Of a stretch of 64,000 nucleotides of DNA, positions 1 through 64,000 are shown piece by piece; the stretch's first letter is position 1, and every line of letters starts with the position of its first letter. The stretch is from NCBI RefSeq assembly GCF_027889715.1, contig NZ_JAPJZH010000004.1:310001-374000 (forward strand). Reading direction: 5' to 3'. This stretch comes from Allohoeflea poritis. Its GTDB lineage: Bacteria > Pseudomonadota > Alphaproteobacteria > Rhizobiales > Rhizobiaceae. Made by a program: the position numbers and the translations under genes. The notes under the pieces are model-generated. The model searched no databases and was not told the DNA's origin. It saw nothing but the letters and a program-made list of their open reading frames with translations.

Positions 1-1
1 T

Positions 2-613
2 GAACGCTTCACAAAGGCGATCGCCGGCCGCGTGCCGGACGATCGGCTGCACTGGATCGAAAGCAGCGGCGAATCGGATACGGCCGTCGCCGATTACGCC
101 CGCATGTACGATCTGACCATTGTCGGTCGCCGCGATATCCTGCAGGGCGCAAAGCGACTGGAGCTGCATCCGGACCGCATCGCCATGCGCAGTGGCCGGC
201 CGGTGCTTGTCGTTCCGCGCGACTACCGGCCCGAACAGATCCATGAGCACGCCGTGCTTGCCTGGGACGGCCACCGCACGGCCACCCGCGCCATGAACGA
301 CGCGATGCAGATCCTCGAGACCAAGCAGAAGGTGACGGTTCTGAGCATTGACGACGGCGAGCGCGGAGAAGCGCTCGACGGCATCGACGTGGCGACGGCG
401 CTTGCGCGCCACGATATCGATGTGGAGGTGGCCGAACCGCCGCTCGGCAAGAAAAGCGTCGGGCAGGCCATTCTCGATTTCTGCGACGAAGCGGGCGCCG
501 GGCTGCTGGTCATGGGCGCCTATGAGCACAGCATGTTCCGCGAAGAGCTCTTTGGCGGCGTCACGCGCTTCGTGCTGGAAAATGCCAAGCTGCCGATCCT
601 TATCTCCCATTAG
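2..613 (+). CDS. Universal stress protein, 5' end cut by window edge
   Basis: The reading frame is open from the first bases of the window, so the true start lies upstream and only the last 203 residues are seen. The visible part ends with a complete UspA-like module: a hydrophobic strand, then VMGAYEHS, then RFVLEN, and a short LPILISH tail typical of the nucleotide-binding fold of Usp proteins. An earlier segment (DLTIVGRRD and VLVVPRDYR) looks like the end of a first Usp domain, so this is probably a tandem-Usp protein of about 270-290 residues. Such proteins act in the cytoplasm in stress survival; the ligand is not known here. The sulfatase gene follows after 23 nt and may be cotranscribed. 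The family call is firm, the role is not. Confidence 0.85.
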   Translation, partial: ERFTKAIAGRVPDDRLHWIESSGESDTAVADYARMYDLTIVGRRDILQGAKRLELHPDRIAMRSGRPVLVVPRDYRPEQIHEHAVLAWDGHRTATRAMNDAMQILETKQKVTVLSIDDGERGEALDGIDVATALARHDIDVEVAEPPLGKKSVGQAILDFCDEAGAGLLVMGAYEHSMFREELFGGVTRFVLENAKLPILISH

Positions 614-636
614 AAAGAAACCCGGACGCGACACAG

Positions 637-2166
637 ATGACCAGACCGAACTTCCTCATCATATCGGCGGACCAGCAGCGCGGCGACTGCATCGGCGTGG
701 AAGGCCGCGGCGTCAAGACGCCCAATCTCGACCGGCTTTGCCGGGATGGTACGCGGTTCTCGGCCTGCATCACCTCATGCGTCGTGTGCCAGCCGGCGCG
801 GGCGTCGATCCTGACCGGCCAGCTCTGCCGGACGCATGGCGTGCACGACAACGGCATCGATCTCGATCCGGAGACCGGCGAGAAGGGCTTCGCTGGGGCG
901 CTGGCGGCAAGCGGCTACCAGACGGGCTTTTTCGGCAAGGCGCATTTTTCCACCTATCACGCCCGCCACAAGACCGGTTCGCCAGAGAGCGTGCTTTCGT
1001 CCGAGGATTTCGGCGACGACTGGTACGGCCCCTATATGGGCTTCGAGCATGTCGAGATGATGCTTGTCGGCCACAACTGGTTCGCCCCGGAAAAGCCGCC
1101 GCGCGGCCAGCATTTCGAACGCTTCTTCCATCGCGGCGGACGCGGCGACGAACTGCAGGCGCTTTATTGGAAGAACGGCGGCGATACCAGGGACGCGGCG
1201 CAGACCTGGCACTCGCAACTGCCGCTCGCCTATCACAATACGCCGTGGACGGCGGACCGGGCGATCGAGTGGCTGAAATTCGGGCGCGACAGGGACCGGC
1301 CGTTCTGCGCATGGGTCAGCTTTCCCGATCCGCACCATCCGTTCGACTGCCCGGAGCCCTGGTCGCGGCTGCACGATCCCGCCGAAATCGCTCTGCCCGA
1401 ACACCGCACCCGCGACTTCGGCAACCGTCCCTGGTGGCACGCGGCGGCGGTGGAAAACGAGCCGGAGGGCGATGCCGAGAACGTCAAGATGCGCAAGGCC
1501 TACAGCCGCATCCAGGAGCAGAGCGACGGGCAGCTGCGCGAGATCATTGCCAACACGTTCGGCCAGTTGTCCTTCATCGACGACAATGTCGGCCGGCTGA
1601 TGAATGCGCTCGCAGACGCCGGGCTCGATGACAATACCTTTGTCATCTACATCTCCGACCATGGCGACTGGCTCGGCGATCACGGCCTCGTTCTGAAAGG
1701 TCCGATGCACTATGAAGGGCTGCTGCGGGTGCCGATGATCGTGCGCGGGCCGGGCGTTATGGCGGACGCGGTTGTCGACGAGCCGGTCTCGACCCTTGAT
1801 ATCGCGCCGACGCTTTTCGATCTGTCCGGCGCGGAACCGCTGCTGGCGCAGCACGGGCAGAGCCTGCGACCGCTCATGGAGGGCGCGGACGCGCCGCGCG
1901 ATTTCGCGCTGAATGAGTGGGAGTTGCTGCCGGCGCGGGTCGGCGTCGGGCTATCCTTGCGCACGGTGCGCACGAAGACCCACAAGCTGACCATGGACCT
2001 GCGTTCCGGCGCCGGCGAAATGTACGACCTCGTCAACGATCCGAATGAGGTGACGAATATTTTCGACGACCCTGCCGCGCGGGATATGCGCGAGCAGCTC
2101 GTCGCCTATCTCGAAAGCCGTCCCGACGATATCGGTCCCGAGCGTGCGCCTGTCGGACCGGCTTGA
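637..2166 (+). CDS. Sulfatase of the alkaline phosphatase superfamily
   Basis: This 509-residue protein hydrolyses sulfate (or possibly phosphonate) esters. The N-terminus has the metal-binding strand (NFLIISADQQRGD, Asp12). The type I sulfatase signature C51-Q-P-A-R55 marks Cys51 as the residue converted to formylglycine. A second metal-site motif, SDHGDWLGDHGL, lies near residue 345. No signal peptide is visible, so the enzyme is probably cytoplasmic, which fits small imported esters rather than polymers. No formylglycine-generating enzyme gene is in the window. The universal stress gene precedes it by 23 nt. Choline sulfatase and phosphonate monoester hydrolase share this fold and length; the substrate cannot be read from the sequence. 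Confidence 0.9.
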   Translation: MTRPNFLIISADQQRGDCIGVEGRGVKTPNLDRLCRDGTRFSACITSCVVCQPARASILTGQLCRTHGVHDNGIDLDPETGEKGFAGALAASGYQTGFFGKAHFSTYHARHKTGSPESVLSSEDFGDDWYGPYMGFEHVEMMLVGHNWFAPEKPPRGQHFERFFHRGGRGDELQALYWKNGGDTRDAAQTWHSQLPLAYHNTPWTADRAIEWLKFGRDRDRPFCAWVSFPDPHHPFDCPEPWSRLHDPAEIALPEHRTRDFGNRPWWHAAAVENEPEGDAENVKMRKAYSRIQEQSDGQLREIIANTFGQLSFIDDNVGRLMNALADAGLDDNTFVIYISDHGDWLGDHGLVLKGPMHYEGLLRVPMIVRGPGVMADAVVDEPVSTLDIAPTLFDLSGAEPLLAQHGQSLRPLMEGADAPRDFALNEWELLPARVGVGLSLRTVRTKTHKLTMDLRSGAGEMYDLVNDPNEVTNIFDDPAARDMREQLVAYLESRPDDIGPERAPVGPA

Positions 2167-2168
2167 AC

Positions 2169-2324
2169 CTATCCGCCGCCCATGATGTTCGGCCACAGGC
2201 CGAGAACGCCGAACAGGATCAGGTAAAAGGCGACCACATAGTTCAAAAGGCGCGGCATGATGAGAATAAGGATGCCGGCGATCAGGGCGATCAGCGGCTG
2301 AATGGTGACGACGTTGATTTCCAT
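2169..2324 (-). CDS. DUF3096-like small membrane protein
   Basis: A 51-residue protein with two hydrophobic stretches: PLIALIAGILILIMP, then a short LLNYVV turn into AFYLILFGVLGL. This is the pattern of small DUF3096 inner-membrane proteins. The frame stays open upstream, but the start at 2324 is chosen because a good ribosome site (GGAGGA) lies 6 nt before it and the extra N-terminal residues look non-coding. It converges with the sulfatase gene, leaving only 2 nt between the stops. Function unknown. Confidence 0.75.
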   Translation of the reverse strand: MEINVVTIQPLIALIAGILILIMPRLLNYVVAFYLILFGVLGLWPNIMGGG

Positions 2325-2607
2325 CCAAGTTCCTCCAGGGTTCGATGTACCGGTATGGATGCCCCGAATGTGGAGCCTGGCGCCCCCTATGCGCGTAGAA
2401 CGTGCGCGCGATGGTAACTGAGTCGGGGATTCTTGGGAACAGTGCGGGAGCCGGGTCTTCCTTGAGGGTTTTCCACCCAATTATTTGGCCGGTTCGGATC
2501 GGTTCGCGTTCAGATTGCTTGATGTGCGCGGCCCTGACGCTGCATGGTGCAAGGGTGGGCGGGCCTTCAAGGCCATGAGAAATTTCGCATCGGGATGGTG
2601 GGTATCG

Positions 2608-3060
2608 ATGATCAGCTTTTGCAGAATTGCCTTGTTTTGTTTCGCTTCAGTGTTTTTGACGACGGTGAGTGCAACACAAACCGTTCTGGCGTCCGGGCTC
2701 ATGGAGGCCTGCAAGGCCGACATTGCCTCCAATTGCAAGGGTGTAAGCGAGGGACGCGGCAGGATTTCAGCCTGCCTTTATGCCCACAGCAACAAGATAT
2801 CCAAAATGTGCGAACCCGAGCTGACGAAAGTGACGACCAGCCGGATGTTCGAGCGCATGATACCGCATGAGGTCCGCAGCAAGAACGACACGGCCTATGA
2901 GGAAACTCTCAGAAAGACCTGTGCCGCCGACATCAAGGCCCATTGCGCCGATGTGAAGCCGGGTGAGGACCGGATCCTGGCGTGCCTCTACGGATGGACC
3001 AACCGTCTGAGCGGTCCCTGCCGGACCGAGGCCAAGACGGTTCTCGATCATCTGCAGTAG
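2608..3060 (+). CDS. Secreted protein with two cysteine-rich repeats
   Basis: A 150-residue protein with an N-terminal signal peptide (MISFCRIALFCFASVF, then a small-residue cleavage region ending near SATQTVLA). The mature part has two copies of a Cys motif: CKADIASNC with GRISACLYAH, and CAADIKAHC with DRILACLYGW. This spacing resembles the Golgi-type cysteine-rich repeat (PF00839) found in many alphaproteobacterial periplasmic proteins of unknown role. The start at 2608 gives a proper signal peptide; 2575 is a possible alternative and the longer frame from 2485 has no support. It stands alone between a tiny membrane-protein gene and the AT-rich island. Disulfide bonding in the periplasm is an inference. 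Confidence 0.75.
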   Translation: MISFCRIALFCFASVFLTTVSATQTVLASGLMEACKADIASNCKGVSEGRGRISACLYAHSNKISKMCEPELTKVTTSRMFERMIPHEVRSKNDTAYEETLRKTCAADIKAHCADVKPGEDRILACLYGWTNRLSGPCRTEAKTVLDHLQ

Positions 3061-3232
3061 AAGAGTGTGGTGAGTCGATCAGAAACGCAGGTGTTCACAA
3101 AACACAGTCATGTGAGCTGAGTTAGTAGGTGCGAATGAGTACTTCTGAATGAGAATACCCATTGACATCGCAAATTGAGAGCACTAGAACAAAAAGAGAA
3201 CATTTGAAAATAGCTGGAAGAAATACAAAGAG

Positions 3233-3679
3233 CTAAGCAGTCGCTGTCAGCGTTGCTAGACGAGCTGCGTTGATTTCATTTTCGCATACGCTCAGGTCAA
3301 TGACGAATGCAAAACTCAACTGCCCATTCTGTGTCAGTGATTCCAGCGTGCCGTATTCGTGTAGGAAAATTTCTCGCCCATCGGTCACCAAATATTTCAT
3401 TTGGTCCTTTGCTTGTGGGCCGAGTTTTGCCCGCATTGTTCGGAGCCCCTTGGCGAGCCGCCGTACTTCAACTCCAGATTGCAGAAGCCGTGCAATTACC
3501 TTTAGAGTGAGTAGGTCGCCAAAATTAAACTGCCGCGCCCTGCCTCGCCCTCGAGTTTTTGAAGCGGAAGGGCGAACAAATTTCTCCCGACACAGGTAGT
3601 CGAGCATTGTCAGGGTTACACCGGACAATTTCGCTGCTTCAGATGCTGTGAATGTCAAAATTGGCATAAATTTATTCAT
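3233..3679 (-). CDS. MerR-like DNA-binding regulator of the HD island
   Basis: A 148-residue protein whose N-terminal 70 residues form a winged-helix region of the MerR type: ASEAAKLSGVTLTMLDYLCREKFVRPS followed by a basic KTRGRGRARQF wing and FGDLLTLKVIARLLQSGV. The C-terminal half has no recognised effector domain. It is transcribed away from the small unknown gene and the HD/nuclease gene, with 158 bp between the start codons. Inverted CATAG/CTATG repeats lie just upstream of its start and could be its operator. Base composition is clearly lower in GC than the core genes on either side. Control of the neighbouring genes is inferred from this divergent layout. Confidence 0.7.
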   Translation of the reverse strand: MNKFMPILTFTASEAAKLSGVTLTMLDYLCREKFVRPSASKTRGRGRARQFNFGDLLTLKVIARLLQSGVEVRRLAKGLRTMRAKLGPQAKDQMKYLVTDGREIFLHEYGTLESLTQNGQLSFAFVIDLSVCENEINAARLATLTATA

Positions 3680-3707
3680 AGATCATAGCTGAACTATGAA
3701 TTATGAT
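3674..3707. promoter_or_regulatory. Inverted repeats between the island regulator and its divergent genes
   Basis: CATAG at 3684-3688 and CTATG at 3694-3698 form a perfect inverted repeat with 5 nt between the arms. A further CATAG at 3677-3681 and an ATG at 3703-3705 extend the symmetry. The block overlaps the start codon of the MerR-like gene and could let that protein repress itself. This is seen by eye; no known operator consensus is matched. Confidence 0.4.
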
Positions 3708-3837
3708 ACACCAATGAAACGAATTTGACGAGAGATTCGTTTGAGCAAGCAGGGCTCGTTCGGCTATGGTGAATACCGAAGCGGTGTGAAGCAGTGCCTA
3801 CGACCCAGCGTAGGCTTTTAGACACCGGGAGATTGGC

Positions 3838-4254
3838 ATGGCAAATAGATATGAAAAAGCAGAGTTGCTTGCGGCGCTCTGGCGGTTGGGGGTTGATGGT
3901 GACGAGAGAATTCCGACATCGCATGGAGTGCTTGATCGCGCATTGAAAGCATCACTGGCAGATCTGCCGGAAGCGCTCAAAAGCGATCTTACTTTTCGGG
4001 TAACAGGTGTGGGCCTCCGATGTTTTGAATTGCCATCCATTCTATTGGCAGCACAAGAGGCTGAGTTTACTACGGAGCCAAATCCCACTTACTTGAGCTC
4101 AGTGGTGAACTTGGATGAAGATCGTGCTCGACAGATCGTTGTCGGCCACGGATTGAGTACAAAGGAAGCACAGCGAATAGGCGCTCTGTTGAGGCATAAT
4201 GCCGCAACTGCACGTAAAAGTAGCGAAGACATTTCAGATGTTTCTGCTGCATAA
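3838..4254 (+). CDS. Small unknown protein upstream of the HD/nuclease gene
   Basis: A 138-residue soluble protein with no signal peptide or membrane segment. I do not recognise a family. It looks mostly helical; the C-terminal part (LDEDRARQIVVGHGLSTKEAQRIG) could be a small helical domain. The start has a good ribosome site (GGGAG, 7 nt upstream). The HD-domain gene begins 6 nt after its stop codon, so the two are almost certainly cotranscribed and may be translationally coupled, which suggests a partner, inhibitor or sensor role. Codon use is AT-richer than the surrounding core genes. Confidence 0.7.
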   Translation: MANRYEKAELLAALWRLGVDGDERIPTSHGVLDRALKASLADLPEALKSDLTFRVTGVGLRCFELPSILLAAQEAEFTTEPNPTYLSSVVNLDEDRARQIVVGHGLSTKEAQRIGALLRHNAATARKSSEDISDVSAA

Positions 4255-4260
4255 TAGCAA

Positions 4261-6756
4261 ATGAGCGGAAGCTGCCTGCGCAAGCGTCTTTTGAAAGAAG
4301 CTCCACACCTGGCTTCCGAAGCTAACTCATTGATGTCCGGTTGGCTGGCTGAACTTCATCGGCAACTTGAGACTGGCGACATACCAGAGTTTAGGCCAAA
4401 GCAGGTTAATGACCCTATCTGGGGAACCATTGAGTTACTGCCTTGGGAGGTAGCGCTACTCGATACACCATTGCTCCAACGAATGAGGGGCGTTCGTCAA
4501 CTGGGACTTGCACACTTGGTGTTCCCTGGCGCAAGCCACGGACGCTTGGAGCATATAATCGGAGTGGTTGGTTCGATTGAAGAAGCGATGCGAGCACTCA
4601 GCCGCCAGATCGAGAGATGGAATCGCGACCAACCAGCCACACAACATATTGCTACGATCAGTAGCAGGGATCGTTATGCACTGCGTTTGGCAGCGTTGTT
4701 ACATGACATCGGACATGGGCCATTTAGCCATGCATTGGAACCGGTACTCTTGGCTGAAGACCCTTTAGGCGGCTCTTCCACGCAATCTGAAGCAGTTGGC
4801 TGGCGAGAAGATATAGAACGTGCGCGCGAAACATTGTCTGATGAGTACACCTTAAATTACCCACCCTCAGTCTCTGAGATTATTGCAGTGTTTTTCGTAA
4901 TGTCGGATGCTCTGCACAAAGTGTTCGCGAGCGACAAAATCCTTCGGGACCATAATTATTCTGCAACTGAGCTACAAGACGTCATCGTTGCGGCCATTAT
5001 TGGAGCATTGGCAGGTCCAGGCGCTACACATCTATCAGCTTTGGTAAGCAGCCAAATTGATGCGGATAAACTGGATTATTTATCGCGTGATGCACATCAC
5101 GCTGGTCTGGAAATTGGATTTGACACCGATCGACTACTTGCGAAACTTGAGATACTACGAGTCCGGCAAGACAACCTTGATGAAAATCTTGAGGATCTGC
5201 GGCAGCGAGCTGCTGAAAGCACCGATCAACTTTTCCTACAACTTGGTATTTCCGCATCCGGCTTCGGCTCATTCGAACAAATGCTGATTGGGCGAACATT
5301 CCTTTATGATCGCCTCTATCACCATCATAAAGTGCGTGCTGCCGAAGCCATGGCTCAGAGGCTCATACTGGTTGCAGAGAAAGAGCGCGCAAGGCGTTTC
5401 TCTTTGAGCGAGATTTTTCTTAGTGTTGATGATGACACCATATTGAGAATTTTGGCGGGGGAAGTCACTCACAATCAGCTTTCTGTGTCTTCAGCTTCGG
5501 CATCTACTTTGGCTCAAGACGTCCTCAACCGACGCTTGCTTCACAGGGCGTTCGCATTCAGAGGCCGGTTCATTGCTTCACCGCCGGGGTTAAGTGTTGA
5601 TAGCGCTGATCAAAATCGCAGAGCTCTCTGGTCGCGTATCATTAAGGATCTCGACGGCCTGTCTTCTCGGTTCAAAATCGGCGAAGAAATATACGAAACC
5701 GCGCTCAGGTGCTGTGATGCGATAGAGGAAGCTGGAAATGACAAAGAAAAAATGCAGCGTTTCAGAGGCCGCCTAAAGGAAATCGGACCAGAGCAGATTA
5801 TTGTGGATTTGCCCGGCAAGAAAGCGGAAGCTATTCGTGTTTTAGCACGATACCCGACGGGCACTATTCGCGTTCCAGAGTTTTCATTCAATCCAGTTAA
5901 GTGGTCTGACGCATATGACCTTCAAAAAAGAACCGGCTATGTTTTTTGTCCGCGTGATGTGGCTGCAATAGTCGGATTAGCATCTAAGATAGTTTTTCTC
6001 GGTCGCTATGGCGTTACTATGACGGAGGAAGCCGACGGATATATCAAGGCTTCTCAGGCACCAGATAACTGGATCGATCCGCTAAAACGGTCCGGGTTGG
6101 TCGATGAAACAATGGCGGACTACATCACAAATCGAAGATACTCGCTGTTGCAGTTGCGGCCGAGAGATCTGAAGTTGCCGGAACCGTGGCTTATAGAAGA
6201 TCCGGATCTGGCAGTTACGCTGTCTAATGAAATCCAAAAATTATTACAGGGCGGCCTGACAGCGGAGCATCTGACAGCTTTTGGAAAGGTTCTTGAAGTA
6301 CTCTTTGCATTCGTCGATGATTGGTATGCAGGACCGCAAATTTCGAGCGAACTAGAGGATGAAAACGCACTACAAGCCAAGCTACGAAGTGCTTTTCGGA
6401 TAAGCTCTCTAATTGTTGAAGAAGGTTCAGTTCTCGGTGGTGGAAAGCTTGACTTAGCTGTTGAAAACTCGATCCTTGTTGAAAACAAGTTCAAGCACAC
6501 AGCAGGTATTCCTGAAAAAGCATTTCCGGCTGCAGGAATGCAGGGTCGAAGATATGCGATCGCTTTAGGTTCGCAAGTGGTAATTGTTGTTGGCGCCCAG
6601 CGAGTTGAAGCCGGGGCATTGCCAAATAAATCTTCTTGCGTCTCTGTACGTCCGATTTTCAGTGGTGATCGCAATAGGGTAGAGATTAGATTTCTTCTGC
6701 CATTTGGTGCACCAATTCCATCACGAGAAAAGAAAGAAAACCCAACCAAGCCGTAA
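4261..6756 (+). CDS. SAMHD1-like HD phosphohydrolase with C-terminal PD-(D/E)xK-like domain
   Basis: An 831-residue protein. Residues about 50-300 match the HD core of SAMHD1/dNTP triphosphohydrolases: DTPLLQRMRGVRQLG (68-82), VFPGASHGRLEH (87-98), LLHDIGHGPFSH (146-157) and IDADKLDYLSRDAHH (266-280). The metal ligands are predicted as His98, His148, Asp149 and Asp269. The middle (about 320-690) is unassigned. Residues 716-745 read as a restriction-type nuclease core: Glu720/721, then GGGKLDLAV with Asp731, then VENK with Glu741 and Lys743, a D-x9-ExK pattern, followed by a helix and the strand VVIVVGA. The family hydrolyses dNTPs to nucleosides and triphosphate. A second nuclease activity and a phage-defence role are inferences from the fusion and context. 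The start at 4261 lacks a clear ribosome site and may depend on coupling to the gene 6 nt upstream. Confidence 0.8.
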   Translation: MSGSCLRKRLLKEAPHLASEANSLMSGWLAELHRQLETGDIPEFRPKQVNDPIWGTIELLPWEVALLDTPLLQRMRGVRQLGLAHLVFPGASHGRLEHIIGVVGSIEEAMRALSRQIERWNRDQPATQHIATISSRDRYALRLAALLHDIGHGPFSHALEPVLLAEDPLGGSSTQSEAVGWREDIERARETLSDEYTLNYPPSVSEIIAVFFVMSDALHKVFASDKILRDHNYSATELQDVIVAAIIGALAGPGATHLSALVSSQIDADKLDYLSRDAHHAGLEIGFDTDRLLAKLEILRVRQDNLDENLEDLRQRAAESTDQLFLQLGISASGFGSFEQMLIGRTFLYDRLYHHHKVRAAEAMAQRLILVAEKERARRFSLSEIFLSVDDDTILRILAGEVTHNQLSVSSASASTLAQDVLNRRLLHRAFAFRGRFIASPPGLSVDSADQNRRALWSRIIKDLDGLSSRFKIGEEIYETALRCCDAIEEAGNDKEKMQRFRGRLKEIGPEQIIVDLPGKKAEAIRVLARYPTGTIRVPEFSFNPVKWSDAYDLQKRTGYVFCPRDVAAIVGLASKIVFLGRYGVTMTEEADGYIKASQAPDNWIDPLKRSGLVDETMADYITNRRYSLLQLRPRDLKLPEPWLIEDPDLAVTLSNEIQKLLQGGLTAEHLTAFGKVLEVLFAFVDDWYAGPQISSELEDENALQAKLRSAFRISSLIVEEGSVLGGGKLDLAVENSILVENKFKHTAGIPEKAFPAAGMQGRRYAIALGSQVVIVVGAQRVEAGALPNKSSCVSVRPIFSGDRNRVEIRFLLPFGAPIPSREKKENPTKP

Positions 6757-7053
6757 ATTATTTGACAAAAGATCAGATAATTTTGGCAAATTCTGGACGG
6801 GTTAGTGGAGTGATTCTTAGATGTTACGTACTCGCAGCTGAGTAGCGCATCCCGGATGCAATAAGACTTCGGTCGTGTGCTATTGCCGACTTTTTGAGAA
6901 AATCTGGGGAGCAGGATTACATTCGAACTACGATCTCAACTTGCTAAGATCGCGCTGTACTTTAGTGATGCGTTTGTCGCTCCGGCGCCCGCCACGATCC
7001 GTCCTCGGCTTACTCCCAGATCACCAATTCAGGTCATGAGAACCTGCTGGCGG
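6757..7053. other. Intergenic right flank of the HD island
   Basis: About 300 bp without a credible protein gene. It holds the tRNA-like remnant described separately (6905-6972) and marks the change from AT-richer island sequence back to high-GC core sequence at about 6.97 kb. No integrase fragment or clear direct repeat with the left flank (3061-3232) was seen by eye. Confidence 0.5.
6905..6972 (-). pseudogene. Degenerate tRNA-like sequence
   Basis: Read on the minus strand, this stretch lines up with the intact tRNA-Gly gene at 16961-17035. It shares GTAxAGC at the end of the D arm, an anticodon-arm-like CTTxxCAAG (AGC in place of GCC), TTGxGxTCGT, GTTCGAAT as T loop, and GCTCC near the 3' end followed by CA. 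One or two bases are missing from the arms, the T stem does not pair and the 5' acceptor strand is not recognisable. It cannot be a working tRNA. It is best read as a decayed tRNA, possibly left by a past insertion at a tRNA gene. Confidence 0.4.
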
Positions 7054-7521
7054 TCAATGCGATTGCTCGTTCCTGCCATCGCGGATTGCCTTGAAGGCAT
7101 TGAGCAGATCGGCGCGGTTGTCGGCCACGAGGCTTTCCAGCGCCGCCACGCGTTCAGGCGTGAAATGGCCTTCCTTGTCCAGAATGTTGATCGTCCCCTG
7201 AACCAGCTCGTCATCTGAGACCGGGATATTCACGGCGGCTTCGCATCCCAGCGCATTGATCAGCGCATGGTCGGAGAAATAGGATGAAAATTCCGCCGTT
7301 TCATTGGCGACGAAGGTCTCGCCGCGCTCAAGAACGTGCCGCGTCCAGTCGTTCTCGCCCATGGGCTTGGTGCCGGTGACGGGGTAATCGTCCGGATGCG
7401 AGGAATAGGCCCGCCAGGCAAGCCCCGCAGTACGGTCGAGCAGTGTGACGGTGAAAAGCTGCGCGCCGCAGGCCGCCTTGGCTGCGGCGTGCAGAGCCGT
7501 GAAAGTATCCATGGGAATCAT
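7054..7521 (-). CDS. GAF-domain protein
   Basis: A 155-residue cytoplasmic protein made almost entirely of one GAF domain: an N-terminal helix (FTALHAAAKAA), a sheet strand QLFTVTLLD, the WTRHVLERGETFVANE segment, and GCEAAVNIPVSDDELVQGTINILD, the most typical GAF stretch. There is no output domain, so it may bind a small ligand or modulate another protein. It lies 53 bp downstream of the peptide-binding-protein gene on the same strand, separated from it by a GC-rich hairpin. Ligand and role unknown; the start could also be the ATG three codons later. Confidence 0.75.
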   Translation of the reverse strand: MIPMDTFTALHAAAKAACGAQLFTVTLLDRTAGLAWRAYSSHPDDYPVTGTKPMGENDWTRHVLERGETFVANETAEFSSYFSDHALINALGCEAAVNIPVSDDELVQGTINILDKEGHFTPERVAALESLVADNRADLLNAFKAIRDGRNEQSH

Positions 7522-7541
7522 GTCTCGCGCGATTGTGGCGA

Positions 7542-7566
7542 GCCCGGGCGCGCATGGCGCCCGGGC
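7542..7566. terminator. GC-rich hairpin between binding-protein gene and GAF gene
   Basis: GCCCGGGCG at 7542-7550 and CGCCCGGGC at 7558-7566 form a perfect 9-bp stem with a 7-nt loop. It sits 9 bp after the stop of the binding-protein gene. No T run follows, so it may be an attenuating or mRNA-stabilising hairpin rather than a full terminator, leaving the binding protein more abundant than the downstream GAF protein. Confidence 0.5.
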
Positions 7567-7574
7567 ATCAGTTC

Positions 7575-9170
7575 TTACTGCTTTTCAACGAGGCGGTAAT
7601 AGACGTAGTCGGCATTGGCGCCGTTCACGAAGCCGGTGACCGCATCATCCATGGCGACCTGCTTGACCGCCTGGAACATGATCACGAAAGGCGCCTCTTC
7701 CTGCATGGCCTGCTGCAACTCGACATACATCTTGTTGCGGGCCTCGGGATCCTGCTCGGCCAGAGCCGCCTTGGTCTTTTCATTGATCTCCGCCGGAGGC
7801 ATCCACGCATTGCGCCACGTCGTGGTCGAGACGTATTTGTCATCGGAATTGTCGGCGTTGTAGGCGAAAGCCTTGGCGTTGGAATGCGGGTCCATGAAGT
7901 CCGGTCCCCAATAGAGCAGCATGCCCTCATGGGTGCGCGCACGATACTTGGTGATGACCTGCGCACCGGTGCCCGGCAGGATCTCGAAGTTGATGCCGGC
8001 AGGGGCGAAGGTCTGCTGCAGGCTCGCTGCGATGTCGGTGAAGGGTTCGGCGTTGATCACGTCAAGCTCGATCGTCAACGGCAGTTCGACGCCTGCTTCC
8101 TCGAGAATGGCCTTGGCCTTTTCGGGGTCGTATTCGAACGGCGTTTCCGTCAGCGCACCGGGGAAGCCTTCGGGCCAGAACGCCTGATGCACTTCCATCT
8201 GCCCTTTCAGGAAACTGTCGGCCATGCCGTTGTAATCAACCAGATAGCGGGATGCTTCCCACAAGGCGGGGTTGGTCAGCGGTTCGTGTTTCTGGTTGAA
8301 GCTGAACCAGTGCACAGCGGTCTGCGGGTAGGTTTCCACCTTGATGTCCGCGTTGCCCGAAAGACCGGCGATCTGGTCGGGCGTCAGGTTCTTGGCCATG
8401 TCCACATCGCCCGACTCCAGAAGCAGGCGCTGGGTGGCAGCCTCCGGCACATGGCGGATCATGACGCGTTCGATCGCCGGTGCCGTGTTCCAGTAATTGG
8501 GGTTGGCCTGAAGCATCAGCACTTCACCCGGCGCATAGCGGGCCAGTGTGAACGGGCCGGTCCCGGCGCTGTTCTGGTTCAGCCAGGCATGACCCAGATC
8601 GCCATCCACCTCGTTGGCCATCGCGGTCTTGACGTCGACGACAGCAGCTGGGCGCGCAGCCAGCACGTTCAGGACAAAGGAGGGTGCGAAATCGCCGGCC
8701 CAGCGGACGGTCACGGTGTTGCCGTCGACGGTCACCATTTCCTCGATGTTTTCGGCGGTCCAGCCCAGGTTCTCAAGGATAAAGGCCGGGGCTTTCTGCA
8801 ATACCAGGACACGTTTCCAGCTTTCCAGAACGTCTTCCCCGCGCAGCGGGTTGCCGGACGAGAACTTGACGCCATCGCGCAGCTCGAATGTCACTGTCTT
8901 GGCTGCGGCATCGATATCCCAGCTTTTTGCCAACCCGGGAGCCAGCTTGGTGGTGTCATCAGCATCGTACTGAACAAGCTGGTCATAGGTATTGGCGACA
9001 TATTCACCCGAGGTGAATTCATAGGCCGAGGCCGGATCGATCGTCACGATGTCATCGATGTTCTGCGCGATGACCAGCGCGTTGGCGGGCGTGTCGGCCA
9101 CCGCCGGCACCGCGGACAGCGCAAACACGCTGACGGCCGCCGCCGCGATGAGATTCGGTATGTGTTTCAT
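7575..9170 (-). CDS. Peptide/nickel-type ABC transporter substrate-binding protein (SBP_bac_5)
   Basis: A 531-residue periplasmic binding protein that delivers its ligand to the permease/ATPase complex encoded divergently (9884-13345). A signal peptide (MKHIPNLIAAAAVSVFALSAVPAVA) precedes the mature start at about residue 26. Family hallmarks follow: LAPGLAKSWDIDAAAKTVTFELRDGVKFSSGNPLRGEDVLESWKR, cut here into its typical segments near residues 70-120, and GTGPFTLARYAPGEVL near 210. The start is placed at 9170, with GGAGAG just upstream; its ATG overlaps the stop of the regulator gene (TGATG), so the two are coupled. The ligand is probably a short peptide or amino acid derivative but cannot be read from the sequence. 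Confidence 0.9.
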   Translation of the reverse strand: MKHIPNLIAAAAVSVFALSAVPAVADTPANALVIAQNIDDIVTIDPASAYEFTSGEYVANTYDQLVQYDADDTTKLAPGLAKSWDIDAAAKTVTFELRDGVKFSSGNPLRGEDVLESWKRVLVLQKAPAFILENLGWTAENIEEMVTVDGNTVTVRWAGDFAPSFVLNVLAARPAAVVDVKTAMANEVDGDLGHAWLNQNSAGTGPFTLARYAPGEVLMLQANPNYWNTAPAIERVMIRHVPEAATQRLLLESGDVDMAKNLTPDQIAGLSGNADIKVETYPQTAVHWFSFNQKHEPLTNPALWEASRYLVDYNGMADSFLKGQMEVHQAFWPEGFPGALTETPFEYDPEKAKAILEEAGVELPLTIELDVINAEPFTDIAASLQQTFAPAGINFEILPGTGAQVITKYRARTHEGMLLYWGPDFMDPHSNAKAFAYNADNSDDKYVSTTTWRNAWMPPAEINEKTKAALAEQDPEARNKMYVELQQAMQEEAPFVIMFQAVKQVAMDDAVTGFVNGANADYVYYRLVEKQ

Positions 9171-9784
9171 CAGTCTCTCCCTTTGGTGTTGTTGTTGGAA
9201 TTGGCCGAGGGCCTTGGCCCAAGCAGCCTTGGTGAAGTGCCCGTCCACAACAATTTGGCCGGGCCGTTACCGATATTGGCGAAGGCGTGGGGCGTATCCC
9301 CCATGAAGTGCAGGCTGTCGCCGGGATGCAAAACGAACTGCGCCCCGTCCAGCGATTGGCGAACCGTTCCCTGCAGCACGTAGATCAGCTCTTCGCCGAA
9401 ATGCGCGGTCACCTCGGACGCGTAGTGTTCGGGGATATGTATGATGAGCGACGAAATCGTACCGCCCGGAAGGGTGGTCGACACATGCTCGTAGGACAGG
9501 GATGAATCGTCCAGCGCGAATTGCGGCCGCTCGCCCTCGCGCGTTACGCTGTCAGACGGTTTGGGATTGGAGACGAAGACATCAACGCCCACACCCAATG
9601 TCGCGGCGAGGCTGGCCAGCGTCCCCAGGCTTGGTGTGGCTTTACCGCGTTCCACCTGGCTCAGGAAACCAACCGAGATGCCTGCCTGATCCGCCAGTAC
9701 CTGCAATGTCAGGTTGGCCTTGCGGCGCATATCGCGAATGCGCCCGCCAAATGCCGGGGGGCGGGCGTAGTCCAATTTCGTCAT
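9170..9784 (-). CDS. Xre-family regulator with C-terminal cupin domain
   Basis: A 204-residue regulator. Residues about 12-70 are a helix-turn-helix of the Xre/Cro type (IRDMRRKANLTLQVLADQAG, then SVGFLSQVERGKATPS). Residues 115-185 are a cupin barrel (HFGEELIYVLQGTVRQSL, LHPGDSLHFMGDTPHAFAN). This SutR/PuuR-like architecture usually senses a small molecule and represses adjacent transport or catabolic genes. It is coupled to the binding-protein gene by a 1-nt overlap and is divergent from the permease operon, so control of the whole importer is likely. Start taken at the ATG at 9784; the longer frame upstream runs antisense to the permease gene and is not credible. Confidence 0.88.
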   Translation of the reverse strand: MTKLDYARPPAFGGRIRDMRRKANLTLQVLADQAGISVGFLSQVERGKATPSLGTLASLAATLGVGVDVFVSNPKPSDSVTREGERPQFALDDSSLSYEHVSTTLPGGTISSLIIHIPEHYASEVTAHFGEELIYVLQGTVRQSLDGAQFVLHPGDSLHFMGDTPHAFANIGNGPAKLLWTGTSPRLLGPRPSANSNNNTKGRD

Positions 9785-9883
9785 GTGTTCAGACGCAGGG
9801 CTCCAAATAATAATTGTGATGTTAGTAAAAAAATTTTGATGGGTCAAAGCACCTTTGCTAACCATAAGTAAAGGGAGTCCATA
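9785..9883. promoter_or_regulatory. Divergent promoter region of the peptide importer
   Basis: This 99-bp AT-rich gap separates the regulator gene from the permease operon and must hold both promoters. GTTAG at 9821-9825 and CTAAC at 9858-9862 are inverted, one possible binding site for the Xre-cupin regulator. The site call is weak. Confidence 0.4.
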
Positions 9884-10897
9884 TTGACCCGAGTCCTGCC
9901 CGCCGCTCAGTTCCTGCTGACCTTGGCCGTAACCTTCCTCGGTCTGCTGGCGATCACATTCGTGATCGGCCGCGTGGTCCCCATTGACCCGGTGGTGGCC
10001 GTCGTCGGTGACCGCGCCAGTATCGAGACATACAACGCGACGAAAGAGGCGATGGGGCTCGACGATCCGCTGGTGGTGCAGTTCGCCCGTTATGTCGGCC
10101 AGGTGGCTCAGGGAGAGCTTGGCACGTCCGTCTCGACCGGTCGCCCGGTGGCGGAGGACCTGGCCCGCGTTTTTCCCGCCACATTCGAGATGGCGACGCT
10201 TGGCATCATCATCGGCGTGGCGCTCGGCGTTCCGATGGGCGTGTTCGCGGCGGCGCGTCAGGGGCGGATGGCGGATCAGATCATCCGCGTCATCGGTCTG
10301 GCGGGCTACGCCATTCCTGCCTTCTGGCTGGGCCTGATCGGTCTGGTGATCTTCTATGCCCATCTGCGCTGGGTCGGCGGGCCGGGGCGGATTGATTTTT
10401 TCCTGGATGGCATGGTGCCCACGCACACCGGTCTGCTGCTCGTCGACAGCCTTATTGACGGAAACCTGGAGGCATTCAGAAGCGCTCTGTCGCACATCAT
10501 CCTGCCCGCCACCATCCTTGGCTTTTTCGCCCTGGCCTATATTGCGCGGATGACGCGCAGTTTCATGCTCGAGCAGCTCGGGCAGGAATTCATCACCACC
10601 GCCCGCGTCAAGGGCGTGCCGGAACGGCTGATCCTGTGGAGACATGCGTTCCGGCCCATACGCGTGCAACTGATCACGGTCATCGGCCTGAGCTATGCCG
10701 GCCTGCTCGAAGGCTCTGTCATGATCGAAACGGTTTTCAGCTGGCCGGGCATTGGCAACTATCTGACGACGGCGCTGCTGAACGCCGACATGAACGCCGT
10801 ATTGGGCGCGACGCTGGTGATCGGGGCTGTCTTCGTCGGGATCAACAAAGGGTCCGACGCGCTCTACCGCCTGCTGGATCCGAGGGCACGCGCATGA
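9884..10897 (+). CDS. ABC transporter permease, DppB-like
   Basis: A 337-residue inner-membrane permease with about six membrane helices. It has the N-terminal helix common to DppB proteins (LLTLAVTFLGLLAITFVIGRVVPIDP, in two segments), a periplasmic loop, and the EAA-type cytoplasmic loop EFITTARVKGVPERLILWRHAFRP near 230-255, which contacts the ATPases. The start is a TTG at 9884, supported by GGGAG 8 nt upstream; no ATG or GTG fits. It is the first gene of a four-gene unit in which every junction is a 4-nt ATGA overlap. Together with the next gene it forms the membrane channel of the importer. Confidence 0.92.
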   Translation: MTRVLPAAQFLLTLAVTFLGLLAITFVIGRVVPIDPVVAVVGDRASIETYNATKEAMGLDDPLVVQFARYVGQVAQGELGTSVSTGRPVAEDLARVFPATFEMATLGIIIGVALGVPMGVFAAARQGRMADQIIRVIGLAGYAIPAFWLGLIGLVIFYAHLRWVGGPGRIDFFLDGMVPTHTGLLLVDSLIDGNLEAFRSALSHIILPATILGFFALAYIARMTRSFMLEQLGQEFITTARVKGVPERLILWRHAFRPIRVQLITVIGLSYAGLLEGSVMIETVFSWPGIGNYLTTALLNADMNAVLGATLVIGAVFVGINKGSDALYRLLDPRARA

Positions 10898-11796
10898 TCA
10901 CACGAGGCTGGCTATTGTCGGATGATCCCGAAACCCGGATGCAGGCGCGGCTGGGGGTCTCCTATCGGCTGGCGCGGGACCTCATGCGCAACCCGCTGGC
11001 GATGGTCGGGCTGATGATCATCCTCGCTCTTTTGCTGGTGGCGGCCTTCGCTCCGTGGCTTGCTCCCTATTCTCCCGTCGAAGGGACGCTGGCCGACCGT
11101 CTGCAGCCGCCTTCGGCCGCCCATTGGATGGGTACCGACGAACTGGGCCGGGATATCCTGTCCCGCGTGATCTATGGCGCACGCATCACCTTGATGATCG
11201 TGTTGCTGGTGGCGATCATATCGGCCCCTCTCGGGCTGCTGATCGGAACGGTCGCGGGTTATTTCGGCGGTTGGGTGGATCGCGTGCTGATGGGGCTGAC
11301 CGACATCTTCCTGTCCCTGCCCCGGCTGGTTCTGGCGCTGGCCTTTGTGGCCGCGCTCGGTCCGGGGATCGAAAACGCGGTGATTGCCATCGCGATTGCC
11401 GCCTGGCCCGTCTATGCCCGGATCGCCCGCGCCGAAGTGCTGACCTTTCGCAATTCCGAGTTTCTCGACGCGATCCGGATGCAGGGCGCCTCGCGGCTGC
11501 GTATCATCGCGCGCCATGTCATGCCGCTCTGCATTTCCTCGACCATTGTCCGCGTTACGCTCGATATGGCCGGCATCATCCTGACAGCGGCGGGCCTCGG
11601 CTTTCTGGGCCTGGGCGCGCAACCGCCCCTGCCCGAATGGGGCGCTATGATTTCACGCGGGCGCTCCTTCATACTGGATCAGTGGTGGGTGGCCACCATG
11701 CCGGGCTTTGCCATCGTCATCGTATCTTTAGGGTTCTGCCTGTTCGGCGACGGTCTGCGCGACGTGCTGGACCCGAAACAAAGGTCGCGCGGATGA
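10894..11796 (+). CDS. ABC transporter permease, DppC-like
   Basis: A 300-residue permease that pairs with the DppB-like subunit. A short cytoplasmic N-terminus with LMRNPLAMVGLMIILALLL as first helix is typical of DppC/OppC. The segment HWMGTDELGRDILSRVIYGARI is the conserved DppC N-terminal motif. The EAA loop is EFLDAIRMQGASRLRIIARHVMP. The start overlaps the previous stop by 4 nt. Longer open frame upstream lies within dppB-like sequence in another frame and was discarded. Confidence 0.92.
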   Translation: MITRGWLLSDDPETRMQARLGVSYRLARDLMRNPLAMVGLMIILALLLVAAFAPWLAPYSPVEGTLADRLQPPSAAHWMGTDELGRDILSRVIYGARITLMIVLLVAIISAPLGLLIGTVAGYFGGWVDRVLMGLTDIFLSLPRLVLALAFVAALGPGIENAVIAIAIAAWPVYARIARAEVLTFRNSEFLDAIRMQGASRLRIIARHVMPLCISSTIVRVTLDMAGIILTAAGLGFLGLGAQPPLPEWGAMISRGRSFILDQWWVATMPGFAIVIVSLGFCLFGDGLRDVLDPKQRSRG

Positions 11797-12614
11797 GCCT
11801 TTTGTCGGTGGAAAATCTGCGCGTCACCTTTCCGACGGATCACGGGCCTGCCGATGTCGTGCGCGGCTTGAGCTTCACCCTGGGGCGGGAGCGGCTGGGG
11901 ATCGTCGGCGAGAGCGGATCGGGCAAGAGCATGACGGGCCGGGCCATCATGGGCCTTGTTCCGGCACCGGGAAAAGTGACAGCCGATCAGTTGATGTTCA
12001 ACGGCAAGGATTTGCGCGGCCTGTCCGAAGATGAAAGGCGCGACCTGCGGGGCACCGCGATGTCGATGGTGCTGCAGGACCCGAAGTTCAGCCTGAACCC
12101 GGTGATCAGGATCGGCGAGCAGATTGAAGAAGCCATGGCCGTTCACGGCACGCTCGGCAGGCGCGAGCGCCGCGAGCGGGCGCTTGAAGCCCTGACCGCC
12201 GTGCGCATCAAGGACCCGGAGCGTGTGGCGCGTCTTTTTCCGCATGAAGTGTCCGGCGGGATGGGCCAACGGGTCATGATCGCGATGATGGTGGTGCTTG
12301 AGCCCGCCCTGATGATCGCCGACGAGCCCACAAGCGCGCTGGATGTTTCGGTGCGCGGCCAGGTGCTCGACATACTTGCCGATCTCGTGTCGCGGCGCGG
12401 CATGGGTCTGATCCTGATCTCGCACGATCTCAACATGGTCGCGCGCTGGTGCGACCGTATCCTCGTGATGTATCGCGGGGAGATTGTCGAAGAGATCGCT
12501 TCCGGCGCGCTGATGGATGCACAACATCCCTACACGCGCGGCCTGGTGGCCAGCCTGCCGACAATAGACGAAACCCGCGACCGTCTGCCGGTGCTGGACC
12601 GGGGCAAGCTATGA
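11793..12614 (+). CDS. ABC transporter ATPase, DppD-like
   Basis: A 273-residue ATPase that powers the importer from the cytoplasmic side. Walker A is GESGSGKS (39-46), the Q loop VLQDPKFSLNP, the ABC signature VSGGMGQRV and Walker B LMIADEPTSALDVS; the H loop is in LILISHDLN. The HPYTRGLVASLP stretch near the C-terminus is the start of the short oligopeptide-transporter tail; most of the usual Cys-rich end is lacking, so the protein is somewhat short for DppD (about 325). The start overlaps the upstream stop by 4 nt. Confidence 0.92.
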   Translation: MSLLSVENLRVTFPTDHGPADVVRGLSFTLGRERLGIVGESGSGKSMTGRAIMGLVPAPGKVTADQLMFNGKDLRGLSEDERRDLRGTAMSMVLQDPKFSLNPVIRIGEQIEEAMAVHGTLGRRERRERALEALTAVRIKDPERVARLFPHEVSGGMGQRVMIAMMVVLEPALMIADEPTSALDVSVRGQVLDILADLVSRRGMGLILISHDLNMVARWCDRILVMYRGEIVEEIASGALMDAQHPYTRGLVASLPTIDETRDRLPVLDRGKL

Positions 12615-13345
12615 TCCACGTCAAGGACCTGTCCGTCAGTTTCAGCGATGTGCGTGTCCTGCACGATGTCTCGTTCGATGTCGCAACGGGCGAAAGCTTC
12701 GCGCTTGTCGGGGAATCGGGTTCGGGAAAGTCGACCATCCTGAAGGCACTGGCGGGCCAACTGCCGGCGTTCACCGGGACCTTGAGGATCGGTGAGGATA
12801 ACGACACCGATCGGCCATTCTCGGCCCGCGACCGCGCGCGCCAGGTTCAGATGGTGTTCCAGGACCCCTATGGCAGCCTGCATCCGCGCCGCACCATCGA
12901 CGACACGCTCAACGAGCCGCTGCTGATCCACGGACTGCCGGACCGCGACAGCAAGGTCATCGCCATGCTGGACGCGGTCGGCCTGCCGCGACGGTTCCGG
13001 TTCCGCCTGCCGCATCAGCTGTCCGGCGGGCAACGCCAGCGCGTCGCGATTGCCCGTGCGCTCATGCTGAACCCGCCTGTCCTGCTGCTGGACGAGCCCA
13101 CCAGCGCCCTTGACGTGAGCGTGCAGGCGGAAATTCTGAACCTGCTCAAATCGCTGCGGGAAGAAAAAAACCTGACCTTCCTGCTGGTCACCCATGATTT
13201 GCCCGTCGTCAGCTTTCTGTGTGACCGGCTGGCAATTCTGCACGCGGGCCGCATCGTTGAAACGGCGAACACGGAAGCCCTTCGGTCCGGACAGTTGTCG
13301 TCGTCCTACGGGCAGGAGCTATTTCAGCGGTCCGTCTACGGCTGA
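12611..13345 (+). CDS. ABC transporter ATPase, DppF-like, short form
   Basis: A 244-residue ATPase, partner of the DppD-like subunit. Walker A GESGSGKS (34-41), Q loop MVFQDPYGSLHPRRTI, signature LSGGQRQRV, Walker B VLLLDEPTSALDVSVQ and an H loop in LLVTHDLPVV are all present, so it should be active. It ends soon after the NBD, lacking the 60-80 residue oligopeptide C-terminal domain of typical DppF (about 330). Such short forms are known in DppDF pairs. The start overlaps the upstream stop by 4 nt; it is the last gene of the operon and converges with the FkbM gene. Confidence 0.9.
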   Translation: MIHVKDLSVSFSDVRVLHDVSFDVATGESFALVGESGSGKSTILKALAGQLPAFTGTLRIGEDNDTDRPFSARDRARQVQMVFQDPYGSLHPRRTIDDTLNEPLLIHGLPDRDSKVIAMLDAVGLPRRFRFRLPHQLSGGQRQRVAIARALMLNPPVLLLDEPTSALDVSVQAEILNLLKSLREEKNLTFLLVTHDLPVVSFLCDRLAILHAGRIVETANTEALRSGQLSSSYGQELFQRSVYG

Positions 13346-13388
13346 CGCGGGAATTGATGCGGATGCCGATTGCGATTGTCCAGGCCTG

Positions 13389-14204
13389 TCATCTTGCTCT
13401 AAACCAGCAATCCGGCAGCACGATCTCGTCTCGTGACGCAACGTTTGGCCGATCCAGATGGTGGGGAAAGGTGTGCGCCGGCGATTTCTGCTCGATCCGA
13501 TCGTTTCGCAGAAACGTAAATTCCATGACTGAGGGAATCTCGAGTCCGTGAAATTCAATCACGGGCGTGTTGTTGTTCGGGTGCAGATGCACCACGGTGT
13601 GGTTTCTGAGCAGTTTGTCAAACACGGCTTTTGCAAAACGAAACCCTGTCCTGCCCAAAAACAAAGGCAGGTCGTGAAACTCAACAACCATTATCCGGAA
13701 ACGGGACAGAACGTCCTCCGGGACATCGAGAATGACGTCGTATTCGGTCCCTTCAATATCCATCTGCAGGATCAGATCATCGTCCGGGGCACATCCCGAT
13801 GTCTCCACCCAGTCGCCCAGCCTGATGGTCGCCTCGTCATTTGTCGTCCCGACAAATTTCTTTTCAAAGCTGAAATGCGGATTCGGGCTGGCCGGTCCCT
13901 CGACGGAATGGTCGGCCAGAAAGGAGCGAATGTCGCGTTTTGCAAGATCTGTTTCGAATTCGCTGACGTCTCCGACGCCGGGTGAAAAGCAAGCCAGTAT
14001 CCCTTCGAGATCATCCGGCACAAGATATCCGCCGTCCGTATCGCCGCCCAACCGGATCAAACGGTGCTGCGTTGTAACCGGTCGGAGCGATTTGAGAAGC
14101 TGGTTCAGGACCTGATGACCGACCCAGCGTTCGACCAGAAAGCCCTTGCGTTTGACATACCAGCGTACAACTCTCGTGGATCCCACTTCGCGCGCCCATT
14201 GCAA
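13389..14204 (-). CDS. FkbM-family methyltransferase
   Basis: A 271-residue protein of the FkbM-type SAM-dependent methyltransferase group. GGDTDGGYLVPDDL (about 53-66), SPGVGDVSEFE, LILQMDIEGTEYDVI (near 145-158) and IMVVEFHDL are the family landmarks. Members O-methylate sugars in polysaccharides, lipids or other natural products; the acceptor here is unknown. The frame opens at a TTG at 14204 without a clear ribosome site; a GTG at 14186 is an alternative. It stands alone between the transporter operon and an accessory stretch. A second gene of the same group begins at the far end of the window. Confidence 0.78.
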   Translation of the reverse strand: MQWAREVGSTRVVRWYVKRKGFLVERWVGHQVLNQLLKSLRPVTTQHRLIRLGGDTDGGYLVPDDLEGILACFSPGVGDVSEFETDLAKRDIRSFLADHSVEGPASPNPHFSFEKKFVGTTNDEATIRLGDWVETSGCAPDDDLILQMDIEGTEYDVILDVPEDVLSRFRIMVVEFHDLPLFLGRTGFRFAKAVFDKLLRNHTVVHLHPNNNTPVIEFHGLEIPSVMEFTFLRNDRIEQKSPAHTFPHHLDRPNVASRDEIVLPDCWFRAR

Positions 14205-14440
14205 GCATCGATAAAATTGTGTTTCGAGCTAAAGACAATAATGTGAGAAATACAAGCTGGACCGGCGCTTGTTCCACGGCCGGTTGGCCGGGATCGGACT
14301 TGCCGGCTGCGGCTTTGACCAGGGCTCTGCGCTAGACTGGATGGAAGTCCTCACGTCACTTCAGTTGTCTTCGCCGCTGCTCCCACATCCATTTTGACGC
14401 CGATTGGCAACTTTGTGGAGTGTCAAGTCGTCTTAGAAAA

Positions 14441-15769
14441 CTAGAAATCTGTTTTGTGTTTCTTGTGAACTAGCTCGACCAAAAAATCATATGTACCCTC
14501 TAGGGCCCAATCCTTACGGCTAGCCTTTATTGTGACATTGCAGCAGTCGATGACAAAGGTACGTCCGGATAACAACGCGCCATTGTTATCCAGTCGTAAT
14601 TCCAATCCCATTTTGTCAGTAATTGCCTGTAGCTCTTCCATTAGCCTGTACAATGCCGCTGTTTCCGTGGCCATCTGCCGGACGTCCAAACTAAGCAATA
14701 GTCGAGTTGCAACGTGAGCGTCACCCTCGATCGAATAAGACAATTGATTGGCGAACGCACCCTTTTCCAAATCAACATAGTTGGAACTTGCGCGCCATTC
14801 TTCCCCGCCTGACCAGAGTTGTTTGTAATGGTGGGGGCGCAGAGCTTCGTCCCTCGGGAATTTCATGGCTGCGAACGGAGACCAGCCATCCTCCACTGGG
14901 ATTTCCGGTGGCTTAGCTTCAACAGCCCGTCGCATCTTCACAACGGAAAATGTGCTGTCGAGATCAGATATCGTTTGTATGTCAGCAATGGCAACTTCAT
15001 GAAACCAGCGGTTTAAGCCGTCCAAGTCAAACGCATAGTGCCATAGGGCACATCTTTTCGCGCTGCTCCTGAGGGAGGCATCCTTTAATTGGAAGTTTAA
15101 GCCAATAAAGCGAGTCTCGAAGGTGATCAAAGTGATCAGCGCAAAATGGAATGGAAGAATCAGAAGGGACAGTAAGATGGGAAGTAGGAAGTCTTTCAGC
15201 GTTCGCGTATTCCAGAAACTGTCTGGATCAAACCAGATCGATGTAAATCCAATAATCAGAAGCGATAGTCCAAAGACTGAGAGCAAAGTGTTTAAGAACC
15301 TTGTGGCAAACTCGTTCTCTGGCTTCCCTTCTGAAACCGACAAAAGCAGCACCAAAAAAGTTAAAACTGGCAAAATGAGTAATTCCACCATCAGATTGAA
15401 CGTCTGAAACGTCACAACATATTCAACGAAAATAATGACGCCAAGTTGGCTACGAATTGCTTTTGACAAGAGTTTCCTCGTGTCGCGCAGAGAAATCACC
15501 TCGAAGATACCCGCTATGCCGGCGCCTATGGTCCATAAGATCGTCGCCTTCAGCAGGGATATATCCCAAACCCCAATCAACCAAAGGAGGTATGAAATCG
15601 CCGCAACGTAAACGAACAAACCTACGAAAATAAACAAGATCTTGGGGCTAACGAACGCCTTGAGAACACTTACCAAGGCAGAGCGGAGTTCCGCTTTCAG
15701 CGCAAAGAACAGAAATATGGGTATTATCCATATGAGCAGCGCAATATCCCGATTTGTCAGAAAATCCAC
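14441..15769 (-). CDS. Polytopic membrane protein with large cytosolic C-terminal domain, unknown
   Basis: A 442-residue protein with about seven hydrophobic segments in its first 230 residues (for example IALLIWIIPIFLFFAL, ILFIFVGLFVYVAAISYLLW and FLLPILLSLLILPFHFALI), followed by a soluble domain of about 210 residues. I recognise no family. The GTG start at 15769 is preceded by a strong ribosome site (GAGGTGA). Base composition is clearly AT-richer than the core genes, which points to transfer. It lies in the accessory stretch next to tRNA-Gly, 225 bp downstream of a HEPN-like gene on the same strand. The membrane-plus-cytosolic layout would suit a sensor or an effector; neither is shown. 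Confidence 0.65.
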   Translation of the reverse strand: MDFLTNRDIALLIWIIPIFLFFALKAELRSALVSVLKAFVSPKILFIFVGLFVYVAAISYLLWLIGVWDISLLKATILWTIGAGIAGIFEVISLRDTRKLLSKAIRSQLGVIIFVEYVVTFQTFNLMVELLILPVLTFLVLLLSVSEGKPENEFATRFLNTLLSVFGLSLLIIGFTSIWFDPDSFWNTRTLKDFLLPILLSLLILPFHFALITLITFETRFIGLNFQLKDASLRSSAKRCALWHYAFDLDGLNRWFHEVAIADIQTISDLDSTFSVVKMRRAVEAKPPEIPVEDGWSPFAAMKFPRDEALRPHHYKQLWSGGEEWRASSNYVDLEKGAFANQLSYSIEGDAHVATRLLLSLDVRQMATETAALYRLMEELQAITDKMGLELRLDNNGALLSGRTFVIDCCNVTIKASRKDWALEGTYDFLVELVHKKHKTDF

Positions 15770-15994
15770 AAAGTATCACCTCGGCATATTTTGATATCCA
15801 GATAGGCACTGCATGTGAGCTTTAGCTTAGCGCTTACGGGTCGTCTGCTTCGGTCTCGAAACAAATAGGGCTCAAGTGTAGCGATTGGCGAGTTCTGAAA
15901 GGCGGGGCTACAAAGCCTCCAGCGGCTCGACGGTTCCGTCTCGTGGCCGCCCAGCCTTATTTAATGAATTGGAATGACGCGTACTCGATCGGTG

Positions 15995-16501
15995 CTATTG
16001 TTTTTGCGCCCGAATATCATCAATAACCTGTCTTACCGCGTCGATCATTTTGAGTGCAAAGCCTTTGTGATAGAATAGCTCTTTATGCTCGTGCGAATAT
16101 CGGAATTCCTCGAATCCTTTGCTGATGACGTCCATCTGGTCTTTATAGTCGTCAAGTGTCCAGTGATAGATGTTTCTCATATGGATCTCGGCTATTTTGG
16201 TCTGTACGTCGGGCGGTAGCTTCTCAAAAAGTTCCCTGATGTTGTGACCTCGCTGCCGCCGACCTAGCGCTTCGAACACGGCTTTCACGAACAGCTCGAC
16301 CGAGAACGCTAGACATACAAAATCCGAAACCCCGATATGCTCATCCGTTGCATAGCAGACTTGATCAACAGATGGACTGTCTGAATGGTCAAGGTTTTGT
16401 CTCTGCGCGCGACGCTTCTGCTCGGCTTGTAGCGCCGCCTCGTTTCGTTCAAGAATGCGGTATGCGTTAAGAAAAAACTGCGCTTGGGTAGTGATCGCCA
16501 T
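15995..16501 (-). CDS. HEPN-like domain protein, predicted RNase-type fold
   Basis: A 168-residue helical protein. SVELFVKAVFEALG (67-80), then RGHNIRELFEKLP (84-96) and a late R134-YSHE-H139 segment fit the HEPN fold and its catalytic Rx4-6H motif. HEPN proteins are often metal-independent RNases in toxin-antitoxin, abortive-infection and related systems. No MNT-type antitoxin gene is adjacent. The start at 16501 has AAGGTGG upstream; the longer frame to 16597 adds a low-complexity N-terminus and is less likely. It is the gene nearest the 3' end of tRNA-Gly in the accessory stretch. RNase activity is an inference from the motif. Confidence 0.65.
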   Translation of the reverse strand: MAITTQAQFFLNAYRILERNEAALQAEQKRRAQRQNLDHSDSPSVDQVCYATDEHIGVSDFVCLAFSVELFVKAVFEALGRRQRGHNIRELFEKLPPDVQTKIAEIHMRNIYHWTLDDYKDQMDVISKGFEEFRYSHEHKELFYHKGFALKMIDAVRQVIDDIRAQKQ

Positions 16502-16960
16502 AGCCCACCTTACCGTCTCGAAAGCTTGAGTACTACATGATGTACCTTCGGTGCTCCGTGACGCTGAGCGGCCCGTCGGTGGCAGGAAAGCGGACACTCT
16601 TACGTTGCGTTGGTATCGACGCTTTGGGTTCGATCAGGGACTTTCGACGCAATCACACACTGATGTCGGCTATGGGGCTAACGGATTGCTGCCTAGTGAA
16701 TTCTCAGCACCGAATACAAGTGCCACAAATATTCCACGTCAACGCTTAGTTCCCGAATCCGGATTGAAACAGGCGGCTCTGTTAGCTGCCGCAAACGCAC
16801 GGTATCTGGCGTTCCGGTGGAGACATTCACGATCTTGCTGGTTGGATTTGCTGGTCCTCCCAACTCACCGATATCTGGTTCTTTGGTGGACACCCACGGG
16901 AAAATCGCAAGCTGCTCAATATTCACCTGCGACGCAAACAACTGTTTTTATTTGGAAAAC
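16502..16960. other. Non-coding stretch between the HEPN gene and tRNA-Gly
   Basis: About 460 bp with several short open frames on both strands but none with a ribosome site, recognisable domain or steady codon pattern. The longest (16551-17024, plus) runs through the tRNA gene and is an artefact. A minus-strand frame at 16693-16941 (82 codons) could be a gene remnant but nothing in it is recognisable. I see no integrase. Confidence 0.5.
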
Positions 16961-17035
16961 TGGAGCGGGCGATGAGATTCGAACTCACGACCCCAACCTT
17001 GGCAAGGTTGTGCTCTACCCCTGAGCTACGCCCGC
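16961..17035 (-). tRNA. tRNA-Gly(GCC)
   Basis: A complete 75-nt tRNA with encoded CCA. Acceptor arms GCGGGCG and CGCCCGC pair fully, with U as discriminator. The D arm reads AGCTCAGGGGTAGAGC. The anticodon stem CAACC/GGTTG holds the loop TTGCCAA with anticodon GCC. The T loop is TTCGAAT. The gene is on the minus strand, and the accessory stretch begins directly beyond its 3' end, the usual side for tRNA-targeted insertions. Confidence 0.97.
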
Positions 17036-17235
17036 TCGGCTTTGCCGGTATCTGATGCAACCGACTGGGGTATCGATGCGGGGCGTGCCCCGCGTCCGGC
17101 GCTATATGGCGCAAGCCGGCGACAAATGCAACAGGAAAATGAATCGAAACGGCGGCCCGGTTTTCGATTGCGATTTCGGCGCGCGCGCCCTATCACATGC
17201 CGCTGAGAAAGGCCACATCAGGGCAGGAAAAGCCG

Positions 17236-17775
17236 ATGAGCGAAAGCACCGCAGCCGTGCCGCCGAAAACCGACGAGGAGCTGTTCGCGGCGCTCGACGA
17301 AATGGGCATCGCACACAGGACCAGGACCCATCCGCCGGTCTTCACGGTTTCCGAATCGCAGTCGCTGCGCGACGAGATTCCGGGCGGCCATACAAAGAAC
17401 CTGTTCCTGAAGGACAAGAAGGACAATTTCTTTCTTGTCACGGTCGAAGAGGATGCGCAGATCGACCTGAAGACGATCCATCCGCTGATCGGCGCAAGGA
17501 GCCGCGTTTCCTTCGGCAAGCCGGACAGGCTGATGGAATTTCTCGGCGTTATACCGGGTGCCGTGACGTCCTTCGGGGTCATGAACGACACGCAGGGCCG
17601 GGTGCAGATGGTGCTGGACGAGGCGTTGCTGGAGCACGAGATCATCAACGCGCACCCGCTGCGCAACGATGCGACGACATCCGTCGCGCGTGACGATCTG
17701 CTGCGCTTCCTTGAAGCGACGGGCCATAAACCGCTAATAGTGGCGCTGAGCGGGCGCAACGAAGGCGCATCTTGA
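17236..17775 (+). CDS. YbaK/ProX-type prolyl-tRNA editing protein (PrdX-like)
   Basis: A 179-residue free-standing editing-domain protein that removes wrongly attached amino acids, probably alanine, from tRNA-Pro. The fold markers are THPPVFTVSES, the GGHTKNLFLKDKK strand with its conserved Lys, FGKPDRLMEFLGV, GAVTSFGVMND and HPLRNDATTSV. The length and the late GxVTPFG-like segment fit the PrdX/ProXp-ala branch. The start at 17236 has AGGA 8 nt upstream; the ATG 13 codons earlier has no ribosome site. It begins a plus-strand run with the thioredoxin-like gene 82 nt further on. Confidence 0.88.
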   Translation: MSESTAAVPPKTDEELFAALDEMGIAHRTRTHPPVFTVSESQSLRDEIPGGHTKNLFLKDKKDNFFLVTVEEDAQIDLKTIHPLIGARSRVSFGKPDRLMEFLGVIPGAVTSFGVMNDTQGRVQMVLDEALLEHEIINAHPLRNDATTSVARDDLLRFLEATGHKPLIVALSGRNEGAS

Positions 17776-17857
17776 AATTGCGCGTCTCCTGGCCGATTTT
17801 CCGGGGACGGCACACAATATTGCGGCCCGCGGGCCGAGCAGAGACCGGAGAGACCTG

Positions 17858-18841
17858 ATGCAGGACGGCGACAATCCCTATGGCGGCTCCTTTGGAAACC
17901 AGATGGGCGGCACGGTGAGCTTCGGCGACGGCCAGTCGCCGGAGCCGGCGCAGCCGGCCGGGCAGGCGGGCGGGCCGCTGATCAAGGACACGACGACGGC
18001 GGCGTTCACCACGGATGTGATTGCCGAATCGAACAACCAGCCCGTGCTGGTCGATTTCTGGGCGCCGTGGTGCGGACCGTGCAAGCAGCTCGGCCCGATC
18101 ATCGAGAAGGTGGTCACCGAACAGGGCGGCCGGGTCAAGCTGGTCAAGCTGAATATCGACGATCATCCGGCGATCCCCGGTCAGATGGGCATCCAGTCGA
18201 TCCCTGCCGTGGTGGCATTTTCCGGCGGAAAGCCGGTCGATGCCTTCATGGGCGCGGTGCCGGAAAGCCAGATCAAGCAGTTCATCGACAAGCTGGTGAA
18301 GGAAAACGGCGCGCCGGATATCGATGCGTTCCTCGCCGAGGGCCGCGCCGCGCTCGATAGCGGCGACGTCAATCTGGCGGCGCAGATCTTCGGCTCCATC
18401 CTTCAGGAGCAGCCGGACAATGCCAAGGCGATGGCCGGCATGGCCGAGTGCATGCTTGCGGCAGGCCAGGCGGACCGTGCGAAGGAGCTGATCAACGGCC
18501 TCGACGAGGAGCAGAAGAAGGTGCCGGAGGTGGCCAGCCTGCTCGCCCGCTTTGCGCTGGAAGAAGAGATTTCGAGCCTCGGCGATCCCGAGCAGCTCAA
18601 GGCACGGCTTGACGCCAATCCGGATGACCACGAGGCGCGCTTCGACATGGCGAAGATCCTCAATGTCCAGGGCGCGCGTGAAGAGGCGGCCGAGCAGCTT
18701 TTGCACATCATGAAGGCGGACCGGCAATGGCAGGATGACGGTGCGCGCAAGCAGTTGCTGACGTTTTTCGAGGCCTGGGGCCCGACCGATCCGGCGACCC
18801 TTGCCGCGCGGCGCAAGTTGTCGTCCTTGATGTTCTCCTGA
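17858..18841 (+). CDS. Thioredoxin-like co-chaperone with TPR tail, CnoX/YbbN family
   Basis: A 327-residue protein: a Gly-rich N-terminal tail (1-40), a thioredoxin domain (42-145) with the active site W71-CGPC and Cys72/Cys75, then a helical TPR-like region (160-300) including AAQIFGSILQEQPDNAKAMAGMAEC, cut by short loops. This is the CnoX (YbbN) layout: a chaperone that protects proteins under oxidative chlorine stress and hands them to GroEL. In alphaproteobacteria the WCGPC site is kept, so redox activity is likely. It is followed by the Lon-N-like gene, a common order in this group. Confidence 0.9.
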   Translation: MQDGDNPYGGSFGNQMGGTVSFGDGQSPEPAQPAGQAGGPLIKDTTTAAFTTDVIAESNNQPVLVDFWAPWCGPCKQLGPIIEKVVTEQGGRVKLVKLNIDDHPAIPGQMGIQSIPAVVAFSGGKPVDAFMGAVPESQIKQFIDKLVKENGAPDIDAFLAEGRAALDSGDVNLAAQIFGSILQEQPDNAKAMAGMAECMLAAGQADRAKELINGLDEEQKKVPEVASLLARFALEEEISSLGDPEQLKARLDANPDDHEARFDMAKILNVQGAREEAAEQLLHIMKADRQWQDDGARKQLLTFFEAWGPTDPATLAARRKLSSLMFS

Positions 18842-18929
18842 TGCGGCGGGCGGTTGTCGGCACAAAAGACCTTGAGAATTGCGTGATCAGCACCAATTCC
18901 TCTACAATATCGCGTTAAAACCAAGGTCA

Positions 18930-19613
18930 GTGACGTTGCAAGCAGGAAATGTACATTACCGGACCGAGAAGGACATTCCGGCCAACGTTGCCCTGTTTCC
19001 GCTTTCCGGGGCCCTGCTGCTGCCCTGCGGGCAGATGCCGCTGAATATATTCGAGCCCCGCTATCTTGCCATGATCGACGATGTCATCGCGGCGAAGCGC
19101 CTTGTTGCCATCATCCAGCCGCGCTTCGATCTTTCCGGTAATGTGGAAAGCGGCGACAATCCGCCGCTTTGCTCGGTCGGAACGCTCGGGCGCATCACGT
19201 CGCTTTCGGAAACCGGCGACGGACGCTACATCATCTCGCTGGTCGGCATATGCCGGTTCCGTCTGCTTGAGGAACTGCCGATCAGGAAGGGCTACCGCCA
19301 GGGGCGCATCGCGCCCTTCCTCAACGATCTTTCTGCGGACAATGGCGAAGACAGCGTCAACCGCGAGGCGCTGCTCGAGAGCTTCCGCGCCTATCTGGAG
19401 GCCAACCAGCTCGAGGCCGACTGGGAAAGCGTCGGCCAGGCGAGCAACGCGACGCTGGTCAACACCATGTCGATGATGGCGCCCTACGGGCCGGCCGAGA
19501 AACAGGCGCTTCTGGAGGCGCCGGACCTGAAGACCCGCGCCGATACCCTGATCGCGATCACGGAGATCGCCCTGGCGCGCGACAGCGACGACTATGATAC
19601 GGTGCTGCAGTAG
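18930..19613 (+). CDS. Lon N-terminal-domain protein (LON substrate-binding domain only)
   Basis: A 227-residue protein that has the substrate-recognition domain of Lon protease but no ATPase or protease domain. NVALFPLSGALLLPCGQMPLNIFEPRYLAMIDD, split by the domain's first turn, is the defining stretch (about 20-52). The GTG start at 18930 has AAGG 6 nt upstream and gives the usual family N-terminus; the ATG 17 codons earlier does not. It may bind unfolded proteins; its exact role is not known. It sits between the CnoX-like and Trm112-like genes. Confidence 0.88.
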   Translation: MTLQAGNVHYRTEKDIPANVALFPLSGALLLPCGQMPLNIFEPRYLAMIDDVIAAKRLVAIIQPRFDLSGNVESGDNPPLCSVGTLGRITSLSETGDGRYIISLVGICRFRLLEELPIRKGYRQGRIAPFLNDLSADNGEDSVNREALLESFRAYLEANQLEADWESVGQASNATLVNTMSMMAPYGPAEKQALLEAPDLKTRADTLIAITEIALARDSDDYDTVLQ

Positions 19614-19643
19614 ATTCGTTTGCACGCACGACAAGACCACGCC

Positions 19644-19868
19644 ATGCCAGACACACGCCCATCCGCCACGATCGACAGCAAGCTGCTCGAACTGCTCGTC
19701 TGTCCGCTGACCAAGGACCGGCTGGACCTGGACGAGGAGAACAACGAACTGATCTCCCTGTCGGCGGGGCTTGCCTATCCGATCCGCGACGGCATTCCGA
19801 TCATGCTGCCGTCTGAGGCACGGCCGCTCGATGATGACGAGAGGGCGGCCCACAAGGCGGGAGCATAG
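19644..19868 (+). CDS. Trm112 family protein
   Basis: A 74-residue protein. [23 protein letters not shown], in its two halves, and the later [20 protein letters not shown] are the markers of the Trm112/UPF0434 family, whose eukaryotic member activates several methyltransferases. In bacteria a role as methyltransferase partner is probable but not settled. It begins 31 nt after the Lon-N-like gene. The ATG at 19644 is preferred over a TTG eight codons earlier. Confidence 0.88.
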
Positions 19869-19871
19869 GCC

Positions 19872-20441
19872 TTGTCAAAGCGCGGCGATCAGAAAAGGCA
19901 GCAATTGCTGGCAGCCGCGGCAAACCGGTTCTGGCGCCATGGCTATGGAAGCACGAGCCTTGCCGACATCGCCAAGGATGCCGGTGTGCCGCTCGGCAAT
20001 GTCTATTATTATTTCCGCACCAAGCAGGACATCGCCACCGGCGTCGCCGATATCTTCGTCGCCGAGACGCAAGACATGCTCGAAGAGGTCGCGGAGGCCG
20101 AGGCGGATCCACGGCGGCGGGTGCTCGGCCTGTTGCGCCGGCTGTCGCAATCGAGCCGCAGCCGCGTTGACCATGGCTGCCCGATCGCGCTCGCGGTGCG
20201 CGATTTCCGCTCGGAGGCGCCGAAGGCCTCGGCGCGGGCGGCCGAATCCTTCGAGCTGCTCACCGGTTTCATCGGCCGCGAATTGCAGCGCACCGGCTCG
20301 CGACCGTCCGTCGCGCTCGCCAAGGCGCGCGAAATCGTGGTCGAATGGCAGGGCGGCATTTCGCTCGCCCATGCGCTGGGCGACGCGACGGTGCTGGCCG
20401 AAAGCTTCCGCCGCGCCGAGCAGCGGCTGATTCAAATCTAG
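19872..20441 (+). CDS. TetR-family regulator
   Basis: A 189-residue regulator. The DNA-binding domain fills residues 8-55: LLAAAANRFWRHGYGSTSLADIAKDAG followed by the recognition helix PLGNVYYYFRTK. The C-terminal part is a helical ligand domain resembling the TetR_C group often linked to electrophile or quinone sensing (the DHGCPI segment carries one Cys). It begins with a TTG 3 nt after the Trm112 gene. The target is unknown; the convergent GST gene is a possible one but the spacing gives no proof. Confidence 0.88.
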   Translation: MSKRGDQKRQQLLAAAANRFWRHGYGSTSLADIAKDAGVPLGNVYYYFRTKQDIATGVADIFVAETQDMLEEVAEAEADPRRRVLGLLRRLSQSSRSRVDHGCPIALAVRDFRSEAPKASARAAESFELLTGFIGRELQRTGSRPSVALAKAREIVVEWQGGISLAHALGDATVLAESFRRAEQRLIQI

Positions 20442-20461
20442 ACAAGCTTGATGGACACGCT

Positions 20462-21163
20462 CTAACAGCAGGCGCTCGCCTTCCGCTCGCCGGAGGCCAG
20501 ACCCGCGCTGAGGTCGCCGCCGCGCCCGAGAAAGGTCTCTTCGGACAGATAGAACGCAGAAAACGCATCTTCGAAATCGGCCGCGACCGAACGGTCGCCG
20601 ATGCCGGTCTGCACCAGATGTTTTTGCCATTTCTTTAGTTTCGGACGGCCGTCGAGAAAGTCGTAACCGGTGCGGCGTTCGATGATGTCGGCGCGGTGCA
20701 GCAGCACCAGCCAGGCGATGTCGACCATGCCGATGGCGTCACCGTTGAAATAGCGCGTGTCGCCAAGCTGTTTCTCCACGCTGTCAAAGGTCTTGGCAAG
20801 CTTGGCCGACCGCTCTTCGAGCGCGATGGCGTCGGGGCTGCGCTGCGCGCCGCACTGGACGAGGTAGTTTTTCGCGGCGAGATAGCTCCAGGCCCGGTTG
20901 GCCGCCTTCTGTTCAAGCGAGATGTCCGGCTGTAGCGGCGGAAAGGCTTCTTCCAGATATTCGACAATGGCGTCCGATTCGAAAAGCGCCGTGCCGCTAT
21001 CGGTGATCAGTACGGGAACCTGGCCATTTGGAGAGATGTCCAGGAACCACTGCGGCTTGTCTTTCAAGCTTATATATTCGAGCTCGTAGTCGATGCCTTT
21101 TGCTTCCAGCAGTGCCGTTACCCTTTGCACGAACGGGCAGATCTTGAAGCTGACGATTTTCAT
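20462..21163 (-). CDS. Glutathione S-transferase family protein
   Basis: A 233-residue protein with a thioredoxin-like N-terminal domain (MKIVSFKICPFVQRV with Cys9, then NGQVPVL and SGTALFESDAIVEYLEE, the glutathione-binding stretches) and a helical C-terminal domain. The CPF motif suggests an omega/beta-like class with Cys-based chemistry rather than Tyr or Ser. It ends in Cys-Cys, which is unusual. The start at 21163 has GGAG upstream; earlier codons are unlikely. It is divergent from the Cys-rich ArsR gene with 95 bp between starts, so that regulator may control it. Confidence 0.85.
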   Translation of the reverse strand: MKIVSFKICPFVQRVTALLEAKGIDYELEYISLKDKPQWFLDISPNGQVPVLITDSGTALFESDAIVEYLEEAFPPLQPDISLEQKAANRAWSYLAAKNYLVQCGAQRSPDAIALEERSAKLAKTFDSVEKQLGDTRYFNGDAIGMVDIAWLVLLHRADIIERRTGYDFLDGRPKLKKWQKHLVQTGIGDRSVAADFEDAFSAFYLSEETFLGRGGDLSAGLASGERKASACC

Positions 21164-21238
21164 CCCGGTTCTCCAGTCTTGTGCCTCGGTGGACTTGATT
21201 GTCCGCGTCCGATGGCGATATATTCCCAATAATTCAAC

Positions 21239-21258
21239 ATTTCAAGAGATATTGAAAT
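21239..21258. promoter_or_regulatory. Perfect palindrome at the ArsR start, likely operator
   Basis: ATTTCAA at 21239-21245 and TTGAAAT at 21252-21258 are perfect inverted arms with a 6-nt spacer, ending at the base before the ATG. TTCAA/TTGAA half-sites are typical of ArsR-family operators. A further TTCAA at 21233-21237 may add a half-site. Confidence 0.65.
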
Positions 21259-21585
21259 ATGAAAGAAGACTCAGCTCTGAAAATGTTCGCGGCGCTTTCC
21301 CAGGAAACGCGGCTTCGCATTGTGCGCCATCTGGTCGAATGCGGAACGGAGGGCGCTTCGGCAGGTGAAATCGGAGAGAAGGTCGGGGCGATCTCCTCGC
21401 GTGCCTCCTTCCACCTCTCGGCGCTGGAACAGGCGGGGATCGTCACGTCGGAGCGGCAGTCGCGAAACATCGTCTACCGCGCCGATTACGCAGCGCTGGG
21501 CGGGCTCGTGTCCTTCCTTCTCGACGATTGCTGCGGCAAGCACCCCGATGTCGTGGCCTGCTGCGATTTCAGCGATTGCTGTTGA
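21259..21585 (+). CDS. ArsR-family metalloregulator with Cys-pair tail
   Basis: A 108-residue repressor of the ArsR/SmtB winged-helix family: KMFAALSQETRLRIVRHLVE (9-28), GEIGEKVGAISSRASFHLSALEQAG as recognition region, and RNIVYRADY. The C-terminus carries Cys91, Cys92, Cys101, Cys102, Cys107 and Cys108. This C-terminal placing recalls the As(III) site of the Acidithiobacillus ferrooxidans ArsR rather than the E. coli one. No arsenic transporter or reductase is next to it. The palindrome directly before the start is a likely self-operator; divergent GST may be a second target. Confidence 0.88.
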   Translation: MKEDSALKMFAALSQETRLRIVRHLVECGTEGASAGEIGEKVGAISSRASFHLSALEQAGIVTSERQSRNIVYRADYAALGGLVSFLLDDCCGKHPDVVACCDFSDCC

Positions 21586-21603
21586 GCGCTGCGGGCGGCA
21601 GCG

Positions 21604-22734
21604 TCAGTCGAGCGTGCGCTTGTAGCGCAGCATGGCCAGCACCGAAACGGCGACCAGAATGATCAGGAGTGCGCGCAGATCCGGCACGATGTCGGAAAGG
21701 TCCGCGCCCTTGAGCATGATCTTGCGGATGACGCGCATGAAATGGGTGCTTGGCAGCAGCGTTCCGAGGACCTGCGCCCATCCGGGCATGGCGGCGAAGG
21801 GAAACATGAAGCCGGACAGAAGGATCGAGGGCAGCAGATAGAAGAACGACATCTGCATGGCCTGCATCTGGTTCCTGGCGACCGTGGAAAAGAGGAAGCC
21901 GAGCGCCAGGTTGACGATGATGAATATGTTGAGACCGAGCAGGAACGGCGCCACGGGACCGGCAAAGGGCACGCTGAAGACCCAGAAGGCCAGGATGAAG
22001 AAGACGCAGGTCTGCACATAGCCGATCAGCACATAGGGAATGATCTTGCCGAGCATGACCTCCGGCGCCCGCGCCGGCGTCGAAAGCAGGGTCTCCATGG
22101 TGCCGCGCTCGCTCTCGCGGACGATGGCGATCGCCGTGATCATCACCATGGTCATGGAGATGATGATCGCGAGCAGTCCCGGAACGATGTTGTAGCTGGT
22201 CCTGGCGGCGGGGTTGTAGCGCTGATGGGCGATCACCGAGAAGGCGTCCTGCGTGCCCGCAAGGTAGGACAGCGGCCCGATCGCCAGATTGTTGACGGTG
22301 TTCGCGGCCAGAACCGAAAGCGCCGCCGACGCCGACCCGGACGTGGCCGGATCGGAGGCATCGGCGGCGACCAGAAGCGCCGGCTTTTCGCCACGAACGA
22401 TGTCGCGCTCGAAATCTTCCGGGATGGTGACGACGAAGGTCGCCTCGCCCGTCTTCAGCGCCCGGTCGACCTCGGTGCTGTTGGCGACGGTTCCACGAAT
22501 GTCGAAATAGGTGGAGGTCTGCATCGCGGCGAGGAAGCCGCGTGTGAAGGGGCCTGTGTCATGCACCTCGACCAGGGTCGGCAAATGGCGCGGGTCGGAA
22601 TTGATGGCAAAGCCGAACAGCATGAGCTGGACGATCGGAATGACGATCATCATGGCGAATGTCATGCGGTCGCGCCGCATCTGGATGAATTCCTTCATCA
22701 GGATCGCCAGGAATCGGCTGGACGACAGGGCCAT
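21604..22734 (-). CDS. ABC-2 type efflux permease (YhhJ/YbhR-like)
   Basis: A 376-residue permease. One membrane helix near residue 25 (MMIVIPIVQLMLFGFAI) is followed by a large periplasmic domain, then five helices from about 180, with the ABC-2 signature YVLIGYVQTCVFFILAFWVF within. Members pair with an ATPase and an HlyD-type periplasmic adaptor to export drugs or other hydrophobic molecules. The start lies 1 nt from the ATPase stop. It is the last gene of the tetR-hlyD-ATPase-permease operon. Confidence 0.9.
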   Translation of the reverse strand: MALSSSRFLAILMKEFIQMRRDRMTFAMMIVIPIVQLMLFGFAINSDPRHLPTLVEVHDTGPFTRGFLAAMQTSTYFDIRGTVANSTEVDRALKTGEATFVVTIPEDFERDIVRGEKPALLVAADASDPATSGSASAALSVLAANTVNNLAIGPLSYLAGTQDAFSVIAHQRYNPAARTSYNIVPGLLAIIISMTMVMITAIAIVRESERGTMETLLSTPARAPEVMLGKIIPYVLIGYVQTCVFFILAFWVFSVPFAGPVAPFLLGLNIFIIVNLALGFLFSTVARNQMQAMQMSFFYLLPSILLSGFMFPFAAMPGWAQVLGTLLPSTHFMRVIRKIMLKGADLSDIVPDLRALLIILVAVSVLAMLRYKRTLD

Positions 22735-22735
22735 C

Positions 22736-23689
22736 TCAGGCGGCCTCCTGTCCTGCCGCGAAATTGTCGGTCGAGCCGCTCATGAGGTGGATGAACACCT
22801 CTTCCAGCCCGGCCGGTTGCTGCTTCCATGTGTAGCGCTTGTCCTTGAGGAAGGGCTTGATGGCCGCTTCGAGCTTTTGCGCATCCATGCCGGAGACATG
22901 CAGCGCCGAGCCGAAGCGCGCCACCTGCTCGATGCCGTCCTTGCCGTGGAGCTGCGTCGCCAGTTCAGCCAGATCCGGGCCCTCGACCCGCCAGGTGGCG
23001 AGGCCCACCATTTCCGGGATCTTCCGCGCCGGCCCGTCGATCAGCTTCTTGCCATAGGCGATATAGGCGATGTTGTCGCACTGGATGGCCTCGTCCATGT
23101 AGTGGGTCGAGACCAGCACCGTGACGCCATCGTCGGAAAGGCGGCGGATCTCGTCCCAGAAATCGCGGCGCGCCTTCGGATCGACACCCGCCGTCGGCTC
23201 GTCGAGCAGCAGCAGATCGGGCTGATGCAAGAGGCAGGCGGCGAGCGCCAGGCGCTGTTTCCAGCCGCCGGAGAGTTCGCCGGCCTGCTGGTGCGACCGG
23301 TTGGCAAGACCAAGGTCCTCGAGCGCCGCATCCACCTTTCGCTTGCGGTCCTTCACCCGGTACATGCGGGCCATGAAATCGAGATTCTCGCGGATGGTCA
23401 GGTCCTCATAGAGCGAGAATTTCTGCGTCATGTAGCCGACATGCTCCTTGATGTTGTCGGACTGGCGCAGAATGTCATAGCCGAGGCAGGTTCCGGAGCC
23501 GGCATCCGGCGTCAGCAGGCCGCACAGCATGCGGATCGTCGTCGTCTTGCCGCTGCCGTTCGGGCCCAGAAAGCCGTAGATCGCGCCTTTCGGAACCGAG
23601 ATGTCGAAATGATCGACGACGGTCTTGTCGCCGAATTTCTTCACCAGCCCGTTGACCTCGATGACCGGCGTTGTGCCGTTGCCGCTCAT
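22736..23689 (-). CDS. ABC transporter ATPase of the efflux operon
   Basis: A 317-residue ATPase: Walker A GPNGSGKTTT, signature LSGGWKQRL, Walker B LLLLDEPTAGVDP and the H loop VLVSTHYMDEA are in order. Past the NBD lies a C-terminal extension (about 230-317) ending in GLEEVFIHLM, normal for ABC-2 drug-export ATPases of the YbhF group. Only one NBD is present, half the size of E. coli YbhF. The start at 23689 overlaps the HlyD gene by 4 nt. Confidence 0.92.
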   Translation of the reverse strand: MSGNGTTPVIEVNGLVKKFGDKTVVDHFDISVPKGAIYGFLGPNGSGKTTTIRMLCGLLTPDAGSGTCLGYDILRQSDNIKEHVGYMTQKFSLYEDLTIRENLDFMARMYRVKDRKRKVDAALEDLGLANRSHQQAGELSGGWKQRLALAACLLHQPDLLLLDEPTAGVDPKARRDFWDEIRRLSDDGVTVLVSTHYMDEAIQCDNIAYIAYGKKLIDGPARKIPEMVGLATWRVEGPDLAELATQLHGKDGIEQVARFGSALHVSGMDAQKLEAAIKPFLKDKRYTWKQQPAGLEEVFIHLMSGSTDNFAAGQEAA

Positions 23690-24636
23690 TTTGCCACCGT
23701 CACGTCGATCGGCTGGCCGGGCAGCAGGGTGGTCGGCTCGTCGGGCAGGGCCTCGGCCATGAAAACCAGCTTGGAGCGTTCCTCGAGGCTGTAGATGACC
23801 GGCGGCGTGTATTCGGCCGACGAGGAAATATAAGTGATGCGGGCGGCGATCGGTTCCTTGCAATTGTCGCAGCCGATCATGACTTTCCCGCCGACGGCAA
23901 GACCTGCCCGGTCGGGCTCGCCGACATAGAAGCGGAACTTGATCTCGCCGGGCGGCAGGATCGAAACCACCGGCATGCCCGCCTGCACATATTCGCCGGG
24001 CAGATAATAGGTCTGCTGCACATAGCCGCCGGCTGGCGCCGTCAGCGCACGGTCATTAAGCTTGATGCGGGCGCTGTCGACGGCAAGCTCCGAGGATTTG
24101 ACCGACTGGCGCGCCTCGTCAAGCTGGGCGCTGCGGGCCGGCAGGCGCGCGACCCGCAGATTGGCGCGCTGTTCGCCGACGGTCGCGGCGGCCTGATCGA
24201 GCGTTGCCGCCGCCTGGTCGAGCTGGCTCGGCGAGACGAAATCGTTGACCGAAAGCTCCTTGTAGCGCTCGTAATCCGCCTGGGCGAGATCGAGACTGGC
24301 TTCCGCGTTGCGCAGCTGTTCCTCGATGACGGCGATTTCCTCGGGCCGCTTGCCGGTGCTCTCATCGATCAGCTTGGAGCGGGCGATCATCAGGTCGGCC
24401 TCGGCCTGGCCAAGGGCGATCAGTTGCTGGTCGGCATCCAGCGAGAACAGCGCCTGACCGGCCTCGACCGTGTCGCCGCGGTTGACATCGAGGCTCTCCA
24501 GAACGCCGCTCTCCTTGGGCGCGACATAGACATATTCGCCTTCGACATAGCCGAAATAGCGATTGTCGGGCGGATCGGCCGCGCCGGGCCAGATGGCGGT
24601 GTAAAGGGCGACGATCCAGGCATAGACGGTGTCCAT
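23686..24636 (-). CDS. HlyD-family periplasmic adaptor of the efflux operon
   Basis: A 316-residue membrane-fusion protein. A short N-terminal hydrophobic segment (VYAWIVALYTAIWPG) anchors it; a lipoyl half-motif (VAPKESGVLESLDVNRGDTVEAGQ), a long coiled coil (about 75-190) and the second half-motif (LTAPAGGYVQQTY) follow. It links the ABC-2 pump to an outer-membrane channel, not encoded here. A pair of Cys in GCDNCKEP is unusual for the family and could bind metal or form a disulfide. The start is separated from the TetR stop by 1 nt. Confidence 0.9.
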   Translation of the reverse strand: MDTVYAWIVALYTAIWPGAADPPDNRYFGYVEGEYVYVAPKESGVLESLDVNRGDTVEAGQALFSLDADQQLIALGQAEADLMIARSKLIDESTGKRPEEIAVIEEQLRNAEASLDLAQADYERYKELSVNDFVSPSQLDQAAATLDQAAATVGEQRANLRVARLPARSAQLDEARQSVKSSELAVDSARIKLNDRALTAPAGGYVQQTYYLPGEYVQAGMPVVSILPPGEIKFRFYVGEPDRAGLAVGGKVMIGCDNCKEPIAARITYISSSAEYTPPVIYSLEERSKLVFMAEALPDEPTTLLPGQPIDVTVAK

Positions 24637-24637
24637 G

Positions 24638-25282
24638 TCAGCCTCCCGCCCGCGGCCTGAGCAGGCCGTTCATGAGGATGTCGAAATGGCTTTCGATGAA
24701 ATCCTGGGGCGTGGTTTGCGCGTCCTCATCGATCCTGAAGATCTGGGTCAGCAGCATATGGGCAAGCAGCGGACCCATGACGTTGCGGATGGCGAGATGC
24801 GCGTCGACCGGCCGGAACTGACCGGTCGCGATGCCCTTCTGGAGGATCAGCTCGAGGGCGCCGATGCCCTTGTCGATCACCTGGCGGCGGTAGGTTTCGG
24901 CAAGCTCGGGAAACCGCCCGGCCTCCTGCAGGACAATGCGCGGCAATGCCATTGTGTCCGGGTCCGAAAGCCTGGCGGCGATGACCGACAGGACGGCCTT
25001 CAACAGCACTGCCGGATCCTCGTGGGAGGTCCTGGCCAGATCCTCGGTGCGATCGGCGATCGGCGCAATCGCCCGCTTCACCAGCGATTCGAAGATGTCT
25101 TCCTTGCTCGGAAAGTAGCGATAGATGGCGCCCTTCGACAGGCCGGCCTCGCTGGCAATGTCCTCCACCTTGGTGGCCGCAAAGCCGTTGCGGGCAAAGA
25201 GCGTCAGCGCCGCATCAAGGACTTCATCGGGCCTGTCCTCGGCGCGTCGGCGCCATTTCGGTTTCGTTTCGGCGGCATTCAT
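24638..25282 (-). CDS. TetR-family repressor of the efflux operon
   Basis: A 214-residue regulator: VLDAALTLFARNGFAATKVEDIASEAG with recognition helix SKGAIYRYFPSKEDIF, then a helical ligand domain. It is the first gene of the operon tetR-hlyD-ATPase-permease, all within a few nucleotides of each other. The start at 25282 is chosen because the ATG ten codons earlier lies inside the perfect 22-bp palindrome that must be the operator. Autoregulation of the whole operon is the simple reading; the inducer is unknown. Confidence 0.9.
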   Translation of the reverse strand: MNAAETKPKWRRRAEDRPDEVLDAALTLFARNGFAATKVEDIASEAGLSKGAIYRYFPSKEDIFESLVKRAIAPIADRTEDLARTSHEDPAVLLKAVLSVIAARLSDPDTMALPRIVLQEAGRFPELAETYRRQVIDKGIGALELILQKGIATGQFRPVDAHLAIRNVMGPLLAHMLLTQIFRIDEDAQTTPQDFIESHFDILMNGLLRPRAGG

Positions 25283-25295
25283 GGGTTCGCTCTTT

Positions 25296-25317
25296 AGTAA
25301 ATGACTGGTCATTTACT
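25296..25317. promoter_or_regulatory. Perfect 22-bp palindrome, operator of the TetR efflux operon
   Basis: AGTAAATGAC and GTCATTTACT are exact inverted 10-bp arms around a central TG. The site lies 13 bp upstream of the repressor start. Form and place fit a TetR-family operator. Confidence 0.85.
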
Positions 25318-25439
25318 TATATGGTTTGTGCGCACTACAAGTCAAGTCCGGAAGAAAGATTATCTATTTCAACCGTTTATGGTAGGTGGACTTCTGTAAG
25401 CTCATGCAAGAAGCGCTGCCGATCCGACTGGAAGCCCCG

Positions 25440-26666
25440 TCAAATCGCCTCGCCGCGCAAAAGGCGCGGGCCCTGGCGGCCGGGCAGGCCGGAGGCCTGG
25501 CGGATGAAGAAGCCCTTGAGTGTCGGCATGCGGTCGACGAGGCCGAGGCCGAAGTCGCGCAGCGCCCTGACCGGCATGATGTCGTTGGAAAACAGCCGGT
25601 TGAGCACGTCGCAGGTCACGCCCATCTGGAAGGTGTCGAAACGGCGCCAGACCTGGTAGCGCTCCAGAACCGAAAGCGATCCGATATCGAGCCCCAGCCG
25701 GTCCGCCTCGACAATCGTCTCGGCAAGGGCGGCAACATCGCGGAAGCCGAGATTGAGGCCCTGGCCGGCGATCGGATGGATGCCGTGCGCGGCGTCGCCG
25801 GCAAGGGCGATGCGCGGGCGGATGAATTCGCGGGCAAGCGTCAGCCCCAGCGGAAAGGCGCGGCGGCCGCCGTCCAGTTCCAGCGTGCCCAATTTGTGGC
25901 CGAAGCGGCGCTCCAGCTCGGCCTCGAACACCAGATCGTCTTCCTTGACCAGGCGTTCGGCGTCCGCGGTGCGCTCCGTCCAGACCAGCGATGAGCGGTT
26001 GCCCGGCAGCGGCAGGATGGCGAAGGGGCCGGCCGGCAGGAAATGCTCCTCGGCGCGGCCATTGTGCGGCCGCTCATGCCTGACGGTGGTGACGATGCCC
26101 GACTGGTCGTAGGACCAGCGCACGGTTTTGATCCCGGCCATGTCGCGCAGGCGCGAGCGCACGCCGTCGGCGGCAATCAACAGGCGCGCCGAAAGGGTGG
26201 TGCCGTCGCCGAGCGTCACCTGCGTCGTTGCTTCGCCGTTTTCGAAGCCTTCCACGGTGACGCCCTGCAGGATCTCTATGCCCAGCGTTTCCGCCTTGTC
26301 GCGGAGGGCGCCGACAAGGGCGGGGTTCGGAACCATATGGGCGAAGGGCTCGCCCGGCGCGACATCGCCGTCAAAGGTGAGAAACACGGGCCGCACCGGA
26401 TCGGCGGTGCGCGAATCGGTGACGATCATGTCGGTGATCGGTTGCGCTTGCCCGGCAATATCGGCCCACAGGCCCATCTGGGTCAGCATGCGGCTGGCGC
26501 CGGCGGCGATCGCCGAGGCGCGCTGGTCCCTGCGCCAGACATCCGCCGGCGCGGCGTCGACGACGCGGATTGTCAGATGCGGCGCCGCCGATTTGATCGC
26601 GACGGCCGCGGCGATGCCCACATATCCGCCGCCGGCGACAATGATGTCGAAGCTTTGCTCTGTCAC
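25440..26666 (-). CDS. UbiH/UbiF/Coq6-type FAD monooxygenase
   Basis: A 408-residue flavoprotein hydroxylase of ubiquinone biosynthesis. The N-terminal dinucleotide fold is IIVAGGGYVGIAAAVAI; the middle DG motif is LLIAADGVRSRLR; the second FAD motif is RIALAGDAAHGIHPIAGQGLNLG, the UbiH family signature. It adds a hydroxyl group to the benzoquinone ring at the inner membrane; which carbon cannot be told because alphaproteobacterial UbiH/UbiL members vary in regiochemistry. The GTG at 26666 is used as start, with GGGA upstream. The long upstream open frame overlaps the divergent thioesterase gene and is not real. Confidence 0.9.
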   Translation of the reverse strand: MTEQSFDIIVAGGGYVGIAAAVAIKSAAPHLTIRVVDAAPADVWRRDQRASAIAAGASRMLTQMGLWADIAGQAQPITDMIVTDSRTADPVRPVFLTFDGDVAPGEPFAHMVPNPALVGALRDKAETLGIEILQGVTVEGFENGEATTQVTLGDGTTLSARLLIAADGVRSRLRDMAGIKTVRWSYDQSGIVTTVRHERPHNGRAEEHFLPAGPFAILPLPGNRSSLVWTERTADAERLVKEDDLVFEAELERRFGHKLGTLELDGGRRAFPLGLTLAREFIRPRIALAGDAAHGIHPIAGQGLNLGFRDVAALAETIVEADRLGLDIGSLSVLERYQVWRRFDTFQMGVTCDVLNRLFSNDIMPVRALRDFGLGLVDRMPTLKGFFIRQASGLPGRQGPRLLRGEAI

Positions 26667-26805
26667 GGTCCATTCCCTTGCGCAGCCTGCCGGGCGCGCT
26701 TCGCCCTTGCAGTCGGCCGGGCCATCCCTGTAAGAGGGGTGAAACCGGCCGAGAGCGATCATACAGGTCTGATGAGCCGACAAAAAGACCCGACGGAGTT
26801 GCAAA

Positions 26806-27678
26806 ATGTCGCGTGCCATGGAAAGCCTTCTGGCCATTCTGGACCTCGAGCGCCTGGAGCTCGATCTTTTCAGGGGAAACAGTCCGAAGGCCGGATGGCA
26901 GCGGGTCTTCGGCGGCCAGGTCATTTCGCAGGCGCTGGTGGCGGCGCAGCGCACGGTCGACGAGGACCGTTTCGTGCACTCCCTGCATTCCTATTTCATG
27001 CGCCCGGGCGATCCGGCGGTGCCGATCATCTACGAGGTGGACCGTATCCGCGACGGATCGAGCTTCACGACGCGGCGGGTGGTGGCGATCCAGCACGGCA
27101 AGGCGATCTTCTCGCTGTCGGCGTCCTTCCAGCGCGACGAGCCGGGCCTCGACCACCAGATCGACATGCCGGAGGTGCCGACGCCGGAATCTCTCATTGG
27201 CGAAGCGGATCTGAAGGAAAAATTCCTCAAGAACGCGCCCGAAAATGTGCGGCGCTACTGGGAGCGCGAACGACCGATCGAGATGCGCCCGGTGTCGCTG
27301 ACGCATTATATCTCGCGCGAGAAACTGGCGCCGGTGCAGAATATCTGGGTGCGGGCCAACGGCACGGTTCCCGATGACCGGCGCATCCAGGCGGCGGTGC
27401 TCGCCTATCTGTCCGACATGACCTTGCTCGACACGTCGCTGTTCGCGCACGGGCTTTCGGTGTTCAGCGGCAAGATCCAGGCGGCAAGTCTCGACCATTC
27501 CATGTGGTTCCACCGGCGCTGCCCGCTCGACGACTGGCTCTTATATGCCCAGGACAGCCCCAATGCCAGCGGCGCACGCGGACTCAACCGGGGCGGCCTT
27601 TATACCCGCGACGGCGTGCTGATTGCCTCGGTTGCCCAGGAGGGTCTCATTCGGCAACGCACGAAGCCTAATAAATAG
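26806..27678 (+). CDS. tesB: Acyl-CoA thioesterase II
   Basis: A 290-residue double-hotdog thioesterase that hydrolyses acyl-CoA to free acid and CoA. Landmarks are WQRVFGGQVISQALVAAQRTV (31-51), HSLHSYFMRPGDPAVPIIYEV split over two strands, SLSASFQ, and late SLDHSMWFH followed by WLLYAQDSP and RGGLYTRDG. These match TesB along its whole length. GGAG lies 8 nt before the ATG. Divergent from the ubiquinone hydroxylase gene, followed by the nitrogen cluster. Confidence 0.94.
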   Translation: MSRAMESLLAILDLERLELDLFRGNSPKAGWQRVFGGQVISQALVAAQRTVDEDRFVHSLHSYFMRPGDPAVPIIYEVDRIRDGSSFTTRRVVAIQHGKAIFSLSASFQRDEPGLDHQIDMPEVPTPESLIGEADLKEKFLKNAPENVRRYWERERPIEMRPVSLTHYISREKLAPVQNIWVRANGTVPDDRRIQAAVLAYLSDMTLLDTSLFAHGLSVFSGKIQAASLDHSMWFHRRCPLDDWLLYAQDSPNASGARGLNRGGLYTRDGVLIASVAQEGLIRQRTKPNK

Positions 27679-27796
27679 GCATATATTAATCACAGCTTAA
27701 TTCTTAATCATATTGCGCTGCAGCAAGGATCAGCCGGTCTTTGTGCTTTCTATTTTTGATAATTAAAACAAATAGATAAAGAACTCTCCATTAAAC

Positions 27797-27812
27797 TGGC
27801 ACGATCCTTGAT
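27797..27812 (+). promoter_or_regulatory. Sigma54-type promoter of glnK-amtB
   Basis: TGGCACG at 27797-27803 and TTGAT at 27808-27812 have the -24/-12 spacing of RpoN promoters; only the C of the TTGC box is changed. It lies about 157 bp before glnK. RpoN with NtrC is the usual control of these genes, though I could not pick out clean NtrC sites. Confidence 0.8.
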
Positions 27813-27818
27813 TGGTAG

Positions 27819-28307
<489 letters not shown>

Positions 28308-28328
28308 GTATCTAAGGAGTCATCTGCA

Positions 28329-29681
28329 ATGAAAATCTCATCACTCTTGACGCCGGGCGCGGTCCTGGCAATCGCCGGCGCCATGGCCGTGCCCGCCATG
28401 GCGCAGGAAACGGCGGCCGCGGAAGGGCCGGTGGCCGTCTCGACGCACACGGTCTTCATCCTCAACTCGCTGCTGTTCGTGGTTTCCGGCTTCCTCGTCA
28501 TGTGGATGGCAGCCGGTTTCGCCATGCTGGAGGCCGGCCTCGTGCGCTCCAAGAACACCTCGATGCAGCTGACCAAGAACATCTCCTTGTTCTCGATCGC
28601 GGCGATCATGTACTACCTGATCGGCTACAATCTGATGTATCCGGCCGACAACTGGTCGATTACCGGCATCCTCGGCGCCTTCGGGGTCGCCGTCATGGAG
28701 CCGGTCGGTGTCGCCGCCGACGCCGTGGGCGACCTGTCCTACGCCTCCGTCGGATCGGACTTCTTCTTCCAGCTGATGTTCTGCGCGACGACCGCTTCGA
28801 TCGTGTCGGGAACACTCGCCGAGCGCATGAAGCTGTGGCCGTTCCTGATCTTCACGGTCATCCTGACCGGTATTCTCTACCCGATCCAGGCATCCTGGAA
28901 ATGGGGCGGCGGCTTCCTCGACGCCGAGTTCGGTTTCCTGGATTTCGCCGGCTCGACGGTGGTTCACTCGGTCGGCGGCTGGGCGGCGCTTATGGGCGCG
29001 ATCATCCTGGGCGCGCGTAAGGGCAAATACGGCTCCAAGGGCGAGGTTCACCCGATCCCCGGCTCCAACATGCCGCTGGCAACGCTCGGCACCTTCATCC
29101 TGTGGCTCGGCTGGTTCGGCTTCAATGGCGGCTCGCAGCTCGCCATGGGCTCCGTCGGCGATGTCGCGGACGTATCGCGCATCTTCGCCAACACCAATGC
29201 CGGTGCCGCCGGTGGTGCGGTGGCCGCGCTGCTTCTGACGCAGATCATCTACAAGAAGGTCGATATCACGATGATCCTCAACGGCGCGCTGGCCGGGCTG
29301 GTCTCGATCACCGCCGAGCCGCTGACGCCGTCGCTGGGCGCGGCAACGCTGATCGGCGCCGTGGGCGGCGTGATCGTGGTCTTCGCCGTTCCGATGCTCG
29401 ACAAGCTGAAGATCGACGATGTCGTCGGCGCCATTCCGGTGCACCTGTTCGCAGGCATCTGGGGCACGATCGCGGTCCTGTTCACAAACTCCGATGCAAC
29501 GCTCTACGGACAGGTCGCCTCGATCGTCATCGTCGGCGTGTTCATGATCGTCACGTCCGGTGTCGTCTGGGTCATTATCGACAAAACGATGGGCCTGCGG
29601 GTCAGTGAAGACGAGGAACTGGTGGGGCTCGACAAGGCCGAGATCGGCATTGAGGCCTATCCGGAATTCACCAAGATCTGA
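28329..29681 (+). CDS. amtB: Ammonium transporter AmtB
   Basis: A 450-residue channel with a cleavable signal (MKISSLLTPGAVLAIAGAMAVPAMA) and eleven membrane helices. The conserved WMAAGFAMLEAGLVR, the pore His segment VVHSVGGWAALMGAI and VHLFAGIWGTI carry the twin-His site; LGWFGFNGGSQLA is the Amt signature. It conducts ammonium across the inner membrane and is gated by GlnK, encoded 21 nt upstream. GGAG precedes the start. A strong terminator follows at 29712. Confidence 0.95.
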   Translation: MKISSLLTPGAVLAIAGAMAVPAMAQETAAAEGPVAVSTHTVFILNSLLFVVSGFLVMWMAAGFAMLEAGLVRSKNTSMQLTKNISLFSIAAIMYYLIGYNLMYPADNWSITGILGAFGVAVMEPVGVAADAVGDLSYASVGSDFFFQLMFCATTASIVSGTLAERMKLWPFLIFTVILTGILYPIQASWKWGGGFLDAEFGFLDFAGSTVVHSVGGWAALMGAIILGARKGKYGSKGEVHPIPGSNMPLATLGTFILWLGWFGFNGGSQLAMGSVGDVADVSRIFANTNAGAAGGAVAALLLTQIIYKKVDITMILNGALAGLVSITAEPLTPSLGAATLIGAVGGVIVVFAVPMLDKLKIDDVVGAIPVHLFAGIWGTIAVLFTNSDATLYGQVASIVIVGVFMIVTSGVVWVIIDKTMGLRVSEDEELVGLDKAEIGIEAYPEFTKI

Positions 29682-29711
29682 CGGTTCCCGGACCGTCTTT
29701 CCCAAACCCTC

Positions 29712-29739
29712 ATGGGGCCCGTTCGCGGGCCCCATTTTT
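29712..29739 (+). terminator. Rho-independent terminator of glnK-amtB
   Basis: ATGGGGCCCG and CGGGCCCCAT pair over 10 bp around a TTCG tetraloop, and TTTTT overlaps and follows the 3' arm. It lies 30 bp after the amtB stop. Confidence 0.92.
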
Positions 29740-29896
29740 GTTGCCCTACGGCTTTGCGTCGCTGATGCACACCGATTGGACACCTTCGGGCGGATTGCCT
29801 AAATTTTAGCCAGTACCGATGCGGCCTGGTTCATATTTAGGCAAATGCACGCATTTTGACCCCCTGTGCCCACCAAATCGGCAGCCCTGCCCGGAC

Positions 29897-29912
29897 TGGC
29901 ACGAAAATTGAC
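29897..29912 (+). promoter_or_regulatory. Sigma54-type promoter of the second amt gene
   Basis: TGGCACG at 29897-29903 and TTGAC at 29908-29912 repeat the arrangement upstream of glnK. It lies 50 bp before the start at 29962, which rules out the longer frame from 29866. Confidence 0.8.
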
Positions 29913-29961
29913 TCTTCTTGATCGGATCAACGGTCACACATCTTCAAACGGAGTCAATTCC

Positions 29962-31185
29962 ATGGATCAGTCACAAATTGGTGGCGACGTCTTTTTCGTG
30001 CTTCTGGGCGCGATCCTGGTGTTCGCCATGCATGGGGGGTTTGCCTTTCTCGAGGTCGGCACGGTCCGGCACAAGAGCCAGGTCAATGCGCTGGTCAAAA
30101 TCCTTGCCGATTTCGCGCTTTCCACCATTTCCTATTTCTTCGTCGGCTTTGCCGTTTCCTACGGCGTGACGTTTTTCGTCAACGCGGCCGTGCTGTCGGG
30201 CGCCGAGGGCGGCGAAATCTTCCTGCCGCAGGGCTTTACCCTTGTGAAGTTCTTCTTTCTGACCACATTCGCGGCGGCCATTCCGGCGATCATCTCGGGC
30301 GGCATCGCCGAGCGCATGCGGTTCCAACCGCAGTGCTTCGCGACCGTGGCGCTGGTCGGCCTGGTCTATCCCTTCTTCGAGGGCATGGTGTGGAACGGCA
30401 ATTTCGGCTTCCAGGGGTTTTTCGAGAGCGCCTTCGGCGCACCCTTCCATGATTTCGCCGGTTCGATCGTCGTCCATGCCGTGGGCGGCTGGATCGCCCT
30501 GCCCGCGGTGATCCTGCTCGGCGCCCGGCTCGGCCGCTATACAAAATCCGGCGGCTCGCATCCCTTCCCGCCCTCATCCATTCCGTGGCTGGCGCTCGGA
30601 TCCTGGCTGTTGTGCATCGGCTGGTTCGGCTTCAACGTGATGAGCGCGCAATCGGTCGGCGGCGCGACGGGCCTTGTCGCGATCAATTCGCTGATGGCGA
30701 TGGTCGGCGGCATCGTCATGGCGCTGCTTGCCGGACGCAACGACCCGGGCTTCGTCCACAATGGTGCGCTGGCCGGGCTGGTCGCGGTTTGCGCCGGCTC
30801 CGACGTGTTTCATCCGATCGGCGCATTGATCGTGGGCGGCGCGGCGGGCTTCATTTTCGTCAAGGGCTTTACCTGGTGCCAGGAGAAACTGCGCATTGAC
30901 GACGTGCTCGGCGTGTGGCCGCTGCACGGGATATGCGGCCTGTGGGGTGGCATTGCCTGCGGCATATTCGGCCTGGAAGCGCTGGGCGGCCTTGGCGGCG
31001 TCTCCCTGCTCGCGCAGATCGTCGGATCGGTGGCCGGGGCGCTCTATGCGGTGATCGGCGGCTTCGTCGTTTACGGCCTGCTCGACCGCACGGTGGGCCT
31101 GCGTCTTGCGGAAGAAGAGGAAATGCGCGGCGCGGACCTGTCCATCCACAAGATCGGCGCCAATCCGGAAGCGGAGATCCGCTAG
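29962..31185 (+). CDS. Second ammonium transporter of the Amt family
   Basis: A 407-residue Amt protein without the cleavable signal of its neighbour. [55 protein letters not shown] and [11 protein letters not shown] match the Amt pore and twin-His segments. The N-terminus ([19 protein letters not shown]) begins directly with the first helix. It is transcribed from its own sigma54-type promoter, with no second glnK gene. A different affinity or a sensing role compared with AmtB is possible; sequence alone does not decide. Confidence 0.92.
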
Positions 31186-31361
31186 CGTTCATCCGACCAA
31201 TACCGGCCGCCGCCCGGGGCGGCGGCTGTCCACTTTCTGCACGATCGGCAATTTGCGATTTGCGGCGCATGGTTAATGCGCCATTAACTCCGCTTCCCCT
31301 AAAATCGCCACCAGTTCGGCGGATTCTTCCGCCCCATGCGTATGCGAGTCGGAGCGTTGCA

Positions 31362-33974
31362 ATGCAGTCCAGTGGTCCTTTGGCTTTTGGCGGCCAGTTC
31401 CTTCCCAGTGTATCCGTACCGGGGTTTCTCAGGAGGCCGCTCAAGCTGCTGTTCGGCCTCGCGGTGCTGGCCGGCCTGTGCCTGGCAGTTGCCGCCCTTG
31501 CGACATGGAACGTCCAGGATCCGAGCTTCAGCTATGCAACGGGCAAGCAGCCGGTCAACGTGCTCGGTTTCGGCGGCGCGGCCTTTGCCGACATCCTCAT
31601 GCAGTTTTTCGGCCTTTCGGGCATCGTGGCATTGTTGCCCATGGTTGCCTGGGGCCTGTTCCTGATCCGCAACCGGCCCGTGGACAGGGTCTTTTCACGC
31701 CTTTGCGCCTGGTTCGGCGGTGCGGTGCTTTTCGCGTCCGTCTTCTCCTGTGTTCCGGCGCCCGACCAGTGGCCCTTGCCGACCGGGCTGGGCGGTGTTT
31801 TCGGCGACATGATCCTGAGAATGCCGGCGGTGCTGACCGGCGATTACCCTTCCGGCATCCTGGCGGCGGTTCTCGGGCTTGCGCTGGCGATCCCGGCGAC
31901 GTGGCTGATGCTGTTCGGCGCGCTGCTGATCGCGACGCCGCAGTTCGATGCGCCTGTCAAGGCGCGCAAGACAAGGGTGCGCAGTGCCGTCGAGGCCGAT
32001 GAGGACGAGGAAGACGACGAGGACAGCGAGCGCAGTTTCGGCGGCGCTCTCATTCTCGGCGCGATCACCCATATGGCCCTGACGCTCAGGGCGCATTACC
32101 GCCGGCTGGCCGGCAAGGGCGTGGAACACTGGTCGTCCCAGCCGCATCAGCCCTATGATTTCAACGAGGATGAATTCGCGGGCCTTAACGGCGAGCGGGT
32201 CGAGCCGCAGTTCGAAAGCGGCGGCACAGCGGCGGGCGCAGAGCGGCATGATCTCGATGTAGACGTTCCGCCGTTCGATATCGGCGAGGACATCGCCGCG
32301 GGGGACGAGGGTCCGTCCGATGACTGGGCGCCGCAACCGGCGCCGGCGCGCAGCACCGATGCCGCGGCTGCGCAGCAGCGCGTGGTGCCGCAGGCAAAGC
32401 GCCCGGTCCCCGGCAACAGGGTGCAGCGCGAGGCGCAGACATCGATGATCAAGAACAGCGGTTTCGAGCTGCCGCCGCTGCATCTGCTTTCGGATGCGAA
32501 GAATGTTGCCAAGGATGCGAGCCTTTCGCCGGAGGCGCTGGAGCAGAATGCCCGCATGCTGGAAGGCGTTCTGGAGGATTTCGGCGTGCGCGGCGAAATC
32601 ATCCAGGTTCGGCCGGGTCCGGTGGTCACGCTTTACGAGCTGGAGCCGGCGCCGGGCATCAAATCGTCCAGGGTTATCGGCCTCGCCGACGACATCGCGC
32701 GTTCGATGAGCGCGATCGCGGCCCGCGTTGCCGTTGTTCCCGGGCGCAACGCCATCGGCATCGAACTGCCCAACCAGGGCCGCGAGACGGTCTATCTGAA
32801 GGAATTGCTTTCGAGCCGCGATTTCGAATCGAGCAAGGCGAAGCTCGCCCTGTCGCTCGGCAAGACGATCGGCGGCGAATCGGTCATCGCCGACCTTGCG
32901 AAAATGCCGCACCTGCTGGTGGCCGGTACCACCGGCTCGGGTAAGTCCGTCGCCATCAACACGATGATCCTTTCCATCGTCTACCGCCTGCCGCCGGAAA
33001 AATGCCGGCTGATCATGATCGATCCCAAGATGCTGGAACTGTCCGTTTATGACGGCATTCCGCACCTTCTGACACCGGTTGTGACGGACCCGAAAAAGGC
33101 CGTTGTCGCGCTCAAATGGACCGTGCGCGAGATGGAAGACCGCTACAAGAAGATGTCGAAGATCGGCGTGCGCAACATCGACGGCTTCAACAACCGTGTC
33201 GAACAGGCGCGCAAGAAGGGCGAGGCGATCACCCGCACCGTGCAGACCGGCTTCGACCGCGAGACCGGCGAGGCCGTCTACGAGACCGAGGAATTCGATC
33301 TCAGCCCGATGCCCTATATCATCGTAATCATCGACGAGATGGCCGACCTGATGATGGTCGCCGGCAAGGACATCGAGGGCGCGGTCCAGAGGCTGGCGCA
33401 GATGGCGCGTGCCGCCGGCATTCACGTGATCATGGCGACGCAGCGTCCGTCGGTGGATGTCATCACGGGTACGATCAAGGCCAACTTCCCGACGCGTATC
33501 TCGTTCCAGGTCACCTCGAAGATCGATTCGCGCACGATCCTGGGAGAGCAGGGCGCCGAACAGCTGCTCGGCATGGGCGACATGCTCTACATGGCCGGTG
33601 GCGGGCGCATACAGCGCGTGCACGGGCCCTTCGTCGCCGACAACGAGGTCGAGGAGATCGTCGCTTTCCTGAAGGCGCAGGGCGTGCCCGAATATCTCGA
33701 CGCCATTACCGAGGACGACGAGGAAGACGGCGCCGAGGGCGGCGGGGGCGGCTCCGGCAACCTGTCGGATTCAGCCGATCCCTACGACCAGGCGGTCGCG
33801 GTCGTACTGCGCGACGGCAAGGCATCGACATCCTACATTCAGCGGCGGCTGGGAATCGGTTATAATCGCGCCGCTTCGCTGATCGAGCGGATGGAGGAAG
33901 AGGGCGTTATCGGCCCGGCGAACCATGCCGGCAAGCGCGAAATCCTCGTTCCGACCGAAGAAGACGTGCTTTAG
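31362..33974 (+). CDS. ftsK: DNA translocase FtsK
   Basis: An 870-residue septum-located translocase that moves chromosome termini and activates dimer resolution. Four membrane helices fill residues 20-190, including [19 protein letters not shown]; a linker rich in acidic residues follows ([13 protein letters not shown]). The motor domain has the alpha part ([15 protein letters not shown]), Walker A GTTGSGKS at 522-529 and Walker [12 protein letters not shown]. The C-terminal gamma winged helix ([18 protein letters not shown]) reads KOPS sites. The start at 31362 has GGAG upstream; the open frame extends into the amt gene but that part is a shadow. Linkers are shorter than in E. coli, as usual in this group. 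Confidence 0.96.
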
Positions 33975-34084
33975 GCTGCAGTGACCCAGTAACCTTTGTG
34001 CCGGTTTACTTGTTCATTCGGGTTGTTTTACCACACTCGTGCCGCAGTTACGGACAATAGGTTTCCGGTCATCAGGAGATGCAA

Positions 34085-34750
34085 ATGAGCCAGACAAAAA
34101 CACCGGCTGAAACCGGACACAAGACGAGACGATCGGTGCTGCGCAGCCTGTGCGCCGCGGCGGCCGCCGGCATGCTCGTCAGCCTTGGCGCGCCGCAGGC
34201 CCATGCCATCGATCCGACGGCGCAGAAAATCGCCGATCATTTTTCCTCCGTCAAAACCATGACAGGCGAGTTTGTCCAGTTCGGACCGAGCGGCCAGCAG
34301 ATCGGCGGAAAATTCTTCATCGAACGACCGGGAAAGCTGCGGTTCAACTATGAGGATCCCTCGCCGGTGCGGGTGATCGCGGACGGCAAATCCGTCGTCA
34401 TCGGCAACAGGAAGCTGCAGACCTGGGATATCTATCCGCTGGGCAAGACGCCGCTGAAACTGCTTTTGAGCGAACGCATCAATCTCGGCGGGGACACCGT
34501 CAAGTCCGTATCCGTCGAACCGGACCTGACGACCATCGTTCTCGGCAACAAGTCCATATTCGGCGATTCGACCATCACGATGATGTTCGATTCGAAGACC
34601 TATGAGTTGCGCCAGTGGACGATCACCGATGCGCAGGGCAAGGGCACGACGGTGATGATCTTCAACGTGCGCACGGATGTCCGGTTCGCCGACAATGTCT
34701 TCAAGATCCCCTATTACCAGGTGCATCGAAACGCAGGCAACGACCGGTAG
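34085..34750 (+). CDS. lolA: Outer-membrane lipoprotein carrier LolA-like
   Basis: A 221-residue periplasmic protein with an N-terminal export signal (RRSVLRSLCAAAAAGMLVSLGAPQAHA) and the LolA fold: FSSVKTMTGEFVQFGPSGQQIGGKFFIERPGKLRFNYEDPSP, in separate strands near 55-95, is the family core. It ferries lipoproteins from LolCDE to the outer membrane. The ATG at 34085 has AGGAG at good spacing, whereas the ATG two codons earlier directly abuts the ribosome site. The gene follows ftsK, as in many bacteria. Confidence 0.9.
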   Translation: MSQTKTPAETGHKTRRSVLRSLCAAAAAGMLVSLGAPQAHAIDPTAQKIADHFSSVKTMTGEFVQFGPSGQQIGGKFFIERPGKLRFNYEDPSPVRVIADGKSVVIGNRKLQTWDIYPLGKTPLKLLLSERINLGGDTVKSVSVEPDLTTIVLGNKSIFGDSTITMMFDSKTYELRQWTITDAQGKGTTVMIFNVRTDVRFADNVFKIPYYQVHRNAGNDR

Positions 34751-34886
34751 CAACGCAGGGCCGGCCGGCGGTATCATCCGGCAAATTTCTGTGGTGATTG
34801 CGGCTGTCGCGGAAATTGACGGCTGAACATCCGTTGCCGGCGTATTATTGTCGCGGCATCGTTTTCACCTCAGCCGGAGCCGCCCT

Positions 34887-35699
34887 GTGACAGACTTCTC
34901 CATCGCGACATGGAACATCAATTCGGTGCGCTTGCGCCTGCCGCTGGTTCTGGACCTCCTGGAGGCCCATGAGCCGGACGTTCTTTGCCTGCAGGAGACC
35001 AAGTGCCCGAACGGGTCGTTTCCGGATTCCGAACTGCGCAAGCGCGGATACAAACATATCGAGATCCACGGGCAGAAGGGCTATCACGGCGTCGCCATCA
35101 TCTCGAAGCTTCCGCTGACGGATGTCGAGCGCAGGGATTTCTGCGACATGGGCGATACGCGCCACATATCGGCGGTTGCCAGGGCCGGGGACCGGGCGAT
35201 CCGGCTGCACAATTTCTACGTTCCGGCCGGCGGCGACGAACCGGACCCCAAGATCAATCCGAAATTCGCCCACAAGCTCGGTTTTCTCGATGAAATGAAG
35301 GCGATGCACTCGGAGGCCGAGCGTGATGACGGCGTGTCATCCATCCTGGTGGGTGACCTCAATATCGCCCCGCTGGAAACAGACGTCTGGTCGCACAAAC
35401 AGCTCCTGAAAGTGGTCAGCCACACACCGGTGGAGACCGAAGGTCTGAATGAAGTCCAGGCCAGGGGGGCCTGGGTGGATCTCATAAGGCAGCATATTCC
35501 GCCGGAGGAAAAGGTCTTCACCTGGTGGAGCTACCGCGCCCGCGAATGGGATGTTTCGGATCGTGGCCGCAGGCTGGATCACATCTGGTCGTCGGCGGAT
35601 CTGTCGCCGGCGCTGCGGAACATCAATGTGCTGCGTGAGGCGCGCGGCTGGGAGCGCCCGTCCGACCACGTGCCGGTCTTCGCGCATTTCAAGTTCTGA
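34887..35699 (+). CDS. xthA: Exodeoxyribonuclease III
   Basis: A 270-residue AP endonuclease/3'-5' exonuclease of base excision repair. TWNINSVRLRL (8-18), LCLQETKC with Glu37, GYHGVAIISK, VGDLNIAP, RLDHIWSS and the final SDHVPVFAHF carry the metal and catalytic residues of the ExoIII family. The GTG at 34887 has GGAG 8 nt upstream and yields the family's usual N-terminus; the earlier TTG has none. It is followed tail-to-tail by the cNMP-binding gene. Confidence 0.95.
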   Translation: MTDFSIATWNINSVRLRLPLVLDLLEAHEPDVLCLQETKCPNGSFPDSELRKRGYKHIEIHGQKGYHGVAIISKLPLTDVERRDFCDMGDTRHISAVARAGDRAIRLHNFYVPAGGDEPDPKINPKFAHKLGFLDEMKAMHSEAERDDGVSSILVGDLNIAPLETDVWSHKQLLKVVSHTPVETEGLNEVQARGAWVDLIRQHIPPEEKVFTWWSYRAREWDVSDRGRRLDHIWSSADLSPALRNINVLREARGWERPSDHVPVFAHFKF

Positions 35700-35720
35700 C
35701 TACGGTCCGAGGTTCCGCGG

Positions 35721-36191
35721 CTATTTGTCGACGGCTTCCTCGAAACGCCAGGCAAGCTGGTCGATTTCCTGCAGCATCGTGGAAAGATTGCGCTGGATGC
35801 GCGCCTGCAGCAGGGACGCGATTTCCGGATACTCCTCCATCATGCGGCGAAACATCGGACGGTGAATCCGCATGACTTCGCTGCCCTCCAGCGCGACGGC
35901 CGTCATCTTGCGGTTGGCCGAGGAGATAATGGCAAGTTCGCCGAGCAGGTCGCCGGTTTCGGCCTCGCCGATCTGCTCGGGCTTGCCGTCGCGGCTGCGT
36001 TGCAGGAGTTTGAAGCGGCCGGACAAAATCACAAAGGCACAGTCCGCCGACGAGCCCTCATGGAACAAGGGTCGATTGCGGGCAACGGATTTGCGCTCGG
36101 CGCCGAAGGCGATCAGCCGTAGCATTTCGTCGCTGAAATCGCTGAACAGCGGGACTTTCGACAAGAGCGTGATATCGTCATTCAGTGCCAT
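35721..36191 (-). CDS. Cyclic nucleotide-binding domain protein
   Basis: A 156-residue protein with one Crp-type cNMP-binding barrel (FVILSGRFKLL, GDLLGELAIIS, as phosphate-binding cassette) and two C-terminal helices, but no DNA-binding domain. The cassette has GE-A but lacks the exact RxA that binds cAMP in Crp; it shows NRKMTAVA, so ligand binding is uncertain. It is transcribed in the same direction as the CenR-type regulator, 30 bp downstream of it, an order kept in rhizobia and relatives. A role in the same envelope pathway is inferred. Confidence 0.85.
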   Translation of the reverse strand: MALNDDITLLSKVPLFSDFSDEMLRLIAFGAERKSVARNRPLFHEGSSADCAFVILSGRFKLLQRSRDGKPEQIGEAETGDLLGELAIISSANRKMTAVALEGSEVMRIHRPMFRRMMEEYPEIASLLQARIQRNLSTMLQEIDQLAWRFEEAVDK

Positions 36192-36221
36192 TGAGGCCGG
36201 CTCCGGTGGTTCTGACCCTGT

Positions 36222-36905
36222 TTAGGGTATTATCTTGTAGCCGCCGCTTTCTGTCACCAGGATTTCCGCGTTGGACGGATCGCGCTCGATCTTCTGGCGC
36301 AGCCGGTAGACATGGGTCTCGAGCGTGTGGGTGGTCACGCCGGAATTGTATCCCCAGACTTCCTCCAGGAGCACGTCGCGGGTAACGACCTTCTCGTCGG
36401 CCCGGTACAGGTAGCGGATGATCGCCGATTCCTTCTCCGTCAGCCTTATCTTGCTGCCCTTTTCGTCGACCAGGAGCTTCTGGCTCGGCTTGAACGTGTA
36501 AGGCCCGACCGTGAAGGTCGCGTCCTCGCTCTGCTCGTGCTGGCGCAATTGCGCGCGCACGCGGGCCAGCAGCACGGCGAAACGGAAGGGCTTGGTCACA
36601 TAGTCATTGGCGCCGGCTTCCAGCCCGAGGATCGTGTCTGAATCCGTATCGTGGCCGGTCAGCATGATGATCGGCGCCTTGAAGCCGCCTTTTCGGAGCA
36701 GTTTCACGGCCTCGCGGCCATCCATGTCAGGCAGTCCCACATCCATGATCAGAAGGTCGATATGGTTGTTCCGGGCAGCCTGAATGCCTTTGGTCGCCGA
36801 CGATTCCTCCAGAATCGAGAACTCCTCGTAAAGAGAAAGCTGCTCGACGAGGGTCTCCCGCAGGTCGTCGTCATCATCGACGAGAAGGATGGTTCTGGCT
36901 GTCAT
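36222..36905 (-). CDS. cenR: OmpR-type response regulator, CenR/OtpR family
   Basis: A 227-residue two-component regulator. The receiver has the acidic pocket VDDDDDL (9-15), phospho-acceptor Asp55 in LLIMDVGLPDMDG, Thr in MLTGHD and Lys105 in YVTKPF. The C-terminal winged helix (TLETHVYRLRQKIE) is OmpR-like. The length, the start MTARTILLVDDDDD and the xthA/cNMP neighbourhood fit CenR of Caulobacter and OtpR of Brucella, regulators of envelope integrity and division. No histidine kinase gene is adjacent, which is normal for this regulator. Start at 36905; codons before it are not conserved-looking. The specific orthology is from memory of the family, not a search. Confidence 0.8.
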   Translation of the reverse strand: MTARTILLVDDDDDLRETLVEQLSLYEEFSILEESSATKGIQAARNNHIDLLIMDVGLPDMDGREAVKLLRKGGFKAPIIMLTGHDTDSDTILGLEAGANDYVTKPFRFAVLLARVRAQLRQHEQSEDATFTVGPYTFKPSQKLLVDEKGSKIRLTEKESAIIRYLYRADEKVVTRDVLLEEVWGYNSGVTTHTLETHVYRLRQKIERDPSNAEILVTESGGYKIIP

Positions 36906-37050
36906 GCAATCCCTCCAAATGAGAATGTGCTGCATAGTGGCCTGTTGCACAGCAGGCCCGAGTCATCGGGACTTAAATAGTCCTGTTCGCCTAAATGTAA
37001 AAGTGTTGTACACGCAATGCACACTCAGCTGTGATCCCAAAGATCATTTC
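36906..37050. promoter_or_regulatory. Divergent promoter region between cenR-like and L,D-transpeptidase genes
   Basis: This 145-bp gap is the only place for both promoters. GGACT at 36969-36973 and AGTCC at 36979-36983 are perfect inverted arms 5 nt apart and could be a regulator site. No clear -35/-10 was assigned. Confidence 0.4.
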
Positions 37051-37602
37051 GTGATTAACACGGTAAACAAGGATTGCGTCAAAATCCGAGCACTCAAGAC
37101 AGTAATTGTCAGGCGGCACCCGCGCCGCGACAATGCCGCGCTGCTTGACGCGGGAGGAACTGTTTTTCCTGCTTTTTTGGGCCGTACCGGGCGCCGAATC
37201 CTCAAATCGGAGGGCGACGGGGCGACACCGCGGGCGATGATGCGGGTGCTATACGGCTATTTCAGAGCCGACAGGATCAGACTGCCGCAGACGCGATTGC
37301 AAATGTTGCCGATTCGCCCGGATCACGGCTGGTGCGATGCGCCGGCCCACGCATCCTACAACAGGCCGGTGCGCCTGCCTTTTGCCTTTTCCCACGAAAA
37401 AATGATGCGCGATGACAGCCTTTACGACATATGCCTGGTGCTCGACTGGAATATCGGCGAGCGGCGGCGCCACCGGGGCAGCGCCATATTCCTGCATCTG
37501 AGCGAAGGACGCACGACGGAAGGCTGCGTGGCGATCAGTCGGCGCGCGATGTTGTGGCTGCTGCCCAGATTGAGGCGGAATACGGTTATCCAGGTTGTCT
37601 AG
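37051..37602 (+). CDS. L,D-transpeptidase catalytic-domain protein
   Basis: A protein of about 183 residues of the YkuD/YafK-like group that cross-links or edits peptidoglycan. KSEGDGATPRAMMRVLYGYFRAD, RPDHGWCDAPAHASYNRPVRLPF and the catalytic stretch FLHLSEGRTTEGCVAISRRAM, with His and Cys, follow the family order. No signal peptide is visible in this start choice. The GTG at 37051 lacks a clear ribosome site; other starts upstream (GTG 37003, TTG 37006) are possible. Divergent from the envelope regulator gene, which may control it. Confidence 0.8.
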   Translation: MINTVNKDCVKIRALKTVIVRRHPRRDNAALLDAGGTVFPAFLGRTGRRILKSEGDGATPRAMMRVLYGYFRADRIRLPQTRLQMLPIRPDHGWCDAPAHASYNRPVRLPFAFSHEKMMRDDSLYDICLVLDWNIGERRRHRGSAIFLHLSEGRTTEGCVAISRRAMLWLLPRLRRNTVIQVV

Positions 37603-37614
37603 GTCGGTCGCATC

Positions 37615-38022
37615 TTAAGGTCCGAACCAGCCGATGATGGCGCCCATGGCAAGCAGAACAAGCAGCCAGTGGCCCGCGTCAATCAGGGTCAGGTGCCATC
37701 CGAAACCCTGATAGCGGTGGTTGACTGCGAGAGTGGTGGCGACGAATCCCAGCCAGACGAAGAAACCGGAGACAAGCCCGTTGTAAGGGTCGATCTGGCC
37801 GGTGCCGAGATGACCGATGAGGCCGGCGAGGATGAAGGCCATGATCAGCTCGCAAATCAGCGAGTTGACGAACAGCATCGGCGACATTTTCGCCTCTTCC
37901 GGCTTGATGCGCGCCGTCTTCATCCACGGCTTGCCGAGCACGCCGTAATAGATGGCGCCGATGACAAAGGCGGCGACGGTGGCGACCAGCACGCCGACAT
38001 AGCTCATTCCCCCGAAATCCAT
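37615..38022 (-). CDS. DUF1761 membrane protein
   Basis: A 135-residue protein with four membrane helices: YVGVLVATVAAFVIGAIYYGVLG, then LICELIMAFILAGLIGHL, SGFFVWLGFVATTLA and AGHWLLVLLAMGAIIGWF. KPWMK after the first helix is a DUF1761 hallmark. Role unknown; it converges with the L,D-transpeptidase gene and precedes nothing obviously related. Confidence 0.88.
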   Translation of the reverse strand: MDFGGMSYVGVLVATVAAFVIGAIYYGVLGKPWMKTARIKPEEAKMSPMLFVNSLICELIMAFILAGLIGHLGTGQIDPYNGLVSGFFVWLGFVATTLAVNHRYQGFGWHLTLIDAGHWLLVLLAMGAIIGWFGP

Positions 38023-38055
38023 GATGTTCCTCCCGGCGACAGACGATGCGGCATT

Positions 38056-38712
38056 TTAGCCGCTCTGGAGCCTGAATCGCCAGACGGTTGTCCGCTTGAT
38101 TTCGGAATCTTCCAGCGCCCGGGTGACGGGCACCTTGTAGACGGCCAGTTCTTCAAGCCTTTCCGCCGGGCAATAGGCGCGGCCCGGATCGCCGATCAGC
38201 ACATCGGCGCCGCGCCGGGCGAGCGTTTCGAGCCAGGGTGTGACGGTGGCCGCCAGGTCCTGGTCGTAGAATACGTCGCCGGCCAGAACCACTTGCCATC
38301 CATCGTCCGTGCCGATGATGTCGTCGCTCCTGGCCGCGACGCGTACATCGTTGCGTGCCGCGTTCATGGCGGTCGCCATGGCTGCCCATGGGTCGATGTC
38401 GCACGCCGTCACGGTGCCGGCGCCGGCCCGGCTGGCAGCGATGGCAACCAGGCCCGAGCCGCTGGCGAAATCGAGAACGGATTTTCCCGACACAAGCCCT
38501 GGATGATCGAGCAGGTGGCGCGCCAGCCCCTGACCGCCGGCCCATGCAAAGGCCCAATAGGGCGGCGGCAGGCCGATCGCCTCCAGTTCCTCCTCGGTTT
38601 TCTGCCACAGCTCATGGGCTTCGCTGGCCAGGTGGAGCGTCAGCTCCGGAACATGGGGCGGTGCCGCGAGACTTGTGTTTTGCGCAATGAACTCGCGGGC
38701 TTCGGTTTTCAT
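38056..38712 (-). CDS. Class I methyltransferase, ETFB-lysine/NNMT-like
   Basis: A 218-residue SAM-dependent methyltransferase. PPPYWAFAWAGGQGLARHLLDHP (near 49-71) and VLDFASGSGLVAIAASRAGA (SAM motif I) with CDIDPWA (motif II) and LAGDVFYDQ resemble the protein methyltransferases of the METTL20/EtfBKMT type, which trimethylate lysines of electron-transfer flavoprotein beta. The substrate is an inference. It is downstream of the EVE-domain gene by 24 nt and likely in the same operon, which begins at tsaD. Confidence 0.85.
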   Translation of the reverse strand: MKTEAREFIAQNTSLAAPPHVPELTLHLASEAHELWQKTEEELEAIGLPPPYWAFAWAGGQGLARHLLDHPGLVSGKSVLDFASGSGLVAIAASRAGAGTVTACDIDPWAAMATAMNAARNDVRVAARSDDIIGTDDGWQVVLAGDVFYDQDLAATVTPWLETLARRGADVLIGDPGRAYCPAERLEELAVYKVPVTRALEDSEIKRTTVWRFRLQSG

Positions 38713-38736
38713 GGAGCGGATATTCCGAACAGGCCT

Positions 38737-39165
38737 CTACCGGGGCGGGTTGTCCAGTCCCCCCATGCGGCAGATTTCGAGATATTCGTCCTCGGCCACC
38801 GGCTGCACGGACAGCCGCGTATTGACGACCAGCACCATATTGGCGAGTGCCGGATTGGCCTTGGCGTCCGGGAGGGTTACCGGTTTGGGCATGTCGCACA
38901 CCGCCTTGACGTCGACGCATTCCCAGCGCTCGTCCTCGGTGGTCGAATCGGGGTGTATTTCCTTGCAGACCTCGACAATGCCGACGACTGCCTTTCCCTC
39001 GTTGGAATGGTAGAAAAAGCCTTTTTCGCCCAGTTTCATCGTGCGCATATTGTTGCGGGCCTGGTAGTTGCGGATACCGTCCCACTCCTCGCCGGCCTCA
39101 CCCTTGGCCTTCTGCTGCTCCCAGGACCAGGCGTCCGGTTCGGACTTAAACAGCCAATAGGCCAT
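38737..39165 (-). CDS. EVE-domain protein
   Basis: A 142-residue protein consisting of one EVE domain: YWLFKSEPDAWSWEQQ (3-18), GIRNYQARNNMRTMKLGEKGFFYHSNE and VTLPDAKANP. The fold is PUA-like and binds modified bases in DNA or RNA. In rhizobia it sits with YciI and gpsA, as here. It begins 3 nt after the stop of the YciI gene and so is cotranscribed. The base recognised is unknown. Confidence 0.93.
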   Translation of the reverse strand: MAYWLFKSEPDAWSWEQQKAKGEAGEEWDGIRNYQARNNMRTMKLGEKGFFYHSNEGKAVVGIVEVCKEIHPDSTTEDERWECVDVKAVCDMPKPVTLPDAKANPALANMVLVVNTRLSVQPVAEDEYLEICRMGGLDNPPR

Positions 39166-39168
39166 GTC

Positions 39169-39462
39169 TCATTCTCCAGGTTTGTTGAAGACCCAGTTGT
39201 AGGGCCGGATGTCGACGCTGGCAAACAGGTCCGCCTTTGAATAGGGATCGTCCGCCGCGATGCGGTGCGCCTCTTCCCGGGAACCCGCTTCGATAACCAC
39301 GAGACTGCCATCGGGTTTCTCGTTTTCGTCGAGAAAGGGACCTGCCAGCTTCAGCACGCCGTTCTCATTCAGCGTGTTCAGATAGGCGACGTGGTCGGGC
39401 CGGACCTCCATCCTGAGATCGAGGCTGTCGGGCTTGTCGGTACAGATCAGGGCAAATAGCAT
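39169..39462 (-). CDS. YciI-family protein
   Basis: A 97-residue single-domain protein of the YciI/YCII family. MLFALICTDKPDSLDLR, AGPFLDENEKPDGSLVVIEA and the late DPYSKADLFASVDIRPYNWVF fix it; the His-Asp pair typical of the family is represented in the VAYL/RIAADDP parts. Proteins of this type may be small enzymes of unclear substrate. It lies 18 nt downstream of gpsA, before the EVE gene. Confidence 0.92.
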   Translation of the reverse strand: MLFALICTDKPDSLDLRMEVRPDHVAYLNTLNENGVLKLAGPFLDENEKPDGSLVVIEAGSREEAHRIAADDPYSKADLFASVDIRPYNWVFNKPGE

Positions 39463-39479
39463 GGGCCTTCCTTTGGTCC

Positions 39480-40475
39480 TTATTCCGATTTCAGCGGCCG
39501 TGTCATCAGGTTCTCGACAGCGTCTTCAACGCTGCTGTCTCCACGCAGAATGGCGGCGACTTCTTGCGTTATCGGCATATCGATCCGTTTTTCAAGGCTG
39601 ATTCTGGCGGCCACCGTTGCCGTGAACGCGCCTTCCGACAGCGGCGCGCCCGGCGCCATCAGCGCATCCGGTCCCTGCCCCTTTCCAAGCGCGATGCCGA
39701 AACGCAGATTGCGCGACTGGTGGCTGGTGGCCGTGAGGACAAGGTCGCCCAGGCCGGAAAGGCCGGATACGGTGCGCGCCCGCCCGCCATGCGCGGCGGA
39801 AAAGCGCATCAGCTCGGCAAGACCGCGGGCGATCAGCGCGGCGCGGGCGGAATCGCCAAGTCCCCTGCCTTCGACGATGCCGCAGGCAATCGCCAGCACG
39901 TTCTTCAGTGCGCCGCCTGTCTGCACGCCGGACAGGTCGTCGGAGGCGTAGAGCCGGAACCTGCTGCCGGACAGGCGCTCAGCAAGGGCCTCCGCTGTGG
40001 AGATATCGGTGCCGGCAAGGGTCATGGCCGTCGGCAAACCACGGGCGATGTCGGCGGCAAATCCCGGTCCGGACAGAACCGCTGCCGGATTGTCCGGCAT
40101 TTCCTTGCCGAGGACATCGGCCAGAAACTGCCCGCTCTCGCGCTCGATCCCCTTGGCGCAGATAACGAGGCTGGCCTTTTCGGAAATGCTGTCGTGATAG
40201 GTCCTCACGGCCGTTCGCAAGGCCTGTGCCGGCACAGCCAAGAGGATGGTGTCGGCCGATTGCAGCCGTGCTTTGTCGGTGGTGGCGGCAAGGCCGTCAG
40301 GCAGCGTTATGCCTGGAAGCGACAATTCGTTGATCCGCCGCTGCTGCACCGCCTCCATCCGGTCGCTGTCGCGACCGAGAAGAATGACCGGTTCGCCGCG
40401 CCGCGCGACGACGGTGGCAAGCGCCGTGCCGAAAGCGCCGGCGCCGATCACGGCGATCCTGGTTCCCTCGCTCAT
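39480..40475 (-). CDS. gpsA: Glycerol-3-phosphate dehydrogenase [NAD(P)+]
   Basis: A 331-residue enzyme that reduces dihydroxyacetone phosphate to sn-glycerol 3-phosphate for phospholipids. The N-terminal NAD fold starts [28 protein letters not shown] and [18 protein letters not shown] follow; the catalytic Lys is in [27 protein letters not shown] is the family signature. Its start overlaps the tsaD stop by 4 nt. Full length for the family. Confidence 0.96.
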
Positions 40476-41569
40476 GCCTTGGCGCCCCGCTTGCCGTGGC
40501 CGATGCGCGCGGCCGCATTTTCATCGAGTGGCCAGCGCGCACGCGGTGCAACGTCAAGACCATCGGATTCCATTCCGTGCGCCATCCGTTCGGCGGCGGC
40601 CCAGGCGATCATGACCGCATTGTCGGTGCACAGACGCATCGGCGGCGCGACGAAGCGGAATCCCCGTTTGCCGCACAGATCCGACAGGCTTTCACGGATC
40701 ATCCGGTTGGCGGCCACGCCGCCGGCCACCACCAGGGCGGGGCGGTCGCGTGTTTGGCCGAACGTTTCGGAGAAACGGTCGAGACTGCGGGCGACGCGCT
40801 CTTGCAGCGTTTGCGTGATTGCCTTCTGGAAGGATGCGCAGATGTCGGCGATGTCCTGCTCGCTGAGCGGGGCGGCTGCCTGCGCGGCCTGGCGCACGGC
40901 GGTTTTCAGCCCCGAGAAGGAAAAATCGAGGCGCTTGTCGCCGCGCAGGGGCGTTGGAAGGCTGAATCGGTCGGCATCGCCACCGGCCGCGGATCTTTCC
41001 ACTTGCGGGCCGCCGGGATAGGGCAGGCCGAGGAGCTTCGCCGTCTTGTCGAATGCTTCGCCGAGCGCGTCGTCGATGGTCGTGCCCCAGCGCTCGTAGT
41101 CGCCGACACCGCGAACAAGGATCATCTGGGTGTGGCCGCCCGAGACCAGCAGCAGCAGATAGGGAAACTCCAGCCGGTCCGTGAGGCGCGCGGTCAATGC
41201 ATGGCCTTCAAGATGGTTGATGGCGTAGAGCGGCTTGCCGCGCGCGGCAGCCAGCGCCTTGGCGGTCATCAGGCCGACGATCAGACCGCCGATGAGGCCC
41301 GGACCCGACGTGGCGGCGACCGCGTCGATATCGCCAAGCCCGATGCCGGCTTCGTCCAGCGCCCGGGCGATCAGGCCGTCGAGCCGTTCCACATGGGCGC
41401 GGGCCGCGATCTCCGGGACGACGCCGCCATAGGCCGCATGTTCATCAAGCTGGCTGAAGACGATGTCCGACAGGATTTCACCGCTGCCGTCGCCGTTTCG
41501 GCGCACCAGCGCGGCAGCGGTTTCGTCGCAGCTTGTCTCGATGCCGAGAATGCAGGTTGCAGTGTCCAT
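40472..41569 (-). CDS. tsaD: tRNA N6-adenosine threonylcarbamoyltransferase
   Basis: A 365-residue enzyme that forms t6A37 on ANN-decoding tRNAs with TsaB and Tsa[18 protein letters not shown] opens it; [31 protein letters not shown] (metal His pair), [12 protein letters not shown] and [14 protein letters not shown] are family motifs; [14 protein letters not shown] is near the C-terminus. Start placed at 41569; a TTG at 41596 is also possible. It is the first gene of the tsaD-gpsA-yciI-EVE unit and is divergent from hemC by 71 bp. Confidence 0.95.
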
Positions 41570-41640
41570 GGCCGTTTCGGTGATTGCGGAACGCAAAATT
41601 CCTGTTTACCAGTGCCTCTGGTAATAACGGAAACCACCGG

Positions 41641-42570
41641 ATGCAAACAAAACCTTTCCGTATCGGCACGCGGGGCAGCCCGCTGGCACTGGCCCAGGCC
41701 GAAGAAACGCGCGAGCGGCTGATGAAGGCGCACGGCCTGCCTTCGGATGCATTCGAGATCGTCGTGATTTCGACAAAGGGCGACCGCGTCACCGACCGGC
41801 CGCTTGCCGAGATCGGCGGCAAGGGGCTGTTTACCGAGGAAATCGAGGCGCAGCTTTCCGACGGGCGCATCGATATTGCCGTGCATTCCTCCAAGGACAT
41901 GCCGACCGTGCTGCCCGCCGGTCTTTATCTTTCCGCCTTCCTGCCGCGCGAGGATGTTCGCGATGCTTTTATCGGACGCGACGCGGGTGCGATCACCGAT
42001 CTGCCGCAGGGCGCGACGGTGGGCACTTCGTCGCTGCGGCGCCAGGCGCTGGTGCGAAGACTGCGGCCCGACCTCAATGTCGTTTCGTTTCGCGGCAATG
42101 TGCAAACGCGCATGCGCAAGCTTCAAGAAGGCGAGGTCGACGGGACGCTGTTGGCCATGGCCGGTCTCAAGCGCCTCGGCCTTCAAGACAAGGCAACCGA
42201 TGTGATGGCGACAGATGCCTTTCTCCCGGCGCTCGGACAGGGAGCGATCTGCATCGAAAGCCGTGCGGATGATGCGGTGACCGACACGATGCTCGCGCCG
42301 ATCGACGACGAGGCGACGCGCACGGCCCTAACCTGCGAGCGGGCCTTCCTCGCGGCGCTGGACGGGTCGTGCCGCACGCCGATTGCCGGGCTGGCGACCA
42401 TCGGGACCTCCGGTCTGTCATTTTCCGGCATGATCCTGTCGCCGGATGGAAAAACCACCTTCGAAATATCCCGGACCGGGCGGCCGGACAATGCGGCTGA
42501 GCTTGGCACAAAAGCGGGCGCGGCGATCCGGGCGGAAGCGGGTCCGGATTTTTTCGAGAGCTGGACGTGA
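41641..42570 (+). CDS. hemC: Porphobilinogen deaminase (hydroxymethylbilane synthase)
   Basis: A 309-residue enzyme that joins four porphobilinogens into hydroxymethylbilane. [14 protein letters not shown] (7-20), [11 protein letters not shown] (79-89), [11 protein letters not shown] and FRGNVQTR are conserved; Cys244 in [10 protein letters not shown] carries the dipyrromethane cofactor. The start at 41641 gives the normal length. hemD follows by 3 nt. Divergent from tsaD. Confidence 0.96.
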
Positions 42571-42573
42571 TCC

Positions 42574-43326
42574 ATGCGGGTGCTTGTCACCAGGCCTGAA
42601 CCGGGGGCGACGAGAACGGCGGAAAGGCTGCGTGCGAGCGGTTTTGATCCGGTCGTGATGCCGCTGACGCGTATCGCGAATCTGTCGCCGGACAAGGCTG
42701 ATCTTTCGGCCGGTTTGGTGGGGGCCTATGCGGTCACCAGCGCGAACGCCATCCGTGCCTGGCAGTCGCAGGGGATCGATCCCGACTGCCTTGACGTGCC
42801 GCTTTACGCGGTCGGGGCGCGAACCGGTGCTGCCGCGACCGAAGCGGGTTTCAGCAACGTTCGAACGGGCGCCGGCGACGGTGGCGATCTGGCGCGCAAG
42901 ATCCTTGGTGATATCGAGAGCGGCGTGTTGACGCCGGCGGAAGATGCACCGCTCGTCTATGTGGCCGGAAGGCTTCGGCACGGCGATTTTGAATCGCAAC
43001 TTGCACGTGGGAATGTTGCCGTTAAAGTTGTCGAAACCTACGAAATTGCCGAAATAAGTTATCCAACTGACTTTATTATTGGCACACTTAAATCCAATCC
43101 GCCGGACGTCATTCTTTTCTATTCGGCCGTGGCGGCAGAACGTTTTTTTGAGATCGCGAACACCGCGATCGATCTTAACATATTGAAACAAAGCAGATTT
43201 TTTTGTATGAGCGAAAACGTTGCGGATGCGGTTCCCGTGGAATTCGAAGAAAAAACCGTCATTGCCGCAGCGCCTGACGAGAATCGTCTGATGGCGCTTT
43301 TTGACGAAAGCGGCAATTTGTTCTGA
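42574..43326 (+). CDS. hemD: Uroporphyrinogen-III synthase
   Basis: A 250-residue enzyme that cyclises hydroxymethylbilane with inversion of ring D. MRVLVTRPEPGATRTAERL, YAVTSANAIRAW, LYAVGARTGAAATEAGF and the late DVILFYSAVAAERFF and AAPDENRLMALF are family landmarks. As usual for HemD, overall identity is expected to be low. The stretch at about 43010-43250 is clearly AT-richer than the rest of the haem cluster, which may be relaxed constraint or a recombined segment. Assignment relies on both these motifs and the position after hemC. Confidence 0.92.
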   Translation: MRVLVTRPEPGATRTAERLRASGFDPVVMPLTRIANLSPDKADLSAGLVGAYAVTSANAIRAWQSQGIDPDCLDVPLYAVGARTGAAATEAGFSNVRTGAGDGGDLARKILGDIESGVLTPAEDAPLVYVAGRLRHGDFESQLARGNVAVKVVETYEIAEISYPTDFIIGTLKSNPPDVILFYSAVAAERFFEIANTAIDLNILKQSRFFCMSENVADAVPVEFEEKTVIAAAPDENRLMALFDESGNLF

Positions 43327-43434
43327 AAAATCGCCGCCGCGTCCCTTCCATCCAATATCTGCGGTAACTAAATTCGATTCCGACAGCCCGTCGTCCCAGC
43401 AACCGCACAGTCCGACTTCCTGAGAGGCTTATTC

Positions 43435-44991
43435 ATGGCACAGGGCAGCAAGCCACGTCATTCGCGTACCACCCGCAAACCGGTTACCATCGATCTCGAA
43501 CCCGAGGCCGTGAAGAAGGAAGAAACAGCGACCTCCGACGATAAGAAAAAGACAACGGCGAGCGCCAAATCGACAGCCGCCAAAAAGAGCGGAACCGTTC
43601 CAAAGACGGGTACGAAGGGCGCCAAGGCGGTCGCCGAAAAGACAGGCGACGAGCCCGCGCCGGAATTCGGCCGGGCCGAGAAGGTCACGGCACAGGCCGA
43701 ACGCGCGGCGAAGGCCATGTCCGGCGCGACGGCGTCGGGCGGGACAGACGCAAAGACAGAGCCGGCCGCCGCACCGGCGAAAAGGAAGACCGAGAAAGGT
43801 CCGGACGAGAAGCCCGCCGCTGCCACAAAAGCCACTGACACCGGCGCGGCGGTAGCGAAGGACAAAGCGGCGGCATCGACGGGCGGCGGTTTTCGCACCG
43901 GAGCCGCGGGCCTTGCCGGCGGCGTTGTCGCCATAGCGCTTTATGCCGGTCTTCAATGGGGCGGCATCCTGCCCGCACCCGGCGGATCGGCGGCGTCGGG
44001 CGGCGGCCTTTCCGGTCAGATCGACGAACTCAAATCATCCATCGCCGCATTGGAAAAACAGGTGGCGGACGGCACGGGATCGCTCGGTCAGGACCTTGAA
44101 AGCCGCCTCAGCGCGCTCGAGACAGGATCCGGCGGTGGCGATGGCTCGGCGGTGAAGGCGCTGGAGACACAGGTTTCGTCCGTTGCTGCGAAAGTCGAAT
44201 CGCTGGGTTCCGGCGGACAGGATGGCTCCTTGTCCGATGTGACGCAGAAGCTTTCGGCGATCGAAACCGCGCAATCGCAGCAACAGGCCGGCCTGCAGAG
44301 CCTGCAGCAGTCCGTGACCGGCCTTATCAGCAAGATCAGTTCGGACGAGGCCAAGCAGAACGAGGCAATGCAGGCGCTCGACACGCGGCTGTCTTCGATT
44401 GAGACATCGCTTTCGGCGCCGCGCGAGGATATCAAGGTGGCGCGTGCGCTGGCCGCCGCCAATCTCAAGGCGGCGATCGACCGGGGCGGTTCCTTCATGG
44501 CCGAGCTCGAAGCCTTCGCCAGCGTTGATGGCGACAGCCCGGCGATCGATCAGTTGCGCAATTTCGCCGCAAGCGGTGTTCCGTCGCGCGCAGAGCTGCA
44601 AAGCGGGTTTCCGACAGTGGCCAATACGATCATCAATGCCGCCTCCGGCAGCGGATCGGACAGCGGCTGGGTCGACCGGCTGATGAACAGCGCCAGCTCC
44701 ATCGTCAGCGTACGCCCGGTCGGCGACGTCGCCGGCGACAGCGTCGAGGCGATTGTCGCGCGCATGGAAACGAAGCTCAACAATGGCGACCTGCAGGGCG
44801 CCGTCGATGAATGGAAAACGCTGCCGGAAACATCACGGACAGCGTCATCCGCCTATGAGAAAGATCTGGCGGCACGCATCCTGGTGGAGAAGATCGTATC
44901 CGGCACGGTCAATGCCGCCCTGCCGACGGAAACGGCGCAGCCCGATAACAATGCCGCCGGCACAACGCAGACCGGGGGCCAATCCGAATGA
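43435..44991 (+). CDS. Alphaproteobacterial mitofilin-like membrane protein
   Basis: A 518-residue protein: a long disordered N-terminus rich in Lys, Ala, Thr and Glu (1-140), one membrane helix (AAGLAGGVVAIALYAGLQWGG, about 160-180, in two parts), a coiled-coil region (about 200-340) and a compact C-terminal domain (345-480) resembling the mitofilin signature. This is the alphaMic60 group, the relative of mitochondrial Mic60, encoded between hemD and hemY in many alphaproteobacteria. It may shape inner-membrane folds and contact the outer membrane. Four nucleotides overlap with the next gene. Confidence 0.85.
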   Translation: MAQGSKPRHSRTTRKPVTIDLEPEAVKKEETATSDDKKKTTASAKSTAAKKSGTVPKTGTKGAKAVAEKTGDEPAPEFGRAEKVTAQAERAAKAMSGATASGGTDAKTEPAAAPAKRKTEKGPDEKPAAATKATDTGAAVAKDKAAASTGGGFRTGAAGLAGGVVAIALYAGLQWGGILPAPGGSAASGGGLSGQIDELKSSIAALEKQVADGTGSLGQDLESRLSALETGSGGGDGSAVKALETQVSSVAAKVESLGSGGQDGSLSDVTQKLSAIETAQSQQQAGLQSLQQSVTGLISKISSDEAKQNEAMQALDTRLSSIETSLSAPREDIKVARALAAANLKAAIDRGGSFMAELEAFASVDGDSPAIDQLRNFAASGVPSRAELQSGFPTVANTIINAASGSGSDSGWVDRLMNSASSIVSVRPVGDVAGDSVEAIVARMETKLNNGDLQGAVDEWKTLPETSRTASSAYEKDLAARILVEKIVSGTVNAALPTETAQPDNNAAGTTQTGGQSE

Positions 44992-46880
44992 TCCGCTTGT
45001 TAATCTACATCGCCATCGTGCTGGTGCTCGGCTTCGGTTTTGCCTGGCTCGCCGATCGGCCTGGAGACCTGGTGATCACCTGGCAGGGCCAACGCATCGA
45101 GATGTCCCTGATGGTCGCGGTCACGGCGGTCGTTGTCCTCATTGCGGCCATCATGATCGGCTGGTGGCTTCTGCGAAGCATCATCGCTTCGCCGCACCTC
45201 GTCTCGCGCTATTTCCGCGCACGCAAGCGCGACCGCGGCTACCAGGCGCTTTCGACGGGGCTGATCGCCGCCGGCGCCGGGGATGCGGCGACCGCGCGCA
45301 AGATGACCCAGCGGACGATGGGGCTGCTGAGTTCCGATCAGGAGCCGCTGATTCATCTGCTCGATGCGCAGACGGCGCTGATCGAAGGCAAGAACGACGA
45401 CGCCCGAACGAAATTCGAGATGATGGTCGAGGACCCCGAGACCAGGGAGCTGGGGTTGCGCGGACTTTATCTCGAGGCCCGCAGGCTGGGAGCCAATGAA
45501 GCCGCGCGCCATTATGCGGAAGAGGCAGCGGAAAAGGCGCCGCATCTGCCCTGGGCCGCCGAGGCCGCGCTCGGGTTCCGTTCGGCCGAAGGTGCCTGGG
45601 ACGATGCCATCCGGCTGCTGGAGAAGCAGCGTGCCGCCCGGGTGCTCGACAAGGCTTCGGCGGACCGCAAGAAGGCGGTGCTTCTGACCGCGAGGGCGAT
45701 GGACAGGCTGGAGCAGGGTGACGTCGCGGGTTCCCGCAGCGACGGTGTCGAAGCGAACCGGCTGGCGCCCGACCTGGTGCCGGCGGCGCTGATCGCCGCC
45801 CAGGCGCTCTACCGGGAAAACAGCCTGCGCAAGGGCTCGCGCATTCTTGAAAAGATGTGGCGCAACGCTCCGCATCCGGATGTGGCGGATACCTTCATTC
45901 GGGCACGGCCGGGTGATTCCACCCATGACCGGCTGAAACGGGCACAGAAGCTCGAAAGCCTGAAGCGCAACCACGTGGAGTCGCTCTATGCCGTCGCCCG
46001 GGCGGCGCTGGATGCGCAGGAATTCAAGCTGGCGCGCGAGAAGGCCGAAGCTGCCGTGCGGGTGCGCGCGAGCGAGGGCATATTCCTTCTGCTTGCCGAT
46101 ATCGAGGAAGCCGAGACCGGCGATCAGGGACGTGTGCGCCACTGGCTCGCCCAGGCCGTCCGCGCGCCGCGCGATGCGGCCTGGACGGCGGACGGTGTGG
46201 TCGCCGATCACTGGGCGCCCGTCTCGCCGGTGACCGGCAAGCTGGACGCATTCGAATGGAAGGTGCCCGTCGAGCAGATCGCCGGCCCCGTCGAGGATGC
46301 GGATGCTTCGCGCGATCATGTGGAACAGGCCCTGAAATCACTGCCGCCGGTGGCCGTACAGGCGGTTCGGATCGAAGAAGAGCCGGCCGTGAGCGAACCG
46401 GTAATCGATGTGGAACCGGCGCCGCATGCGGAACCGGACGCCAAGGCAGAGGAGACCGAGGTTGCGGAGGTGGCGCAGATGCCCGAAGCGCAATCCGGGG
46501 AAATGGTGGACGAAAAGCCGGAAGAGCCGGCGCAGCCAGCGCCAGAGGTTATTGACGCCGAGGTGATCGAGACGACGGAGGCAAAGGCACCGGAATCGAG
46601 GGCCGAGGAGCCGGAACCCGATCAGCCGAAGGGCCAGCCCGAGCAGAAGGAGCCGGCCGCAGGGGCGACCGGAAAACCTGACGAAATCGAAAGCGCGGAG
46701 AAGGAACCCGCGGTCGAGAAGGCGGCGGCCGAAGGCGAGACCCACATTGTCACCGACGCCGTCGGTATGGACAAGGACAAGGCGCGCGAGGCAGCGTTCC
46801 TTGCCAAGCCACCGGATGATCCCGGCGTCAAGGAGGGCGCAAAGGAGGAGGAGCCGAAGTCCCGGTTCCGCCTGTTCTGA
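44988..46880 (+). CDS. HemY N-terminal-domain TPR membrane protein
   Basis: A 630-residue protein with two N-terminal membrane helices (LLIYIAIVLVLGFGFAWLA, and VAVTAVVVLIAAIMIGWWLLRSI), then TPR-like helices to about residue 400 and a long acidic, Glu/Pro-rich tail (440-620). This is the HemY_N family found with hem genes, not the protoporphyrinogen oxidase also named HemY. Its role in haem synthesis is not settled. The start overlaps the mitofilin stop. The tail has low-complexity repeats of EPA/EKP type, likely disordered. Confidence 0.88.
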   Translation: MIRLLIYIAIVLVLGFGFAWLADRPGDLVITWQGQRIEMSLMVAVTAVVVLIAAIMIGWWLLRSIIASPHLVSRYFRARKRDRGYQALSTGLIAAGAGDAATARKMTQRTMGLLSSDQEPLIHLLDAQTALIEGKNDDARTKFEMMVEDPETRELGLRGLYLEARRLGANEAARHYAEEAAEKAPHLPWAAEAALGFRSAEGAWDDAIRLLEKQRAARVLDKASADRKKAVLLTARAMDRLEQGDVAGSRSDGVEANRLAPDLVPAALIAAQALYRENSLRKGSRILEKMWRNAPHPDVADTFIRARPGDSTHDRLKRAQKLESLKRNHVESLYAVARAALDAQEFKLAREKAEAAVRVRASEGIFLLLADIEEAETGDQGRVRHWLAQAVRAPRDAAWTADGVVADHWAPVSPVTGKLDAFEWKVPVEQIAGPVEDADASRDHVEQALKSLPPVAVQAVRIEEEPAVSEPVIDVEPAPHAEPDAKAEETEVAEVAQMPEAQSGEMVDEKPEEPAQPAPEVIDAEVIETTEAKAPESRAEEPEPDQPKGQPEQKEPAAGATGKPDEIESAEKEPAVEKAAAEGETHIVTDAVGMDKDKAREAAFLAKPPDDPGVKEGAKEEEPKSRFRLF

Positions 46881-46958
46881 CCCGGCCGAAGCATTTCAAG
46901 GTTCGCGGTGCGGCGTTTGTTTTGCATGCGCGCCGCGGCGATGGTATTTGCTCTAGTC

Positions 46959-47426
46959 ATGTTTGATCAGTTCCAGAAATTCATTCAGTCGCTGGGCGGC
47001 GAGGAAAAGCCGGAGCTGGCGCGCGACGATCCGCGCGTCGCGGCGGCCGCGCTGTTTTTTCATGTCATCGATGCCGACGGTGTTTCCGAGCCCGTCGAGC
47101 GGGAAAAGCTGCAGCAGCTCCTCGAGCGGCAATATGGGGTGCACAAGGACGAGCTGAAGAAACTGGTCGATGCGGGCAAGCAGGCCGAGGATGAGTCGGT
47201 CGATTTCTACGCCTTCACCAGTGTCCTGAAGCGCTCGCTCGACGCAGAGCAGCGGGTCAACTTCATCGAGCTTTTGTGGGAACTCGTCTATGCCGACGGT
47301 GTCCGGCATGAGCTTGAGGACAATGTTGTGTGGCGTGTCGCCGAACTTCTGGGCGTGTCCGACCGTGACCGCGTCCTCATGCGCCAGCGGGTTGCCGCCC
47401 GGCTCGGTTCCGGAGACGGTTCCTGA
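46959..47426 (+). CDS. TerB-like tellurite-resistance family protein
   Basis: A 155-residue helical protein. ARDDPRVAAAALFFHVIDADGVSEPVEREKLQQLLERQYG (near 22-60) and FIELLWELVYADGVRHELEDNVVWRVAELLGV contain the two acidic AxADG-x-E motifs of the TerB fold, which may bind metal ions. No other ter genes are nearby, so resistance to tellurite is not implied. The start at 46959 follows an out-of-place upstream frame; the next gene begins within its stop codon. Confidence 0.9.
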   Translation: MFDQFQKFIQSLGGEEKPELARDDPRVAAAALFFHVIDADGVSEPVEREKLQQLLERQYGVHKDELKKLVDAGKQAEDESVDFYAFTSVLKRSLDAEQRVNFIELLWELVYADGVRHELEDNVVWRVAELLGVSDRDRVLMRQRVAARLGSGDGS

Positions 47427-48193
47427 TGCTTCATGATCCGGGAAAGGAAGGTCAGGGTCCGAACCGAATTCTCATCGTTCTGCACCAGGAGGGGTCCAGC
47501 CCCGGCCGTGTCGGGCAGATGCTGGAAAGGGCCGGGTTCGAGCTGGACATCCGCCGCCATGTGCTTGGCGATCCGCTGCCTGAAACACTCGCCGAACATG
47601 CCGGCGCGGTGATTTTCGGCGGCCCGATGAGCGCCAATGACGAAGACGATTTCGTGCGCAACGAGATTGACTGGCATGCGGTGCCATTGGCCGAGAACAA
47701 GCCTTATCTCGGAATTTGCCTTGGGGCCCAGATGCTGGTCCGCCATCTCGGCGGTACCGTCGCGGCGCATCCCGATGGCCTCACGGAAATCGGCTGGTAT
47801 CCGATGCGGGCGACCCCGGCGGGCGAGGCGCTCATGGCATGGCCCGACATTGTCTATCATTTCCACCGCGAGGGTTTCAGCCTGCCGCAGGGCGCCGAAC
47901 TGCTGGCGACGGCCGATCACTATGAGAACCAGGCGTTCCGCTATGGCGAAAATGCCTGGGGCATCCAATTCCACGCCGAACTGACACAGGTGATGATGCA
48001 TCGCTGGGTGGTGCGCGGCGCGCACCGTTTCGACATGCCGGGCGCGCAGGCAGGACGGGACCATCTCAATGGCCGTCTCGTTCATGACGCAAGGCTCCGA
48101 TACTGGCTGGCCGAGTTCCTGGAACGTGTCTTCGGGCGCGAGATTCCGGGCGAGAAGAACCGGCCAGAGGCCGTTGCTCTAAACGGCCTGTGA
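47426..48193 (+). CDS. Class I glutamine amidotransferase-like protein
   Basis: A 255-residue protein of the GuaA-like amidotransferase fold. The nucleophile is Cys98 in LGICLGAQ; the catalytic His-Glu pair is in GIQFHAELT. GGPMSANDED near 66 is the oxyanion strand. No synthetase domain is attached, so it may be a stand-alone amidase or glutamine hydrolase whose partner is not known. The start overlaps the TerB stop by 1 nt. Its last 15 nt overlap the 3' end of the convergent MFS gene. Confidence 0.9.
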   Translation: MLHDPGKEGQGPNRILIVLHQEGSSPGRVGQMLERAGFELDIRRHVLGDPLPETLAEHAGAVIFGGPMSANDEDDFVRNEIDWHAVPLAENKPYLGICLGAQMLVRHLGGTVAAHPDGLTEIGWYPMRATPAGEALMAWPDIVYHFHREGFSLPQGAELLATADHYENQAFRYGENAWGIQFHAELTQVMMHRWVVRGAHRFDMPGAQAGRDHLNGRLVHDARLRYWLAEFLERVFGREIPGEKNRPEAVALNGL

Positions 48194-49435
48194 TTCGTGA
48201 TCGACCTTGCGCAATCTCTGGATTTTGCGCAGGGCCGGGAACAGGATGGCCCACACGCCTGCGATGCCCATCGCGCCGATGCCGCCGACAACAACCGCCG
48301 GAACAGCGCCGATCAACGCCGCCATGCCGCCGGCGCGAAATTCGCCCAATTCGTTCGATGCGCCGATGAAGACCATGTTCACCGCGCTGACGCGGCCGCG
48401 CAACGCGTCCGGCGTCCAGAGCTGGATCAGCGTCTGGCGCACATAGACCGAAATCATGTCCGCCGCGCCCATCACGGCGAGTGCCGCGATCGAAACCCAG
48501 GCGATCGTCGACATGCCGAAGACGGTGGTCGCCGCGCCGAAGATCCCGACGGCAACGAACATGGTCGCGCCGGCCCTGCTGCGGAACGGATGCGCCGCGA
48601 GATAGAGCGCCATTGCCACGGCTCCAACACCGGGTGCCGCGCGCAGCAGGCCGAGCCCCCAGGGCCCGAGATCCAGAATGTCGCGGGCAAAGACCGGCAT
48701 CAGCGCAACCGCGCCGCCGAGCAGCACGGCGAACATGTCGAGCGAGATGGCGCCGAGAACGATCTTTTCGCGCCAGATGTAGCGGAACCCGGCCGATAGC
48801 GTTTCCCAGCTCTGGTTGTGCACGCCGCGCTGCTGTTCGGGCCTTGGAATGGAGAAGATCAGGATGGCGCCGATGAAAAAGAGAACGACACTCGTCCAAT
48901 AGGGCACCGATGCGCCGATCCCGTAAAGCAGGCCGCCGGCCACCGGCCCGAGGATCGTTGCGCCCTGCCAGGACATCGAGTTCCAGGCAATGGCGTTGGC
49001 GAGGTCCTCCTCCGGCACGAGGTTGGGCGCCAGCGATGTGGAGGCCGGCGCGAAGAAGGCGCGGGTGATGCCGATGACAAGGAGCACCGCGAAGACCGGC
49101 AGCGGCGACGTCAATCCGCGCAAGGTCAGGAAAACCAGTGCTGCGGCGGCGAAAAGGGCGACGATCTCGCAGATGCCCATGATCATGCGCCGGCCGAACC
49201 GGTCGGCGACAGCGCCCGTAACCAGAATGAGCACCAGCGAGGGCAGGAACTGGACGAGGCCGATGAGACCGAGATCAAACGGGTTGCGCGTCAGATCATA
49301 GATCTGCCAGCCGACCGCGACACTGATCACCTGCATGCCAAAGGCGGACAGGAACCGCGCAATCCAGTAGCGGGTAAAGGACCGGTGCCGGAATGCCGCA
49401 AAGCGTTCAGCGGCATCGGATTCGTCATGCCGCAT
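48179..49435 (-). CDS. MFS transporter, EntS/MFS_3-like
   Basis: A 418-residue carrier with about twelve membrane helices. After a basic N-terminus the motif RYWIARFLSAFGMQVISVAVGWQIYDLTRNP opens helix 1; GAVADRFGRRMIM is motif A of the major facilitator family; the repeat at LAVMGAADMISVYVRQ and WTPDALRGRVSAVNMVF is the MFS_3 mark. It is likely an exporter of a small molecule or siderophore-like compound; substrate unknown. Start at the ATG at 49435; a GTG at 49444 is also possible and neither has a clear ribosome site. Confidence 0.88.
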   Translation of the reverse strand: MRHDESDAAERFAAFRHRSFTRYWIARFLSAFGMQVISVAVGWQIYDLTRNPFDLGLIGLVQFLPSLVLILVTGAVADRFGRRMIMGICEIVALFAAAALVFLTLRGLTSPLPVFAVLLVIGITRAFFAPASTSLAPNLVPEEDLANAIAWNSMSWQGATILGPVAGGLLYGIGASVPYWTSVVLFFIGAILIFSIPRPEQQRGVHNQSWETLSAGFRYIWREKIVLGAISLDMFAVLLGGAVALMPVFARDILDLGPWGLGLLRAAPGVGAVAMALYLAAHPFRSRAGATMFVAVGIFGAATTVFGMSTIAWVSIAALAVMGAADMISVYVRQTLIQLWTPDALRGRVSAVNMVFIGASNELGEFRAGGMAALIGAVPAVVVGGIGAMGIAGVWAILFPALRKIQRLRKVDHESQAV

Positions 49436-49587
49436 GGCGGTCACAGTCAGGCGAAACGGGCATGGCGTCCGTTATAAGGTGTTAACAAATTTTGCATAGC
49501 CCGCAATTCAGGGGGTTTGCGCCGCCGCGGGCTTGCCGGGACGCGGCGCAATGGCTACATAGCGGAAGATAAAGACTGGAGACCGCG

Positions 49588-49878
49588 ATGATTGCCCTGT
49601 TTCAGACGATCGACCTCGCCTTGAACATCTATACCTGGATCATCATCCTGAGTGCGATCTTTTCGTGGCTCTACGCCTTCAATGTCGTCAATACGGGCAA
49701 CCGCTTCGTCGGAATGGTCGGCGAGTTCTTATACAAGGCGACGGAGCCGGCGCTCAGGCCGATCCGGCGGATCCTGCCGGATCTGGGCGGCCTCGACATT
49801 TCCCCGATCATCCTTCTGCTCATCATCTTTTTCATCCGCCGCCTGTTGTGGACGAGCATTTACCCGATGGTCAGCTGA
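49588..49878 (+). CDS. YggT-family membrane protein
   Basis: A 96-residue protein with two or three membrane helices. [21 protein letters not shown] and [34 protein letters not shown] match the YggT family signature (the latter in two segments). In rhizobia and relatives it is linked with the DUF167 gene, as here. Roles in division and in osmotic or ion stress have been suggested for the family. Confidence 0.93.
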
Positions 49879-50198
49879 CCGGCTGGCGCCAAACGGTACC
49901 GGATGGCCTGCGGCTTGTCATACGCCTGACACCGGGTGCCGCACGTGATGCGGTGGACGGCGTGGAGACGGGTGCAGACGGTCGGAAATATCTCAAAATA
50001 CGGGTGCGCGCCATGCCGGAAAAGGGCAAGGCCAACCGGGCGCTGATCGCGTTTGTTGCCGGGCAAATCGGCACTCCCAAAAGCGCAATCCGGATTGTTT
50101 CGGGTGAAACCGCGCGCCTGAAGACCTTGCACATCAATGGCGAACCGGATGGATTGGCGCGGGCAGCGGATTCTCTGGCTTGGAAAAATACCACATAA
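49875..50198 (+). CDS. DUF167 (YggU-like) protein with probable CTG start
   Basis: A 107-residue protein. [48 protein letters not shown] and [12 protein letters not shown] are the DUF167 signatures. No ATG, GTG or TTG is available before the first conserved strand in this frame. The only start-like codon is the CTG at 49875, which overlaps the YggT stop as CTGA, the same geometry as the usual ATGA overlap. Translation by coupling from YggT is therefore likely. Function unknown. Confidence 0.8.
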
Positions 50199-50313
50199 TA
50201 ACAGCAACTTAGTTTCAATGTAACCGACGTTCAGAAAAGTTGTGCCTTAACCGGATTGACATCATGTGACAGTTGTCGCGTACTTGTGACGGTTGCCACA
50301 GGAGATGATATCC

Positions 50314-50679
50314 ATGCCTCCCTCCCCGAGTGAATTGCCGTTGCTGAAAGCGCTCTGGAAAAACCGGGCGCTGAGCGCCCGCGAGTTGCATGAACAAATC
50401 GCCGGCGAGCTCGGCTGGTCGCTATCCTCGACACGCAAGACCCTTGAGCGGATGATTGAAAAAGGCCTTGTGACCGTGACCGAGCAACACGGCGTCAAGG
50501 TCTACAGTGCCGGTGTCGGCAAGATCGCCACGCTGGCAGGCCTGACGCGGCAATTTGCGCGCTCCGTGCTCGAGATCGAGGGCCCGCTGCCCACCTCTTC
50601 CTTCACAGGAAGCCGCATCCTTTCGCAAGCCGAACTCGAGGAGCTTGAGCGGTTTCTCGACGAGGAGGATAGCAAGTGA
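50314..50679 (+). CDS. BlaI/MecI-type repressor
   Basis: A 121-residue winged-helix repressor. LPLLKALWKNRALSARELHEQIAGE and SSTRKTLERMIEKGLVTVTEQHGVKVYSA are the BlaI DNA-binding halves; the C-terminal dimer part ends LEELERFLDEEDSK. BlaI proteins are cleaved when the partner M56 protease senses its signal. The ATG at 50314 has AGGAG at good spacing. The next gene overlaps its stop as GTGA. Confidence 0.88.
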   Translation: MPPSPSELPLLKALWKNRALSARELHEQIAGELGWSLSSTRKTLERMIEKGLVTVTEQHGVKVYSAGVGKIATLAGLTRQFARSVLEIEGPLPTSSFTGSRILSQAELEELERFLDEEDSK

Positions 50680-52064
50680 CAGTCATCCAGTTCGGGCTAT
50701 TCAGTCTCCTTTGGGGGTTCGTCGTCTGGCTGTTGGTCGTAGTGCCGGCTCGTCGAATGGGTTTGCCGACTGAAACACCGCGCCTGCTGCTGACGGCGAT
50801 CTTCGCGATTGTCATGCCGTCGGCCTTGATTCTTACCGGCTGGACCCTGCCGACCTTCGGAAGCGAAAGCACGTCGCCGGCCAGCGTTGGCGCTGAGCAG
50901 GGCCTGCGCGCATTTGCCGGGTCAATGGACCGTTTCATTGTCCATGCCGTGCACGCCGGGCCGCATTTCGGCGACGTCATCGCCTTGATCTATATGGCTG
51001 GCGTCGGGATCCGGCTGGCGGCGCTTGGCCGCTCTGTTCTGGCCCTGCGGTCGCTGTCGGAGAATGCAGCGGCGCTGGATTGGCGCGGTTCGCAATGGCC
51101 GGTCTGCAGGACATCTGCCCGAACAACGCCATTTGCGGTCGGCGGCCGCCGCGCCCGGATCGTCATTCCCGATGCTCTGGCGGATCGTTGGTCCACTCAG
51201 CAACTGGCGTTGGTGATCGCCCATGAGGAGGCGCATCTGCGGCGCCGCGATCCGGCCGTAACAACGGTGCTGGCCGTGACGGCTGCCCTGTTCTGGTTCA
51301 ACCCGTTCCTGCTCGACCTCGTGGCTCGATGGCGCCAGTGCTGCGAGCTGCGCGCCGATGCGGATGCCTTGCTGGGCGCTACGCAGCAACAACGTTCGCT
51401 TTATGCCCGTACGCTCGTCGCCGCCATGCGCAGCTTCTCCGATGCCAAGCCGGCACAGGCGCCAACCCTTTTTACATCACGCAAGATCAGGAGAGACAAA
51501 ATGCGCATCAGCGCCATACTGAACAAGTCAGAAAAAAGGATGCGCAAACCGGCCAGCCTGCTGGTTCATTGCGCCGCCTGGTTGCTGGTCGCCGCCGGCA
51601 GCACGACGGCGCTTGCGACCGCATCGGGTAATGTCGATACGCTGGACCGGTTTATCTCGGGCGGACGGATCACCTCGGCCTATGGCGTGGAACGCAAGAA
51701 CATGCGCAGGCATACGGGCGTCGATGTGTGGGCTGAAAAGGGAACGCCGATCGCCGCTCCGGGAGCGGCGGTGGTCAAGCAGGCAGCTGAGATCTTTCGG
51801 GGCAACCCGCGCTGGGGGCGGGCGGTGGTGCTGGAATTCGACGATGACCTTGTCGTGTGGTTCACGCATCTGGAAGGTTACTCGGTCAAGACAGGCGATC
51901 GTCTCGACGAGGGCGACATCTTTGCGACGGTAGGCGATGACTTCGCGATGGTACGCGGCACGCTACAATCGCAGCGATCGCACATCCATATCGAGGCCTA
52001 TAAAAATGGCCGGCGCGTCGATCCCGCCACCATCTGGCCGTTCCTCAAAAGGCCCGGGCGTTAG
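50676..52064 (+). CDS. BlaR-type M56 protease fused to an M23 peptidase domain
   Basis: A 462-residue membrane protein. The first 250 residues are an M56 (BlaR1/MecR1) region: helices near 5-60 and 105, then H183-EEAH187 zinc motif in IAHEEAHLRRRD, followed by a helix. A helix at about 295-310 leads to an M23/LytM domain (about 325-455): H346-TGVD350 and H436-I-H438 are the zinc ligands. So the penicillin-sensing domain of BlaR1 is replaced by a peptidoglycan endopeptidase-like fold. It starts with GTG 1 nt inside the BlaI stop. The pair should sense cell-wall state; the target genes are unknown. Fusions of this kind are known in proteobacteria. Confidence 0.85.
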   Translation: MTVIQFGLFSLLWGFVVWLLVVVPARRMGLPTETPRLLLTAIFAIVMPSALILTGWTLPTFGSESTSPASVGAEQGLRAFAGSMDRFIVHAVHAGPHFGDVIALIYMAGVGIRLAALGRSVLALRSLSENAAALDWRGSQWPVCRTSARTTPFAVGGRRARIVIPDALADRWSTQQLALVIAHEEAHLRRRDPAVTTVLAVTAALFWFNPFLLDLVARWRQCCELRADADALLGATQQQRSLYARTLVAAMRSFSDAKPAQAPTLFTSRKIRRDKMRISAILNKSEKRMRKPASLLVHCAAWLLVAAGSTTALATASGNVDTLDRFISGGRITSAYGVERKNMRRHTGVDVWAEKGTPIAAPGAAVVKQAAEIFRGNPRWGRAVVLEFDDDLVVWFTHLEGYSVKTGDRLDEGDIFATVGDDFAMVRGTLQSQRSHIHIEAYKNGRRVDPATIWPFLKRPGR

Positions 52065-52069
52065 CGGAC

Positions 52070-52594
52070 CTACTTGGCGCGCTCGATCGATTCGACGATC
52101 AGGCGCTTGGCGACGTCGACGTCCTGCCAGTCGCCGATCTTGACCCACTTGCCCGGTTCGAGATCCTTGTAGTGCTCGAAAAAGTGCTCGATCTGCTGCA
52201 GCGTGATTTCGGGCATGTCGTCGAAATTTGCGACCTTCTCGTAGCGCTTGGTCAGGCTGGAGGACGGAACGGCGATGATCTTCTCGTCCTGGCCGGCATT
52301 GTCCTCCATGATCAGCACGCCGATGGGGCGCGCATTGATAACGCAGCCGGGGATCAGCGGACGGGTGTTGCACACCAGAACGTCGATCGGATCGCCGTCC
52401 TCGGACAGGGTGTGCGGGACAAAGCCGTAATTGCCGGGATAGGCCATGGGCGTGTAGAGGAAGCGGTCGACCACGAGGGTGCCGGCCTCCTTGTCCATCT
52501 CGTATTTGATGGGCTGCCCGCCGAGCGGAACCTCGATGATGACGTTGACGTCATCCGGCGGATTGTTGCCGATGGAGATCGCGTCTATGCGCAT
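52070..52594 (-). CDS. ppa: Inorganic pyrophosphatase
   Basis: A 174-residue soluble type I pyrophosphatase. [49 protein letters not shown] with the metal-binding Asp residues, and [14 protein letters not shown] are the family motifs. It hydrolyses pyrophosphate to drive biosynthesis. The start at 52594 has AGGA 7 nt upstream; the longer open frame is unlikely. It converges with the BlaR-like gene. Confidence 0.96.
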
Positions 52595-52721
52595 GACTGA
52601 TCCTGCTTTCGATTGCCTGCGGCGGAAATAGCCTTTTGTGCGCTGCAGCGCAACATGTCTTTGGTTCAATGCCGACGCAAGAATTGTTTGGATCCGGGGC
52701 TTTGCGCGACCCGATCCTGGC

Positions 52722-53867
52722 CTACTCTTCCTGTGGCGCGGGCGGCGGAGCCGAGAAGAAAACAGGCGATGCCTGCCGGCCGTAGACGGTGATTAGGATG
52801 AAGGCGATCGCGACGAGATAGGCGAAGAAAAAACGCGTATCGTAGTAGGGGAAGACAATGAACTTGGCCGGTATCGCCACAAAGAGCGAGGCGAGGGCAA
52901 CCGTTTCGCGCCGCTCGAAAGCGAAGTTGCGGCGCAGCATCAGAGCAAGCACGAACAACTCAGCCAGAAGTACGGCCGGCCATTGCTGCTCGACCAAGGA
53001 GCGCACAACCGTCTGGACCACGATTTTCGCATAGACGAGCACTGAAAACGCAGGGTCGAAACCCTCCAGCGTCGGAACATATTCGACATTGGTGAACCAC
53101 ATCTGCACCCACCAGCCGGGATGTCCGCTCATGCGCGAAATGGCGATCGAGGCTGCGAGACCTGCAATGAAGCCGAGAATGACGCCCTTGCTGACCGGCC
53201 TGATCACCACGCACATGACGGCAAAAACACCGACCAGCGCCAGATGATCCGGCCGGGCGAGGATGGCGAGCACGAAGGCGATACCGGCGCTCAGGCCGCG
53301 TTCCTGGATGTACAGCAGAACGCCGGCAACGAGGAAGACCGAGGAGAACAGATCCGGCGTCGCCACACGGGCCAGATCGCCGAACCCGGTCGCCATCATG
53401 GCGATGATGGCCAGGGGCGCGACGGCGAGGCAGCGCTGACCGGCAAGCCATGACAGCGCCATCAACCCGAAAAGCCCGGCGGAAATCGCCGAGACCCAGC
53501 GCAAGGCCGTCACCGGATCCGTCGCCTGGGTCAGAAACTGCGCAAATTCGACGTAGAGAAGCTTGACCCTGTAGAAGCCGAGCATGGAAATGAAAGCGTC
53601 CGGATCGGTATGCTGGGCAATGCGGTAGGCACGGTCTGCGGTGAGCACCAGGAATTCGCCATCGCTCACATTGTTGCGGATGATGGCATAGGTCTGCGCA
53701 TGCATGTCATGCCCGAGCAGGCCGTCGCCCTCCAGAACGGTCGCGACATAGGCGATCAGGTCCCAGTTCGCGGTCGGATAGACCAGCGCCACGGCGCAGA
53801 TGGTTGCCGTGTAGAGCAGCAAAAGTCCGCCACCAACAAGATCACCCGGCCGTTTGAACATGCCCAT
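52722..53867 (-). CDS. Polytopic membrane protein, GT-C-like
   Basis: A 381-residue protein with about ten membrane helices. The first periplasmic loop carries [17 protein letters not shown], an acidic motif in the place where GT-C glycosyltransferases have their catalytic Asp; later segments include [36 protein letters not shown] enzymes add sugars from lipid carriers; here that is an inference from topology. No cell-surface sugar cluster adjoins it. The start at 53867 (MGMFKRP) follows GGAG. Confidence 0.6.
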
Positions 53868-54051
53868 CAAGCACCCGCTCCCATCACAGGAACGCATTGG
53901 CAATGGTGCACAAACCGGCAGCCAGGCAAAGTCAGCCAGCCACGTCGCTCAGGAATTGGTCATGCCCCCCGTCATCGCCGCCGCCGGTTTTGAACCGTGG
54001 CTGCAGTTTCCGTCATTCAAGCCATTGTCCGGACCCAGGCGCCACGGGGCG

Positions 54052-54558
54052 CTATGGCCAGACGAAAGCAATCTTCTTCAACGGGCGCTGGTCGAAGGTC
54101 TCCGATCCTTCGGCGATGTCGATGCCGCCCAGCGCCTGGTAGAAATTGATGGCCCGGTCGTTCTCTTCCAGTGTCCAGACGACCATGCCCTTGCATCCAA
54201 GCGAAGCGAGCAGGCGTCTTGCCTCGCTGAACAACCGGCTGCCGAGCCCAATACCCTGGTATTCCGGACGCAGATACAATTCGTATATTTCGCCCTCCTG
54301 CGGCAGGGAGCGGGCCCGGTTGAGGCCCAAGGTCGCATAGCCGGCGATCGCACCGTCCACTTCCAGAACGAGAATGCTGGTCGAGCCGCGAATGGCCCGC
54401 CGCCACCAGCTGTGCCCGCGACGTTCGACCATGGACATCAGCGTGCGGAAGGGGATCAGACCCGCATAGGCGTGCTGCCAGGCGGCGCGATGGGTCTCGG
54501 ATATCGCTGCCGCGTCATCCGGTTCCGCACGTCTTACATCCACCACCAGCGTCGTCAT
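54052..54558 (-). CDS. GNAT-family N-acetyltransferase
   Basis: A 168-residue acetyltransferase. VRRAEPDDAAAISETHRAAWQHAYAGLIPF (8-37), then IAGYATLG and the acetyl-CoA-binding ELYLRPEYQGIGLGSRLFSEARRLL, then VVWTLEENDRAINFYQALGG. The fold is complete. The substrate, protein, peptide or small amine, is not known. It stands alone upstream of typA on the same strand side. Confidence 0.92.
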   Translation of the reverse strand: MTTLVVDVRRAEPDDAAAISETHRAAWQHAYAGLIPFRTLMSMVERRGHSWWRRAIRGSTSILVLEVDGAIAGYATLGLNRARSLPQEGEIYELYLRPEYQGIGLGSRLFSEARRLLASLGCKGMVVWTLEENDRAINFYQALGGIDIAEGSETFDQRPLKKIAFVWP

Positions 54559-54729
54559 GACTGAAATCCTAACCGTTCCGGCAAGATACGCGAAGGGGCG
54601 CGTGCCTCATGCCGGCCCCATACCCACAGGTAAATCCAGCAGGTACAATCGCAGATTAACGGATTGTTAAACCGTCCCGCAAGAGCGCATTACGGGGCAG
54701 AGCGGACAGCCCGGACCCGATTATGGACT

Positions 54730-56553
54730 TCAGGCAACATTTGCCCTGGTTTTTTCGAACCGCTTGCGTTCGTGCGGGTCGAGATAGAGTTTGCGCAGGC
54801 GGATGGATTTCGGCGTCACTTCAACGAGTTCGTCGTCCTGGATCCAGGAAAGCGCGCGCTCGAGCGTCATCTTCACCGGCGGTGTCAGCTTCACCGCCTC
54901 GTCCTTGCCGGCGGCCCGCATATTGGTCAGTTTCTTGCCTTTCAGCACATTGACCTCAAGGTCGTTGTCACGGGTATGGATACCGACGATCATGCCTTCA
55001 TAGACCTTCTCGCCCGCATCGATGACCATCGGACCGCGGTCCTCCAGGTTGAACAGCGCATAGGCAACCGCTTCGCCCGGCTCATTGGCGAGCAGCACGC
55101 CGTTGGTGCGGCCGCCGATCTCGCCCTTGTAGGGCTGGTAGCCGTGGAACAGCCGGTTCATGACCGCCGTGCCGCGCGTATCGGTCAACAGCTCCGACTG
55201 GTAGCCGATCAGGCCGCGGGTCGGGGCGTGGAACACCAGCCGGACTCGGCTGCCGCCGGACGGGCGCAGTTCGATCATCTCCGCCTTGCGCTCCGACATC
55301 TTCTGCACGACGACGCCGGAATGTTCGTCATCGACGTCGATAACGACTTCCTCGACGGGCTCGAGCAGCGTTCCGTCCGCGTCCTTGCGCATGACCACGC
55401 GCGGCCGCGAGACGGCGAGTTCAAAGCCTTCACGGCGCATGGTTTCAATAAGGACCGCAAGCTGCAGTTCGCCGCGCCCGGAGACGTGGAAGGAATCCTT
55501 GTCGTCCGATTCCTCGATCTTCAATGCCACATTGCCCTCGGCTTCCTTGAGGAGCCGGTCGCGGATCACCCGGCTGGTGACCTTGTCGCCCTCGGTTCCG
55601 GCGAGCGGTGAATCGTTGACGATGAAGGACATGGTGACCGTCGGCGGATCGATCGGCTGCGCCTCCAGCGGCGTATCCACCTCCGGCGCGCAGAAGGTAT
55701 CGGCGACCGTTCCCTTCGACAGGCCGGCAATGGCGACAATATCGCCGGCGCGGCCTTCGTCGATCGGCTGGCGCTCGATGCCGCGAAACGCGAGGATCTT
55801 CGAGACCCGTCCCTGCTCCAGCAGGCCGCCGTTCCGGTCCATCACCTTGATCGCCTGGTTGGGCTTGAGGCTGCCGGAATGGATGCGGCCCGTGATAATG
55901 CGGCCGAGAAACGGGTTTGCCTCAAGGATCGTGCCGATCATCCGGAAATCGCCTTCGCCGACGCCGGGTTCCGGCACGTGGCTGAGGACCAGATCGAACA
56001 GCGGTGCGAGGCCTGTGTCCTTCGGGCCTTCGGGGTCGTAATTCATCCAGCCGTCGCGGCCAGAACCATAAAGGATCGGGAAATCGAGCTGTTCGTCGTC
56101 CGCATCGAGGGCCGCGAACAGGTCGAACACTTCGTTGATCACCTCCTCGGCGCGGGCGTCCGGCCGGTCGATCTTGTTGACCGCCACGATCGGCCTCAGG
56201 CCGACTTTCAGCGCCTTGCCGACAACGAACTTCGTCTGCGGCATCGGACCCTCGGCCGCATCGACGAGCACGATCGCGCCGTCCACCATGTTGAGAATGC
56301 GCTCGACCTCACCGCCGAAATCGGCGTGGCCGGGCGTATCGACGATGTTGATGCGCACGTCGTTCCAGACCACCGAGGTGGCCTTGGCGAGAATGGTGAT
56401 GCCGCGCTCTTTTTCAAGCTCGTTGGAATCCATGATGCGTTCGGCAACCCGCTGGTTTTCGCGGAATGCGCCGGATTGCTTGAGCAGTTCGTCGACAAGC
56501 GTCGTTTTCCCATGGTCGACATGGGCGATAATCGCAATATTGCGCAGGGACAT
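54730..56553 (-). CDS. typA: GTP-binding translational GTPase TypA/BipA
   Basis: A 607-residue ribosome-associated GTPase of the EF-G class that helps assembly and growth under stress. The G1 motif is AHVDHGKT (10-17), G3 is DTPGHADFGGEVER, G4 NKIDRPDA; FPILYGSGRDGWMN follows. Domains II, III and V and the C-terminal TypA domain (near 400-590, GVVVQKMSERKAEMIEL, LSWIQDDELVEVTPKSIRLRK) are all present. The start is the ATG at 56553; the extended frame upstream is not credible. Confidence 0.97.
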   Translation of the reverse strand: MSLRNIAIIAHVDHGKTTLVDELLKQSGAFRENQRVAERIMDSNELEKERGITILAKATSVVWNDVRINIVDTPGHADFGGEVERILNMVDGAIVLVDAAEGPMPQTKFVVGKALKVGLRPIVAVNKIDRPDARAEEVINEVFDLFAALDADDEQLDFPILYGSGRDGWMNYDPEGPKDTGLAPLFDLVLSHVPEPGVGEGDFRMIGTILEANPFLGRIITGRIHSGSLKPNQAIKVMDRNGGLLEQGRVSKILAFRGIERQPIDEGRAGDIVAIAGLSKGTVADTFCAPEVDTPLEAQPIDPPTVTMSFIVNDSPLAGTEGDKVTSRVIRDRLLKEAEGNVALKIEESDDKDSFHVSGRGELQLAVLIETMRREGFELAVSRPRVVMRKDADGTLLEPVEEVVIDVDDEHSGVVVQKMSERKAEMIELRPSGGSRVRLVFHAPTRGLIGYQSELLTDTRGTAVMNRLFHGYQPYKGEIGGRTNGVLLANEPGEAVAYALFNLEDRGPMVIDAGEKVYEGMIVGIHTRDNDLEVNVLKGKKLTNMRAAGKDEAVKLTPPVKMTLERALSWIQDDELVEVTPKSIRLRKLYLDPHERKRFEKTRANVA

Positions 56554-56992
56554 GTGGTTTACCCGGAAGTTCGCCGCCCGCAATGCTGGATTCGGGCGCG
56601 GCCATTTTCTGTTGCTGCGCTCATACAGGGTTTTGTGCGTGCGCGAAAGGGGCTGGGACATGACGGGCCGGGGCGGTGAGGATCGCCCGGGCAGGCGTCC
56701 ATATGTCGCAGCGGATATGGCCTGGCGGACGGCAATAGACACAGACACGTAACGATTGTGGTTCAGAATACGAACTGCAACTATTTTTCCAGACATATCG
56801 GAATGATCCGATATCTTTTCCGGCTCGCTGAACCCATGACGATGACGGCGCGCCTCTGCCATGAGTGTGGCGGGGAGTGCACCGCAGCGACATTCTGCAA
56901 TCCGAAATGTTCGAGGCTGTCTCCGGTCACCGGTTTGCCTCCTGATCGCTGTCGCCAGCTGTGCCTCCCCGGCAAAAACGGGGGTCTTTATT
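56554..56992. other. Divergent intergenic region between typA and the chemoreceptor gene
   Basis: About 440 bp without a recognisable gene; short open frames on both strands lack domains or ribosome sites. It must hold both promoters. The notable element is the perfect inverted repeat at 56795-56814. Confidence 0.5.
56795..56814. promoter_or_regulatory. Perfect inverted repeat upstream of the chemoreceptor gene
   Basis: ATATCGGA at 56795-56802 and TCCGATAT at 56807-56814 are exact inverted arms 4 nt apart. It lies about 180 bp before the chemoreceptor start. It may be a regulator site; no consensus is matched from memory. Confidence 0.5.
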
Positions 56993-58582
56993 ATGCAGGA
57001 TACAACAAACACATCGGAAATCGCGGCGCGCATGGATTTCATGGGGCTGGATGACGGCAGTATAGAGCGCATCAGGGAGATGGGACCTGTCATTGAGCGC
57101 GCTTTACCAGCCGGTCTCGACCGGTTGTACGGGAAAATCCGTGAAACGCCGGAGATCGGTGCGTTCTTCTCATCGGAAGCGCATATGGCTCATGCGCGGT
57201 CGGCGCAGGCGGAACACTGGTCGAGGATATCCAGCGGCTGCTTCGACGATGCCTATCTGTCTCAGGTCGAACGCATCGGAGCCGCGCATGCGCGGATCGG
57301 GCTTGATCCGAAATGGTATGTCGGTGCCTATGCCATCGTCACCGAAGCGCTGCTGTCGGACGCCGTCGATACCTACTGGCCGCGTGGCCTTGCGGGTTTG
57401 CGAAAGACCGGCGTCGAGGACTTTCGCCAGGCGGTCGTCAGTCTTGTCAAGGCGGTTTTCCTTGACATGGATCTGACCCTTTCCGTCATCGCCAGGGTTG
57501 GCGAAGAGGAAAAGCTGAACGCGCAGGCCGAGGCGATTGACGGGGAGCGGCAACTGGTGTGCAGTGTCTTCGGCAAGGCGCTTGAGAGCCTTGCCGCGAA
57601 GGATCTGTCCTACCGAATCGCCGACGGCGTGCCACCCGCATACGACACGCTGAAGGGCGATTTCAACATCTCGATGGAGGCGCTCATGACGGCTCTGCAG
57701 CAGGTCGGAACCGATGCGGAGTCGATCATGAACAGTTCCAACGAAGTCCGGCTGTCATCGGATTCCCTGTCGCAACGCACGGAGCAGCAAGCAGCGTCCG
57801 TCGAAGAGACGGCCGCTGCGGTGGAGGAAATCACCGCGACCGTGAAATCGACCGAGGCGCGGGCGGAAGAGGCAAGGGCGCTTGTCGAGAAAACGCGGTC
57901 CTCGGCGGAGGAATCGGGGGTTATCGTCGATAATTCCGTGTCGGCGATGGCCGAGATAGAAAACTCTTCCGGCCGCATCGCGGACATTATCGGTGTCATC
58001 GACGACATTGCTTTCCAGACCAACCTCCTGGCGCTGAATGCGGGCGTGGAAGCGGCCCGGGCGGGCGAGGCAGGCAGGGGGTTTGCCGTCGTCGCGCAGG
58101 AAGTGCGTGAACTTGCCCAGCGTTCCGCAACGGCGGCCAGGGAGATCAAGCAGCTCATCACCCTGTCAGGCGAGCAGGTCAAGACAGGCGTGGTGCTGGT
58201 GAACGAAGCCGGAGAAGCATTGACCGCCATCGCCGCGCAGATACAGGAGATCGACGGGCATGTCGCGACGATCGTCAAGATCGCCCGCGAGCAGTCTTCC
58301 GGCCTTCAGGAAATCAATCAGGCGGTTGCCTCAATCGATACCGGCACACAGCAAAATGCGGCCATGGTTGAGGAATCGACAGCGGTCAGCCATGAACTGG
58401 AGAAGGATGCATTGTCGCTGTCGGCCATGCTTGGCCGCTTCAATCTCGGGACGACGCAACAGGTTGTGACGCGCGACCGTCATGAAAGGCCCGCGCCCGA
58501 AGCGGCTCCCTCGCGGCAAACGAAGTTGCGTGTTGCTGGCGGCGGTACCGTTCAGGCCGAAGAAAGCTGGGCTGAATTCTGA
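56993..58582 (+). CDS. Globin-coupled cytoplasmic methyl-accepting chemotaxis protein
   Basis: A 529-residue sensor without membrane segments. Residues about 14-175 are a protoglobin domain: HARIGLDPKWYVGAY holds the predicted haem-binding His99, and SRISSGCFDDAYL the distal part. A HAMP-like linker (about 190-240) leads to the signalling hairpin, whose tip is IDDIAFQTNLLALNAGVEAARAGEAGRGFAVVA. It ends with SWAEF, likely a docking pentapeptide for CheR/CheB. It should sense O2 or another gas and feed the chemotaxis kinase CheA, as in HemAT. The start at 56993 has GGGG upstream; earlier codons do not belong to the globin. Confidence 0.92.
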   Translation: MQDTTNTSEIAARMDFMGLDDGSIERIREMGPVIERALPAGLDRLYGKIRETPEIGAFFSSEAHMAHARSAQAEHWSRISSGCFDDAYLSQVERIGAAHARIGLDPKWYVGAYAIVTEALLSDAVDTYWPRGLAGLRKTGVEDFRQAVVSLVKAVFLDMDLTLSVIARVGEEEKLNAQAEAIDGERQLVCSVFGKALESLAAKDLSYRIADGVPPAYDTLKGDFNISMEALMTALQQVGTDAESIMNSSNEVRLSSDSLSQRTEQQAASVEETAAAVEEITATVKSTEARAEEARALVEKTRSSAEESGVIVDNSVSAMAEIENSSGRIADIIGVIDDIAFQTNLLALNAGVEAARAGEAGRGFAVVAQEVRELAQRSATAAREIKQLITLSGEQVKTGVVLVNEAGEALTAIAAQIQEIDGHVATIVKIAREQSSGLQEINQAVASIDTGTQQNAAMVEESTAVSHELEKDALSLSAMLGRFNLGTTQQVVTRDRHERPAPEAAPSRQTKLRVAGGGTVQAEESWAEF

Positions 58583-58637
58583 ACCGGATCTGTCACGGGC
58601 TGGAGGCCTGGGACTTGTGATCTTTCCAAGAGTTTCT

Positions 58638-58664
58638 GCGCCCGCTATCGCGTATAGCGGGCGC
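58638..58664. terminator. Hairpin between the chemoreceptor and vapC genes
   Basis: GCGCCCGCTAT and ATAGCGGGCGC are exact 11-bp arms around CGCGT. The two genes converge on it. No T run follows on either strand, so its strength as a terminator is uncertain. Confidence 0.6.
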
Positions 58665-58679
58665 ACATGACCGAGCCCA

Positions 58680-59093
58680 TCACTTGAGCCAGTTCTCCAG
58701 AACCAGGCTGTCGACGCGGCCAAACTCTTTCTGGTTGGCGGTTACGAGCACCCAATCGCGCTCGACGCAGAGATGGCGAACATGTGCGGCGATCAGGAGA
58801 TCATTGGCCCCGATCGGGGTGCCCCTCATTTCAAGATCGGCACGGAGTTCCCCATAGACCTCATCAAACCCTTCCTCCAGGGGCAGGATGTTCAGCCGGG
58901 AAAGGATCGTGTCGACCCGCTCCTTCAGGGCCGCAGAGCCCTTTTTGGCCGCACCAAAACGCAGTTCGGCGGCCACGATGATGTTCGTGGCGATCGCTTC
59001 CTCACCAACGGCCTCGATGTGTCTCAGTACCGACCCTTGCGGGTTCCTGATCAGATCTGAAAGTATGTTGGTGTCCAGAAGGTAAGATGTCAC
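58680..59093 (-). CDS. vapC: VapC/FitB-type PIN-domain toxin
   Basis: A 137-residue PIN RNase. The acidic site is Asp7 (LLDTNILSD), Glu43 (AAELRFG) and Asp98 (GANDLLIAAH), with the late VLVTANQKEF. VapC toxins cut RNA such as tRNA or rRNA. It begins with GTG directly after the antitoxin stop (TAAGTG). The IPRLEGL-type family tail is complete. The cognate antitoxin is the AbrB-like protein upstream. Confidence 0.92.
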   Translation of the reverse strand: MTSYLLDTNILSDLIRNPQGSVLRHIEAVGEEAIATNIIVAAELRFGAAKKGSAALKERVDTILSRLNILPLEEGFDEVYGELRADLEMRGTPIGANDLLIAAHVRHLCVERDWVLVTANQKEFGRVDSLVLENWLK

Positions 59094-59330
59094 TTAGATG
59101 TCGACGCCTTCCGGTCGGGGATCGTCGATAGCGGGTAAGCCTTCGTCAAGCGGGTCAAGCGTTTTGAGAAGCCCTGTCAAAGAGGCTGTCGAGGCGGGCT
59201 CGAGGATGAGTTTTTGGCCCTCCTTGCGGATGATGGCTTCTTCACCAGGCAGTTCCAGGTCCTTTGGAATCCGAACGGCCTGATTGCGGTTGTTGCGAAA
59301 CAGGGCGACTTTTCGGGCAGTTCCGTTCAT
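59094..59330 (-). CDS. vapB: VapB-like antitoxin, AbrB/SpoVT fold
   Basis: A 78-residue antitoxin. The N-terminal swapped-hairpin DNA-binding part (KVALFRNNRNQAVRIPKDLELPGEEAIIRKEG, in two strands) is the VapB/AbrB fold; the C-terminal tail (LKTLDPLDEGLPAIDDP) likely wraps the toxin. It represses its own operon with VapC bound. The two genes are contiguous. Confidence 0.92.
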   Translation of the reverse strand: MNGTARKVALFRNNRNQAVRIPKDLELPGEEAIIRKEGQKLILEPASTASLTGLLKTLDPLDEGLPAIDDPRPEGVDI

Positions 59331-59341
59331 GTGCTTTCCTC

Positions 59342-59361
59342 AACATATACAAGGAACATAT
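59342..59361 (-). promoter_or_regulatory. Repeated ATATGTT boxes upstream of vapB
   Basis: Two copies of AACATAT (plus-strand reading) start 13 bp apart at 59342 and 59355, about 12 bp upstream of the vapB start. This is the expected place for the VapBC operator. Confidence 0.5.
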
Positions 59362-59464
59362 GTCTTTTTCAGTCAAGATTCAAGCTGGAGGGGCCGATCC
59401 CGTCGGCGGCACAAGCGTGTGAGTTGTGGGGTGAACGCGAAGTTCGAGCGCTGACCGATCTGTT

Positions 59465-61519
59465 TCAGGTGCTGGAGGCCGCGGTCTCCAGCCCCTTCTT
59501 TTTCAGCATCGGACCGGTATCGGGCATTTTTCCACGGAATGCCTTGTAGGCCTCCTCCGGATCGACGCTGCCACCGGCGGCGTAGATGTGCCGGTGCAGC
59601 CGCCATGCGGTGCCGTCGTCGAAGACGTCGCCGGTTTCCTCGAAGGCGCTGAAGGCATCGGCGTCGAGGACCTCGGACCACATGTAGGAATAATAGCCGG
59701 CCGAGTAGCCGTCACCGGAAAAGACATGCAGAAAATGCGGTGTTCGGTGCCGCATGACGATGGCCTTCGGCATTCCGAGACTGTTGAGGGTCTCGGCCTC
59801 GAAATCCAGGGGATCGTCAACCCGGCCGGCGGTGTGGAAGGCCATGTCGACCAGCGCCGAAGCGGTATATTCGATCGCCGCGAAGCCGCCGTTGAATTTC
59901 TGCGCCGCCAGCACCTTGTCGAGAAGGTCCCGGGGGATCGCCGCATCGGTCTCGTGATGGACCGCGAAACGGCGCAGAATTTCCGGAACCGTCAGCCAGT
60001 GCTCGAAGAGCTGCGAAGGCAGTTCGACGAAATCGCGCGAAACGGATGTGCCCGAGACCGACGGGTGATCGACATCCGACAGCAGGCCGTGCAGCGCGTG
60101 ACCGAATTCGTGGAACAGGGTCCGCGCATCGTCGAGCGACAAAAGCGCCGGTTTGCTGGCCGGCGGCCTGGCGAAGTTCATCACGTTGTAGACGATCGGT
60201 ATCTGTCCGCCGTCCAGCCGGTGCTGCGAGCGGAAACCGCTCATCCATGCGCCGGAGCGCTTGCTGGGCCGGGCGAAATAGTCGCCGAGGAACAGGCCTT
60301 TCGTGTTGTCGCCGGCATCGCGTATCTCGTAGACGCGCACATCCGGATGATACGCGCTGATATCCGGCCGCGCGACGGCGCTGATGCCGAACAGCCGGTT
60401 TGCCACCTCGAATGCGGCTTCTATGATCTTTTCGAGCTGCAGGTAGGGTTTCAGTTCGGCTTCGGAGAAGTCGAATTTGCGGGTGCGCAGTTTTTCGGCG
60501 TAGTGACGCCAGTCCCAGGGCGCCACCGGGTGGTTGCGGCCCTCTTCGGCGATCAGCGCGGCGATCTCGTCCTCTTCCTTGCGGGCCCGCAGGAGAGCGC
60601 GGTCCCAGACTTTCATCAGCAGAGTGGTCACCGCGTCGGGGGTCTTGGCCATGGTGTCGTCGAGCTTGAGCTCGGCAAAGCTGCCATATCCAAGCAGTTT
60701 CGACTTTTCGTCGCGGAGGGCAAGGATGCGGGCGACATTGGCCGCATTGTCCGTCTCGCCGCCATTGTCGCCGCGCGAGATCCAGGCGGAAAACGCCTGT
60801 TCGCGCAGGTCGCGGCGCTCGGAAAATGTCAGGAACGGTTCGATGATCGAGCGCGACAGGGTCACCGCGTAGGGTTCCGCCATGTCGCGTTCCGCCGCGG
60901 CGGCCGCCATGGCGTCGCGCAGGAAGTCCGGCAGTCCGGCAAGATCCTCTTGCGATGAAAGGCCAAGGAACCAGCCTTTCTCGTCGGCAAGCACATTCTG
61001 GCTGAACCGTGCGCCGAGGCCGGCCAGTTCCTCGTTGATGGCGGCGAGGCGGGCCTGATCGGCCTCGTTCAGCCGCGCACCGGCGCGGACGAAATTCTTC
61101 CAGTGCCTTTCAAGGACGCGCGCCGCCTCGGAACCGGCATTGTTTGCATCGCGTGCATGCCAAAGCGCGTCGATGCGGGCAAATAGCCCCGCATTCATGG
61201 CGATCGCCGAATAGTGTCGGGCGAGCTTCGGCGCGATTTCCCGTTCCAGCGCCTGGATCGTTTCGTTGCTGTCGGCGCCGGCCCGGTTCCAGAAAAGCGC
61301 CGAAACACGATTGAGCGCCTGCCCCGCGATTTCCAGCGCCACAATCGTGTTGGCGTAATCGGCGGGCTCCGGATTTGCAGCGATGGCCTCGATTTCCGAC
61401 CGGTGGCGCTTGAGCGCTTCTTCGAAAGCGTCCGCCAGATCGTCATCATTGATGCCGGCGAAATCGGGCAGACCGAGAGGCCCGTTCCACTCGAAGACAC
61501 GTGCGTTGATTTCAGCCAT
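59465..61519 (-). CDS. M3-family oligopeptidase (Dcp/OpdA-like)
   Basis: A 684-residue metallopeptidase. The zinc motif H470-EFGH474 lies in LFHEFGHALHGLL; the third ligand Glu follows in SRDFVELPSQLFEHW. The N-terminal half is helical, and YYSYMWSEVLDADAFSAFEE is the late family mark. It degrades short peptides in the cytoplasm, with no signal peptide. The ATG at 61519 is taken; a GTG one codon earlier is also possible. Peptidyl-dipeptidase Dcp and oligopeptidase A cannot be told apart here. Confidence 0.93.
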   Translation of the reverse strand: MAEINARVFEWNGPLGLPDFAGINDDDLADAFEEALKRHRSEIEAIAANPEPADYANTIVALEIAGQALNRVSALFWNRAGADSNETIQALEREIAPKLARHYSAIAMNAGLFARIDALWHARDANNAGSEAARVLERHWKNFVRAGARLNEADQARLAAINEELAGLGARFSQNVLADEKGWFLGLSSQEDLAGLPDFLRDAMAAAAAERDMAEPYAVTLSRSIIEPFLTFSERRDLREQAFSAWISRGDNGGETDNAANVARILALRDEKSKLLGYGSFAELKLDDTMAKTPDAVTTLLMKVWDRALLRARKEEDEIAALIAEEGRNHPVAPWDWRHYAEKLRTRKFDFSEAELKPYLQLEKIIEAAFEVANRLFGISAVARPDISAYHPDVRVYEIRDAGDNTKGLFLGDYFARPSKRSGAWMSGFRSQHRLDGGQIPIVYNVMNFARPPASKPALLSLDDARTLFHEFGHALHGLLSDVDHPSVSGTSVSRDFVELPSQLFEHWLTVPEILRRFAVHHETDAAIPRDLLDKVLAAQKFNGGFAAIEYTASALVDMAFHTAGRVDDPLDFEAETLNSLGMPKAIVMRHRTPHFLHVFSGDGYSAGYYSYMWSEVLDADAFSAFEETGDVFDDGTAWRLHRHIYAAGGSVDPEEAYKAFRGKMPDTGPMLKKKGLETAASST

Positions 61520-61636
61520 CACAGCGGTCCCCTAATTTTACAGTGCCAACGCATGTAGGCGGCGGCCGGACGGGATACAAGGGTCCGGCCGGTCGGCGGG
61601 TTTGCCGAGGCGTTGCTGTCGGGCAATGGCGGCCGG

Positions 61637-62854
<1,218 letters not shown>

Positions 62855-63011
62855 GATTTTGTCCGTCATATTTGCGGCCGGGCTGATTCCCGTTCCGCTG
62901 GAATTGTTGCTGGAAACGGCGTGCCGTTCCGCTATGATCGCGAGGCCCGCCAGCGCCTCTTTACAGCGTGTGCCGGCCGCAATCAATCGGACATAAGGCG
63001 ATCAGCGCGCT

Positions 63012-63653
63012 ATGAATTTCATTCCAGACCTTCCCGTGCTTCTCGCCTTTTCCGTCGCCGGCCTTGTGCTCGCCATCACGCCGGGTCCCGATATGACGCT
63101 TTTTCTGGGACGTGCGCTGTCGGAGGGCCGGGCGGCGGCCATTGCCGTCATAACCGGCACCATGACCGGTGTCGTGGTGCACACGGTACTCGTCGCGTTC
63201 GGCGTTTCCGCGCTTGTCGTCGCCTCGCCGACCGCCTTTGCCATCCTGAAGACCGGCGGTGCCGCCTATCTCTTCTGGCTTGCGGTGCAGGCCCTGAGGC
63301 AGGGCGCCACCTTCCGGCTCAACGAGACGGCGCCGCGACGGCGCCCGCTGCTTGCAAGCTGGAGCCACGGGCTGGCGGTTAACTTGTTGAACCCCAAGAT
63401 CATCATCTTCTTCATGACGTTCCTGCCGCAATTCGTTTCGGCGGCCGACCCCGATATACGCGGCAAGCTGATCTTTCTCGGGCTGCTCTTCAACGCCATT
63501 TCTTTTCCGATCCTGATCGGCATGATTTTCACGGCGGACAGGCTTTCAAGCTGGCTGAAGGGCAATCGAAGAATCATGCGGTCGCTTGACTATATTTTTG
63601 CCAGCGTCTTTTCCGTCTTCGCTGTGCGCATTTTGCTGACTGAAGGCAAATAG
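63012..63653 (+). CDS. LysE/RhtB-family amino acid exporter
   Basis: A 213-residue carrier with six membrane helices. FSVAGLVLAITPGPDMTLFLGRALSEGRAAAIAVITG (about 15-50) is the LysE signature, in which the TPGPDM motif is typical; LNPKIIIFFMTFLPQFV is the second. It exports an amino acid or derivative; the substrate is unknown. Divergence from argG gives a plausible but unproved link to arginine or a related amino acid. Confidence 0.92.
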   Translation: MNFIPDLPVLLAFSVAGLVLAITPGPDMTLFLGRALSEGRAAAIAVITGTMTGVVVHTVLVAFGVSALVVASPTAFAILKTGGAAYLFWLAVQALRQGATFRLNETAPRRRPLLASWSHGLAVNLLNPKIIIFFMTFLPQFVSAADPDIRGKLIFLGLLFNAISFPILIGMIFTADRLSSWLKGNRRIMRSLDYIFASVFSVFAVRILLTEGK

Positions 63654-63683
63654 AGGCGACGGCGGCCAACCAGGATTGCCGAA

Positions 63684-64000
63684 TTGAGCCGACTGAGCAC
63701 GAAAATAAGGGCCCTGCAACGGGCGATCGCCAATTTTGGCGCCAGCGCCAGAGACGCCAGCGCCATTTTTTCGGCACTGAACAGCCACAACGGCGCCCAA
63801 GGTGCGTTTGCCACCCGGTACATTCACCGTCATGTCTCCGAGGCGGTCAGTGACGTTCAACACTCCCGATCCCAGTATTTGCAGGATCTGTTTGTGCTGG
63901 CGGAACTGAACATGAAACGTGGGGGTTATTTTGTCGAATTCGGCGCGACAGACGGTATCGAGATAAGCAACACGTATCTGCTGGAGACCCGTTATGGCTG
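63684..64000 (+). CDS. FkbM-family methyltransferase, 3' end cut by window edge
   Basis: The frame is open from 63654 to the end of the window with no stop. About 105 residues are visible. They end with SQYLQDLFVLAELNMKRGGYFVEFGATDGIEISNTYLLE, in which the YFVEFGATDG stretch is the SAM-binding start of FkbM-type methyltransferases and the SQYxQDLF part the usual lead-in. A TTG at 63684, with AGG 9 nt upstream, is the best start; no ATG or GTG precedes the domain. It lies 30 bp after the exporter gene. Too short for firm function. Confidence 0.7.
   Translation, partial: MSRLSTKIRALQRAIANFGASARDASAIFSALNSHNGAQGAFATRYIHRHVSEAVSDVQHSRSQYLQDLFVLAELNMKRGGYFVEFGATDGIEISNTYLLETRYG

Follow-up and report, generated by a model that had tools for sequence, protein, structure and literature searches.

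A rare, mobile cassette joining a SAMHD1-type HD phosphohydrolase to a predicted PD-(D/E)XK nuclease is probably an undescribed anti-phage defence system

Depleting nucleotides and cleaving DNA are distinct strategies against phages. In the dGTPase defence attributed to Tal et al. 2022, an HD-domain dNTPase is reportedly the effector, and we take SAMHD1-like HD phosphohydrolases to be of the COG1078 type. Clover, in the available part of its description, consists of two genes encoding the dGTPase CloA and the nucleotidyltransferase CloB, and CloA is a defence dNTPase able to sense dTTP (PMC12265719). In this study, we analysed a window of 64,000 nucleotides from Allohoeflea poritis that contains a three-gene cassette. 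Its 831-aa protein has the fold, the catalytic residues and the AL1-type residues of SAMHD1 and COG1078-type proteins but adds a C-terminal PD-(D/E)XK domain. The cassette shares a predicted HD-domain dNTPase with dGTPase defence and differs from it in having a fused nuclease, a partner and a regulator; the PADLOC dGTPase model matched the large protein over 35 residues only, at E 0.001, which leaves it outside that family. Clover likewise combines an HD dNTPase with a partner gene and is a bacterial defence found in defence islands, but the available part of the paper describes CloA as having an HD domain and a helical bundle and mentions no nuclease domain (PMC12265719), whereas the nuclease is fused here. 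We rejected the identification of the cassette as Clover, as its partner is a 138-aa orphan without a nucleotidyltransferase match, unlike CloB. On the nuclease side, PDDEXK_4 (PF14281) and PDDEXK_9 (PF08011) have the core order D, E-x-K, Q-xxx-Y in register with the C-terminus, which differs from both in lying under Pfam detection and in being joined to a dNTPase-type domain. No family model was found for an HD plus PD-(D/E)XK architecture, and no description of an HD-nuclease fusion came up in a literature search that left most subscription journals outside its reach. The features of the locus are as follows.

3061..16954, no strand: region that varies among strains, flanked by conserved chromosome and tRNA-Gly
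about 3061-6897: three-gene cassette, at the left end of the strain-variable region
3233..3679, minus strand: divergently oriented 148-aa transcriptional regulator of the MerR type (MerR_1 exceeds the Pfam cut-off at E 5e-8)
3717..3742, no strand: putative operator, a AAACGAAT-N10-ATTCGTTT palindrome inside the divergent promoter gap
3838..4254, plus strand: 138-aa small partner protein of an orphan family
4261..6756, plus strand: 831-aa fusion of a SAMHD1-type HD phosphohydrolase with a PD-(D/E)XK-type domain
4393..6180, plus strand: SAMHD1-like catalytic core, from residue 45 (phmmer, Foldseek, residue conservation)
6328..6753, plus strand: PD-(D/E)XK domain, residues 690-831 (motif conservation, hhalign, AF2 order)
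6898..6960, minus strand: degenerate copy of the tRNA-Gly 3' part and flank, an attachment-site-like remnant just past the cassette
16961..17035, minus strand: tRNA-Gly (gcc), found by ARAGORN, bounding the variable region on the right

The preliminary description of this DNA had proposed an AT-rich island with three genes, one of them a divergent MerR-like gene, and SAMHD1-type motifs in the large protein. All three open reading frames lie where it had placed them, the divergent gap (3680-3837) measures 158 bp, Pfam recognises the MerR-like gene, and the motifs are present. The island is also AT-rich. Its three genes have a GC content of about 49% (48.7-49.4%), compared with 62% for the chromosome (62.6% at positions 1-3060 and 62.2% at 17.05-64 kb). 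A genome of the same genus (G007, locus L046) aligns to window positions 201-3060 and again from 16955, with 86-88% identity, and has 3.9 kb of different DNA where the window has 3061-16954. The tRNA-Gly remnant at 6898..6960 aligned to 16955-17018 with a local score of 54, while the best of 300 shuffles scored 32 and the maximum among 300 random window stretches, excluding those close to either site, was 42.

We compared the large protein with SAMHD1 by sequence and by structure. The phmmer match had an E-value of 2e-24 and covered residues 46-160 and 264-298, and Pfam detected HD (9e-6) and HD_assoc_2 (1.4e-5). The best Foldseek matches were SAMHD1 structures, with 8d94_A at E 3.3e-13 over 581 columns and a TM-score by target length of 0.67, obtained with an AF2 model of modest quality (pLDDT 71.6, and below 50 in segments 723-728 and 759-764); we placed the core end at about residue 640 as an estimate based on Foldseek alignment length. 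Residues H98, H148, D149, H152, H157, D267 and D269 are invariant in 10 of 10 aligned homologues, and all of these except D267 we take to be the HD metal site and catalytic histidine. Some non-catalytic letters of the motifs differ among homologues, for example E97 of LEH. Both active sites are kept even where overall identity falls to about 36% (HD in 10/10, nuclease in 11/11 sequences). Sequence and fold both identify the large protein as a SAMHD1-type HD phosphohydrolase with a predicted dNTPase activity; the genome encodes a separate HD gene as well.

The AL1-type residues K47, N50, D68, Q73 and R76 are invariant in all 10 fused proteins. Presumably, K47 and N50 correspond to K116 and N119 of SAMHD1, and D68, Q73 and R76 to D137, Q142 and R145 in SAMHD1 numbering. 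The phmmer alignment pairs the latter three with the same letters in the AL1 stretch of SAMHD1, and the AL1 residues include D137, Q142 and R145 according to the available part of PMC7045340. In the seven stand-alone relatives aligned, one of them a 114-aa fragment (L008), K, N and D never occur together (0/7), while Q and R are present in 7/7; the six full stand-alone relatives have 452-510 aa and no ExK. Hence, judged from these alignments, the fused family retains the SAMHD1 AL1-type (GTP/dGTP) residues, which are partly lost in stand-alone relatives. This pattern would suit an HD domain that works as a sensor, in which dNTP or GTP raised by a phage binds the allosteric site, the nuclease kills, and dNTP hydrolysis resets the switch, and CloA offers a precedent in its dTTP sensing as a defence dNTPase (as far as described in the available part of PMC12265719). 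However, the HD catalytic residues are no less invariant than the allosteric ones, and therefore hydrolysis itself seems to be under selection. The nuclease part also changes faster than the HD core, with 47-56% versus 61-70% identity to the window in the seven closer intact relatives. We consider the sensor role possible but doubtful.

The 138-aa partner gene lies directly upstream of the HD gene at 12 of 12 loci, with identities of 37-62%. The locus set of 12 includes the window and was drawn from chromosomes, plasmids and IMG/VR contigs. The AF2 model of the small protein has a pLDDT of 90.8, and by eye its order of helices and strands resembles that of a winged helix. Nothing exceeded the cut-off in Pfam, NCBIfam or PADLOC, and the best Foldseek matches were not significant, either in the PDB (E 0.37, to DarTG, followed by origin-recognition proteins) or in BFVD (E 0.029, to a Sulfolobus virus protein). 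Two candidate families were tried and rejected: Panacea antitoxins (PF13274; profile from 13 of 14 matches) gave an hhalign probability of 0.4%, and UPF0758_N (PF20582; profile from 18 of 32 matches) 0.2%, both with scores inside the range of 100 shuffles. UPF0758_N reached E 0.012 in 1 of 8 members of the 138-aa family, under the cut-off.

A divergent MerR-like gene was confirmed at 8 loci. MerR_1 was the top match for 8/8 divergent genes scanned, exceeding the cut-off in the window and L016 only (E 0.0007-0.073 for the remaining six). In the inverted-repeat scan, the palindrome at 3717..3742 was equalled in 3.5% of 200 base shuffles, and AAACGAAT-N10-ATTCGTTT has its sole exact match within the window there. 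An operator-like palindrome, GGGGTTRACCCC, is common to 7 relatives. The MerR-type switch appears to have been swapped along with its own operator.

The cassette is rare. It is absent from 7/7 other genomes of the genus, turned up in no genome but its own in draws of 385, 398 and 397, and occurs in 2/394 of a family-level sample. Among 50,697 phage records, none covered 80% of the large protein (9 matched in part) and none matched the small protein; a first scan of IMG/VR gave no match and a profile scan gave two. Partial plasmid matches to the large protein stop by residue 403. Several features point to mobility: location on plasmids, a neighbouring TniQ gene, a cluster of GTA/phage structural genes, the tRNA-Gly remnant and the absence of the cassette from same-genus genomes. 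The presence of 4/12 loci on plasmids, found by searching a plasmid collection, could point to a toxin-antitoxin pair, in which an HD-nuclease toxin and a small antitoxin stabilise a plasmid or element and are retained through addiction and not for phage defence; the small-then-large gene order with a short gap, typical of such pairs, and control of the MerR type are consistent with this. Against it, the small protein lacks a Panacea match, a homologue occurs on one R. leguminosarum plasmid without an HD gene nearby, and numerous neighbours match defence models. We regard addiction as unlikely.

We next turn to these neighbours. At 9 of the 12 loci, at least one neighbour matched a PADLOC model, including Septu, CBASS, DSR2, type IIG restriction and Qat-like systems. 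In total, 20/40 neighbours, picked by eye, had matches versus 0/10 control ORFs from the window, a small control in which one ORF is possibly not a gene. No match was found among the neighbours scanned in the window, L017 and L049. According to the preliminary description, homologues mainly in housekeeping contexts without the small gene would have spoken against a defence role; the counts for PADLOC-matching neighbours (9/12) and the small gene (12/12) run the other way. Because relatives often adjoin known anti-virus genes, the cassette is, by genomic context, probably an undescribed anti-phage defence system. A housekeeping enzyme for DNA repair or the dNTP pool, with a resection nuclease and no defence role, could explain L017, a MAG locus where none of 6 neighbours matched PADLOC and the surroundings look housekeeping by eye, and a role in promoting DNA end resection is described for human SAMHD1 (PMC9640623, available part). 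Such a role is improbable for a cassette that is rare, patchy, low in GC and in mobile contexts, in a genome that already has its separate HD gene.

The C-terminal domain had no significant match in Pfam or PDB sequence searches. Its positions E721, D731, E741-N-K743 (the E741-x-K743 signature) and Q761-xxx-Y765 are invariant in 11/11 aligned sequences, and the AF2 model has the alpha-beta-beta-beta-alpha-beta order expected for PD-(D/E)XK. In hhalign, the comparison with PDDEXK_4 members scored 32.3, in register with the catalytic residues, versus 20.1 for the best of 200 shuffles, using a profile of 6/8 matches (two with an internal stop removed) of which two lie under the family cut-off. 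The comparison with PDDEXK_9 (11/16 matches) was marginal, with 1/200 shuffles above the true score. The preliminary description had named a missing PD-(D/E)XK match as a refutation of its proposal, and the profile comparison finds PDDEXK_4; together with the non-housekeeping contexts, this supports its reading of a defence module. We infer that the C-terminus is a PD-(D/E)XK DNA nuclease, with cleavage predicted. A PD-(D/E)XK-derived domain that only binds DNA or proteins, in a module acting through dNTP depletion alone, would fit the faster evolution of this part and its non-recognition by Pfam but is very unlikely given catalytic positions and a QxxxY motif that are invariant in 11/11 sequences and needless for mere binding.

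Overall, we give a probability of about 50% to a mobile anti-phage cassette that couples a guanine-nucleotide-gated dNTPase to a DNA nuclease under the control of a partner and a MerR-type regulator. In the mechanism that we infer, the MerR-type protein would bind the divergent-promoter palindrome and hold expression low until a cue arrives. Upon infection, the enzyme would be freed or assembled in response to altered nucleotide pools or to a phage product that the small partner senses. Its HD domain would deplete dNTPs and stall replication, and the nuclease would then cut the exposed DNA, so that phage replication would be blocked and the cell may die. More tentatively, a single polypeptide might combine AL1-type guanine nucleotide sensing, dNTP destruction and coupled DNA cleavage at stalled forks, and the 138-aa protein might sense infection or act as a safety catch.

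Because the two catalytic centres are sharply defined, point mutants offer a direct test. If the proposal is true, a single protein with the marks of both anti-phage strategies, a constant orphan partner and a MerR-type switch would represent a new coupling. The large protein would then be a single-chain bacterial counterpart of the human link between SAMHD1 and nuclease-driven resection, and would provide a compact model of the coupling between dNTP hydrolysis and nuclease action, a question that is open for human SAMHD1.

The preliminary description had read an AT-rich island of the window as a possible undescribed defence module. Positions and lengths of the three genes, the 158-bp gap and the motifs that it cited were all confirmed, and the cassette genes have 48.7-49.4% GC compared with 62% for the chromosome.

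Genes of the cassette in the window
3233-3679, minus strand, MerR-like regulator
3838-4254, plus strand, small partner of 138 aa
4261-6756, plus strand, large protein of 831 aa, a SAMHD1-type HD phosphohydrolase fused to a PD-(D/E)XK-type C-terminus

The best phmmer matches of the HD half were bacterial HD phosphohydrolases (6e-25) and human SAMHD1 (2e-24), and a 7-sequence profile matched 2hek at 1.6e-34 and SAMHD1 at 4e-33. SAMHD1 also topped the Foldseek results (8d94_A, E 3.3e-13, 581 columns, TM-score by target length 0.67) for an AlphaFold2 model of the large protein made from 7 sequences (mean pLDDT 71.6). Residues H98, H148, D149, H152, H157, D267 and D269 are invariant in 10/10 proteins aligned over these positions, a set without the metagenome-assembled L017 and the split gene of L023. 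In the phmmer alignment K47, N50, D68, Q73 and R76 have the same letters as the SAMHD1 stretch holding the AL1 allosteric site, for which we assume the SAMHD1 numbering and take K116 and N119 to be AL1 residues. D137, Q142 and R145 of SAMHD1 are AL1 residues (PMC7045340). The five aligned cassette residues are invariant in 10/10 fused proteins; seven stand-alone bacterial relatives, of which one comes from the same genome as the window and one is a 114-aa fragment without the K and N columns, kept Q and R in 7/7, K in 2/7, D in 1/7 and N in 0/7.

Within residues 690-831, E721, D731, E741-x-K743 and Q761-xxx-Y765 are invariant in 11/11 sequences, L017 having E-L-K in place of E-N-K. The modelled elements (helix 701-714; strands 719-721, 732-734 and 738-745; helix 760-768; strand 773-781) are predicted in the PD-(D/E)XK order, with 723-728 and 759-764 below pLDDT 50. 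Searches of Pfam and PDB sequences with the nuclease half gave nothing significant, the C-terminus from L022 grazing MTES_1575 at E 0.1. When 11 C-termini were aligned as a profile with one of 6 PDDEXK_4 members, the score was 32.3 and the probability 50.6%, with D, ExK and Q/Y in register; none of 200 column shuffles scored above 20.1, and the reversed profile scored 11.2. An 11-member PDDEXK_9 profile scored 21.0, exceeded by 1/200 shuffles, and the middle and HD parts gave probabilities of at most 0.5% with the same two profiles. The preliminary description had staked its reading on a PD-(D/E)XK match at the C-terminus, and the PDDEXK_4 comparison supplies one with the catalytic residues in register.

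The 138-aa gene lies immediately upstream of the large gene in 12/12 loci, comprising the window, five GTDB genomes (L015-L019), four plasmids (L020-L023) and two IMG/VR contigs (L048, L049). The 11 loci besides the window were retrieved with the large protein as a query, and a second Methylocystis record duplicating L023 was excluded. No family passed the cut-off for the small protein, and its model, although confident (pLDDT 90.8), had no significant fold match; Panacea and UPF0758_N were tested as its identity and rejected. A relative with 49% identity is encoded on Rhizobium leguminosarum plasmid pRlX5 (L025 5995-6354), with no HD-nuclease gene nearby within the 12 kb read.

MerR_1 was the top Pfam match for the divergent gene in 8/8 scanned (window, L015 in part, L016, L018, L019, L021, L023 and L048). 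It was above cut-off in the window and in L016, with E 0.0007-0.073 in the remaining six. L020 has a divergent gene at the same place, outside these eight, and none was noticed in L017, L022 and L049. The operator-like palindrome AATGGGGTTRACCCCATT matched in the divergent gap of 7/9 loci having this gene, with 0-2 mismatches in L015, L018, L019, L020 and L023 and 4 in L021 and L048, and is present twice in the gaps of L021, L023 and L048. Elsewhere in the 12 sequences, a limit of 4 mismatches gave three further matches, each with 4. The L016 gap had no match. BLAST of the window's regulator against those in the nine loci searched gave no match, and the palindrome in the window's gap is a different one; regulator and operator therefore seem to have been exchanged together.

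Palindrome in the window's gap
3717-3742, putative operator AAACGAAT-N10-ATTCGTTT (base shuffles as good in 3.5%)

Another genome of the genus, G007 (locus L046), is collinear with the window as far as base 3060 and resumes at base 16955, at the tRNA-Gly gene; between these flanks its DNA did not match the window apart from a 27-bp tRNA fragment.

Features at the putative integration site
6898-6960, decayed tRNA-Gly 3' part and flank, directly after the cassette, by local alignment score
14444-15769, minus strand, 442-aa protein without any family
15998-16597, minus strand, HEPN-domain protein (Pfam HEPN 6.9e-7)
16955-17035, tRNA-Gly edge of the variable region

The decayed copy had a local score of 54, compared with at best 32 in 300 shuffles and 42 in 300 stretches drawn at random from the window away from both sites. 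The collinear flanks and this copy place the cassette in what seems to be a tRNA-Gly integration hotspot; no integrase was noticed among ORFs listed near it. The 27-bp tRNA-Gly fragment in G007 lies in the same variable region (L046 3792-3818), which makes the site look like a hotspot used repeatedly. A second AT-rich segment (50% GC), encoding the HEPN-domain and 442-aa proteins, adjoins tRNA-Gly and is possibly another mobile defence-like insert; its proteins gave no match in a PADLOC scan.

A full-length homologue of the large protein was found in its own genome only, among 101 genomes. The small gene was found in 1/385, 1/398 and 1/397 genomes (its own each time) and, within the family, in 2/394, the second having the coordinates of the L015 copy; these draws overlap, and with at most 10 candidates scored per genome divergent members may be missed. 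From record titles, we take the hosts to be Rhizobiales, Rhodobacterales, Sphingomonadales and a Desulfosarcina. On the Methylocystis parvus plasmid an IS6-family element interrupts the HD-nuclease gene, whose halves (L023 7986-9299 and L077 3863-5164) lie ∼33 kb apart on opposite strands. Roseibium and Rhizobium plasmids carry a set that looks like another nucleotide-directed system.

Four-gene set on these plasmids
L074 267-3886 and L076 664-4455, radical SAM protein, 3'-5' exonuclease, AAA family ATPase and stand-alone HD protein

We scanned 40 neighbours, picked by eye, with PADLOC (threshold 1e-5), and 20 matched, in 9/12 loci, with L015 and L020 being near-identical and non-independent. 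The matches were Septu PtuA in L016 (6e-127), L020 (4e-109) and L021 (9e-174), a PtuB fragment in L015, DSR2 in L018 (1.3e-138), a type IIG restriction model and TniQ in L019, CBASS cyclase, E2 and SAVED-HNH in L020, CBASS cyclase, E1-E2 and NucC in L022, QatC in L048 (3e-53) and, as weaker evidence, a QueC model in L023 (3e-13), where an annotated restriction endonuclease had no match. Neighbours in the window (4 proteins), L017 (6) and L049 (2) gave none, nor did 10 control ORFs of the window outside the cassette, one possibly not a gene. A DUF2235 gene lies near the cassette and beside Septu genes in two different plasmids (L021 9154-10302, L020 12913-14082) and may accompany it repeatedly. 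The two genes in L049 lie within a gene-transfer-agent or phage structural cluster (192-13504; Phage_HCP ... Phage_TAC_6 ... GTA_TIM), between a head completion protein and a tail assembly chaperone, followed by BR0599/Gp84, NlpC/P60 and GTA_TIM; this is a defence-type cassette inserted in a GTA or prophage. The preliminary description had set against itself homologues mainly in housekeeping contexts and lacking the small gene; most loci have neighbours matching PADLOC models and all have the small gene. Its facts are right, and its reading survives on this point and on the nuclease match.

For this architecture or partner, PADLOC 2.0.0 and NCBIfam 20.0 had no model above cut-off, Pfam gave nothing above cut-off beyond HD, HD_assoc_2 and MerR_1, and no paper on it was among those listed by the literature searches. 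Clover shows that a nucleotide raised by phage can switch on a bacterial HD dNTPase and that the product of a partner can hold it in check (PMC12265719). The cassette may work in an analogous way, but with a different partner protein and a nuclease-type domain in its large protein it was not classed as Clover. What the sequences themselves show is the architecture, the invariant residues of both active sites, the linked partner gene, the operator-like palindromes, signs of mobility and a defence context. We infer that expression would be low until infection; the large protein, gated by guanine nucleotide, would then hydrolyze dNTPs with its HD half and cleave DNA with its nuclease half, the partner would act as a sensor or safety catch, and the cassette would thereby confer protection.
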